This document shows positions 1 through 41,772 of a stretch of 41,772 nucleotides of DNA, piece by piece (the stretch's first letter is position 1; each line of letters begins with the position of its first letter). The notes beneath the pieces are model-generated. The model saw nothing but the letters and a program-made list of their open reading frames with translations. It had not been told where the DNA came from and did no database searches. A program made the translations under genes and the position numbers. Source of the DNA: Chrysiogenes arsenatis DSM 11915 (GTDB lineage: Bacteria > Chrysiogenota > Chrysiogenetes > Chrysiogenales > Chrysiogenaceae); NCBI RefSeq assembly GCF_000469585.1, contig NZ_AWNK01000013.1, positions 1-41,772 on the forward strand, in the 5' to 3' direction.

Positions 1-1
1 A

Positions 2-631
2 CTAACGGAGTTGGAATTACGCATCCGCTCCGAAAACAACGAGAAACGACGAATTAAAGAGGCGAAATTCCCTCTGCTCAAGACACTGGAAAATTTCGAC
101 TTTGAAGCTGTACCCGAACTCGACAAGCGTCTAATGCGAGATCTGGCCGTGGGAGACTACCTTAATGAATGCCGCAACGTGATCCTGATGGGTAAAAGCG
201 GTGCAGGCAAAACGCACCTAGCAACCGCTCTCGGTATCGAGGCTTGCCGTCAAAGCAAGCGAGTACGCTTCGTTACCGGCTACACTCTTGCTAATGATCT
301 TGTGGAAGCCCGCACCGAGAGAGATTTAAATCGCCTACTCGGTAAATATACCCGGCTTGACCTGCTCATTCTCGATGAACTCGGATACGTGCCGTTCTCA
401 AAAGAAGGAGCGGAATTACTCTTCCAGATCCTCGCTGAACGCCATGAACGCGGTTCGGTGATCATTACCACCAACCTTGGCTTTGCTGATTGGACGCAGA
501 TATTTGGTGATCACAATATGACCGCTGCGCTCCTCGATCGGCTAACTCATCGCGCCCATATCATCGAATGCACTTGGGACAGCTATCGCCTCAAGCAGTC
601 TCTGAAAGGAGGAAAAAAGAAAACCCTTTAG
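2..631 (+). CDS. istB: IS21-family helper ATPase IstB, 5' truncated
   Basis: AAA+ ATPase that assists the IS21 transposase IstA. The Walker A motif GKSGAGKTHLA is near residue 62 and Walker B is LLILDELGYVP near residue 116. ITTNLGF and LLDRLTHRAHII follow, both typical of IstB. The open frame runs in from the window edge (base 2), so the TTG at 11 is unlikely to be the true start; roughly 40 N-terminal residues are missing compared with the usual length near 250. The frame is otherwise intact to a TAG stop. Family assignment is firm; which IS21 member it is cannot be told from this window. Confidence 0.92.
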   Translation, partial: LTELELRIRSENNEKRRIKEAKFPLLKTLENFDFEAVPELDKRLMRDLAVGDYLNECRNVILMGKSGAGKTHLATALGIEACRQSKRVRFVTGYTLANDLVEARTERDLNRLLGKYTRLDLLILDELGYVPFSKEGAELLFQILAERHERGSVIITTNLGFADWTQIFGDHNMTAALLDRLTHRAHIIECTWDSYRLKQSLKGGKKKTL

Positions 632-659
632 CTGTACGATTAATTTACTAACCACCGAG

Positions 660-705
660 GGTGGTCAAAATTCGGTGATCACAGGTGGTCAATTTTCGGT
701 TGTCA
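660..705. repeat. Right-end repeats of the IS21 element
   Basis: Two near-identical 22-base units lie in direct orientation, at 660-681 and 684-705. Both start GGTGGTCAA, continue ATTCGG or TTTCGG, and end TCA. IS21 elements carry such multiple terminal repeats as transposase binding sites. The outermost CA at 704-705 fits the conserved IS21 terminus. Direct flanking duplication cannot be tested because the left end is absent. Confidence 0.7.
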
Positions 706-2070
706 TAACGACGGCTTAATGGTGCGCATAAGGGAGCGCCATGGCTTGACTCGTAGCACCAGCTGCAGGAGGCGGATCAGTTTTTTACTTCCTGCATGGA
801 GAAATCCATACGATCTTGCTCGCCGGAATCTTCGGGGGAGTACGTGGAGCGTGAGTAGATAAAGAAAGTACTCGCCTTTGACGGTTCTGGTGCGGTCTTC
901 TCCACTTTTTGCATGGCGATAGCGGAAGGTGATCATGCCGTTTTGGCTGTGCAGAATATCTTTTTCACGGATCACACCACGATACAAATAGCGGCCAAGG
1001 TAGATTAATGCTTTTTCGCCGTTGCCCGCATCTTTGCAGTCAACCACCCACTGTTTTGGGCAATCATATGGAACGGGTAGTTTGTTTTCGACCAAACTTT
1101 GAAGCAGCTTTGCTCGGAATACGTTGGCCAATGCTTTATGGCAAAAAAGGTAGTTCCCAGACTTCTTGTTCCTCCAGTTGATGTCTAAAGAGTTCGCGAC
1201 GGAGTTGACAACCGTTCTGGTGTTGTTGGCTGTTGTGGCGGTCAAGTGGGTATATCTGGCAGTGGTTAGAATGCTGACATGGCCAAGAATCTGCTGCAGC
1301 TCGAGCAGGTCGACTCCAGCTTCCAGCATATGGGTGGCATAACTGTGGCGCAGGGAATGGCATGTGATCCTTTTTAGGCCAAGGTGCCGAACCACGCCTT
1401 GCATAGCGGTTTGGATGCCTCCCCTGTCCAGAGGCAAATCAACCAAGTGGGCATTCTTCAGGCCTCGTTTTCTACTGGGGAAAAGAAAGCGGGGATGCTG
1501 GTGCACCGCCCAGAACTCCCGCAACAGCTGCAATGTTTTATTAGGCAAAGGCACCAGTCGATCCTTGTTCCCCTTGGCATCGCGAATATGCACCCGCATA
1601 TTGCCAGCGTCGATATCGTCTACTGTAAGCCGGATACCCTCACCAAGGCGTAAACCCATGCTATAGCAGGTAAAGAAGAAAACCTTGTAGCTCAAGATAC
1701 TGGTTGCGGCGAATAATCGTCCAGCCTGCTCCACCGACAAAATATCAGGAATTCTTGATGCCTTGGGCGGTTTGATCAGGAGAATGTTATCCCAAGGCTT
1801 GCGCAACACTTCAGAGTAGAAGAATTTCAGCCCGTAGAGGTCAAGCTTGACCGCACTCCAAGAGTGCGTATCCAACAGCTCAGTGAAATAATCAAGCAAC
1901 TGATCGGATGAGAGATCGCCAACATTGCCATCGAAATAATTGCCGATGCGCCGAATCGCCCGAGCATAAGCATCAATGGTCTTCGGTTGCAAACCGCCAA
2001 GTTTGAGGCATTTGAGATGTTTCTGATACAGTTTGCCAAAATTAGGATTTTGCAGCATGGTGGTGTTCAT
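703..2070 (-). CDS. Tyrosine recombinase fused to the C-terminal part of an IS91-type transposase
   Basis: Residues 1-290 form a complete XerD-like tyrosine recombinase: an N-terminal SAM-like domain, then catalytic R141, a K in the GNKDRLVPL hairpin, HSLRH (H238, R241), LGH (H264) and ARYTHL (Y273). From about residue 300 the sequence becomes the C-terminal half of an IS91-type Y transposase, with WVVDCK, YLGRYLYRGVI (residues 357-367), TFRYRHAKSG, HVLPRRFRRARSYGFLH and KKLIRLLQLVLRV. The HUH metal-binding region is missing, so the transposase part should be inactive. IS91-group elements often carry a recombinase gene beside the transposase; here a deletion seems to have joined them in frame. 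The stop codon TGA (703-705) is supplied by the end of the neighbouring IS21 element. The start at 2070 has a GGAG Shine-Dalgarno. Confidence 0.85.
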   Translation of the reverse strand: MNTTMLQNPNFGKLYQKHLKCLKLGGLQPKTIDAYARAIRRIGNYFDGNVGDLSSDQLLDYFTELLDTHSWSAVKLDLYGLKFFYSEVLRKPWDNILLIKPPKASRIPDILSVEQAGRLFAATSILSYKVFFFTCYSMGLRLGEGIRLTVDDIDAGNMRVHIRDAKGNKDRLVPLPNKTLQLLREFWAVHQHPRFLFPSRKRGLKNAHLVDLPLDRGGIQTAMQGVVRHLGLKRITCHSLRHSYATHMLEAGVDLLELQQILGHVSILTTARYTHLTATTANNTRTVVNSVANSLDINWRNKKSGNYLFCHKALANVFRAKLLQSLVENKLPVPYDCPKQWVVDCKDAGNGEKALIYLGRYLYRGVIREKDILHSQNGMITFRYRHAKSGEDRTRTVKGEYFLYLLTLHVLPRRFRRARSYGFLHAGSKKLIRLLQLVLRVKPWRSLMRTIKPSL

Positions 2071-2145
2071 TGTAATCTCCTCGGCAATTGATAGAGAGCG
2101 GCAACCGCTCTGCTGCTACCTATTACCGAATAAATTGAGATTACA
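2071..2145 (-). promoter_or_regulatory. Inverted repeat able to mask the recombinase ribosome binding site
   Basis: TGTAATCTC at 2071-2079 and GAGATTACA at 2137-2145 are exact reverse complements. Between them is a perfect small hairpin, AGAGCGG-CAA-CCGCTCT (2095-2111). On the minus-strand transcript the later arm contains the Shine-Dalgarno sequence directly before the recombinase ATG, so the earlier arm could pair with it and block translation. It could equally be a terminal structure of the IS91-like element. The base pairing is seen; the role is inferred. Confidence 0.45.
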
Positions 2146-2204
2146 ACTGGTTAATCGTGCTTAGATGGGTTTATTCTGGATTTTACCTGCCGCGTAGCGG
2201 CTTC

Positions 2205-2258
2205 GTCCAACGAGTCGTTGAACCCGACAAATTATTGCGGGTTAACTAAGCGTTCGAT
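2205..2258 (+). repeat. attC-like cassette recombination site 1
   Basis: A 54-base imperfect palindrome starting GTCCAAC (an R'' core matching RYYYAAC) and ending at the GTT (2252-2254) of an R' core. The inner arms GTTGAACCCGACAA and TTGCGGGTTAAC pair except for two unpaired bases on one arm, the extrahelical bases expected of integron attC sites. It ends about 13 bases before the kinase gene, which fits a cassette boundary. The last bases (TTCGAT) depart from the consensus TTRRRY. Identified by eye from structure; a covariance-model search has not been run. Confidence 0.65.
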
Positions 2259-2270
2259 TTTAAAAATGAG

Positions 2271-3404
2271 GTGACTGTGACTGCTAGAATCGTCGAATTT
2301 CTCAGAAAAAAAGATCTCGTATTTGTCAAAGAGCTTGGCCAAGGCGCTTGCGGAAAAACAGTTATTTTGCATGACGAAGTTATTGACGAAAGATTTGTTT
2401 GCAAAAAATACGCTCCTATTTATGAGCCTCTGAAAGAGGAATTGTTCGAGAATTTTGTCAGAGAAATAAAGCTATTGCACTTACTTAACCATCCAAATGT
2501 TGTACGTGTATTTAATTATTATCTGTATCCGGATAGGCTTACTGGCTACATACTAATGGAATTGATCGAGGGAAATGATATCGAGGAGTATTTGCTGTTG
2601 AACCCTGAGAAAGCAAATCAAGTTTTTTTGCAAACAGTCGATGGCTTTCAACATCTTGAGAAAAATGGAATTTTACACAGAGACATCAGGCCACAGAATA
2701 TCTTGGTTTCAGAAGATGGCGTAGTTAAAATCATCGACTTTGGCTTTGGCAAGCGAATAGCGACGAAAAGTGACTTCGATAAAAGCATTACACTGAACTG
2801 GTGGTGCGAACCCCCACTTGATTTTGTTAGTCACACATACAACTTTAAAACAGAAGTGTATTTCATTGGTAGATTGTTCGAAAAAATAATTTTGGAATCA
2901 GGTGTTGAGCAGTTTGCCTATAAAAATCTGCTATCGCGAATGTGTGCAAGCGATCCTTCACAGAGAATTGAATCATTTGACAAAATAAAGCAAGAAATCT
3001 TGGCTGGAAAATTTAATGAAATTAAGTTCTCCAATTATGAGCTTTCTGCATATAGATCTTTTGCAAATGATTTGTCGAGGGTTATCTCCAAAGTTGAGCA
3101 GAGTACGAAATATCATCGTGAAGCTCAAGATGTGGAACGTAAGTTAGAAGATGCTTACCGCCTTGTAATGCTTGAAGAGGTATTGCCTAACAACTCTCTT
3201 GTCATTCAATGTTTTCTCAATGGGGCCTATTATTACTCTAATAAAATATTTATTGAGGTAGAAAATCTTAGAAAATTTGTTGAGTTATTGAGGTCTAGTT
3301 CTCGGGAAAAGAAGAATATAATCTTAAGCAACATATATACTCGCCTAGATAATATTCAAAGGTATATGGAAAGCAACAACTTTGATGACGATATTCCATT
3401 TTAG
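2271..3404 (+). CDS. Protein kinase-like protein in a gene cassette
   Basis: Eukaryotic-type protein kinase fold of 377 residues. Visible motifs are the glycine-rich loop LGQGACGKT (22-30), the ATP lysine in VCKKY (45 or 46), the helix-C glutamate in VREIKLL, HRDIRPQN (136-143) with catalytic Asp138, and DFG (156-158). The HRD loop has Arg140 where serine/threonine kinases usually have Lys. The activation segment ends CEPPLDF instead of a normal APE motif. The C-terminal 150 residues are charged and helical, with no recognised domain and no membrane segment. The start is GTG at 2271 or GTG at 2277; AGGTG lies just before the latter. The gene sits between two attC-like sites and is AT-richer than the chromosomal genes, both pointing to acquisition. 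The substrate is unknown. Confidence 0.8.
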   Translation: MTVTARIVEFLRKKDLVFVKELGQGACGKTVILHDEVIDERFVCKKYAPIYEPLKEELFENFVREIKLLHLLNHPNVVRVFNYYLYPDRLTGYILMELIEGNDIEEYLLLNPEKANQVFLQTVDGFQHLEKNGILHRDIRPQNILVSEDGVVKIIDFGFGKRIATKSDFDKSITLNWWCEPPLDFVSHTYNFKTEVYFIGRLFEKIILESGVEQFAYKNLLSRMCASDPSQRIESFDKIKQEILAGKFNEIKFSNYELSAYRSFANDLSRVISKVEQSTKYHREAQDVERKLEDAYRLVMLEEVLPNNSLVIQCFLNGAYYYSNKIFIEVENLRKFVELLRSSSREKKNIILSNIYTRLDNIQRYMESNNFDDDIPF

Positions 3405-3450
3405 CCAGTCGATGAAGTAGATGCATGTGGACCTCAGTAGAAAAGCAAAA

Positions 3451-3552
3451 ATCGAACCAGCGCATCCACCGGACATGGGTACAGCAGTGGTTTTCGAAAT
3501 ATTTCTACTTGGCGTTTGGCCTCTACGCTGCCGGTGATGCTTTGCGTTATGT
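3451..3552 (+). repeat. attC-like cassette recombination site 2
   Basis: About 102 bases with outer cores ATCGAAC (3451-3457) and GTTATGT (3547-3553 region). The inner arms GCATCCACCGG (3462-3472) and CCGGTGATGC (3531-3540) are reverse complements except for one unpaired C, the expected extrahelical base. The loop is long (about 58 bases), as in the larger attC sites. The core matches are imperfect, so this is the weakest of the three, but its position between two cassette genes supports it. Confidence 0.55.
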
Positions 3553-3573
3553 GCAAAAAAGGAGTCCTGAGCT

Positions 3574-4142
3574 TTGTCAGACAATGCATTGCTAGCGCTA
3601 TACATCGGCTTTGGGACTGTCCTTGGCCTCTCATTGGTGCATTTATTTCAACCTTTCTTGGCCGTTCGCAAAAAATATCTACATTCAGGCAAGAATGGAT
3701 AAATTCACTTCGAGACGTATTTTTGAACATTATTTTTCGGGCAGAGGTTTTTACCGACGTTGCGCACAAAGATGATGAGGAAGCATATCGGGAAAAAGTG
3801 AAGCTCCTTGAAGCAATATCCAAAGCAAAGGTTCTTCTGAATCTCAGAGAAGAAGAATCTCGAAATCTCGTTCAAGCCCTAGAAGTCATCCCCGCCGAAT
3901 ATATGGGGAAAACAGGCGGATCAAAAAAATTTAAGGCACTTCAACCACGGATTGAAGAAACCATGCGGGATATTTTGAAAGAAGAGTGGAATCGAGTTAG
4001 GGATGGCGAAGTTCTTTGGAAGTTTAAAAAGCTCTTTAAACCAGGTGGCTTTCTACAAGAGTTCCATTGCTCACGGCTGGCAACCATTTTGTTGCTTCTA
4101 GTTTCAATGGTCGTGTTTGTGAAGTGGGTGAAATGCTCATAA
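3574..4142 (+). pseudogene. Membrane protein with N- and C-terminal membrane segments, frame broken near 3633
   Basis: The 3' part (from about 3635 to the TAA at 4140-4142) encodes IGAFISTFLGRS, then FRQEWINSLRD, a helical soluble region, and a C-terminal hydrophobic segment LATILLLLVSMVVFVKW. This resembles small membrane proteins of unknown function found in gene cassettes. The natural start appears to be TTG at 3574, nine bases after GGAG, which encodes MSDNALLALYIGFGTVLGL, a good membrane segment, but in another frame. One missing base near 3633 would join the two. An uninterrupted frame from ATG 3549 also exists, but its N-terminus is not hydrophobic and has no ribosome binding site. It is either a pseudogene or a sequencing error. 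The stop codon merges into attC 3. Confidence 0.55.
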
Positions 4143-4197
4143 CACGGCGCTCCAGCCGACGCGCCAAAGGCGCGCGCGGCTGAGCTCGGCGTTAGGT
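4137..4197 (+). repeat. attC-like cassette recombination site 3
   Basis: Runs from the TAAC at the end of the membrane-protein gene to a perfect R' core GTTAGGT (4191-4197, GTTRRRY). The arms GCTCCAGCCGACGCGC and GCGCGCGGCTGAGC pair along their length except for an extra C and an extra A in the left arm, which is the hallmark of attC sites. This is the most convincing of the three. It is followed 15 bases later by the next cassette gene. Confidence 0.8.
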
Positions 4198-4212
4198 GTA
4201 AGGAGGATTACT

Positions 4213-4625
4213 ATGAGCCGCAATATCAAACTGGTCTTAACTGGATGCACACTCGTCTTGTTGGCTGGGTGCGCGTCAAATCCATCTGTATCCTCCCTTT
4301 CCTCTCTTGAGAGGCAAAGGGTTGCTCAGATGGTGGTTTTCGAAGCCGGTTCTATTCCAAGAGACAGCTACCAAATACTTGGGGCAGTTGAAGGAATAGC
4401 CTGAAACACAATCTGTATGCAAGCGGTTCACCGAGCCTGGATGAAGCCAAACAAGGCATTCGCATCCGTGCAGCTCAATTAGGGGCTGATGCGGTAATAA
4501 ATATGATTTGCGAGGACAAACAGGAAGTCGATTGGGGAAGGAATTGTTGGCAAACAGTGGTGTGTGTAGGAGATGCGATCGTTTTACATGATAAATCGTC
4601 GCTTTCCCGACCGCCGAGGCAATAA
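4213..4625 (+). pseudogene. Small RcsF/YbjQ-like lipoprotein, frameshifted near 4402
   Basis: The start ATG has GGAGG upstream. A lipoprotein signal peptide ends LLAGC (Cys about 19). The first frame stops at a TGA at 4402-4404 after YQILGAVEGIA. Adding one base there restores a frame to TAA 4623-4625, continuing KHNLYASGSPSLDEA, IRIRAAQLGADAVINMIC, NCWQTVVCVGDAIVL. The paired cysteines and the GADAV-NM-C pattern resemble small envelope lipoproteins of the RcsF/YbjQ type; the function is not known. It is cassette-borne, directly after attC 3. Whether the deletion is real or a base-call error cannot be told here. Confidence 0.6.
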
Positions 4626-4812
4626 TTTTGTATGCGAGCGAAAGAAATACCAATCACGGCTGGGCGCACCTAGCGAAAAGCGATGCTGGCATGCGCAATG
4701 GGGTCAATATTGCGTGGGAAGCCGTAACACATCACGCGGTGGCCGAAGCGTTCGGCCTGCCGTTTCTTCGGTGGAAGCGGTCGTCAATACGCTACTCCCT
4801 TTGGGGAGCTGA
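4626..4812 (+). pseudogene. ald: 3' remnant of alanine dehydrogenase
   Basis: The translated segment NHGWAHLAKSDAGMRNGVNI, then WEAVTHHAVAEAFGLPF, matches the C-terminal end of alanine dehydrogenase, where GLN-x5-VT-x2-AVAEA-G is characteristic. A one-base deletion near 4775 shifts the last part, LPVEAVVNTLLPLGS, into another frame; it ends TGA at 4810-4812. Everything before about residue 300 of the enzyme is missing, cut exactly where the cassette material ends. The accessory block apparently entered or replaced the 5' part of a chromosomal ald gene. No second copy is in the window. Confidence 0.6.
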
Positions 4813-4859
4813 AGACCTGAAACGGCTTGCACCGCGAAGGGGGAGCATCAAAGCATTCT

Positions 4860-5204
4860 CTATTCTTTGACGAGATCCCGAATAACTTCTTTGGTTCCTT
4901 CAACGGCAGCGTTGACTTTTTGGCCAGCCTTCTCTGCGGCGCTTTCAAGCTTTTCATTGGTTTTTTCGGCAGCTTCCTGAATTGCCGCGCCGGTTTTTTT
5001 CGCGGCATCGTCAATCGCAGCACCGGTCTTTTCCAATGAGGCGTCAATTTTTTGCCCTGCCGTTTGGGCGGGGCCGGCTTTTTCAATGACGTTGTCAATT
5101 TTCTGACCGAGCTTTTCCGCAGGCCCTTTTTCGCTACAGCCAATGACACCGAAAGGGAGAGAAAAAAGAAACAGAAAGAGAGATATTTTTGCGGTAGACT
5201 TCAT
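4860..5204 (-). CDS. Small lipoprotein with amphipathic repeat
   Basis: A 114-residue lipoprotein. The signal peptide ends VIGC and is followed by repeated helical units built on EKTGAAIDDAAKKTG- and AEKTNEKLESAAEKAG-like segments, rich in Ala, Lys and Glu. Such heptad-like repeats are seen in small stress-related or LEA-like envelope proteins; no enzymatic role is suggested. Two consecutive ATGs exist (5207, 5204); the second is six bases from AAGGAG and is preferred. It is divergent from aconitase across about 95 bases and uses a TAG stop. Confidence 0.8.
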   Translation of the reverse strand: MKSTAKISLFLFLFSLPFGVIGCSEKGPAEKLGQKIDNVIEKAGPAQTAGQKIDASLEKTGAAIDDAAKKTGAAIQEAAEKTNEKLESAAEKAGQKVNAAVEGTKEVIRDLVKE

Positions 5205-5300
5205 CATTCGCTCCTTGATACAAATTCATCAAACACGCTGCAGGGTACCATTCTCTTTGACCTTTTAACAATCTCTAACCGAACTCTAAGGAGGCCGCCC

Positions 5301-7955
5301 ATGGAACGTGCAAACTTTCGCGCCACACTGACCGTTAATCAACAAGAGTATACGTATTACAGCCTTGAGCTTCTTCATCAGCGAGAAGGGTATTACCTTG
5401 ACCGACTGCCGTTTTCGATTCGGATATTGGTGGAAAATGCGCTGCGCAAGTTGGATGGAAAAGCCGTAACGGCCGATACGGTGCGGGAAATTAGCAATTG
5501 GCAACCGCGCTATGAGCAACCTCAGGAAATTGCCTATTACCCCGCGCGGGTTTTGATGCAGGATTTCACCGGCGTTCCCGGCGTCGTCGACCTTGCTTCC
5601 ATGCGCGATGCGGTGGCCGAAATGGGGCTTGACCCGAAAAAGATCAATCCCGTCGTTCCCGTCGACCTGGTCATCGACCACTCCGTGCAAATTGATTATT
5701 ATGGCACCGCCGATGCGCTTGAAAAAAACGTGGCACTGGAATACGAGCGTAACAGTGAACGATATATGCTTCTCAAGTGGGCGCAGAAGGCTTTTCACAA
5801 TATGCGGATTGTGCCGCCAAATTCCGGTATCTGCCATCAGGTTAACCTTGAGTATCTTTCGCAAGGGGTAATGACGCAAAGCGTTGGTGGCGAAACGGTG
5901 GCGTTCCCCGACACCCTCGTTGGCACTGATTCCCACACCACGATGATCAACGGCCTTGGTGTGATGGCGTGGGGTGTTGGTGGGATTGAAGCGGAAGCGG
6001 TGATGCTCGGCCAGCCGTATTATATGTCGATTCCTGAAGTTATCGGCGTGCATTTGACTGGACGTTTGCGCGAAGGGGTGACCGCAACCGACCTTGTGTT
6101 GACACTGACGCAACTCCTCCGCAAGCATAAAGTTGTCGAAAAATTCGTGGAGTTCTTTGGCCCCGGCATGAAAGAACTGCCGCTGACCGATCGCGCGACG
6201 ATTGCCAATATGGCTCCCGAATACGGCGCGACGATGGGATTTTTCCCTGTGGACGAAAAAACTATCGAGTATCTGCGCAACACCAATCGCACTGAAGCTG
6301 CGGCATTGACCGAAGCCTACTGTAAGGCGCAGAAACTTTTCTACCATAGTGACGAAATGCCGGAATACACCGCAGTGCTGGACTTCAATTTGAGTTCGGT
6401 CGAGCCTTCACTCGCAGGGCCAGCACGTCCACAGGATCGCGTGGCGTTGGGCGATATGCGCACCGCATTTCAGGCCGCTTTCGGCGAAAGCGATGTGACA
6501 GGCATTCCTGTGGAAATCGGGGGAAAAGCGGAAACCATCCGCGACGGTTCGGTCGTCATTGCGGCGATTACGTCGTGTACCAACACATCGAACCCATTCG
6601 TGATGGTGGGTGCGGGGTTAATCGCCAAAAAGGCGGCTGCGCTGGGGATGCAGGTTCCAGGCTATGTCAAAACATCACTGGCACCCGGTTCACGTGTCGT
6701 GCAGGATTATTTAGAACGGGCGGGGCTTTTGGAGTCCTTTGAAAAGCTTCGTTTTCACCTTGCTGGTTTTGGCTGTACGACGTGCATTGGTAACAGCGGG
6801 CCTTTGCATCCGTCGATTGAAGAGGCGATTGAGCGTCATAAACTGGTGGTCGCATCTGTGTTGTCGGGCAACCGCAACTTTGAGGCGCGTATTCATGGCT
6901 CAATTCGCGCCAACTATCTGGCATCACCCATGCTTGTCGTCATTTTTGCCCTTGCTGGACGGGTGGATATCGACCTTTACCACGATCCGATTGGGAGCAA
7001 TGCGTTCGGCATGCCGGTCTTCTTGAAGGATTTGTGGCCGTCAAGCGAGGAAATTTATACCACGCTGAAAACCGCGCTGACACCAGCGGCATTCGCGCAG
7101 GAGTACGGCCATATCCTTGACGGTGATACCTTTTGGCAGCAGCTGCCGGTTCCCGAGGGGGAAACCTTTGCATGGGATCCACAGTCGACGTACATTCGCC
7201 GTCCACCGTTTTTTGAAAACTTCTCACTGCAGGCCGACACCGTCACCGATCTGCGTAACGCACGGGCATTGTTAGTGTTAGGCGATTCGGTGACGACGGA
7301 TCATATTTCACCTGCCGGTACTATCCCCAAGGCGTATCCCGCTGGGCAATACCTGCAAGGGCAGGGGGTAAAGCCGAGTGACTTTAATTCGTATGGTTCA
7401 CGCCGTGGCAGTCACGAAGTAATGATGCGGGGAACCTTTGGCAATGTGCGGATCAAAAATGCGCTGTGCGCTCCAGCAGAAGGGGGTATTACGCGCAAAC
7501 TCCCTGAGGGCGATACGTGTTATATCTACGATGCTTCTGTGGCGTATCGCCAGCAAAATACCCCGCTGATTATCCTTGCGGGCAAAGAGTACGGCACTGG
7601 CTCATCGCGTGACTGGGCGGCCAAAGGGACGGCTTTACTGGGCGTCAAAGGGGTGATTGCCGAGTCCTTTGAGCGGATTCACCGCAGTAATTTGATTGGC
7701 ATGGGCGTGTTGCCGATGGTGTTCCAAGCGGGGCAAAGCTGGCGTCAACTTGGACTGACGGGGGAAGAAGAATTTAGTATCGAAGGGATCGCATCGTTGA
7801 CACCGGGGAAACTCCTGAACATTATGGTGAAAACAACTGATGGTCAGGTGAAGTCATTTAAAGTTATTGCCAAGTTAAACACCGATATTGAAGTGGAGTA
7901 CTTCCAGAGCGGGGGGATTCTGGCGCAGGTGTTGCGGCAGTTGGCAGCAGAGTAA
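5301..7955 (+). CDS. acnA: Aconitate hydratase (AcnA/IRP-type)
   Basis: Interconverts citrate and isocitrate in the TCA cycle, in the cytoplasm. It has 884 residues, close to the usual 890 for this class. The three 4Fe-4S ligands are visible: Cys426 in TSCTNTSNP, and Cys492 and Cys495 in GFGCTTCIGNSGP. Other signatures are DSHTTMINGLGVMAWGVGG, SFNSYGSRRG-type motifs (SDFNSYGSRRGSHEVM) and KEYGTGSSRDWAAKG in the swivel domain. An open frame extends upstream to 5052, but ATG 5301 with TAAGGAGG 7 bases before it is the clear start. It stands alone, convergent with the ABC ATPase gene. Confidence 0.97.
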   Translation: MERANFRATLTVNQQEYTYYSLELLHQREGYYLDRLPFSIRILVENALRKLDGKAVTADTVREISNWQPRYEQPQEIAYYPARVLMQDFTGVPGVVDLASMRDAVAEMGLDPKKINPVVPVDLVIDHSVQIDYYGTADALEKNVALEYERNSERYMLLKWAQKAFHNMRIVPPNSGICHQVNLEYLSQGVMTQSVGGETVAFPDTLVGTDSHTTMINGLGVMAWGVGGIEAEAVMLGQPYYMSIPEVIGVHLTGRLREGVTATDLVLTLTQLLRKHKVVEKFVEFFGPGMKELPLTDRATIANMAPEYGATMGFFPVDEKTIEYLRNTNRTEAAALTEAYCKAQKLFYHSDEMPEYTAVLDFNLSSVEPSLAGPARPQDRVALGDMRTAFQAAFGESDVTGIPVEIGGKAETIRDGSVVIAAITSCTNTSNPFVMVGAGLIAKKAAALGMQVPGYVKTSLAPGSRVVQDYLERAGLLESFEKLRFHLAGFGCTTCIGNSGPLHPSIEEAIERHKLVVASVLSGNRNFEARIHGSIRANYLASPMLVVIFALAGRVDIDLYHDPIGSNAFGMPVFLKDLWPSSEEIYTTLKTALTPAAFAQEYGHILDGDTFWQQLPVPEGETFAWDPQSTYIRRPPFFENFSLQADTVTDLRNARALLVLGDSVTTDHISPAGTIPKAYPAGQYLQGQGVKPSDFNSYGSRRGSHEVMMRGTFGNVRIKNALCAPAEGGITRKLPEGDTCYIYDASVAYRQQNTPLIILAGKEYGTGSSRDWAAKGTALLGVKGVIAESFERIHRSNLIGMGVLPMVFQAGQSWRQLGLTGEEEFSIEGIASLTPGKLLNIMVKTTDGQVKSFKVIAKLNTDIEVEYFQSGGILAQVLRQLAAE

Positions 7956-7995
7956 GCGGAGTATGCCTGAAAGGGACAGAAATCGCATGTTCCTC

Positions 7996-8889
7996 TTAAT
8001 ATTTTCCGGTTAACGCCAAAAACGTATCCTCTAAACTGATCTCATAAGGCTGAATCGTTATTTCCCCTTGGGCATAACGGTTTAGCCTTTTCGTTGCTTC
8101 TCGCGCGTCCAAGGTGCAAATCACCTGATAGCCACTGGCTGTATGTGAGATATCTTGTACTGTGGGGTCGCATTCGATTTCTGCCAACGCTATTTTTCCC
8201 TGAATATAATAGCCGTACCATCCATCGTGCAGCTCCGTCAGCGGTGCATGTTTCACCACGCGTCCCTTATCGATAACCAGCGCTTCATCAATAAAACGCT
8301 CCAAGTCCTGCATAATATGGGAGGTTATCAGAACAGTTTTCTTCCGTTCGGTAACATACCGGTTGAGATACTCAAGGAAAAGGCGGCGATACCCCGCGTC
8401 CAGCCCCATCGAAAAGTCGTCAAGAATCAGCAGGTCGGCGTTCTGCGCCATCAACACCGCGAGCGCAATCTGCGAACGTTGTCCGCATGACATATGGCCT
8501 ATTTTGTGCCGCAGCGACAAGCCGAGTTTGGCGACAAGCGTGTGGTAGGTCTCGCTTTCCCATTTCGGATAGAAGTGACGGTAGAAGGATTCGGTCTGTT
8601 GAATATCAAAAAATTCGTACGATAAATGCCCTTCATGTAGCAGCGCAATCCGCTGTTTTGTTGCTGGTAACAGCGCATGTGCCGGCTCGCCAAAGAGCGT
8701 ACATTGACCGTGTTGCGGTTGTAAAAACCCCATGATGATATTGATGGCGGTGGTTTTCCCCGCGCCGTTTTTGCCAAGCAGACCAAAAATTTTCCCCGCC
8801 GTTACGGTAAAGGAAATATCGTGCAGCACGGTTTCTTGCTCGTAGGCATGGCAGAGATGGTCGGCGCGAATGATGACCTCAGAAGTCAT
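7996..8889 (-). CDS. ABC transporter ATP-binding protein with atypical signature
   Basis: A 297-residue cytoplasmic nucleotide-binding subunit. Walker A is GLLGKNGAGKTTA near residue 36; the Q-loop region is ALLHEGHLSYEFFDIQ; the ABC signature reads MSCGQRSQIALA instead of LSGGQ; Walker B is LLILDDFSMGLD with Asp where the catalytic Glu normally sits; the H-loop is LITSHIM. The fold resembles the drug/lipid-export group (CcmA/YtrB-like), with about 80 residues of C-terminal extension. No permease gene lies beside it. Its ATG overlaps the end of the TonB-receptor gene by 11 bases, so the two are translationally linked. The altered signature and Walker B suggest slow hydrolysis; the substrate is unknown. 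Confidence 0.85.
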   Translation of the reverse strand: MTSEVIIRADHLCHAYEQETVLHDISFTVTAGKIFGLLGKNGAGKTTAINIIMGFLQPQHGQCTLFGEPAHALLPATKQRIALLHEGHLSYEFFDIQQTESFYRHFYPKWESETYHTLVAKLGLSLRHKIGHMSCGQRSQIALAVLMAQNADLLILDDFSMGLDAGYRRLFLEYLNRYVTERKKTVLITSHIMQDLERFIDEALVIDKGRVVKHAPLTELHDGWYGYYIQGKIALAEIECDPTVQDISHTASGYQVICTLDAREATKRLNRYAQGEITIQPYEISLEDTFLALTGKY

Positions 8890-11386
8890 AACTCACCCCC
8901 GCCCAGATCTGCCGCCCGAGCTCATAGGTTTCGGTCGCATTGGTGGTATTTTGCTGGTCATTGCCGATGCGGTTTTTGGCATTCAGCAGATTGAAAATAT
9001 CCAGACGAAACGTGACACGATGCGTTGCTTTGATGGCCTGCTCCCACGCGAACGACAGGTCAAACGTGGTTGCGGGGGCATATTTGACCACACGGTACGC
9101 ACTGGTGGTGTGGCGTTCATACTCGCCCGTTGCGGTATTGTAATCGCCAAACCCGAGGAAGTAGGCGTTGTCATACTGTTCGATATGGCGATAGCCGGAA
9201 CGGTAGCGCACGGCGGGAGCAACTGTAAGGGCATCAAAGTAGCGTCCGACATACGCGAGGTTGACAATAATCGGGCGGTTAAAGTTCCCACGCGGCAATT
9301 CGCTGCGCCGGATTACGTTTCCTTCGTACACCACCCGCTGCTCCAACTCCTCCAATCCGAACGTGTCGCTGTAGTTTTCGTTTGTTGTCTTTGCGTGTTG
9401 CCACATGGCGTTGGTGATAACCGTGTGGCGATTCCATGAGCGTTCCCACTTGATCTGCGCTGAGCGGTACTCGCTCTCTCCCTGATTGTTCAGGTGATAG
9501 CTGACCGCGTTATTGGCAGCTACCGCGCGCACGGTGGCAAACTCATCGCGCCCTTCACGGATGATATATTTCAGGGTGAGGTTGCCGTCCAGCACGGTTT
9601 GATCGATCCCGACCATGTATTCATCACTATATGGCGTTGCTAAGTCCTGAAAATTGTACGTTATTTTGACGCCATCGGTGGTTGGTTGCCACGGCTGGAC
9701 GACATTTTGAAACGTCCAGCGTTTTTCCACATAGGTAGGAAGTCGCCCTTCGCGGAGTTTGTTGCTTAGGAGATTGCTCCCGTAATAACGGTGATAGCCA
9801 GCGGAAAGCACGGTGTTATTCGTACCAAAGAGGTCAAACTGTGACAAAAGTCTTGGGGCAAGGGTATGATTTTGCATAAAATCGTCGTAGGTGTAGCGCA
9901 GGCCAAGTCGGAGGCGAAGACGTTCGAAACGATAATCATCTTCGACATACATGCCGTAGTCATTGACGGTTGCGCGTACGTCAGATGCTGGTGATACCGT
10001 GCGGCTGCTGAAGTACTGTTCACCATCAACGCAGGTGTCGTTGGCTCCGCCGCAGATGACATTGGTCGCGCTGCCGATCACGCCCATATACGAAACTGCA
10101 TTGACTGGACGGTGGAAACGCCCTTCGTTCATCCCGATAGTTGCGCCGTAGCTCAGGCGATGTTTCCCAAAAGCGTCAAACACGCCCACGGTATGGTCGA
10201 CAGCCAGAGTGATTGATTCTTCAGTTTTTTTCAAATCGCCCCAACCGCCTTCAAAGCTTTTCTGTGGTGAGCCGTCGGCCATTGCGGGGAGCGAATAGCC
10301 CCACGGTTTATTCGGGGACGCTTCCCAGGCACGAAAAATATGCGGTGCGCGGCGGCTGTTTTCGGAAAAGGCGTAATCGGCATGCAGGCGGAATTTGCTT
10401 TCGCCGTGTTCACGGTGGTAGTTAAGAGCGCCCAGATAGCCGCCGCCATCGATAGCAAAATTACTTCGTTCCGTGTTGCGCATAAAGTAGCGCCCTTCGT
10501 AGGGGCTGTAGGCGAGTGTGGCATCCACGTAGCTTGAGCCATCAATATTGTGAATCCCTTTTAAGGAAATCGTTTGCGCTAGGCGATACTGTTCTTTCCA
10601 CTCGCCGAAATAGCGCAACGGAATGGTGGAATCTGTCTGTTGATAACTGGTCAGCAGTCGGGTATCCGCCGTAATTGGCACGTGGAGCGTGGCGCTATAT
10701 TGATCTTTCTGGAAGCGCGGTTGCATCTCCGCATGGTCGGAGTTGGCGAAGGCGGTGTGCGTATCATCGTCGATATGAAACTCTGTCCATTGCGAACGGG
10801 TTGTACGGTAGCTGAGGTTGCCGCTCAGGGTAGTGGCGGGGAGTTTGGTTGTAACCTCAATAACGCCGCCGGTAAAGCGGTCGTAAGCGGCGGGAACCGT
10901 GCTGTCGTGCAGCACAATATCTTCTACCAGTGCGGTATTGAAAAAGAACTTCTGCGCGTGACCCGGTACGTCGGTGGCGCTGTACGGGTTGGTGAAGGCA
11001 GGGTCGATGAGGCTGCTGTTGTTCATGCCATCCAGTAAGAATAAATTCTGGTAGCTTTTGCCGCCGGAAATCGAAAGTTGTGGTGGAAGGATTTCGCCGC
11101 CGCTCAGTGAGCTGCGGAACGCTTCGTCCATTTGCACAGCGGGAGCGATGCGCAGCAGTTCGGTGATGTCACCCTGCCCTGTTGGAAGGTGGCGGATCAC
11201 TTCGCGGGGTAGTGGCGTTTGCCCCGATTCGGCGCGGTCGTGAATTTTCCGTTTCACTTCGATTTCATCAAGTAAAAATACATTTTCGGCATCGCTTGTA
11301 TCAACAAGCGTTGTCATTGATTGAGCGGGAAGAGTGAGTGCGATAGACACCAGTGCGAGCCGGATGGTTGCCATACGTGGTTTCAT
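8879..11386 (-). CDS. TonB-dependent outer-membrane receptor
   Basis: An 835-residue outer-membrane protein. A signal peptide is followed by a plug domain (from about PLPREVIRHLPTGQGDITE through the LSISGGKSYQNLFLLDGMNN region and FTGGVIEVTTK) and a long beta-barrel of alternating aromatic strands, ending in the C-terminal Phe needed for barrel assembly (WAGVSYDF). The late barrel motif FRLDIFNLLNAKNR is typical of TonB receptors. No N-terminal TonB box was clearly identified. The start overlaps the stop of the upstream lipoprotein gene (ATGA), and the stop overlaps the ABC ATPase start. The substrate is not evident; no siderophore or vitamin genes are nearby. Confidence 0.9.
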   Translation of the reverse strand: MKPRMATIRLALVSIALTLPAQSMTTLVDTSDAENVFLLDEIEVKRKIHDRAESGQTPLPREVIRHLPTGQGDITELLRIAPAVQMDEAFRSSLSGGEILPPQLSISGGKSYQNLFLLDGMNNSSLIDPAFTNPYSATDVPGHAQKFFFNTALVEDIVLHDSTVPAAYDRFTGGVIEVTTKLPATTLSGNLSYRTTRSQWTEFHIDDDTHTAFANSDHAEMQPRFQKDQYSATLHVPITADTRLLTSYQQTDSTIPLRYFGEWKEQYRLAQTISLKGIHNIDGSSYVDATLAYSPYEGRYFMRNTERSNFAIDGGGYLGALNYHREHGESKFRLHADYAFSENSRRAPHIFRAWEASPNKPWGYSLPAMADGSPQKSFEGGWGDLKKTEESITLAVDHTVGVFDAFGKHRLSYGATIGMNEGRFHRPVNAVSYMGVIGSATNVICGGANDTCVDGEQYFSSRTVSPASDVRATVNDYGMYVEDDYRFERLRLRLGLRYTYDDFMQNHTLAPRLLSQFDLFGTNNTVLSAGYHRYYGSNLLSNKLREGRLPTYVEKRWTFQNVVQPWQPTTDGVKITYNFQDLATPYSDEYMVGIDQTVLDGNLTLKYIIREGRDEFATVRAVAANNAVSYHLNNQGESEYRSAQIKWERSWNRHTVITNAMWQHAKTTNENYSDTFGLEELEQRVVYEGNVIRRSELPRGNFNRPIIVNLAYVGRYFDALTVAPAVRYRSGYRHIEQYDNAYFLGFGDYNTATGEYERHTTSAYRVVKYAPATTFDLSFAWEQAIKATHRVTFRLDIFNLLNAKNRIGNDQQNTTNATETYELGRQIWAGVSYDF

Positions 11387-14300
11387 TCGTATTTTCCTGG
11401 GTCAGCGTACAAAGGGGTTGGATCATTCGCGTCAGGTTTGCCGTCGCCATCAGAGTCGTCGTCCAGCTCCAAGCCGCAGGCGGCAATATGGGCAGGTGTT
11501 GCCCACGGCAGGAAAAAGTCCGGTTTGCCATCTTTGTCGGTGTCGACGAATGCCACCGCACAAGAAGGGAAGGCGTCGCGCGTCGTCACAGCATGTGCCA
11601 GTTGCTTCAGGGCGCGGTTGCGTTCTGTGGACATGGAGAAGATCTCCCACGCCGCACGGTATCCCGCTTCAATCAAGTCGAGCTCTGCAAAGGCCTGAGC
11701 GATGTTTTCGTACGCGGCTATTTTTACGCTTTCCAGAACAATCGTTTGGGCATAATCGTAGGCCAGTGCAAGCAGTTCCTGACTTTTTTCGGCCTGCGGC
11801 GTGTGTTGGTACAAGTTGGCGATATGGCGCAAGGCGACAACTTGGTTGTTGTCGCTGTTCATGGCGCGAGCACTTTCGGTAGCGCGGGAAAGAAGGGTAT
11901 CGGTAATGTGGAGTGTGTCACCGACGAGCAGATGATCATTGGCCTGCCCAATAATGAAGTTGGCAGCGTACAAAGGCTCTAGTCCTTCGATGGTCTGATG
12001 CGCTTTGCTGAAGAGTGTTCTGGCGCGTGCCGTATGATTCAGGGCAACGTGCTGCGCTCCCACGGCAGCATACGCTTTGGAGCGGGCAAATGAATGAGGC
12101 AGCGTGTCGAGATACGCTTCGGCACTGTCAAGTATGGCATCGGACTTTTCTGGTCGTCCGATCAGTCGATATTCTTTGGCGAGTTTTAAATACCCTTTTT
12201 CGAGGTAACGGTTGCTCAATAAGTGACTAAATTCAGTGATTAGTTCGTGAGGCGTAAGTTCTGTCTGCTGCCGCACTTGTTCGATTTGTGTTGCAAGGTA
12301 ATCTAAGGCGGCTTCAGCGAGGGCAAAGTCACCCGACAGGCGGGCGTGGGATGCGATCCCTTGGGCGGTACTGTTAAAGTAGCTCCACGAACTGACGATT
12401 TCATCAAAGGTGAGTTGTCCTTTGATCGTGTCGTCGTTGTAGAACGTTTGCGCCGACTGGAATCCTTCGGTACTCCCTTTCGCAATAAGTATCCCTCGGA
12501 TGGCGGCGGCGCGTCCGGCAGGGGTCAGGAGTGTCAGTATGTCAGTGGCGCTCGTTGTGTCGCCTGCCCAGTAGAGATGACCGGCCAACAGGCCATAGCC
12601 TGTCGCCCCTTGCCATGTGGTGCCGGTAGTGGCATTGCGCCACACTTCCAGTTGGGTGAACGCATCGAGAATCTTTTGTTTCATCGTGTTTCTATCGGCA
12701 CCTTGTTCGGCCAAGGTGCGGTAAATAGCGACCGCCTGCACGGTCGATGAGATATGCGAGTTGTAGTTCGGCCCGGCGAGCGGGGAGAGTTGGTGAATCA
12801 GGGTGAAGTAGTAGTCAAGCGCTTGGAGCGCTTCTGGGAGTGCCCCTTCTGTTGCCAGTTGAGCCGCAAAATCGCGCTGCCCGTTGGCAATGCGTGCCCA
12901 GCGTGTCCATTTTGCAGTTTGATTAAAGCTTGGCGTATTGTCGATGGCGTGCCAAAGCTGATTGCGCAGGGCATGCGCTTCGTCAAGCCGAGCAATCTGG
13001 CTGTAGTTTTTAGAAAGCTCGATTAGCTCGCTGATGAGGAAATCCGTCAATGTCCCTTCGGCCCAGAAGAGCGATTCTGCTTCTTGAAGGTAGGTGAGCG
13101 CGGCAGCACTATCGGAAAGGCGAAGTGCCTGGCCGATAAGACGATACCCTTTGGCACGGTTGGCGCTCCCGATAATAGAGCTTCTGACGAGATTTTCTGC
13201 CCGCTGGTGTTGCCCTGCTGTGGCGTACGACGCGACAATCGACAAATAAATATCGTCATTGACACTATCATCCCGCACGCGGTTAATCAGCGTGCGAGCG
13301 ACCATGTTGCGGTCAAGATCGGACGAAAAATAGTACGCGGCGCGGCGGGCATTATCATCGCCGGGCATGAGATCGGGATGAACCGGAAAGCGGCTCAGAT
13401 GAATACGCCCTTCGCTGGCAAGGAGTCGAATCGCCTCGCGCTCGGTAGCGAAGGTGTTTGACGATGATAATGCCGTGAGTTGAGCTGCAAACACCTCATC
13501 GTTCAGGTAGCTATTGTAGTCAGCAAAGTACGTGGAATCGAGCCCATTGACATTGAACGTGATGTAGGTGATGTACCGTGCCAGCTGCATCACGCGAAAG
13601 GTATCGACGGGGATGTCGATACCGGTGGCAATGGTTTCGATGGCGTCGTAGAGTCGACTGACATTGGCGATATAGGCCGGAGCAAGTTCTGCGGCGGGAT
13701 AATTATCCAGTAACCCTTCGAGTGCGTTGTGCAGCAACTGCAGTGTATTGGTACGGGCGATTTGCTTCATCGTCGCGGAACCGCTGAACTGCGTGACGTT
13801 TTTGAGCTGTTCCGCCGTTGCGTACGCTCGTGCGACCACGGCTGCGTCAATTCCCTGGAGCGCCGCAGCAACTAAGGTTCCGTTGCTCTCTAAAAGTATT
13901 TGCGTCCGTAAGGCGTTGCCAAGATCGCTCAGAATTTCCGTCCCTCCCCCTTGCGCACTCTGCTCACTGGCAATACGTACCAGAAGATAGGCCACTTTCA
14001 ACAGTTCACTGGAGTGGGTCGGGTCGCTAAGGGGATCAACATGCGCGGGCAAACCCAGAACGTGGCGCGTACGTGCTTGCAGGGTAGGGATATCGGTAAT
14101 GGTTTCTGAAAGGCTCTGCATAATGGTGGTCACGGGAGAAATAATGACGGTATCAAGACTGCCAGCATATGGTCGCAGTGGGCTTTTCAGCGTAATCGAT
14201 TCGAAAGAGGTGCCATATACGGTATCTACTCCACCGAGGGTTGAGAGATGGTAGGCTGACATGTCAATAGTGCGCGGAAAGATGAACGTGAAGCGACCAG

Positions 14301-14583
14301 CTTCGTCACTCCACGTCGTGCACGACTGATTGCCACCGACGCCGCAAAAAGAAGCAAGAGTGTGATCGCTGTTATGACGGAGCCATACGGCAGCGTTTCG
14401 GATGGGTGGATCAACAACTATGCCGCTCAGTGTTACCGTTGTGCCGCTGGGGAGTGCCCCCGTTGTGCCACCCGTCGATGAGTCGCTGACCCAACTTGAT
14501 CCGCCACCACCGCCACAACCAACTATTATAAGGAGCAGTACGGCAACGAGGGCACTACAGCGCCAGTAGTAGCGTATTCGCAT
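11383..14583 (-). CDS. Giant repeat lipoprotein with calcium-binding C-terminus
   Basis: 1066 residues. The lipobox ends IIVGC followed by GGGGG, then a Ser/Thr/Gly linker. Residues about 45-170 form a carboxypeptidase-regulatory-like fold (LSGIVVDPPIRNAAVWL, ending SPVTTIMQSL), also found in the lipoprotein at 37246. Residues about 300-1000 are alpha-helical hairpins of TPR type. The C-terminus has two Asp-rich loops, DTDKDGKPD and DDDSDGDGKPDANDP, as in thrombospondin type 3 or dockerin-like calcium sites. It is probably an outer-membrane-anchored scaffold. The start overlaps the FGE-like gene stop by one base (TAATG), and the stop overlaps the TonB receptor start, so the three act as one unit. 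No family name is recognised. Confidence 0.8.
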   Translation of the reverse strand: MRIRYYWRCSALVAVLLLIIVGCGGGGGSSWVSDSSTGGTTGALPSGTTVTLSGIVVDPPIRNAAVWLRHNSDHTLASFCGVGGNQSCTTWSDEAGRFTFIFPRTIDMSAYHLSTLGGVDTVYGTSFESITLKSPLRPYAGSLDTVIISPVTTIMQSLSETITDIPTLQARTRHVLGLPAHVDPLSDPTHSSELLKVAYLLVRIASEQSAQGGGTEILSDLGNALRTQILLESNGTLVAAALQGIDAAVVARAYATAEQLKNVTQFSGSATMKQIARTNTLQLLHNALEGLLDNYPAAELAPAYIANVSRLYDAIETIATGIDIPVDTFRVMQLARYITYITFNVNGLDSTYFADYNSYLNDEVFAAQLTALSSSNTFATEREAIRLLASEGRIHLSRFPVHPDLMPGDDNARRAAYYFSSDLDRNMVARTLINRVRDDSVNDDIYLSIVASYATAGQHQRAENLVRSSIIGSANRAKGYRLIGQALRLSDSAAALTYLQEAESLFWAEGTLTDFLISELIELSKNYSQIARLDEAHALRNQLWHAIDNTPSFNQTAKWTRWARIANGQRDFAAQLATEGALPEALQALDYYFTLIHQLSPLAGPNYNSHISSTVQAVAIYRTLAEQGADRNTMKQKILDAFTQLEVWRNATTGTTWQGATGYGLLAGHLYWAGDTTSATDILTLLTPAGRAAAIRGILIAKGSTEGFQSAQTFYNDDTIKGQLTFDEIVSSWSYFNSTAQGIASHARLSGDFALAEAALDYLATQIEQVRQQTELTPHELITEFSHLLSNRYLEKGYLKLAKEYRLIGRPEKSDAILDSAEAYLDTLPHSFARSKAYAAVGAQHVALNHTARARTLFSKAHQTIEGLEPLYAANFIIGQANDHLLVGDTLHITDTLLSRATESARAMNSDNNQVVALRHIANLYQHTPQAEKSQELLALAYDYAQTIVLESVKIAAYENIAQAFAELDLIEAGYRAAWEIFSMSTERNRALKQLAHAVTTRDAFPSCAVAFVDTDKDGKPDFFLPWATPAHIAACGLELDDDSDGDGKPDANDPTPLYADPGKYE

Positions 14584-15662
14584 TAGAAATCACCTCGTTT
14601 TATCGGAATGGTGCGTGCGATACGGAAACCGACAATGCGACTATTCGCATCTTCCGTTGCCGACCCACGATAGGCCGAACGAGCCATTTTCGGAAAGCTG
14701 CTCCACGCACCACCACGCGTTATCCGCTTGTTCAGCAGGCACTGTTCTGTGCCCCACACGCTGCCATCAGTCGGCGCACCAACGTAGTCGCTGTGCCAAC
14801 AGTCGGCTACAAATTCCCATACGTTCCCATGAACATCGTACAGTCCCCACGGATTTGGCGGGTAACTGCCAACGGCTACGGTTCCCTGTGAGCACCCTCT
14901 CGCCATGCTTTCAGCTTCAGAATCAGACGCGGGATAGCAGAAGTTTGCTCGACTTGCCGTAATGACTCCGCCAAAACTGAAATGGCCGGTGGTGCCGGCG
15001 CGGGCGGCATATTCCCACTCTGCTTCGCTCAGAAGGCGATATTGGTAAGCGGCGGGAGCATCGGCCAGTCCCGCTACACGGTTGAGCCACGGGAGATATT
15101 CGGTGGTAATCTGAATCCAACTTGCTCCGATCAGCGGTTGATTGCCGCGACCCCACAGGTCTTCGAGGCGCTGAGTGCAGCCACCACTGGCGTAACACGC
15201 ATCCCATTCGTCAAAAGTGATAGCATATTTGCCGACCAGTAACGGGTGGGCGATAGTGACGGTGTGTTGCGGACGTTCGGCATTGCTGCCCATTTCTGAC
15301 GCAGGGGAACCCATGGTGTAGCTTCCTGTCGGTATAACGCGAACTTCAGGGCACTCAGGGCATTCGCGGATCTCTACCGGAATCCCCAATGCTTGCGCCG
15401 TTGCTTCTTGTCGCGCCCTGACATTCGTGCCGCTCCAGCCATCAATAACGGGAAATGTATTTGATTGAATCGTGACGAATGCCGCTTCGTCAGGCACATC
15501 ACTCGATTCCACTCGTTCGGGAAAGGTAAATTGGATAGGTGTGACGGCTTCCGCTGTTGGAACACTATTGCGCCCCAATAAATAGCCTCCAAATGTGCTG
15601 ACCACAGCAACAAGGACAAGTGTTGTCCAGTGGTAACGGTACGGTGCAGAGGTTTGACTCAA
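14583..15662 (-). CDS. Membrane-anchored FGE/sulfatase-modifying-factor-like protein
   Basis: 359 residues. One N-terminal membrane segment (TTLVLVAVVSTFGGYLLG, about 13-30) is followed by a periplasmic FGE-sulfatase (SUMF1-type) domain from about residue 100. Hallmarks are YTMGSPASE, HTVTI, YRLLSEAEWEYAARAGTT, NPWGLYDVHGNVWEFVADCW, ITRGGAWSSFP and VGFRIAR. In true formylglycine-generating enzymes this domain oxidises a sulfatase cysteine, but many bacterial members have other or no catalytic roles, and no sulfatase gene is present here. The start is TTG at 15662, overlapping the preceding stop (TTGA), with GGAG 7-8 bases upstream. Confidence 0.85.
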   Translation of the reverse strand: MSQTSAPYRYHWTTLVLVAVVSTFGGYLLGRNSVPTAEAVTPIQFTFPERVESSDVPDEAAFVTIQSNTFPVIDGWSGTNVRARQEATAQALGIPVEIRECPECPEVRVIPTGSYTMGSPASEMGSNAERPQHTVTIAHPLLVGKYAITFDEWDACYASGGCTQRLEDLWGRGNQPLIGASWIQITTEYLPWLNRVAGLADAPAAYQYRLLSEAEWEYAARAGTTGHFSFGGVITASRANFCYPASDSEAESMARGCSQGTVAVGSYPPNPWGLYDVHGNVWEFVADCWHSDYVGAPTDGSVWGTEQCLLNKRITRGGAWSSFPKMARSAYRGSATEDANSRIVGFRIARTIPIKRGDF

Positions 15663-16825
15663 GCATCTTCTCCGGCAAGTGGCAGTGTCAGGATAAAGCA
15701 GGCACCTTCATGGGTATTCGTGGCAGCAATGGTGCCGTCCATGCGCGTGATGATTTGTTTGGCGAGCGAAAGGCCAATGCCGGTCCCTTTCTCCCCTTTG
15801 GTGGTTTCAAAAGGGTCAAAGAGTTTTTCAGGGAGGAGGTCTTCTGAAATACCGCCACCGTTATCACATACCATGACGCGTGCGGACGATGCGATGGCTT
15901 CAATGGTGACGCTCACCCGTGGGTCAGTGCATTTCCGCTCGCTTAGGGCGTCTCGCGCATTATTCAGGAGGTTGAGCACCACTTGTTTGACTTCATTCGG
16001 ATAGCCGATAACGCGCACTTTTCGCGGACAGTGTACGTCGAGCGCTATATCGCGCAACTCAAACTCCTTCCCGATCAGTGCGATGATTTCCTGTACGCTT
16101 GTAAGAAGGTTGAAAACCACTTTTTCTTTGCTTGGTACAAGAAAACGGCGGAAGTCTTCTACGGTTTTTGCCATAAAGCGAATTTGTTGCAGAACGCTTT
16201 CCGTGGTCTCTTTCAGATATGCTTCATCAAGAAGCTTATTTTGGTGAGCGCAGAGCACCGATTCTGTCAGGATTGAAACGGTACACAGTGGCTGCTGCCA
16301 CTGGTGAGCGATGGCACCAAGCATCGAACCCATTTCTGCCATTTTGCTTTGTTGAATAAGCAGTTGGCGACTTAGTTCGTGCTCTTGTTGCGCCGTCATG
16401 CGCAAGGCGACTTCCTGTTCAACCTGCTGCTTGAGTTGGCGATTGAGTTGTTGGAGTTTCAAATGGTTTTTGAGGCGCGAAAGGATAATTGCTGGATGAA
16501 ATGGCTTGGTAATATAGTCAACGGCGCCAAGTTCAAGTCCACGCTGCTCGTCATCTTTTTCGTGCATAGCTGTTACAAAAACTATGGGAACGGAACGGGT
16601 CGCTTCGTCTGCCATGAGGCGGCGGCATACTTCGTAGCCGTCCATACCCGGCATTTGGATGTCGAGTAAGATAAGATCTGGCACAACAATGCGTACTACT
16701 TCAAGTGCTTCTTCACCGCTCAGGGCTACGCTCACTTCATAGGTGTCGCGAAGCATCTCGTCTAAAACGCGAATATTGAGCCGTTCATCATCGACGATAA
16801 GGATTTTCTGGCCTCTTTGGTGCAT
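15659..16825 (-). CDS. Response-regulator-histidine kinase (REC-HisKA-HATPase)
   Basis: A soluble two-component protein of 388 residues. It has an N-terminal receiver (phosphoacceptor Asp55 in LLDIQMPGMDG, PFHP near 109), a coiled coil at 125-160, a histidine-kinase core with His174 in AHQWQQPL, and an ATPase domain with N box NLLNNARDAL, G1 DNGGGI and G2 GTGIGLSLAK. A receiver placed before the kinase suggests its activity is tuned by another kinase in the cluster. A longer frame extends to 16870, but ATG 16825 follows AGGAG by five bases. It lies 17 bases after the hybrid kinase stop and overlaps the FGE-like gene. Confidence 0.9.
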   Translation of the reverse strand: MHQRGQKILIVDDERLNIRVLDEMLRDTYEVSVALSGEEALEVVRIVVPDLILLDIQMPGMDGYEVCRRLMADEATRSVPIVFVTAMHEKDDEQRGLELGAVDYITKPFHPAIILSRLKNHLKLQQLNRQLKQQVEQEVALRMTAQQEHELSRQLLIQQSKMAEMGSMLGAIAHQWQQPLCTVSILTESVLCAHQNKLLDEAYLKETTESVLQQIRFMAKTVEDFRRFLVPSKEKVVFNLLTSVQEIIALIGKEFELRDIALDVHCPRKVRVIGYPNEVKQVVLNLLNNARDALSERKCTDPRVSVTIEAIASSARVMVCDNGGGISEDLLPEKLFDPFETTKGEKGTGIGLSLAKQIITRMDGTIAATNTHEGACFILTLPLAGEDA

Positions 16826-16842
16826 GGGAGCTCCTGAATGAT

Positions 16843-19440
16843 TCAGCGTGCGTTTTGTGTTGGCAACCAATCCTGAATACGTCGCAACGCATCTTCTGCC
16901 TCTTTGAAAGCGAAGGTATTTACTGCTAACTCAAACCGGCGCACCAGTTCAGGAGCTTCACCGCCCAAGGCTTTGCGAAGTGCTGGAAGCAGTTCCGCAG
17001 CACGGGTACTGCGATGTTGTATATGAACTTTGAGCGATTCAAGCAACGGAACGAGCGCTTCAGCGTCAAGCGCCCCATATGGACGATAGGGAATACTATA
17101 CTCAATTTTCTCAAGTGATGCTAGGGGGTGCATCACGAAGGCGATATTTTGTTCAAACTGGCGCAAGGCCTCGGGGGGCACTTCACCGCGCTTAAAATGA
17201 TTTTCTATTTCCTTGGTCTGTTCCGCCAGGGTCTGCGCTCCAAGGTTGGCCGCAACACCACGAAAGGCATGCAACATTTTTTGTGCCCGCTCCAGATGGC
17301 CGCTCGTCATGGCATTTTTGATACGCAGAGCAATGTCACGGTGTTCCGTATAAAACTCAGCGAGCAACTGTAGATAGAGTGGACGATTCTGGCGTACTCG
17401 TGTCATACCGCTCTGCGTATCGATGCCGGGGAAGTTGAGCGGAGTTTCTTGATCATCTTTTTCGGATACCTCTGCGTGGCGCGGCGTGTCGGCGTGTGTG
17501 AGAGTCTGCGCGCGAGTATCACGTTCCAGCCATGTATCAAGCAATGTGTACAATGTCTTCGGAACAACTGGTTTCGCGAGATACTCATTCATGCCACATG
17601 CGAGACAGGTATCGCGATCTTGCGCGTGGGCGTTGGCGGTCATGGCAATGATCGGAATATCACGCCAAGCGGGTTGTTCGCGGATGGCTTTGGTTGCGGT
17701 ATAGCCATCCATCACCGGCATTTGGATATCCATCAGGATAAGATGGAACGATTGCCGTGCGATACACTCCAGCGCCTCTTGACCATGATTCGCAATGGTG
17801 ACGGTGGCGCCGGTGGCTTCTATTAACTCGCGTGAAACCTGTTGGTTAATCCAGTTATCTTCCACCACAAGCACATCTCCTTGCAGTCGAGGAACGGTGT
17901 CCTGAGTCGCCGGAGCCGTTGGTCGTGTCTTGGCTCCTGCTTCCATGGCAACGGGGAGAGTCACGTGAAACTCGCTGCCTGCGCCAAGTTTGCTACTCAC
18001 AGTAACGGTACCGTCCATGAGCGTTGCCAAGTGCTGTGTGATGGCGAGTCCCAGACCCGTACCGCCAAAGCGGCGTGTTGTGGAACTATCGGCTTGAGAA
18101 AACGGCTGAAAGAGCAAAGCGACACTCTCTGACGTCATCCCGATTCCGGTATCCCGTACGGTGATGAAGAGGGTAGTATTGGAAGTGTTTTTCGCCAGCT
18201 CTCCGCATGAAAGCGTGACGGCTACCTCGCCCCATTCGGTGAATTTTAGGGCGTTGCCCGTTAGATTCGTTAAAATCTGTCCAATGCGTAATGGGTCGCC
18301 AATGAGCGTCTGGGGAATCGCTGGGTCGATCGTAATAGTGAGTCGTACCCCTTTGGCATCGGCTATAGCATCAAACAGGGTACGCAGGTTTTCTGTGAGC
18401 GTTTTTGGAGTAAAAGCAATCCGCTCCAATTCGAGTTTTCCCGCTTCGATTTTGGAAAAATCGAGAATATCGTTGATAGACTCCAGCAGTGTTTGCGACG
18501 AAAGTTGAATTTTACTCAGATAGTCGCGCTGTTTTTCCTGAAGCTCCGTGCGTGCCAGGAGATGGCTCATGCCCAAAATGGCATTCATGGGCGTCCGAAT
18601 TTCATGGCTGACATTGGCCAGAAAAGTACTCTTTGCCTCGTTCGCTTGTTCGGCACTCTCTTTTGCCTGACGCAGTTCAGCGGTACGCAAGGCAACCGTT
18701 GTTTCGAGTATTTCGTGGTGGCTCTGCAATTCTTCGTCGCGTCGCTCGATTTCGCGTAGCATGTGATTGAAATTATCGACCAGAGCGCCGATTTCATCGC
18801 GACTCGTTTTCAGCACGCGAATCGCATAGTTGCGCGATTCGGCAATATCTCGCGTGGCGGTTGTCAGTTCCGAAATAGGTCGGGTGATGCGGGACGAAAC
18901 CCGTACACTTACCATGAGACTGAGGAGCACGAAAGCAAGGGATACCGTGAAGGTCACAAAGAGCCCAGTCAGTATTTCTACCCATACCGAGGTGATATCC
19001 GCCGAGAGGGCAATGTGCCCAATGATATCACCCGAGAGCGTAATCGTGTGGTAAGCGTCGACGTTGACCGGGAATGTGTTGCGAACAAACGTGTCCAGTG
19101 CTGATGTGCCTAGGTAGCGCGATGGCGTTTGGGGGAAATCGGTGGCTTCGGCAAGCATCGTTCCGTCTGGAGCAATAAGGTGAGCCGAGTTCATATTCGG
19201 GTGGGCTTGCAAGGCGCCTAGAAGGATGGTGAGCTGTTGGCGATCGCGGAAAATCAGGGCGGTCTGGCTGCTTTGCCCGACAATCGCTGCCGTGGTGGAA
19301 AGTTGCGCGTGGGTGTCGTCATAGGCTCGCATTAACGATTGGGCGCTGAAGGTAATGCCAACAACGGTGAAGGTGAAGAAGGATGCGACTACCACTAGCA
19401 GAACAAGTTTTCGCGAAATCCCGAACGTCACCGTCGCCAT
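16843..19440 (-). CDS. Hybrid histidine kinase (sensor-HAMP-HisKA-HATPase-REC-HPt)
   Basis: 865 residues from ATG 19440. Two membrane segments (about 11-32 and 158-179) flank a small periplasmic sensor region resembling CHASE8-type domains. Then come HAMP (180-232), a coiled coil, HisKA with His279 in SHEIRTPMN, HATPase with GTGLGLAI (460-467), a receiver with Asp571 in [11 protein letters not shown], and an HPt domain with His724 in [12 protein letters not shown]. This is a complete phosphorelay in one chain apart from the final output regulator. It may pass phosphate to the stand-alone receivers in the same gene train. A GTG start at 19452 is possible but inside the upstream gene. Confidence 0.92.
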
Positions 19441-19442
19441 GA

Positions 19443-20138
19443 CTATTTCCACTGTCCATGGTCGTCCAAATAGCGGTCGATAAAGCGTTGTGGCAGAGGT
19501 TTGGCGGATTCGGGTACTTTGGGAGTATACATGTCGTGCACCCGTTTTGCGGTTTCACGCCCGATACGGTACGCCAGTTCTGACATGTTGGGAGCGGTTT
19601 CGCTGAGAGCGGGATAGATAGCATCAAAAAGACCAGCGTTAAATTGGCCAACCGCTGCGACATCGCCGTACCACAGTGTCATCCCGTCTGACGTGCGGAT
19701 GAGGCGGATGGCGGTATCAATGAGCGCATCGTTATTCGCCTCTACAAAGGAACGGACGTGACCAACAATGATATATTTGAAACGCTCCTTGCGGGCATAT
19801 TCAATCGCGTTGACCACTTCGCGTTCTTCGTTGGCATTCGGGGTGAGCGCAAACCAATCATTGTAGTCCAGCTCTTCGACGCGGAAAAATAACCGTTCTG
19901 TATGAAAGGCTTTTTCGACGGCCAAGGCCAGAAAACGACCGGAAAAACGGACTTCCCGTGAAGGTTTAAAGTTGATGATGGCGAGTGAATGCTCCTTGAA
20001 GTCGCGTGTCACCGAAGGGTACATCGAAATATACTCGTGCACGCGCACCTTGGCGTTATCGCCCGAGTATATTTTCCCGGCGCACCCACCAAGCACGGTG
20101 ATACAGGCGAGACACATGAGCAATGCTATCGATTTCAT
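19443..20138 (-). CDS. Lipoprotein of unknown function
   Basis: 231 residues with a lipobox ending LGGC at about residue 19. The body has an alternating alpha/beta pattern: SLAIINFKP, then [10 protein letters not shown], then [12 protein letters not shown], and [14 protein letters not shown]. This recalls the N-terminal fold of FlgO/CsgG/GNA1162-type lipoproteins, which sense or assemble surface structures, but the match is only by pattern. The start has AAGGA six bases upstream. It lies 9 bases after rpe and directly before the hybrid kinase, so it may be an envelope accessory of that sensor. It uses a TAG stop. Confidence 0.75.
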
Positions 20139-20147
20139 GCGAGTCCT

Positions 20148-20798
20148 TTAGCGGCTTCCTGCCTGTTTAAGTGCCGTAATGGTTGCCGCATAATCCGGTG
20201 TTGAAAACACCGCATTGCCAGCGACAAAGATTTCTGCGCCAGCTTCCACCAATGTGCTGATGTTGTCCAGCGTAACACCGCCATCGACCTGAATTGGTAT
20301 CCGCTTTCCCGTTGCCGCGATCATCTTTTGCAAGCGGCGAATTTTATCGAGTGAGCTGGGGATGAATTTCTGGCCGCCGAAACCGGGGTTGACGCTCATC
20401 AGCAGTACCATATCGAGCTCAGGGAGAATTTCTTCCAGCATAGTTAATGGTGTGGCGGGGTTGAGCGATACGGCGGCTTGTACGCCGTGAGCTTTAATCT
20501 GCTGCACAATACGGTGCAGGTGTGTCGCCGCTTCGGCGTGCACGGTCAGAATGCCCGCTCCGGCAGCAGCAAAAGCATCTATATATTTCTCCGGCTCGAC
20601 AATCATCAAGTGCACATCGAGCGGGATCGAGGTGATTTTCTTGAGGGCTTGCACGACCAAAGGCCCAATCGTGATATTAGGGACAAAGCGGCCATCCATC
20701 ACGTCGACGTGAATCAGGTCGGCACCGTGGCAGGCGTTAATCTCTTCGCCAAGACGGGCAAAGTCTGCCGAAAGGATACTGGGGGCAATTTGAATCAT
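20148..20798 (-). CDS. rpe: Ribulose-phosphate 3-epimerase
   Basis: Interconverts ribulose 5-phosphate and xylulose 5-phosphate in the pentose phosphate pathway; cytoplasmic TIM barrel. 216 residues, the usual length. Signatures are [10 protein letters not shown] (4-13), [17 protein letters not shown] with metal-binding His and Asp, [18 protein letters not shown] and QVDGGV. The start has AGGAG at the right distance. A housekeeping enzyme placed between two signalling genes is unusual, but the 9-28 base spacing suggests shared transcription. Confidence 0.96.
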
Positions 20799-20825
20799 TC
20801 TTTCTCCTGTTTTTTCGTGTTTCCT

Positions 20826-22061
20826 TTATTCGCCAATCAGTGTGACGTCGCATTTGCTGGGTAAAAAGAGGGTAAATTCTGCGCCACCTTCCACATTTGC
20901 GGCCTGAATGGTGCCACACATATTGCGCTCGATAATCATTTTCGACATGTATAAACCAATGCCCGTCCCCTTCGCGGCCGACTTCGTGGTGAAATATGGG
21001 TTAAAAATGCGTGGGAGCACCGCTTCGGGAATCCCGCCGCCATTATCGCGAATGGTCATAATCGTATCGTTGTCGTGGCTTTGGCAGCGGATAGTGACCA
21101 GCCGTTCGCCGGCTTGTTTTTCTTCCAGTACATCACGTGAGTTATTCAAGATGTTCAGCAAGACTTGCATGAATTCCTGAGGATAGCCGTAGATAAAGCA
21201 GCCGGAATCACACTGGGCATCAATGGTAATATGGTGCATCTCAAATACGGGTTGTATGAGCGACAGCACCCGTTCGATACTATGCTTCAGTAAGAAGACG
21301 GTTTTTTCTTTTTCCGGCTTAAAAAAATTGGCGAAGTCGTCAATGGTTTTTGACATATAGCTCAGCTGGTTCGTAATTTTTTCGAGCGCGGCATCCAAGA
21401 AGGCATTCGTCACGGTTTTAGAATGAAAATTATCGACGACATCTTCGACCGTTAATCCGACAATATTCAGCGGTTGCCGCCATTGGTGGGCAATATTGCC
21501 AATCATTTCGCCCATTTCTGCCAATCGACTTTGGTGGATCACCATCTGATCTTTTTCCCAATTTTTCGCGACTTCCTGCTGCACCCGTTCTTCGAGTTGT
21601 TGGTTGATCTCGCGTAACTCCTGTTCGTGCTCAAGGCGCAGCACCATTTCGCAGTGCATTGCAAGGAGATTTCTGACCCGCGCCAGCAATTCAATAGCAT
21701 TGATGATGGGCTTGCGCACGTAGTCGCTGGCACCAGCTTCAAAACCGCTGCGAAGCGTATCAAGGTCGGTTCTGGCAGTTGCCATGATCACCGGAATATC
21801 GCGCCACCGTTCATCCCCTTTAATCATCCGGCAGGCGGTAATACCATCAACCTCCGGCATCATGACATCGAGAATGATCAGGCTGACGGAATGCTTTTCA
21901 AGGATTTTCACCCCTTCGGCAAACGTAGAGGCTTTCTGAAGATTGGTATATCCTTGTTCATCAAGGAACGCTTCAATCAGGTCGGCATTGTCGAGATTAT
22001 CGTCGATAATCAGAATGCAAAGATCGCTCAGGTGGGCGCTGTTCGGTGCAATGGAACTCAT
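20826..22061 (-). CDS. Response-regulator-histidine kinase (REC-HisKA-HATPase)
   Basis: 411 residues, with the same layout as the protein at 15659: receiver (Asp65 in LILDVMMPEVDG), coiled coil 140-175, kinase core with His192 in AHQWRQPLN, then N box NILNNSRDVL, G1 DNGGGIPE and G2 GTGIGLYMSK. No membrane segment. ATGA overlap with the stop of the large MBL-fold kinase couples their translation, so its receiver is a likely partner of that kinase. The two receiver-kinases look like paralogues. Confidence 0.92.
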   Translation of the reverse strand: MSSIAPNSAHLSDLCILIIDDNLDNADLIEAFLDEQGYTNLQKASTFAEGVKILEKHSVSLIILDVMMPEVDGITACRMIKGDERWRDIPVIMATARTDLDTLRSGFEAGASDYVRKPIINAIELLARVRNLLAMHCEMVLRLEHEQELREINQQLEERVQQEVAKNWEKDQMVIHQSRLAEMGEMIGNIAHQWRQPLNIVGLTVEDVVDNFHSKTVTNAFLDAALEKITNQLSYMSKTIDDFANFFKPEKEKTVFLLKHSIERVLSLIQPVFEMHHITIDAQCDSGCFIYGYPQEFMQVLLNILNNSRDVLEEKQAGERLVTIRCQSHDNDTIMTIRDNGGGIPEAVLPRIFNPYFTTKSAAKGTGIGLYMSKMIIERNMCGTIQAANVEGGAEFTLFLPSKCDVTLIGE

Positions 22062-25000
22062 TCCTTCTTCCTCGCTAAGTAATTCCTGGCAAATTGTTTG
22101 ATAAGGTTTTCCGCCGCAGGCCCTTTTTGCAGTACCCTCGCGCCAGCCAACCCGAGCACTTCAAGGTCGTTACGGGTCAAATCTTTCGCGGTCACGACGA
22201 CCACGGGGAGTGTCAAAAACCGTGCATCTGCGCGCAGACGAATCAGGAAGTCAAACCCGTTCATCTCTGGCATCATCAGGTCTAAATAGATCACATCGGG
22301 CATAAAACCGCCAGCGAGGATTGCGAGTGCTTCGGTGCCGCTGGCCGCTTGACGAATATCTTCGGATTGCGCACTCAGCATATCGACCATAAGTTCGCGC
22401 ATCTCTTTTTCGTCATCAACAATCAGCACGGAACCGAACGATCCCTGAATGTAACGCCCAAACGAGCGGAGGATATCTTCGCGCGAAAGGGGTTTTGACA
22501 GGCAATCAAGCGCGCCCAGTGCTTGGCCGCGCGAGTTGTCGGCAATATTGCTGACGACAACCACCGGAATAGCAGCGGTTTCAGGGTCTTTCTTCAGTCG
22601 TCGCAACACTTCCCAGCCATTCAAGCCAGGCATCATGATGTCGAGTGTAATGAGCGACGGGCGCAGCTCGCGCGCCATTTTCAGCCCTTTTTCGCCAGTT
22701 TCGGCGGTAAAAATTGTGAGCGAAAACTCTTGCAGGTAGTCACGGATCAACTCGCGGCTATCTTCCGTGTCGTCAATAATGAGCACGGAATCGACGCGGA
22801 AGTCGTCGTGGCTGATAGTTGTTTCGCGCGATACGTGCTCCTGTGGCAGGCTTGATTGCTTTGTTTCCCCGTCCACGTGCGTGGGAGCCGTCGGAAGCGC
22901 TACGGTAAAGCGTGAACCACGGCCAACTTCCGACGCCACGCGAATCGTGCCACCGAGCAGTTCAGCAAGATTACGCGAAATAGTCAGGCCAAGCCCCGTA
23001 CCGCCATAGCGGCGCGTAGTGCTGCCATCACCCTGACGGAACGGCTGGAAAATCGTTTCGTGTTTTTCGGCGGGGATCCCGATGCCATTATCTTCAATAG
23101 TCATCAAAATATACCCTTCGGTGTTACGCGAAATATGGCAGACGGTTTTGCCATGCCCCGGCTCAACAAATTTGACCGCGTTGCCGACAAGGTTGAGTAA
23201 AATTTGTCGCAATTTATGCTCATCAGTCACAATTGTCGTCCCTTTCGGGAGCTGATTGTTGATTGAGAGCGTTATCCCTTTGGCGTTTGCCTGCGATGCA
23301 ACCATATCAAGGGTCTGCTGCATCATCAATTCGGGATCAAGGGTCGCAAGGTGGACTTCCATCTTGCCGGCTTCAATTTTTGACAAGTCAAGAATATCAT
23401 TGATCAAGTTAAGGAGATGATGGCCGTTACGGTTGATTTTTTCCATTTGGGAAAGCTCTTTTGCATCAAGGTGACCCTGACGGTTTTTGCCGAGAATATT
23501 CGAAAAACCGATGATGGAGTTGAGTGGCGTCCGCAGTTCGTGCGACATATTGGCGAGGAATTCGCTCTTCATGCGGTCGGCTTCGCGCAGCTGCATATTT
23601 GTCTCTTCGAGCTTCATGGATTGACGTTGGACAATGGCGTAGTTCATCGCGTTATTGAGCGAATGCGTGAGCGCGCTCATGTAGCCATCAAGATACTCCT
23701 GATCGCGCAGCGCGCCGACGCTGGCGAGCAAAATAACGCCAAGACGACTTTCCTGAAATATCAGGGGGATAGCGTGGATGTGGCGCATCGTAAGCGGCAT
23801 CAGGCCAGTATCGATCACGGGAAATGCGGCCGGATCAATCCCTTCGATGCTCAGTGGCCGCCCCGCTTCGAGCGCCTGCAACGGCAAGCCGCGGCCAGAA
23901 GGTTCAAACAAGGCGTGTTGCAGTACCTGTTTATCGTAAGCGTGGCGATTAAGCGCTTTGAGGCGGCCTTCTTCCCAGATATAGAAAATGCCCAGTTGCG
24001 CCGCCGTGAGTTCGACGAGTTGCTTGATGGCCTTTCCCGCCAGATACGCTACGTCAACGGAATTAAGGCTTGAAAGGTAGCGGCTGAACATGGTGAGTTG
24101 CCGTTGGTCGGCAAGCAAGACGGAGTTTGCCTGTTCGAGAGCATCGGTTTTCTGGCGCACCCGTTCTTCAAGATTTTCGTTCAGCCGTTGCAGATCGCGC
24201 GTTTTTTGCTCCACAATCCCTTCGAGTTGCAACTGATGGTGTTCCAGCTGTCGTTTTGTGCGATTTAGCTCATCAGTTTGTTCACGGAGTTTTTCCACCA
24301 TATCGAGTAGTTCGGCGGAGTATTTTTCTTCAATATACAGCCCGCACTCCATCCCTTTCATTCGCGTAATCAGCGGCGCAATCAGTGGGCGGCGGATAAT
24401 GGAGCCGTGTTGGGGCGCAATCAGGTCGATATCCAGCGCTTCAATTTTACGCAAAGAGTAATTCAGGATGTCGCGGCTGGGCATGTAGGCCGAATGGAAG
24501 CTGACGATTTTTTCAAAGTACGTTTCGTCAGCGTAAAAGCTCCATGAAATATCGGCACCGCCGAAGAGATCACTCGAAAAGAGCACTTTCTCCCGTGTGG
24601 CGTAACTGACAAACGCGCCCGGTGAATGGCAATATGGGGTGGTGTGGAAGGTGAGTTCGAGACCACCAGCGTTAATGCCAAAACCTTCTTTATCGATGCA
24701 ATAGTAGGGCGAGCGAATGCCGTAGTGCTTCAGGAGTACCGTCATACGGCTATGGGTAATGATGTGCAGATCTTCGCGACCGATCAATGTTTCAAGCTCC
24801 GGCACGAGCGAGCAGAGATCGGGATCTTGGTGGTGCAATATGATGAACTGAATGTGATCAAGTGGAACGAGTTGCTGCACTTTACGCAGCAGTGCTTCGC
24901 GCTCAAGGACACTGCCCGGATCGACCAGAATGGAGTGCGTGCCATTGACGATCAAATAGGGATGGCACTGGAAAGGATCGCCCGGCAGGTATTCGCCCAC

Positions 25001-25072
25001 CCAGTAAATGCCGTTTGCGATTTCCACTGATCCGGAAAAATCGGGTTGATGCGAGGTGTCAAAGGTACGCAT
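22058..25072 (-). CDS. Metallo-beta-lactamase-fold (ODP/flavodiiron-like) GAF hybrid histidine kinase with two receivers
   Basis: 1004 residues, no membrane segment. Residues 15-230 are an MBL-fold domain like that of flavodiiron and oxygen-binding di-iron proteins, with candidate ligands HHQDPD (80-85), His149 in CHSPG, Asp168 in SSDLFGG and His222 in PQHGS. The second ligand position has Gln82 where flavodiiron enzymes have Glu. Then come a coiled coil (255-325), GAF (about 326-480), HisKA with His511 in SHELRTPLN, HATPase with GTGLGLTI (691-698), and two receivers (Asp811 in TLDIMMPGLNG, Asp931 in YLDLMMPEMNG). The likely role is sensing oxygen, peroxide or iron redox state in the cytoplasm and feeding the phosphorelay; the ligand is inferred. 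Confidence 0.9.
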   Translation of the reverse strand: MRTFDTSHQPDFSGSVEIANGIYWVGEYLPGDPFQCHPYLIVNGTHSILVDPGSVLEREALLRKVQQLVPLDHIQFIILHHQDPDLCSLVPELETLIGREDLHIITHSRMTVLLKHYGIRSPYYCIDKEGFGINAGGLELTFHTTPYCHSPGAFVSYATREKVLFSSDLFGGADISWSFYADETYFEKIVSFHSAYMPSRDILNYSLRKIEALDIDLIAPQHGSIIRRPLIAPLITRMKGMECGLYIEEKYSAELLDMVEKLREQTDELNRTKRQLEHHQLQLEGIVEQKTRDLQRLNENLEERVRQKTDALEQANSVLLADQRQLTMFSRYLSSLNSVDVAYLAGKAIKQLVELTAAQLGIFYIWEEGRLKALNRHAYDKQVLQHALFEPSGRGLPLQALEAGRPLSIEGIDPAAFPVIDTGLMPLTMRHIHAIPLIFQESRLGVILLASVGALRDQEYLDGYMSALTHSLNNAMNYAIVQRQSMKLEETNMQLREADRMKSEFLANMSHELRTPLNSIIGFSNILGKNRQGHLDAKELSQMEKINRNGHHLLNLINDILDLSKIEAGKMEVHLATLDPELMMQQTLDMVASQANAKGITLSINNQLPKGTTIVTDEHKLRQILLNLVGNAVKFVEPGHGKTVCHISRNTEGYILMTIEDNGIGIPAEKHETIFQPFRQGDGSTTRRYGGTGLGLTISRNLAELLGGTIRVASEVGRGSRFTVALPTAPTHVDGETKQSSLPQEHVSRETTISHDDFRVDSVLIIDDTEDSRELIRDYLQEFSLTIFTAETGEKGLKMARELRPSLITLDIMMPGLNGWEVLRRLKKDPETAAIPVVVVSNIADNSRGQALGALDCLSKPLSREDILRSFGRYIQGSFGSVLIVDDEKEMRELMVDMLSAQSEDIRQAASGTEALAILAGGFMPDVIYLDLMMPEMNGFDFLIRLRADARFLTLPVVVVTAKDLTRNDLEVLGLAGARVLQKGPAAENLIKQFARNYLARKKE

Positions 25073-25075
25073 GAT

Positions 25076-25447
25076 TCAGGACTCCTTTGCGGGGCGTAAT
25101 GCTTCTATCGCGGCGATTAGTTCGTCATCGTCAACAATTGGTTTGGCGAGATAGCCGTTAAATCCCGTTGCTAAAAAACGCTCGCGGTCGCCAATCATCG
25201 CGTGAGCGGTAACGGCGATAACAGGAAGAGCGCTCAGAGCAGGGTGTTTGCGTATCTCCCGCAGCACATCAATGCCGTCCATACCGGGGAGGGAAATATC
25301 GAGCAGAACGAGGTCGACCGGCTCACTTTGCAGCAGCAACAGCGCTTCGGTTCCGTCAAACGCTTGTAAAAGTTCGTAGTGATCGCAGAGCAATTCGACC
25401 AATAAATCCATGTTGTCAGGATTGTCTTCAACTATAAGTAGGCGCAT
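25076..25447 (-). CDS. Single-domain response regulator
   Basis: A stand-alone receiver of 123 residues: acidic pair VEDN, phosphoacceptor Asp in LLDISLPGMDG, conserved Thr in AVTAHAM, and Lys in LAKPI. No output domain, so it probably shuttles phosphate (DivK/CheY-like). An ATG at 25465 lies directly after the lnt stop without a ribosome binding site; ATG 25447 follows GAGGAG by ten bases and opens with the normal receiver sequence MRLLIVEDN. It ends three bases before the large hybrid kinase. Confidence 0.9.
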   Translation of the reverse strand: MRLLIVEDNPDNMDLLVELLCDHYELLQAFDGTEALLLLQSEPVDLVLLDISLPGMDGIDVLREIRKHPALSALPVIAVTAHAMIGDRERFLATGFNGYLAKPIVDDDELIAAIEALRPAKES

Positions 25448-25466
25448 CGTCTGTAAACTCCTCATC

Positions 25467-26963
25467 TTAATGGTAACTGCGCGGTTTGCGGTTGTTGCTT
25501 ATGCCGAGTACCATGGCGAGCATGGCGATAAGGCCGCCAGCGGCGGGAACAACCCACGGGTAGCTGGTAAACCAGGTTGGAGTGGAAATTGGCGCGATAA
25601 ACGTGTCAACATACCCCGCCTGATTCCAGCCGATCAGCGCTATTTCTTCCCCGCGTGGCGTAAACACGGAAGTAATGCCGGTATTGGTGCTGCGTATCAA
25701 ATATTTTCCATTTTCAATAGCGCGTGCCCGTGCCATCAGCCAATGTTGCAAAGGGCCAAGGGTATCACCCAGCCACGCGTCATTGGTGACATTCACTAAA
25801 AAGTCTGCTTCTGCAGCAATCAAGGCGACCGCAGCCGGAAAGATGGATTCATAACAGATAAAGGTGCCAATTTTTCCAAAACGTGAAAGGAGCGGCGCAC
25901 TACTGTGCCCTGCGGAGTAATCCTCGCCCACTACGAATTTTTCGACAAACGGAAGCAGGCTCTCTTTCAGCGGCGTATATTCGCCAAACGGAACCAGGTG
26001 CTGTTTATGGTAAAACTGGGGCGTGCTCCCCGTATGTTCTAAAAGCATCACGCTGTTATAGTAGCGCGTGGTCATGTCGGTGTAGGCGCTCAGGACGCCC
26101 GTCACTAAATCACTGCCGGATTCTTGGACGAGGCGCAGCACATCATCCTTCAGCGGATCGTGGCTTGACCAGAAAAACGGTAGCGACGATTCCGGCCACA
26201 CCAGCAGCCCACCGCGCCATCCCCCTTGACGGCTTAATGTTAGGTAGCGATTCAGGTTGTGTGTGGCATATTCCGCGTCCCACTTCACGTGTTGATCAAT
26301 ATTCCCCTGAACAATTCGCACCGGAATCGACCGCTCTGGCTCGGCGGGTGGTGTCACCATGTGCAGTTGCCAGAGCGAAAATCCAAGCAAAAGCGCGACG
26401 AAAAAAGCGTGCCGCACAAGAACGGAAAAGTGCGGACGGAGCCAGCACAGCGCCAGCGTGATGTTGACGAAGAGTACCAGAAAATCGAGCAGCCAGATGC
26501 CACCGTGTTGCAGGAGCGGAACGGCAATTTCGTATGTCGAAAGAGAATAACCGAAGGAGAGCCACGGAAAGCCGGTGAAAAGAACGCCACGCGACACTTC
26601 GGCCACAACTCCCCAGGCGGCGAGTTCCAAACCGCTCCACACGGTTGGCTTTTGTAGAACCTTGGCGGCGCGCCATCCCCAAATCGCAATATACAAGGCA
26701 AGGTAGAAGGAAAGAAGCGCCACGGCCGGTATGCCGAACCATTGACTCTCCAGTGCGTGTTCGCTGAATATCCCCCCTACCCAATAGAGAAGTGAACCGT
26801 GATAGAAAAAGCCAAACAACAGTGCCAACCGAAAGGGGTGCGCAGAGCGAGCCAGTATCACCAACCACGGTGCCAGAACAAACCAGCCCAGGAAAGGGAA
26901 CCCTTCCGGGGCGAAGGCGTTGGACATGGCCAAGGCGCAGAGAATGGTGACAATGTAGGGCAT
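25467..26963 (-). CDS. lnt: Apolipoprotein N-acyltransferase
   Basis: Adds the third acyl chain to lipoproteins in the inner membrane. 498 residues: N-terminal multi-pass membrane region (about 1-190), then a nitrilase-like domain with the catalytic triad visible as Glu in LLVWPESSLPFFW, Lys in YHKQHLVPFGEY and Cys in GTFICYESIF, then a final membrane helix near the C-terminus (WVVPAAGGLIAMLAMVLG). ATG 26963 has GAGGAG nine bases upstream and is preferred over the longer frame from 27002. It is the first gene of the minus-strand train, which itself encodes two lipoproteins. Confidence 0.94.
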   Translation of the reverse strand: MPYIVTILCALAMSNAFAPEGFPFLGWFVLAPWLVILARSAHPFRLALLFGFFYHGSLLYWVGGIFSEHALESQWFGIPAVALLSFYLALYIAIWGWRAAKVLQKPTVWSGLELAAWGVVAEVSRGVLFTGFPWLSFGYSLSTYEIAVPLLQHGGIWLLDFLVLFVNITLALCWLRPHFSVLVRHAFFVALLLGFSLWQLHMVTPPAEPERSIPVRIVQGNIDQHVKWDAEYATHNLNRYLTLSRQGGWRGGLLVWPESSLPFFWSSHDPLKDDVLRLVQESGSDLVTGVLSAYTDMTTRYYNSVMLLEHTGSTPQFYHKQHLVPFGEYTPLKESLLPFVEKFVVGEDYSAGHSSAPLLSRFGKIGTFICYESIFPAAVALIAAEADFLVNVTNDAWLGDTLGPLQHWLMARARAIENGKYLIRSTNTGITSVFTPRGEEIALIGWNQAGYVDTFIAPISTPTWFTSYPWVVPAAGGLIAMLAMVLGISNNRKPRSYH

Positions 26964-26999
26964 GGGCGGCCGCTCCTCGTTGTGTATTCGCATTGCAGC

Positions 27000-27196
27000 C
27001 ATCTCGAACGGAGTAAGAGAGATTTCTCGCTGCCGCTCGAAATGACAGAATTCATACTGTCATGGCTATCGGGAGGCTGTTTGTCATCTCGAACGAAGTG
27101 AGAGAGATTTCTCGCTGCCGCTCGAAATGACAGAATTCATACTGTCATGGCTATCGGGAAGCTGTTTGTCATCTCGAACGAAGTGAGAGATCTCAG
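27000..27196. repeat. 85-bp tandem repeats, two full copies and a partial third
   Basis: Unit 1 (27000-27084) and unit 2 (27085-27169) differ at only a few bases; a partial third starts at 27170 and stops near 27196. Each unit starts CATCTCGAACG, contains AGAGATTTCTCGCTGCCGC, and has a small palindrome GACAG-AATTCATA-CTGTC. The stretch lies between pyk and lnt on the strand both use, so it is transcribed if the two are linked. A 25-base piece (27168-27192) recurs inverted at 38876-38900, so this is a dispersed family. Confidence 0.85.
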
Positions 27197-27206
27197 CCTT
27201 TTTCCT

Positions 27207-28643
27207 TTAATCCAGTGAAAAAATTCGCAGGAAATTACTCTCCCCGTGTTTATTAAACGGATACGAGCTGGTGATTACCACCGTATCGCCACTACGAACA
27301 ATTCCACGATACTCAGATAATGACCGAGCCTGCGTCGACAGTTCGTCAATCGTCGTCACAGGGTCAATCATAATTGGTTCTACGCCCCACAGCAGTGCCA
27401 TTTTACGGTGCAAATGACGGTGCGGCGTAAAAGCCAAAACGGGAATACGTGGGCGATAACTGGCGATCAACCGCGTCGTGTTGCCGCGCTGCTGCGTGTA
27501 GACCCATACCGACTTCACCGACAGCGTCCGCGCAATCGCGTTGATAGCCGCGCCAACCGCTTGTGGCCCAGCGTCAATCGATGCAGGAGCAAAGTCCGCT
27601 GGCATTTCGTGCCCCAGTCGCGTCGGTGTGCGTCCCTCAATTTCCAGCGCAATACTCGTCATCATTGCCACGGCTTCTATTGGGTAGGCACCGCGCGCCG
27701 TTTCGCCGCTAAGCATCACCGCATCGGAACCATCAAGGATGGCGTTCGCCACGTCCGAAGCCTCTGCCCGTGTTGGGCGCGGATTGTAGATCATCGACTC
27801 CAGCATTTGCGTCGCTGTGATGACCGGAATGGCGCGGGCATTGGCTGCACGAATCAGCTCTTTTTGCACCAGTGGTACTTTTTCTGGCGGTAGTTCCACC
27901 CCAAGGTCGCCACGCGCTACCATAATGCCGTCGGCAACCGCTAAAATGGCATCAATATGATCGAGCGCTTCGGGCTTTTCGATTTTGGCGATGATCGGAA
28001 TGCGCTTTCCTTTGGCAGCGATCATCGTTTTCAGCATTTCAATATCGCGCGCTGTCCGCACAAACGACAACGCGATATAATCGACTTCCATTTCCATACC
28101 GAAGAGCAAATCTTCGTAATCCTTTTCGGTGACCGCTGGCGCACTGACGTTGACGCCCGGTAGGTTGATCCCTTGTGAATTATTCAGCACGCCGCCATTA
28201 ACAACGCGCGTCAAAACATCCGTTTCGTTGGACTCGATAACCCGCAGCTCAATCAATCCGTCGCACAGCAGAATCCGATCACCCGAACGGACATCGTGCG
28301 GCAGCGGCGTATACGTGGTGCTGACTTCAGTATCGGTTCCTTCGATTGGGCGATTGGTGATGGTAAATTTCTGTCCGCTTTTGAGGGTCACGGGAGCGTT
28401 GTTGAGCAGTTTGCCGGTGCGGATTTTCGGCCCCTGCAAATCTTGCAGAATAGCGACCGCCATCCCCAACTCGTCCGCTGCCGCCCGAATGCGATTGACG
28501 ACTTCGCGGTGTTCTTCGTGCGAACCGTGCGAAAAATTCAGCCGTGCCACACTCATACCCGCGCGAATTAAATCACGAATCTGGTCATACGAACGGGTTG
28601 CCGGACCAATCGTAGCGACAATTTTAGTGCGCGCACGATCCAT
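27207..28643 (-). CDS. pyk: Pyruvate kinase
   Basis: Converts phosphoenolpyruvate and ADP to pyruvate and ATP in glycolysis. 478 residues, normal length. Signatures are TKIVATIGPATRS (start), RLNFSHG, ILQDLQGPKIRTG, the catalytic region IPIIAKIEKPEAL, MVARGDLGVELP, TATQMLESM, DGSDAVMLSGETARG, and a C-terminal domain ending FLRIFSLD. An open frame runs up to 28664, but ATG 28643 directly follows the stop of the STAS-like gene and begins at the normal point of the family. The two genes are thus coupled. Confidence 0.97.
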   Translation of the reverse strand: MDRARTKIVATIGPATRSYDQIRDLIRAGMSVARLNFSHGSHEEHREVVNRIRAAADELGMAVAILQDLQGPKIRTGKLLNNAPVTLKSGQKFTITNRPIEGTDTEVSTTYTPLPHDVRSGDRILLCDGLIELRVIESNETDVLTRVVNGGVLNNSQGINLPGVNVSAPAVTEKDYEDLLFGMEMEVDYIALSFVRTARDIEMLKTMIAAKGKRIPIIAKIEKPEALDHIDAILAVADGIMVARGDLGVELPPEKVPLVQKELIRAANARAIPVITATQMLESMIYNPRPTRAEASDVANAILDGSDAVMLSGETARGAYPIEAVAMMTSIALEIEGRTPTRLGHEMPADFAPASIDAGPQAVGAAINAIARTLSVKSVWVYTQQRGNTTRLIASYRPRIPVLAFTPHRHLHRKMALLWGVEPIMIDPVTTIDELSTQARSLSEYRGIVRSGDTVVITSSYPFNKHGESNFLRIFSLD

Positions 28644-28644
28644 A

Positions 28645-28935
28645 TTATCCAACCTTGGTGACATTCAAGACTGTCAACAGCTCCAACTCTTCCAGCATGC
28701 GGAACAAACGGGCATCGCGCACTTCCAAATGCAGCTTTATCTCTTTCAGGAAAATCAACTTAATCAAGTATCCGAGTACCGACGACGTAATGGTCGTGGA
28801 GTCGTGAATCAGGATCGTGACCACTTTATGGCTGGTAATCAGTGCATCGAATTGCCGCTTGAGTGAATCGTAATCTTCGATCGACTTAATCTCTCCGTAA
28901 ATCGTCACTCTGTTTTCGTTGGTCTCCAAGCGCAT
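28645..28935 (-). CDS. STAS-like small regulator
   Basis: 96 residues with the alternating strand/helix pattern of STAS (anti-sigma factor antagonist) domains: VTIYGEIKSIEDY, VVTILIHDSTTITSSVLGYLIKLI, and LHLEVRDARLFRMLEELELLTVLNV. The SSVLGYL segment sits where the phosphorylated Ser of SpoIIAA-type proteins lies. Shine-Dalgarno GGAGG precedes ATG 28935. It ends one base before pyk. No anti-sigma factor or phosphatase is nearby, so the partner is unknown. Confidence 0.7.
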   Translation of the reverse strand: MRLETNENRVTIYGEIKSIEDYDSLKRQFDALITSHKVVTILIHDSTTITSSVLGYLIKLIFLKEIKLHLEVRDARLFRMLEELELLTVLNVTKVG

Positions 28936-29443
28936 ACGTCCTCCATATGTTGATCGAAATAAGAAACATACTCCACACTGAACTAAGCAGAAAGCATACG
29001 GAATTCAGGAAATAGGCGCAAATTATTTCTGTATGGTTGAGAATTTCAAGGGGACAAAAATTGCGCACTCATGTGCTGTAATTATATGGCTAAAAAACCA
29101 TACGCATAGAGGGTCGTCGATCATTGGCTTACCATGCGGAAATAAAAAAATACTTGTAAGGAAACTTGCCGCTAGAAAATTAACCGCGCGGAAGATTCAT
29201 TCCGTCGTGATAAGCACAAAGAAAAGTTGTAGTTAAGTGGACTCATCGCAGTGTGAACCCCATTCGACGTGTCAAATGCAATGTAAAAAAAATAGTGTTT
29301 TGATGAAAAATTCACGTGACGCATATCGGCGTTTTATAATACACGACCCAAGTGTGAAATTTTTGCATTACATTCCCTCCGGTGTGCGCACTTTACGCAC
29401 CTCACCGTGGTGTGTTTGCAGAAACAGTTGAGAAGGAGGATCC
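28936..29443. promoter_or_regulatory. Divergent intergenic region between the STAS-pyk genes and the electron-transfer locus
   Basis: 508 bases without a convincing gene and AT-rich compared with its flanks. A good -10 hexamer TATAAT lies at 29335-29340 on the plus strand, about 100 bases before the barrel gene, but the matching -35 is poor, which would suit an activator-dependent promoter. TTGATGAAAAATTCA just upstream of it (from about 29299) is only a half-match to an FNR box. GGTGTGCG and CGCACC near 29380-29402 can form a short stem in the leader. No tRNA or small RNA was recognised. Confidence 0.4.
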
Positions 29444-30670
29444 ATGACATTCCGGCAACGCATGCTGCCCTGTACTCTGGCCGCCGCTCTAATGGCCTCC
29501 ACTGCATCGGGAGCCAGCATTCATGGGCACCTGAGCAGTGTCGTAGAATACTATGACGAGCCTGATAATAAGACCGCTCTCCCCGTCTACCAGTATTTAT
29601 TACTTCATGCCAACGATATTGCAGACAAAGGTTTCACCTTCCGTTTCTATGGCCGCGCCGCTACTGACCTGCACGATAACGATGAAGTGGGCAGTCACCT
29701 CTACTATGCCTATCTTGAAAAGCGTAACATGGCCGATAAAGTAGACTTCAAACTTGGCCGCCACTTTGTAGCCAGCACCGCTGGCGCTGCTATGATGGAT
29801 GGGCTCTCTGTCGATGTTCGCAACCTTGGTCCAGTCAGCATTGGTTTTTTTGGCGGTGGAGACGTCAAGTACTACGAAGATTATAAAGCTGGCGATATGA
29901 TAGCTGGGGCGAAAATTTCTACCGATGTGTGGAGTGACAGGCTTCATCTCGGCTTGTCGACTGTTCGTAAGTACGAAGAGAGCGAACTGAGCCATGAACT
30001 CTACGGCTTTAATGCTTACCTGAACTTTGACGATAAAGCCGAACTCTATACCGAAACGCAGTACGACTACCTCAGCGACACCATCAGCTACTTCCTTGCT
30101 GGAGCCAACTATCACGCTGCAGAAAAATGGACGCTGCGTGGCGAGTACCTCTACTCCCTTCCTGTTTTTTCCTCTAAGTCGCTCTATTCAGTATTTGCCG
30201 TTTCTGAATACAAAGAAATCATGACCAAAGCCACTTACCGCATTAACCTCGGCCTGAGCGCATTTGCCAAGTACACACATGAAATGTACGAGGATTTTTC
30301 GAATGCGAATGTTTACGAAGCTGGGCTGGAGCAAGTTCGTCTGAATAAGTTTTCTGGCTATTTTGCCGGTGTATGGCGCTCCCAAGATGAAGGACAAGAC
30401 TTGAAAGGGGTGCGTGGCCGTGCGGCATGGCTCTTTACCCCAACCTTTCAGGCGGGAGTTGGTGCGAGCGTTGACGTTATGGAACGCTGGCTGGAAATTT
30501 ATGAAGGGAGCGCGTACGGCGTGGATGAAACCACTTCGCACCGCATTTGGGTAGACAGCACGCTTTACCTTGGAAAGCGCGTAACGATGGAATTTAAGAT
30601 AGAGCAGGCTAAAAGCGCCCTGTGGGATAAGTTCCACCTTGGCCGCGTACGCTTGAACTACTACTTCTAA
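29444..30670 (+). CDS. Outer-membrane beta-barrel of a porin-cytochrome conduit
   Basis: 408 residues: signal peptide ending near TASGA, then amphipathic strands rich in Tyr and Phe throughout, finishing GRVRLNYYF with the terminal Phe required for barrel insertion. No haem motifs. Repeated FRFYGRA-, KLGRHFV-, LYTETQYDYL- and RGEYLYS-like strands are typical of multi-strand porins. Its place directly before two decahaem genes (15-base gaps) matches porin-cytochrome complexes, in which a barrel lets a periplasmic and a surface cytochrome touch through the outer membrane. It is not clearly MtrB or a known Geobacter barrel by eye. Shine-Dalgarno AAGGAGG. Confidence 0.8.
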   Translation: MTFRQRMLPCTLAAALMASTASGASIHGHLSSVVEYYDEPDNKTALPVYQYLLLHANDIADKGFTFRFYGRAATDLHDNDEVGSHLYYAYLEKRNMADKVDFKLGRHFVASTAGAAMMDGLSVDVRNLGPVSIGFFGGGDVKYYEDYKAGDMIAGAKISTDVWSDRLHLGLSTVRKYEESELSHELYGFNAYLNFDDKAELYTETQYDYLSDTISYFLAGANYHAAEKWTLRGEYLYSLPVFSSKSLYSVFAVSEYKEIMTKATYRINLGLSAFAKYTHEMYEDFSNANVYEAGLEQVRLNKFSGYFAGVWRSQDEGQDLKGVRGRAAWLFTPTFQAGVGASVDVMERWLEIYEGSAYGVDETTSHRIWVDSTLYLGKRVTMEFKIEQAKSALWDKFHLGRVRLNYYF

Positions 30671-30685
30671 GCAAAAGGAAGCGAC

Positions 30686-31555
30686 ATGAACCGATTTACC
30701 TTTGCCATATTTCTCTTATTTGGTTGCCTTCTCATGGGGGCGATAACCTATTCCATCGCGCAAACAGCGGTGGTTACCTATAACCACGACCGCCATGTCA
30801 ACTACATGGGTGGCATGGAATGCACCACGTGCCACGGCACAACGCTGGAAATTCTTTCACCGCCGCGCAGTGCGTGTGTGCAGTGTCATGGCAATGCCTT
30901 CAATGAAACCGTCATTATCCCTGCGCTGAAAACCCACGGCCCCGCTTAGGCGCTGACACACGGCGCACATGCCAAAAGTAAGCGGAACGACTGTATGCAG
31001 TGCCACGACCAGCCGCGTACGCGCAACATTCCCGACTGCCTGAGTTGCCATATAGCCGACAAAGCTGACGAAATGGGGAAACTTGGCAATAACTTCAGCA
31101 ACATCCATACCTCGGAATTCAGCATTACTCACCCCATAGCAGCGCGTACCAATCCGAACCTCTGTGCCAACTGTCACCGTGAAAACAGATTCTGCACCGA
31201 CTGTCACGACAAATTCCGCCGTAACGACCTTGGGATGGAGTCGCACCGCCGTAACTTCAGTGCGCTCCAGACTGGGCCATTGGCACAAAGTCACGATCAA
31301 TTCACTGAGGCTGATTGCAAGACCTGCCATGTGAATTCCATTATCCCGACTCACGAATGGTCAACTGCGCACGCGCGCGAAGCACGCAAGAACTTAGCGA
31401 CGTGCCAGGCTTGCCATCCGAGCGGAGACACCTGTGTGAAATGCCACAGCGCACGGAGCGGACTTGGCATTAGCCCACATCCGAAAAACTGGAATAAAAT
31501 TAAAGGTCGCCTCGAAAGAGCCAGCGGTGGCGCAACCTGTAGTCGCTGCCACTAA
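30686..31555 (+). CDS. Periplasmic-type decahaem cytochrome c, interrupted by an in-frame TAG
   Basis: A single frame of 290 codons with TAG at codon 88 (30947-30949). The N-terminus is a signal peptide or anchor (FAIFLLFGCLLMGAITYSIA). Ten CXXCH motifs are seen: two before the TAG (CTTCH, CVQCH) and eight after (CMQCH, CLSCH, CANCH, CTDCH, CKTCH, CQACH, CVKCH, CSRCH), the last being the C-terminus. The context THGPA-TAG-ALTHG fits the common THGPxW pattern of related cytochromes, so TGG (Trp) is expected. The downstream part has no start signal or signal peptide, so it cannot be a separate functional cytochrome. A likely periplasmic electron carrier inside the barrel. Readthrough, mutation or base error are all possible. 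Confidence 0.75.
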
Positions 31556-31569
31556 AACCTGAAGGAGTA

Positions 31570-34122
31570 ATGAAGAATATGAAACGGAAAACTCTGTTAC
31601 AGAGCACCATGGTTGGTGTTTTAAGCGCACTCCTACTGAGCGGTTGTGGTGGTGGAGGCAAGGGGAGCGGTGGAACTGCACCAGTTGGTCCCATCAGGAC
31701 ACCTGCTGGAGTAGTGATATCAGTTGATAATGCTACTGCAACACTTGATACGAACGATGAATTTATGCAGACATTTATGGATGCTGCCGATCCGCAGCCT
31801 GGTATTGCGACAACCATTACCTTGCAGAGTAACCCTGTGGCGGCCAGCGTTGCGGCTGTGTCGACCACAAACCCTTTTGCTGATATTGCCGCAAACGAAA
31901 TCAGCTTTACCCTCGCACGGTTGGTAACGCACGCTGATGGAACAAAGCAATAGCGCAGTTATGTGAGCCGCACCGAAACTGCTGATACGAATGATTTTCC
32001 CAATGGCCTAAGCAGTGCACTGCAAGCAACGGCTGTTGCAGGTACAGCGGGGGCGCTGAGTGTTGAAAACAAAGGTGGTAATGCGGTTGCCATCAAATTC
32101 CAATTCCCCAAAACACTGAGTGAATATGACAACGTTGCATTTGATAAATATGCTGTTCATCGTATAGGCATTCAGATTAACACCAATGCTACCAAGGGGA
32201 GAACAAATGCGATCAATATCGCGTATGACTTTGTTCCTGCCGATCTCAGCACTCCAGCAGACAGTGCACGGCGCGAAGTAGCCAAAACTGCAACGTGCCT
32301 TGAGTGCCATGAAAAAGGGAGCTTCCGCATTCACGGTGGTAACCGCGTAGATGTGGCGTATTGCGTGACGTGTCACAACCCCTATACCACCGACGCCCAA
32401 AGCGGCAACAGCCTTGATATGACGCAGATGATTCACAAAATTCACATGGGGCATAAACTGCCGAGCCTCGTGGAGGACAGTAAAGAATATGCCATTTACG
32501 GCTACAATATGAGTAAGCACACCTACGCCACATTCGATTCACCTGAATGGGGAGGCGTGAAGTATGCCGGAGCTGAACCTGCTGGTGTCGTGTATCCGGC
32601 GTGGCCATATGGACATGGAACGGCACAGCCTATGAATTGTGCCAAGTGCCACCGTGGCGACACTGTCGAAGCTAACGACACGGGTGTTACTGCTGCGGGT
32701 AATAACTGGAAAACCAATCCCAGTTATCGCGCCTGCTTTAGCTGTCATGATGGGGAGTCAAGTCAGCAAAAGCCATTTGTCGCTGGTAGCACAACATTTC
32801 TCCATGGAAACTTTACTGAAGGCACTGCTGGTGGTGCCTGCATTGGTTGTCACAATGCGACAACAACCGATGTAAAGCTCAACATCACTACCGCTCACGC
32901 AACCCTTGGGAAAACACCACTGAACCCTACGCAAGGCTATAAAACCTCTGCTGGAGTGCAGCGCGACTTGTACTCGTTCGAGTATCGTATCCACGGCGTA
33001 ACCACAGAATCAAATGACTCTGTACCCAAAATCCATTTTAGTATTCTCATCAACCGTGGCGATACAACCGACACGATGGACTTATTTGCCAATAATGCTG
33101 AACTAACTGGCGGCCCCACGTTCTTGGTAGCGTATGCCCAGCCAGATGCGTTAGCAACAACACCGGCTGATTGGAATCAGCAGGGCAAAAGACAGGGGCA
33201 ACCGCAAACGGTAGCGCTCAGTAGTCTTGTGGCTGGTGCTGCTGGTGACACGCTCGAGCGTCAGGCAGATGGCACCTATATCGCAACCCTGAACTCCGCT
33301 CCGTTCCCCGCTGGCGCGACCATGAAAGCGATTGCCCTGCAAGGGTATTTCCAGCAGACAGTAGGCAGCGAGTCTGTCCGACTCGCTACCCGTTCCGTGG
33401 TGCATTTTGTTGACGGAATCACCGAGCGCCGCCGCGTTGTGGACGAAACCAAGTGTTTGAGCTGTCACGACACGATCGCTTTTCACGGCGGTAACCGTGT
33501 GGATAACCCGCAAGTATGTGTGATTTGCCACAACCCAGCACTCACCAGCAGCGGACACACTTTGCCGTTACTGGCAACCGATTCGTCGGATCGTGTGGGT
33601 ATGTTCCGCACTGCCAGTGACCGCTTGCGTGCTGAAACCAGCAATAACTTCAAAGAGCTCATCCACGGTATTCACGCCGGAAATCTGCTTGGAGTCCGCA
33701 ACCAGAACAACAACCCAACGCCATACGATTTCAACCACAACTTATTTGGAAATAGTGGGGTGGCGCAAATATTTGGCACCGATTGTACCAAGTGCCATAT
33801 CACGGAAACGTACTACCCACGCGAAGGTCAGGGAGTATTGGCCACTGTCAATAACGTCCGTGCCGACACTACGGACGAAGACAGCTCCGACTCCTTGCGT
33901 GCCGCAATGGCAAGCATTACGAACAGTGCCGACCGTATGACGACCGCTTATGGTGCCAGTTGTGCTACCTGCCACATTTCCAGTGCAGCAAAAACGCATA
34001 TGCAGCAGTATGGAGCACAATTTGCTGTACGGCGCGATGCGCTGAACCCCGCACTGGAGTCGTGTGCTCGTTGCCACGGCAAAGACGAGTATATGGATGT
34101 GCGCAGCGCACACCGCTTTTAG
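31570..34122 (+). CDS. OmcA/MtrC-family decahaem outer-membrane lipoprotein cytochrome, interrupted by an in-frame TAG
   Basis: One frame of 851 codons with TAG at codon 128 (31951-31953). Lipobox LLLSGC, then a GGGG linker. The order is an Ig-like N-terminal domain, five CXXCH (CLECH, CVTCH, CAKCH, CFSCH, CIGCH), a second beta domain, then five more (CLSCH, CVICH, CTKCH, CATCH, CARCH). HGGNRVD motifs and the MIHKIHMG segment are family hallmarks. The break reads GTKQ-TAG-RSYVSRTET; family members have Trp before SY(I/V)xR, so TGG is expected. All ten haems lie after the TAG, so termination would give no cytochrome. Start ATG 31570, or 31579 with better spacing. Probable terminal reductase facing outside the cell. 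Confidence 0.8.
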
Positions 34123-34334
34123 GCGGAAATTTCAGTAACAACGGGGTCTGCTTCCGGCAGATCCCGCTGATATACCTTGTAATTACCCTCATCAGGTATG
34201 GAGGTGCAACAGACCAGAGAGTATTGCTTGGGGTTTATGATGAGGCACTCGTGTGTGTTCATCATCGAGGAAGAGAAGGTATTTTAGTAACCACTCTGCC
34301 CTGTTTCAGGGAGAGTAAGAACCAAGGAGGATTC
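34123..34334. other. Spacer between the second and third decahaem genes, with two stem-loops
   Basis: GGGGTCTGC-TTCCG-GCAGATCCC (about 34143-34165) forms a stem with one G-T pair right after the cytochrome stop, without a T-run. A second possible stem uses ATGATGA and TCATCAT around 34239-34267. The first may stabilise or partly terminate the upstream transcript. A long open frame passes through from 33960 but is just the third cytochrome frame running upstream. Confidence 0.4.
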
Positions 34335-37067
34335 ATGAGGACGAAACACAAGAACGCCGTCACCGCCTGCAAAGGAGCGCTTGCCGCTCTTGGAGCAGCA
34401 GCTCTGTTAGTAGGGTCGGCTCAAGCAGCAACGCAGTCAATTACTCTGAACAACGGTTGGACGCTTGCAGGGTCAGCATTGAGCAATGTAAATGTTGCGT
34501 CAACGTTTACCGATGTAAAAACTGTTTGGAAATGGGAAAATGGTCAGTGGAAGGCATTTTCACCACAGACGACAGTTCAGTCGCAGCTAACGGCTGCTGG
34601 CATTGGCGGGTTAACTACCCTGAATGCCGGTGATGGTTTTTGGGTAAATGCGGCATTGAGCAGCAGCACCACGAAAACACTTACTGGAGATACCGTAGAG
34701 TCACCGAACCTTTCAGTCAAGGCTGGCTGGAACCTCGTTTCTCCTATCACAAGTGAGTCAACCACGTTAAGTAGCAAATTTAGCGATGCGAATAGCTTTG
34801 CTTCTGCTTGGACGTGGAAAGGGACGTTCTGGGAAGCCTACTCACCAGACGCGAACATGCAGGCACGGATGAAAGCGGCGCTGATTCCGGTTGCCAGCAG
34901 TGTTGCTCAGGGGCAAGGATTTTGGGTAAATGCGAAGACCGCTAAAGGGGTTGCGTTTGACGGCACAACAACTCCGCCAAGTCTCCCCGTGTTTATCTCT
35001 GGCGTGACCATGAACGCAGAGAATAAATTAGTCGCTACCTTCCAAGTTATGGATCCGATATACCTTTCTGCCAATGGCAGCTTAGCGTTTGGCATGCTGC
35101 GTTTGGCTCGGGTTGGGGCTGATGACAATATGACAGTGCTTGGTAATGCTTCTAATACTATCACCCCTAAGGGTAATGGTCTTTATGAGGTAGTAGTCAA
35201 TTCACCTGTGATTGTAGAAACTGCCGAAGGATTGGTACATCGCCTTGCGTTCCGCGTCAATGCTGATAGCGCTCTAGGACGTGAAGGGATTGATGGCTGG
35301 TATGATGTCGTTCCCGCTACTGGCGTAGCAACTCCAAGCCGCAACGTGGCTGAAACAGCAAGCTGCTATCAGTGCCACTCCAGATCAACCGGTGGCATTT
35401 ATCACTCAAACCGCTTCTCGGTTGAAACTTGTGTAACGTGTCACTCTGAGCCGGCAAGAAGGAATAACAGTGCTGCTATAAGTGCCTATGGCAGCTTTAA
35501 TGTGGTAAACAGTACTGCTGCGGGTCAAAACCGCACTCTTACGGAAATTGCTCACGCATTCCACAAAGATCTTGCTGGGCATAAAGTTGAAAGAGTACGT
35601 GAGTGTACGTCGTGCCACAGCTCAACTGGCGGCAGTGCGGACAACTGGAAAACGAAGCCAAGCTTCTTTGCCTGCTTCTCGTGTCACGACGTGAGTGCTA
35701 AGTTTGCTGATGGTCAGCAGCTTGCTACTTCGCACCGTCCAAGCGCAGGAGTTTCTGGTTGTGTAACATGTCACACTGGCACCACTATGCCTGATGTTGA
35801 GATTAGTAAAGTCCACCTTCCTGGCGCCAGAGGCGACGTAAGTGCTCTGCCAAATTACACGTACACCATTCACAGTGTAACTGACAGTACTGACGGCAGT
35901 GCACTGGTGAAATTCAGTGTCAAGAACAGCCTGACGCAGGCTCCTCTTGACGTAAGAACTACCAAACCTAATACCAGCTTGCAAGTGTACCTCGTGAGCA
36001 GCTTACCTGACACTGCCGCTGGTGTAACCCAGCCACGTGACTGGAACAATGCTCACCGTCCGAATGCACAGCCAAACGTTAACCTTACGATTGATAACGC
36101 TACAGATAGCCCTGATAGACTGACTTTTGACTCCGCGGATGGTACTTTCACAGCAATATTCCCAGCGGGTTCCTACCCTGCTGACGCCTACATGAAGGGT
36201 GCTTTCCTTCAGGGCTATGTTGGTAGTGTTGCGACTGTGGGTGGCGTGAGCTACATTCCAGCTCTTTCACAAGAGCGCCCGATTTCTGCCGTTGGCTTTG
36301 TTGGCACCGGCAATAGTGCGATCACGCATCCGCAAATTGCTACAGCGGCTAAGTGTCAAGCGTGCCACGCTGACTTTGGTATGCACGGTTCTGGATCGCG
36401 TATCAGTAACCCGAATATGTGTATTGGTTGCCACAACCCGAACCTGACCAGCAGTGGTAACACATTAAAGAGCGGTACTGCAGCGGCGGTTGCTATCGTG
36501 AATGGCAACAACCAAGCTCGCCTTCAGGCTGAAACCAGTAACAACCTGAAAGAACTGGCTCACGGTATTCACTCTGGGTACTTCACTGGGGAGAAGAAAT
36601 TCATCCGTGGTGGCAACGTAACCACTGGCGCAAGCAGCGGACAGAGCAACGAGTTTGAATTTGCTATGGATGTTGTTGACCTTGTCATCGGTTCCGACTG
36701 TACCAAGTGTCATGCTGGAACTTCTTACTATCCACGCGCTACCGGTGCATTGCCAACGACTTCTAAGATTCGTAGCACTGACTCTACCGAAGCGGAACTC
36801 CTCGCTATGGACACGTCAGATCTTGCCGATGCAATGATTGCGGCGCGTAACACTGTAGGGGCAAATCCACAGGATTACGTTATCGGTCACATGGCAGCAA
36901 GCTGTAACCAGTGTCACTCTGATGCTACAGCTATTGCACACATGAACCAACATGGTGGGCAGATTGAAGTTCGCCGTAATACTTACAATCCAGCAGCTCA
37001 GGCTTGCCTCCTGTGTCACGGTGCAGGCAAAGTTGCTGACATTAAAGCGGTTCACAAACTGCCGTAA
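34335..37067 (+). CDS. Third decahaem cytochrome c with two N-terminal GW-type repeats
   Basis: 910 residues from ATG 34335, with AAGGAGG four bases before it. The signal peptide is cleaved after AQA, with no lipobox, unlike the preceding cytochrome. Two repeats of about 75 residues follow (NNGWTLAGSALS ending GDGFWVNA, and KAGWNLVSPITS ending GQGFWVNAK). Then a beta domain and ten CXXCH motifs: CYQCH, CVTCH, CTSCH, CFSCH, CVTCH, CQACH, CIGCH, CTKCH, CNQCH, CLLCH. The haem part resembles OmcA/MtrC in the order and the NLKELAHGIHSG motif. No internal stop. It may be a secreted or surface-attached cytochrome, with the repeats acting in binding. Confidence 0.85.
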   Translation: MRTKHKNAVTACKGALAALGAAALLVGSAQAATQSITLNNGWTLAGSALSNVNVASTFTDVKTVWKWENGQWKAFSPQTTVQSQLTAAGIGGLTTLNAGDGFWVNAALSSSTTKTLTGDTVESPNLSVKAGWNLVSPITSESTTLSSKFSDANSFASAWTWKGTFWEAYSPDANMQARMKAALIPVASSVAQGQGFWVNAKTAKGVAFDGTTTPPSLPVFISGVTMNAENKLVATFQVMDPIYLSANGSLAFGMLRLARVGADDNMTVLGNASNTITPKGNGLYEVVVNSPVIVETAEGLVHRLAFRVNADSALGREGIDGWYDVVPATGVATPSRNVAETASCYQCHSRSTGGIYHSNRFSVETCVTCHSEPARRNNSAAISAYGSFNVVNSTAAGQNRTLTEIAHAFHKDLAGHKVERVRECTSCHSSTGGSADNWKTKPSFFACFSCHDVSAKFADGQQLATSHRPSAGVSGCVTCHTGTTMPDVEISKVHLPGARGDVSALPNYTYTIHSVTDSTDGSALVKFSVKNSLTQAPLDVRTTKPNTSLQVYLVSSLPDTAAGVTQPRDWNNAHRPNAQPNVNLTIDNATDSPDRLTFDSADGTFTAIFPAGSYPADAYMKGAFLQGYVGSVATVGGVSYIPALSQERPISAVGFVGTGNSAITHPQIATAAKCQACHADFGMHGSGSRISNPNMCIGCHNPNLTSSGNTLKSGTAAAVAIVNGNNQARLQAETSNNLKELAHGIHSGYFTGEKKFIRGGNVTTGASSGQSNEFEFAMDVVDLVIGSDCTKCHAGTSYYPRATGALPTTSKIRSTDSTEAELLAMDTSDLADAMIAARNTVGANPQDYVIGHMAASCNQCHSDATAIAHMNQHGGQIEVRRNTYNPAAQACLLCHGAGKVADIKAVHKLP

Positions 37068-37114
37068 TAGTCAGAAAAGACCCCTGCTTTAGATTACTTG
37101 CGGTTCACATTCTT

Positions 37115-37147
37115 CCTCCCGAGGTTTTCCTCTTACCCTCGGGAGGG
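37115..37147 (+). terminator. Stem-loop after the third decahaem gene
   Basis: CCTCCCGAGG (37115-37124) and CCTCGGGAGG (37138-37147) are perfect 10-base arms around a 13-base loop. The following T-run is weak (TTCTCTTTCT), so it may act as a partial terminator or mRNA 3' end protector. Confidence 0.6.
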
Positions 37148-37172
37148 GGTTCTCTTTCTACAGAACCTAATC

Positions 37173-37202
37173 GCTTCCCTCAGAGGGGGGAAGCCTTTTT
37201 TG
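37173..37202 (+). terminator. Rho-independent terminator
   Basis: GCTTCCC (from 37173) pairs with GGGGAAGC, followed by CTTTTTTG. It ends the cytochrome transcript about 45 bases before the next gene, so the downstream lipoprotein probably has its own or only read-through transcription. Confidence 0.75.
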
Positions 37203-37245
37203 TTTACCGCCTGAGTTGAAATGTTCAAACAACCAAGGAGATTCT

Positions 37246-38772
37246 ATGAGTAGGAAATTTCTTGTATTTATGACGGCACTGGCGCTTGGTGGCGCCACGC
37301 TGGTTACCGGCTGCGGTGGCGGCGGCGGTGGGTCAACTCCGCCTGCATCGTCGTCGGTTTCCGTCTCCGGAAATGTTTCCGATGGATATATTTCGGGCGC
37401 AACTATCAAGGTGAACGGCGTTCCCCAACCTACCCTTACTGGTGCTACGGGAAATTACACCGTTGATGTGACGGGTAGTTCCCAGATTACTGCTGAAGGT
37501 GGAACTGACGTTGCGAACAATAAGCCATTTACTGGAATTTTGATCGCAGACTTCGTGAGTGGTGTCGATAGTCCAGAAGGACTCTATGTGACACCGCTTA
37601 CTACCTTGTTGCACTTTGCGCCGACGGTTTTTGATGCAGGCGCAATCACTAAAGCTCAGGTAAAAAAGCTTGATATTGGTAATCCGAATGCTACCGGGAA
37701 TAATATTCAAGTTGCTCGGAAAGCTGCGCTTGCTGTGCAGAATATTGTTGCTACGTTAAAGTCGGCTACCGGTAACAATCTTGGCTCGGATACCGCCGAA
37801 AGAGTGCGGGTAGCATTCTCTGCAGTGGGTGCGCATTTAGCATCTAATCCACTCGTAAACGACAGTGGTGAGACAGTTGTTTTTGATAGTGCAGATGTCC
37901 GCGAGATTGCTGGAAATGCAAAAGGGCTGGTTGATGCTGCACAAGCAAATCTTGTAGAAGCACAGATCAATGCTGCATCGAGTATTATTGAAACTCTGAC
38001 GAATGAGATTCAATTACTCGATAGTGCTCTTTCCGCTGCGGCATTGCAGAATGCTATTGAGATAACGCGCGCTGCTTATCAGGCTCAGCTTGACAGTATC
38101 GAACAGACGCCGTCGGTGGACAGTGCTGAAGAGATTGCTACTGTAATTGCGGAGCAAGTTCAAGCGAAGGCAGCCGTCCTTGAGACGAACCGTGCACGTG
38201 CAGCGGCGTCGCTTGCTTACTATTCGGCACAGCCCGTTAATGGTGATACGCTGGAGGTTGACGTTGCCAGTGTACGCGATTCTATTGAGGCGCTGATTGT
38301 TGCAAATGATACAAAAGAAACTAGCGAGTTCGATGCTATTTACGGCCAAGCTAACCGTCTCCCTCGCTTAGTTTCTGCTTTGCCAGCACAGACGTTAGTG
38401 GTTGGTACTGCAATGACACCGCTTCAGCTTGGATCGTTTTTCAAAGATAACGGAACGCTGACGTATGCTGTTACGAGTGGTTCACTCCCGGCAGGTGTTG
38501 CTTTGGCTTCGGGCGTTATCAGTGGTACGGCGACGGCAGCGTCGGCGGTTAGTACTGTGGTAATTACCGCGACTGACACCAGTGATAAAGCTGTTTCCGG
38601 TAGTGTTACCTTCACGGTAAGCGCTACGCCTGTTGACCCTGATCCGATTGATCCGGCTGATTGTGCGGTTGATTATCCGCCAGTGCAAGGATTGCCAAGT
38701 GATTTCTATCCTCCTAAAGTAGTCGAAGCATGTTATCCTGATAACCTGTTCCCGCCTACTCCTGGATTATAA
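37246..38772 (+). CDS. Lipoprotein with regulatory-like and Ig-like domains
   Basis: 508 residues. The lipobox ends VTGC followed by GGGGGG. Residues about 30-130 form a carboxypeptidase-regulatory-like fold (VSVSGNVSDGYISGATIKV, ending YVTPLTTLLHF) also found in the giant lipoprotein at 11383. The middle is helical and Ala-rich. Residues about 385-475 resemble a putative-Ig (He_PIG) domain (ALPAQTLVVG, TYAVTSGSLPAGVAL, VISGTATAAS). A Pro- and Cys-containing tail follows. ATG 37246 has AAGGAG upstream; an upstream in-frame ATG at 37216 lacks one. Location after the electron-transfer genes hints at a surface adhesin or scaffold role; not proven. Confidence 0.75.
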   Translation: MSRKFLVFMTALALGGATLVTGCGGGGGGSTPPASSSVSVSGNVSDGYISGATIKVNGVPQPTLTGATGNYTVDVTGSSQITAEGGTDVANNKPFTGILIADFVSGVDSPEGLYVTPLTTLLHFAPTVFDAGAITKAQVKKLDIGNPNATGNNIQVARKAALAVQNIVATLKSATGNNLGSDTAERVRVAFSAVGAHLASNPLVNDSGETVVFDSADVREIAGNAKGLVDAAQANLVEAQINAASSIIETLTNEIQLLDSALSAAALQNAIEITRAAYQAQLDSIEQTPSVDSAEEIATVIAEQVQAKAAVLETNRARAAASLAYYSAQPVNGDTLEVDVASVRDSIEALIVANDTKETSEFDAIYGQANRLPRLVSALPAQTLVVGTAMTPLQLGSFFKDNGTLTYAVTSGSLPAGVALASGVISGTATAASAVSTVVITATDTSDKAVSGSVTFTVSATPVDPDPIDPADCAVDYPPVQGLPSDFYPPKVVEACYPDNLFPPTPGL

Positions 38773-38789
38773 GCCATTTTCTGATCATG

Positions 38790-38831
38790 AAAAAACCCCT
38801 CCTTCTGCTTGCAGTGGGAGGGGTTTTTTAT
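38790..38831. terminator. Strong bidirectional terminator
   Basis: AAAAAACCCCTCC and GGAGGGGTTTTTT are perfect inverted arms around a loop of about 14 bases. The A- and T-runs on either side would let it work in both directions. It closes the electron-transfer/lipoprotein region. Confidence 0.9.
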
Positions 38832-39043
38832 CTCGAACTTTTGTCATTTCGACGATCTCTACGAGGAGAAATCTGGATCTCTCACTTCGTTCGAGATGAC
38901 GGGGGGTATGTTCGATGTGACGGGGGGGATATGTTCGATACGAGTGGTGAGAGAAGCTGTGCTTTTTGGACGCAAGAGGGTGCGCTGACAAGATGCACTC
39001 CTTTCTTGCAAAGCTCACTCCCTTCGGCCTATACTCGATACCT
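38832..39043. repeat. Intergenic stretch with dispersed repeat pieces
   Basis: Contains GATCTCTCACTTCGTTCGAGATGAC at 38876-38900, the exact reverse complement of 27168-27192, preceded by a related GTCATTTCGA-ATCTCTACGAGG segment. A short near-duplication follows (GACGGGGGG, T or A, ATGTTCGAT, twice, about 38898-38940). No gene is supported before 39044. Confidence 0.7.
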
Positions 39044-40057
39044 ATGAGCCAAGCAAACAATACTAACCAGCACCAAGAACACGACAGTGGATATAAGCAG
39101 ATCTTTAGCCACCCATGGCTGGTGCGCGATCTGCTGCTTGGCTTTGTGAAATACGACTGGGTACAAGAACTCGATTACGAGACCCTTGAACCTTACACCG
39201 AAACTCGTATTACCGACGACTACCGAGGCAAGTATAACGACTGTGTTTGGCGCTTGCGTTTTCGTGGTGAATGGCTCTATCTCTATCTATTCCTTGAATT
39301 TCAGTCGAGTGAAGACTATTTTATGAGCGTTCGGTTTCTAACATATGTAGGACTGCTCTACCAAGACATTATTAAAAGTGAAAAACTAGGTAAAGGAGAT
39401 AAGTTGCCACCGATTATGCCGCTACTGATTTATAACGGCACCAAGGCGTGGCAGGCACCAACCGAAGTTAGTAGGTTAATTGATCCCGTACACCCCGTTC
39501 TGCGGAGGTTTACGCCACAATTGCAATATTTTTTACTTGACGAAGGACGGGTGCCTAGCAATGAACTAGAAACTGGTGCAACGAACTTGGTTGCCGAATT
39601 GATAAAACTCGAAATGACGCACCCTAAAGAACTAAGATTGCAGGTGTCGGCTCTAGCCCATGTGATAGCAGACCCAAAGTATGCAGAGATTCGTCGTACT
39701 TTTGCCATTTGGCTAAAACGCTTAATCCGTCGCCGCTACCCCGATATGGAGGTACCAGAAATCGACGAGATAACAGAGGAGAGTAGTGCCATGTTAGCAG
39801 AAAGACTCGATATGTGGTTGAAAGAGAAGAGGGATGAGGGTGTAAGAATTGGTGAAATGCGTGGGTTGCTTGCAGGTATTCAGCGCATCCGCAGCCTAAA
39901 GTACCAAACGATTCGTAAGCTCGTTCAGCGTAGTGCGCCAATCAATGATATTGCTGACTTGGTCGATATGCCTGCCGAAAAAGTTAAACAGGTGATCGAC
40001 GCTGGCGAAGCTGGTATTGATCTGATCGAAGTGGATGAGAGTGAGCTTAGAGGATAA
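39044..40057 (+). CDS. Rpn-family recombination-promoting nuclease / transposase-like protein
   Basis: 337 residues. The N-terminal domain has the PD-(D/E)XK-type core of the Rpn/YhgA-like family: DSGYKQIFSHPWLVRDLL, DDYRGKYNDCVWRLRF, then YLFLEFQSS with the E-x-Q motif, and LPPIMPLLIYNG. The C-terminal part is helical and charged. In E. coli, Rpn proteins promote RecA-independent recombination and cut DNA. An open frame extends to 38966, but ATG 39044 fits the family start. The gene is flanked by repeats and toxin-antitoxin genes, so it belongs to an accessory segment. Confidence 0.85.
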   Translation: MSQANNTNQHQEHDSGYKQIFSHPWLVRDLLLGFVKYDWVQELDYETLEPYTETRITDDYRGKYNDCVWRLRFRGEWLYLYLFLEFQSSEDYFMSVRFLTYVGLLYQDIIKSEKLGKGDKLPPIMPLLIYNGTKAWQAPTEVSRLIDPVHPVLRRFTPQLQYFLLDEGRVPSNELETGATNLVAELIKLEMTHPKELRLQVSALAHVIADPKYAEIRRTFAIWLKRLIRRRYPDMEVPEIDEITEESSAMLAERLDMWLKEKRDEGVRIGEMRGLLAGIQRIRSLKYQTIRKLVQRSAPINDIADLVDMPAEKVKQVIDAGEAGIDLIEVDESELRG

Positions 40058-40127
40058 GTTTTCCCACCGATTCAGTTGAACCAGATTGTCAAGGGTAGTT
40101 ATGCACGTTGTATCTTGGGGAGGATGT

Positions 40128-40344
40128 ATGAGTTCTATTACTTTTGATACCCATAAATTTGTAAAGCGACTGTATGCCAGAGCCGCAGGCTGAAATTATT
40201 GCGGAGGAGCAAGCTCGCCTTATTGACGAGCGTTTGGCTGCTAAGGACGACCTGGATCGTCTGGAATTGCGTTTAACGTTGCGCCTAGGTACGATGCTGG
40301 CTGCTTCAATAGCTATTGTGGCTGCTCTGGTTAAGATATTGTAG
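40128..40344 (+). pseudogene. DUF1640-like coiled-coil protein, frameshifted
   Basis: ATG 40128 follows GGGAGG and encodes MSSITFDTHKFVKRL before the frame stops. The sequence then continues in another frame as MPEPQAEIIAEEQARLIDER, a coiled coil, and a C-terminal membrane segment LGTMLAASIAIVAALVKIL, ending TAG. Family members read KxLKEAGxPExQAEA across this point, so a few residues and the frame were lost near 40175. Too short for the usual frame length filters. Small DUF1640 proteins are often found near Rpn-like genes; the function is unknown. Confidence 0.6.
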
Positions 40345-40347
40345 CCG

Positions 40348-40374
40348 TTTTTGCGGTGATAAATTGCAAAAAAA
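40348..40374. promoter_or_regulatory. Inverted repeat upstream of the toxin-antitoxin genes
   Basis: TTTTTGC (40348-40354) and GCAAAAAA (40366-40373) form inverted arms 46 bases before the antitoxin ATG. It could be a weak terminator for the DUF1640-like gene or an operator for antitoxin autoregulation, common in RelB-type systems. Confidence 0.35.
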
Positions 40375-40419
40375 GCACTTGGAATAGTGATAAATTTAGT
40401 GTCAAAAAAGAGGTGAAAT

Positions 40420-40660
40420 ATGCGACCTATTCTGTCGAGTTATACGGCAAGTATCACCGAGCTAAAAAAATCACCCTCGCAACTTCTCCAGCAAGCTGGA
40501 AACCATCCGATTGCAATTCTGAATCACAATGTTCCGAGTGCGTATTTAGTGCCGAGCAGTGTATATGAAGAAATGATGGATATTATTGATGATTATTATT
40601 TGGCGAAGGAAGCGGAACGAAGAATCAACGATGATGTAAAGCCTATCAAAGTAGATGTTG

Positions 40661-40677
<17 letters not shown>
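40420..40677 (+). CDS. RelB/StbD-type antitoxin
   Basis: 85 residues, Phd/RelB-like. The N-terminal DNA-binding part is SSYTASITELKKSPSQLL, followed by HPIAILNHNVPSAYLVPSSVYEEMMD, typical of antitoxins paired with RelE/StbE toxins. The C-terminal tail that would cover the toxin is acidic (VDVDDLLA). AGAGGTG precedes ATG 40420. It overlaps the toxin start by 17 bases, the usual coupling in these operons. Confidence 0.88.

Positions 40678-41772
<1,095 letters not shown>

What the first reader, a model, noticed from the sequence alone, without database searches (positions are those of the whole stretch)
29444..37067. Porin-cytochrome conduit with an added third, non-lipoprotein decahaem protein
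The order is barrel, periplasmic decahaem and OmcA/MtrC lipoprotein decahaem with 15-base gaps, then a separate 910-residue decahaem. This is 30 CXXCH haem sites in under 7 kb. The barrel does not look like a standard MtrB, and the locus differs in order from Shewanella mtrCAB. It could be a distinct lineage of extracellular electron-transfer complex.
Basis: partly seen in the sequence, partly recalled or inferred. Interest (0 to 1): 0.65.

Follow-up and report, generated by a model that had tools for sequence, protein, structure and literature searches.

The report
Outer-membrane electron conduit with stop codons
The genes encode a known type of protein wire that carries electrons through a bacterium's outer membrane, but both conduit cytochrome genes contain an early stop codon, so the wire is probably broken, and the extra cytochrome beside it looks like a separate unit.

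Summary
Without read-through, 12 of 30 CXXCH sites remain in exported products. The genome has release factor 1, no CUA-anticodon tRNA among 34 tRNA hits, no PylS, and no in-frame stop in 121 domain matches. TAG also ends the lipoprotein gene itself. I read this as a probably inactivated porin-cytochrome (Pcc) conduit, apparently of Chrysiogenes arsenatis. Its barrel and periplasmic decahaem are orthologous to a published Pcc cluster of Desulfurispirillum indicum. The outer cytochrome has been swapped for an OmcA/MtrC-family protein: 0 of 5 outer cytochromes from related loci hit that family. The 'third decahaem' with the lipoprotein after it is a separate two-gene module that recurs on another contig without a barrel. 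Interest is modest. A pair of ambers read through on purpose would be striking, but nothing found supports it.

The parts
29444..30670 (+). porin-like outer-membrane protein (408 aa), intact
   Evidence: orthologue of D. indicum barrel, 46%; A2 profile finds matches in 52 of 384 genomes, the three source genomes included; ends RLNYYF; no Pfam/NCBIfam hit; fold prediction failed
30686..31555 (+). periplasmic decahaem c-type cytochrome gene (289 codons read through), interrupted by TAG; predicted product 87 aa with 2 CXXCH
   Evidence: orthologue in D. indicum 56% without a stop
30947..30949 (+). in-frame TAG, codon 88
   Evidence: aligned residue is Trp in 6 and Phe in 3 of 9 homologues
31570..34122 (+). 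OmcA/MtrC-family decahaem lipoprotein gene (850 codons read through), interrupted by TAG; predicted product 127 aa with no CXXCH; lipobox LLSGC
   Evidence: TIGR03507 314 bits versus cut-off 209.3 when read through
31951..31953 (+). in-frame TAG, codon 128
   Evidence: aligned residue Tyr in 4 of 5 other rows (Asn in the window's third decahaem; weakly aligned region) and Trp in OmcA 4lmh
34335..37067 (+). separate decahaem protein (910 aa), no lipobox by eye, intact, with an N-terminal repeat domain; belongs with the next gene rather than with the conduit
   Evidence: TIGR03507 195.6 bits, below the cut-off; paralogue on contig C1 shares the N-terminal domain, 43-45%
37173..37194 (+). terminator-like stem-loop with T run between the decahaem and Ig-lipoprotein genes; a similar stem lies at the same place in the C1 pair
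   Evidence: C1 stem read by eye
37216..38772 (+). putative lipoprotein with a He_PIG Ig domain, second gene of the decahaem/Ig module
   Evidence: PF05345; C1 homologue 32% over 505 columns, also with PF05345

Best explanation
The locus is a Pcc-type trans-outer-membrane electron conduit (porin, inserted periplasmic decahaem, outer decahaem lipoprotein) whose outer cytochrome has been exchanged for an OmcA/MtrC-family protein. In the sequenced strain both cytochrome genes carry one premature amber codon, so translation yields an 87-residue stub with two haem sites and a 127-residue haem-free lipoprotein stub, and the wire is most likely dead. Had it been intact, electrons would pass from periplasmic carriers through the decahaem inside the barrel to the surface cytochrome and on to an extracellular acceptor. 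The adjacent 910-residue decahaem is an independent surface-cytochrome module (decahaem plus Ig lipoprotein) and may still work. Shown: gene order, stops, homology, haem-motif counts. Inferred: conduit function, loss of function, independence of the third decahaem.
For: In-frame TAGs. TAG acts as a stop here: 15 of 127 ORFs of 150+ aa end in TAG (the window and 8 stretches), and the lipoprotein gene itself ends in TAG two residues past the end of the TIGR03507 match (profile 672/672, residue 848). RF1 542 bits, over its cut-off. No CTA anticodon at any of the 34 tRNA hits. PylS 18.8 bits versus cut-off 178. 0 of 48 ABC_tran and 0 of 73 response-regulator matches hold a stop. 9 of 9 homologous periplasmic cytochromes read open through the amber position, with Trp (6) or Phe (3) there. 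The genome has one barrel match and one match to the periplasmic decahaem, so no back-up was found. Conduit identity: a barrel homologue beside a CXXCH cytochrome on the same strand in 9 of 9 loci; D. indicum pcc cluster in print. Physiology agrees: C. arsenatis is reported to grow on arsenate, nitrate and nitrite and not to use selenate (PMC3828317 whole text; PMC3368425 passages).
Against: Both genes are otherwise clean: no frameshift, all 20 CXXCH kept, the barrel intact. That fits very recent mutation, laboratory passage, or a read-through that keeps the genes under selection. Sequencing or assembly error cannot be excluded from here, although the published DSM 11915 draft reports 12x Sanger and 120x Illumina, if this is that assembly. 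A suppressor tRNA in an assembly gap is not excluded: no Ile tRNA was among the 34 hits, so the tRNA set is incomplete.
Confidence: 0.76

Rival explanations
1. The ambers are sequencing or assembly errors, or fixed only in one culture line; the wild strain has a working hybrid Pcc / OmcA-MtrC conduit.
For: No other lesion in about 3.4 kb; all haem motifs retained. The exact assembly behind the window is inferred, not known.
Against: Two independent substitutions would both have to be wrong; the published draft has 12x Sanger and 120x Illumina.
Confidence: 0.15
2. The ambers are read through on purpose (suppression, or mRNA editing that changes the codon), giving low or conditional conduit expression.
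For: Both stops are TAG and both fall at mostly aromatic positions; the frames downstream stay intact.
Against: No CUA tRNA found, no PylS, RF1 present, no in-frame stops in 121 other domain matches. Both stops being TAG is expected about a third of the time among transition-made nonsense changes (my arithmetic from the codon counts).
Confidence: 0.04
3. The third decahaem is a true further part of the conduit, perhaps replacing the broken lipoprotein at the surface.
For: Adjacent, same strand, paralogous to the lipoprotein cytochrome (31-39%).
Against: 212-base gap, no lipobox by eye, and a paralogous pair with its own Ig lipoprotein elsewhere with no barrel in the fetched 19.9 kb. The periplasmic decahaem needed to feed it is broken too.
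Confidence: 0.1

Closest known systems
Pcc gene cluster of Desulfurispirillum indicum S5 (named Selin_2480-2482 by Shi et al. 2014; equation with locus L066 is my inference)
   Same: same order barrel > 10-CXXCH cytochrome > multihaem lipoprotein; barrel 46% and decahaem 56% identical
   Different: its outer lipoprotein has 15 CXXCH and no OmcA/MtrC hit; its frames are open; no relative of the third decahaem was found in that genome at E<=1e-15
MtrCAB of Shewanella
   Same: outer cytochrome belongs to the OmcA/MtrC family TIGR03507; three-part layout (recalled)
   Different: periplasmic cytochrome does not hit the MtrA/DmsE model; barrel has no Pfam hit, hence none to an MtrB model; gene order differs (mtrCAB order recalled)
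ExtI and OmbB-OmaB-OmcB conduits of Geobacter
   Same: Pcc architecture; ExtI homologues of 35-60% are reported in D. indicum, and extI loss lowers selenite and tellurite reduction (PMC5877670 passages)
   Different: not compared directly here; which D. indicum gene that paper meant was not checked

Membership tests
Porin-cytochrome (Pcc) cluster | porin-like outer-membrane protein gene next to a periplasmic multihaem cytochrome gene | tested here: met
   gene order; homology to the D. indicum pair; same pairing in 9 of 9 loci
Porin-cytochrome (Pcc) cluster | barrel fold of the porin-like protein | tested here: inconclusive
   single-sequence AlphaFold2 failed, pLDDT 31.5; amphipathic windows 16 versus 11.4 +/- 2.6 in shuffles, 29 of 500 reach it; no PDB relative at E<=1
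Porin-cytochrome (Pcc) cluster | outer-membrane multihaem cytochrome encoded alongside | tested here: met
   lipobox and ten CXXCH in the frame, but only if codon 128 is read through
Porin-cytochrome (Pcc) cluster | open reading frames able to make the complex | tested here: not met
   TAG at codon 88 and at codon 128
MtrCAB | MtrA/DmsE-type periplasmic decahaem (TIGR03508) | tested here: not met
   no TIGR03508 hit at E<=0.01 for the 289-residue frame
MtrCAB | MtrB-type barrel | tested here: not met
   no Pfam or NCBIfam hit at E<=0.01
OmcA/MtrC family (TIGR03507), lipoprotein | score over the curated cut-off 209.3 | tested here: met
   lipoprotein frame 314 bits read through
OmcA/MtrC family (TIGR03507), third decahaem | score over the curated cut-off 209.3 | tested here: not met
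   195.6 bits: a divergent relative; its C1 paralogue reaches 216.6
TAG recoding (pyrrolysine or suppressor tRNA) | PylS or a CUA-anticodon tRNA | tested here: not met
   PylS below cut-off; no CTA anticodon at 34 of 34 tRNA hits; assembly gaps not testable

The most novel reading that the evidence does not exclude
The two ambers are a matched, functional read-through switch: both cytochromes of one conduit are made only when an amber codon is decoded or edited, so a single change in decoding would turn extracellular electron transfer on or off.
Probability: 0.03. Interest if true: 0.85.

Novelty: new member of a known kind. Interest (0 to 1): 0.3.

Why it matters
It adds a second Chrysiogenaceae Pcc conduit and a case in which the core (barrel plus periplasmic decahaem) is kept while the outer cytochrome is exchanged for another family, which supports Pcc conduits being modular. 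The broken frames also warn that haem-motif counting alone over-predicts extracellular electron transfer: this strain would be scored as a carrier of a complete conduit although two of its three parts are probably not made.

Tried and rejected
Pyrrolysine or reassigned UAG: rejected on PylS, tRNA and RF1 searches. Codon-usage scan for in-frame stops between coding-like segments: not discriminating; the TAG at 31951 ranked 12th, that at 30947 was outside the 40 printed, so I used domain families instead. Editing hairpins around the two codons were considered by eye from the sequence only and gave no common context; not tested further. Structure prediction of the barrel failed, so no fold search was run. 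The only genome-contig scan used a single protein and found one weak Ignavibacteria relative, so no named relatives came from it. OmcA/MtrC relatives in the small phylum of G293: 0 of 12 genomes at E<=1e-40 (an empty answer without a positive control). Literature: searches; I saw no listing that describes a Chrysiogenes conduit or its stops, but only listings and the passages named here were seen, and PMC4245776 has 0 occurrences of 'Chrysiogen' in its main text. PMC11475568, PMC12545173, PMC12133095 and PMC13186404 were checked by term search only; each has 0 occurrences of 'Chrysiogen'.
Full report
Identity of the source. The window is contig C11:1-41772 of a 2,825,161-base genome in 22 contigs. 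That is close to the published draft of Chrysiogenes arsenatis DSM 11915 (2,824,977 bp in 22 scaffolds; PMC3828317, whole text). A same-family genome (G002) has a contig of 2,928,377 bases, the length given for Desulfurispirillum indicum S5 (PMC3368425 abstract and passages).

The observation. The order barrel, decahaem, lipoprotein decahaem, decahaem is there, with gaps of 15 and 14 bases and 10 + 10 + 10 CXXCH. However, the two middle frames each contain one TAG: codon 88 of 289 (30947-30949) and codon 128 of 850 (31951-31953). If they stop translation, the products are an 87-residue stub with 2 haem sites and a 127-residue lipoprotein stub with none; with the intact third protein, 12 of 30 haem sites remain.

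Are the TAGs stops? Several lines say yes. RF1 is present and over its cut-off (542 bits). No CUA-anticodon tRNA was seen at any of the 34 tRNA hits (30 loci, three, and the one at C3:194654-194740 inside locus L058). PylS is absent (18.8 bits against a cut-off of 178). TAG ends 15 of 127 ORFs of 150 aa or more in the window plus eight 19.9-kb stretches, and it ends the lipoprotein gene itself, two residues past the end of its family profile. As a background rate, 0 of 48 ABC_tran and 0 of 73 response-regulator matches in the genome contain a stop. A codon-usage scan was also tried and did not discriminate.

What stands at those positions in relatives. With the first amber masked, nine homologous periplasmic cytochromes align there with Trp (6 of 9) or Phe (3 of 9), and all nine frames are open. 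At the second, four of five other rows have Tyr and the window's own third decahaem has Asn, in a weakly aligned region; Shewanella OmcA (4lmh) has Trp (that alignment was made with W filled in and so leans towards Trp). Both ambers thus sit at mostly aromatic positions. Among the transitions that can make a stop in these two genes, both being TAG is expected roughly one time in three (my arithmetic on the codon counts), so the coincidence is weak evidence for anything special.

What the conduit is. The barrel has no Pfam or NCBIfam match and no PDB relative at E<=1; a single-sequence fold failed (pLDDT 31.5), and an amphipathicity test was only weakly positive (29 of 500 shuffles reach the observed count). 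Homology carries the case: it is 46% identical to a D. indicum protein and 39% to one in G034, each followed at once by a ten-CXXCH cytochrome (56% and 41%). A profile of the three finds matches in 52 of 384 genomes at E<=1e-5, the three source genomes included. In the nine loci examined closely, a barrel homologue lies next to a cytochrome of 8-13 CXXCH on the same strand every time; two further fetched loci, L112 and L116, were looked at and not counted. Shi et al. 2014 (PMC4245776, passages only) list D. indicum S5 among bacteria with one pcc cluster (Selin_2480-2482), put it in their Group II, and suggest extracellular selenate and selenite reduction. L066 is very probably that cluster, though I matched it by genome and content, not by locus tag.

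What differs. The outer cytochrome of the window scores 314 bits against OmcA/MtrC (TIGR03507, cut-off 209.3, read through). The outer cytochromes of five related loci (L066, L067, L110, L111, L115) give no TIGR03507 hit at E<=0.001 (0 of 5), and the comparable proteins of L117 and L118 match the D. indicum type and not the window's at E<=1e-5. Thus the core is shared and the outer part is swapped. Among the 193 genomes, the window's own counted, only four hold a match to the lipoprotein at E<=1e-15.

The third decahaem. It scores 195.6 bits, under the TIGR03507 cut-off, has no lipobox by eye, and starts 212 bases after the lipoprotein gene. The gene after it (37216-38772) is an Ig-domain lipoprotein. 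On contig C1 a second decahaem (ten CXXCH, 216.6 bits) with the same N-terminal repeat domain (43-45%) is followed by a homologous Ig lipoprotein with an almost identical signal peptide, again with a stem-loop between the genes (by eye), and no barrel homologue lies there (one search gives one barrel match in the whole genome). The third decahaem is therefore better seen as half of a two-gene surface module. No other genome of the 193 had a match at E<=1e-15.

Reading. Best supported: a Pcc-type conduit with a replaced outer cytochrome, probably inactivated by two recent ambers in this strain. The reported acceptors of C. arsenatis (arsenate, nitrate, nitrite; not selenate) agree with a missing extracellular route but do not prove it; I read no passage on Fe(III) tests of this species. 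Against this reading stand the cleanness of the frames and the fact that the reads could not be inspected. The boldest reading left, a decoding or editing switch shared by two genes, has no positive support beyond the matched codons.

Noticed in passing
window 22058-25072 (-): Histidine kinase with an N-terminal ODP-family beta-lactamase-fold domain, then GAF, HisKA, HATPase and receiver domains: possibly an oxygen or NO sensor kinase built on a di-iron fold (function recalled, not tested).
   Followed up: no
window 703-2115 (-): One 470-residue frame carries both a tyrosine recombinase (Phage_integrase with SAM-like N-terminus) and a Y2 transposase domain.
   Followed up: no
L071 7083-11602 (contig C1): Second decahaem plus Ig-lipoprotein pair in the same genome, beside a response-regulator gene.
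   Followed up: partly
window 34335-35230 and the L071 decahaem N-terminus: Two copies of a roughly 95-residue repeat (by eye) without a Pfam match precede the haem region.
   Followed up: no
window 38966-40057; L066 13121-13792: Rpn-family (Transposase_31) gene beside the locus in the window; a similar-looking ORF, by eye, beside the D. indicum cluster, which also has transposase-like ORFs nearby.
   Followed up: no
window 8882-11401 (-): 840-residue ORF with no Pfam hit at E<=1e-4, next to an ABC ATPase gene.
   Followed up: no

What the first reader, a model, noticed from the sequence alone, without database searches (positions are those of the whole stretch)
30947..31953. Two in-frame amber codons at expected tryptophan positions in adjacent decahaem cytochrome genes
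Each gene is one continuous frame broken once, by TAG: codon 88 of the periplasmic-type decahaem (GCT-TAG-GCG) and codon 128 of the OmcA/MtrC-type decahaem (CAA-TAG-CGC). Family patterns (THGPxW; Trp before SYxxR) call for TGG at both. Eight of ten haems in the first and all ten in the second lie after the stop, so normal termination would disable both parts of the conduit, yet neither gene shows any other decay. Options: suppression or recoding of UAG (for example by a CUA-reading tRNA), regulated readthrough, two null mutations in one pathway, or two G-to-A base errors. TAG is also used as an ordinary stop in this window (19443, 34120, 4860), so genome-wide reassignment is unlikely.
Basis: partly seen in the sequence, partly recalled or inferred. 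Interest (0 to 1): 0.85.

Follow-up and report, generated by a model that had tools for sequence, protein, structure and literature searches.

The report
Doubly amber-broken electron-conduit operon
Two neighbouring genes for haem proteins that carry electrons out of the cell each contain one premature TAG stop where relatives have tryptophan; the genome has an ordinary genetic code and no tRNA that reads TAG, so the simplest reading is a recently broken operon, not a hidden recoding system.

Summary
In detail: one in-frame TAG each at 30947-30949 (codon 88 of a periplasmic decahaem cytochrome) and 31951-31953 (codon 128 of an OmcA/MtrC-family cytochrome), both otherwise open. Relatives support tryptophan at both: Desulfurispirillum indicum (same family) has THGPA-TGG-ALNHG at site 1; at site 2, 13 of 18 alignable homologues have Trp and 5 Tyr. 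I found nothing that would decode UAG: 34 tRNAs, none with anticodon CUA; no pyrrolysyl-tRNA synthetase above cut-off; intact RF1; TAG ends 93 of 516 sampled long ORFs. In 1.18 Mb (42%) of the genome a heuristic scan found one other clear stop-interrupted gene, a TAA. E. coli reads TAG through with Tyr, Gln or Lys, not Trp (PMC11126739). Best explanation (about 0.8): two TGG-to-TAG null mutations, recent because nothing else has decayed, in an outer-membrane electron conduit the organism no longer needs; the second was tolerated once the first had broken the pathway. One oddity remains: two random nonsense mutations would both be TGG-to-TAG in at most about 2% of cases. Base errors, leaky readthrough and A-to-I editing (UAG to UIG, read as Trp) are not excluded. 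Resequencing and RNA-seq across 30948 and 31952 would decide.

The parts
29444..30670 (+). Outer-membrane porin-like protein (408 aa), intact; first gene of the conduit
   Evidence: No Pfam or NCBIfam hit; porins of similar size (405 and 427 aa) sit directly before the decahaem orthologue in G002 and G034
30686..31555 (+). Periplasmic decahaem c-type cytochrome, reading frame interrupted by one TAG (289 codons read through)
   Evidence: Ten CXXCH motifs, 2 before and 8 after the stop; intact 302-aa orthologue in G002, 56% identity, and 41% in G034
30947..30949 (+). In-frame TAG, codon 88; TGG in the same-family orthologue
31570..34122 (+). OmcA/MtrC-family decahaem outer-membrane cytochrome, frame interrupted by one TAG (850 codons read through)
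   Evidence: TIGR03507 314 bits against cut-off 209.3; PF22113 2e-48; signal sequence with lipobox-like LLLSGC at the N-terminus
31951..31953 (+). In-frame TAG, codon 128; aligned column in homologues is 13 Trp, 5 Tyr
34332..37067 (+). Second OmcA/MtrC-like multihaem cytochrome (911 aa), intact
   Evidence: PF22113 2.4e-31 for the longer ORF; TIGR03507 195.5 bits, just under the cut-off; ATG at 34332 shortly after an AGGAGG-like stretch
37216..38772 (+). Lipoprotein with putative Ig domain (He_PIG); a similar pair, 1013-aa cytochrome and He_PIG-like lipoprotein, lies on contig C1
   Evidence: PF05345 3.2e-9; C1 copy in L081

Best explanation
Both genes are recently inactivated pseudogenes. A G-to-A change turned a Trp codon (TGG) into TAG in each. 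Normal UAG termination by RF1 ends translation at residue 87 of the periplasmic decahaem (2 of 10 haem sites made) and at residue 127 of the outer-membrane cytochrome (none made), so this trans-outer-membrane electron conduit does not work in the sequenced strain. The porin and the second outer-membrane cytochrome are still open. Shown: the stops, the Trp expectation, normal UAG termination machinery, no CUA tRNA. Inferred: the order of events (one gene broke first under relaxed selection, after which the second change was neutral), the recent age, and loss of function.
For: No tRNA with anticodon CUA among 34 tRNA genes; the one tRNA-Trp has CCA, and a pattern scan for missed CUA tRNAs gave 4 sites, none a CUA tRNA. 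No PylS above cut-off (best 18.8 bits against 178). RF1 intact with PAT and GGQ motifs, RF2 intact. TAG ends 93 of 516 sampled ORFs of 200 aa or more. The only other clear stop-interrupted gene found in 42% of the genome uses TAA, in a nucleotidyltransferase-domain gene, so the genome holds ordinary nonsense pseudogenes. Clustering in one operon is what a broken pathway predicts. G001, in the same family, has no detectable copy, so the genes are dispensable in this family. Listed acceptors of Chrysiogenes arsenatis are arsenate, nitrate and nitrite (PMC3368425), which need no outer-membrane conduit.
Against: Both lesions are Trp-to-amber: two random nonsense mutations would both be TGG-to-TAG with probability about 0.001 to 0.007, or 0.023 if only transitions occur (products of per-gene values or counts; judged after the fact). 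No other decay is visible: in a neutral simulation the chance of no further stop, indel or lost haem ligand falls to 0.06 at 0.5% divergence, so both changes must be very recent or the genes are still selected.
Confidence: 0.8

Rival explanations
1. Leaky or regulated readthrough: ribosomes pass UAG by near-cognate misreading often enough to make some full-length cytochrome, so the genes are kept and expressed at low level.
For: No decay after either stop; in-frame stops with purifying selection downstream have been reported in bacteria (PMC7918605); two adjacent genes of one pathway share the same codon.
Against: No suppressor tRNA; RF1 intact. In E. coli UAG was read through as Tyr, Gln or Lys and UGA as Trp, and UGA leaked more (PMC11126739), so UAG is the wrong stop for making Trp. 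The two flanking contexts share no motif or structure. Efficiencies would multiply across two genes of one complex.
Confidence: 0.08
2. Sequencing or assembly error, or a minority base called at both sites; the true sequence is TGG twice.
For: A change of one base at each site, both G to A, and no other damage.
Against: Two substitution errors 1 kb apart in a 22-contig, 100% complete assembly, with one other clear in-frame stop in the 1.18 Mb scanned; the window contig carries ordinary chromosomal genes.
Confidence: 0.07
3. A-to-I mRNA editing: the A of each UAG is deaminated so that UIG is read as UGG (Trp), as in fungal amber-to-Trp editing.
For: It explains why both sites are amber in place of Trp; editing of UAG stop codons is documented in Fusarium PUK1 (PMC4817773), where editing prefers U at -1 and hairpin loops (PMC11156358). 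Both sites have U at -1; site 1 lies at the edge of a 5-nt loop. The genome has four proteins with the deaminase domain, at least one TadA-like.
Against: Bacterial editing by TadA is reported at UACG (PMC12214031); neither site fits. The site 1 hairpin is no better than shuffles (z -0.09 and -1.17) and site 2 is not in a hairpin loop.
Confidence: 0.02
4. UAG reassigned or suppressed genome-wide (Trp-like or pyrrolysine).
For: None beyond the two sites.
Against: TAG is a common terminator, RF1 present, no CUA tRNA, no PylS, no further in-frame TAG among the scan candidates in 42% of the genome.
Confidence: 0.01

Closest known systems
Porin-cytochrome (pcc) cluster of Desulfurispirillum indicum S5 (PMC4245776; intact orthologues seen here in L079)
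   Same: Same porin and decahaem gene pair, 56% identity for the decahaem, similar order. That L079 is the published pcc cluster is inferred; locus tags were not matched.
   Different: There the decahaem is uninterrupted with TGG at codon 88, and the outer cytochrome is a different 882-aa multihaem protein instead of an OmcA/MtrC protein
OmcA/MtrC family decahaem cytochromes (TIGR03507)
   Same: Read-through protein scores 314 bits against a cut-off of 209.3, ten haems
   Different: Amber codon at an aromatic position of the N-terminal domain
Nonsense pseudogenes of bacteria
   Same: Single stop in an otherwise open frame, intact relatives elsewhere
   Different: Two in adjacent genes, both Trp to amber, with no other decay
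Amber-to-Trp RNA editing in fungi (Fusarium PUK1, PMC4817773)
   Same: Amber codon at a Trp position
   Different: Fungal; no editing evidence here, and the bacterial TadA motif is not met

Membership tests
OmcA/MtrC family decahaem cytochrome | TIGR03507 score above cut-off when read through | tested here: met
   314 against 209.3 bits
OmcA/MtrC family decahaem cytochrome | Ten CXXCH haem motifs | tested here: met
   Ten, all after codon 128
MtrA/DmsE-type periplasmic decahaem (TIGR03508) | Model match by the first cytochrome | tested here: not met
   No TIGR03508 match at E <= 0.001 for P0001
Porin-cytochrome (pcc) type conduit | Adjacent genes for porin, periplasmic multihaem and outer-membrane multihaem cytochrome | tested here: met
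   Gene order in the window; porin and decahaem pair conserved in G002 and G034. The porin assignment itself rests on position and size, as no family model matched.
UAG recoding by suppressor or pyrrolysine tRNA | tRNA with anticodon CUA | tested here: not met
   None among 34 tRNAs nor by pattern
UAG recoding by suppressor or pyrrolysine tRNA | PylS or absent/altered RF1 | tested here: not met
   PylS 18.8 bits against cut-off 178; RF1 542 bits, intact
Nonsense pseudogene | In-frame stop where relatives have a sense codon | tested here: met
Nonsense pseudogene | No functional product | not testable with these tools
   Needs proteomics
Bacterial A-to-I mRNA editing by TadA | UACG motif at the edited A | tested here: not met
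   UUAGG and AUAGC

The most novel reading that the evidence does not exclude
Both amber codons are converted to Trp at the RNA or decoding level (A-to-I editing of UAG, or Trp insertion at UAG), switching a whole electron conduit on or off.
Probability: 0.03. Interest if true: 0.9.

Novelty: new member of a known kind. Interest (0 to 1): 0.25.

Why it matters
If ordinary, it means that extracellular electron transfer should not be annotated for this strain from gene presence alone, and that it may be recently lost here. If Trp were really made at both sites it would be, as far as I know, the first amber-to-Trp recoding of bacterial respiratory genes.

Tried and rejected
Genome-wide UAG reassignment and suppressor tRNA: rejected. 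Pyrrolysine: rejected. Restart downstream: GTG at 31963 (9 nt after the second TAG) and ATG at 30995 give ORFs, but these products would lack the export signal needed for haem attachment, so separate translation of the C-terminal parts would not give working cytochromes (established c-type cytochrome biology). Shared stem-loop or sequence motif at the two sites: none. Other in-frame TAGs: the scan candidates turned out to be neighbouring genes with starts near the stop; 2271-4142 looked like a TAG-split frame but is a kinase gene ending normally at TAG. Plasmid records hold no relative. A paper search for mtrC pseudogenes found none.

Full report
What is there. The window is a whole 41,772-base contig (C11) of a 2.83 Mb, 22-contig genome. 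A genome in the same family (G002) has the exact length of Desulfurispirillum indicum S5, 2,928,377 bp (PMC3368425), so the window comes from the family Chrysiogenaceae and most likely from Chrysiogenes arsenatis. At 29444-38772 lie a porin-like gene, a decahaem cytochrome (30686-31555), an OmcA/MtrC-family decahaem cytochrome (31570-34122), a second OmcA/MtrC-like cytochrome and a He_PIG lipoprotein. The first two cytochromes each carry exactly one internal stop, TAG, at 30947-30949 and 31951-31953.

Is Trp expected? At site 1 the same-family orthologue reads THGPAWALNHG with TGG at that codon. More distant homologues often have Trp but also Phe, Asn or Ile, so the position is usual, not absolute. 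At site 2, 18 homologues align: 13 Trp, 5 Tyr. The one that matches this part most extensively (L139, GDPDTWQSYITREASAST against GTKQ*RSYVSRTETADT) has Trp. Trp is therefore the best guess at both, and one G-to-A change gives TAG from TGG.

Can the cell read UAG? All 34 tRNA genes found by covariance model have assigned anticodons and none is CUA; the single tRNA-Trp has CCA. A pattern search for a missed CUA tRNA gave four sites, none a CUA tRNA. There is no PylS. RF1 is intact with its PAT and GGQ motifs, and 93 of 516 sampled long ORFs end in TAG. An adjacent-frame scan of 1.18 Mb (42% of the genome) found only one other clear interrupted gene, a TAA inside a nucleotidyltransferase-domain gene on C15. 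In-frame TAG is therefore not a general feature of this genome.

What happened? The plain reading is two nonsense mutations in one pathway. The other members of the family fit a dispensable conduit: intact in D. indicum, not found in G001. The listed acceptors of C. arsenatis are soluble (PMC3368425). Clustering in one operon is expected if the first break made the second neutral. The C-terminal part of the first cytochrome is as similar to the D. indicum orthologue as the N-terminal part (56% and 54%) and all haem motifs are kept in both genes. A neutral simulation allows this only for very recent loss, with a 33% chance of no further lesion at 0.2% divergence and 6% at 0.5%.

What does not fit well. 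If the two lesions are random nonsense mutations, both being TGG-to-TAG has a probability near 0.001 to 0.007, or 0.023 for transitions only. This was noticed after the fact, and it is the main reason to keep the decoding or editing readings alive. Against them: UAG readthrough in E. coli inserts Tyr, Gln or Lys and not Trp (PMC11126739); the sites share neither context nor structure; and the known bacterial editing motif UACG is absent (PMC12214031). Fungal editing does change UAG stop codons, preferring U at -1 and hairpin loops (PMC4817773, PMC11156358). Site 1 would tolerate such a reading and site 2 would not.

Verdict. The feature is real but of an ordinary kind. Reads and RNA-seq at two bases would settle it.

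Noticed in passing
L177:19877 (C15:19877, minus strand); L179: A nucleotidyltransferase-domain gene (MntA-like antitoxin, by its neighbourhood) is interrupted in frame by TAA, directly before a HEPN-like gene; another nonsense pseudogene in this genome.
   Followed up: partly
window 34332-38772 and L081:6083-10587: A pair of OmcA/MtrC-like cytochrome and He_PIG lipoprotein occurs twice in the genome, on C11 and C1, both intact.
   Followed up: no
window 703-2070: One ORF joins a phage-integrase domain to a Y2_Tnp putative transposase domain.
   Followed up: no
window 2001-4000: G+C falls to 0.39 (about 0.51 around it) over a Ser/Thr-kinase-like gene, perhaps acquired.
   Followed up: no
L079:10160-12808 and L080:9627-12221: The porin and decahaem pair is conserved in three genomes while the outer-membrane cytochrome after it differs (OmcA/MtrC here, other multihaem proteins there), as if the outer part were exchanged.
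   Followed up: partly
window 40713-41177: ParE-like toxin domain gene near the contig end.
   Followed up: no
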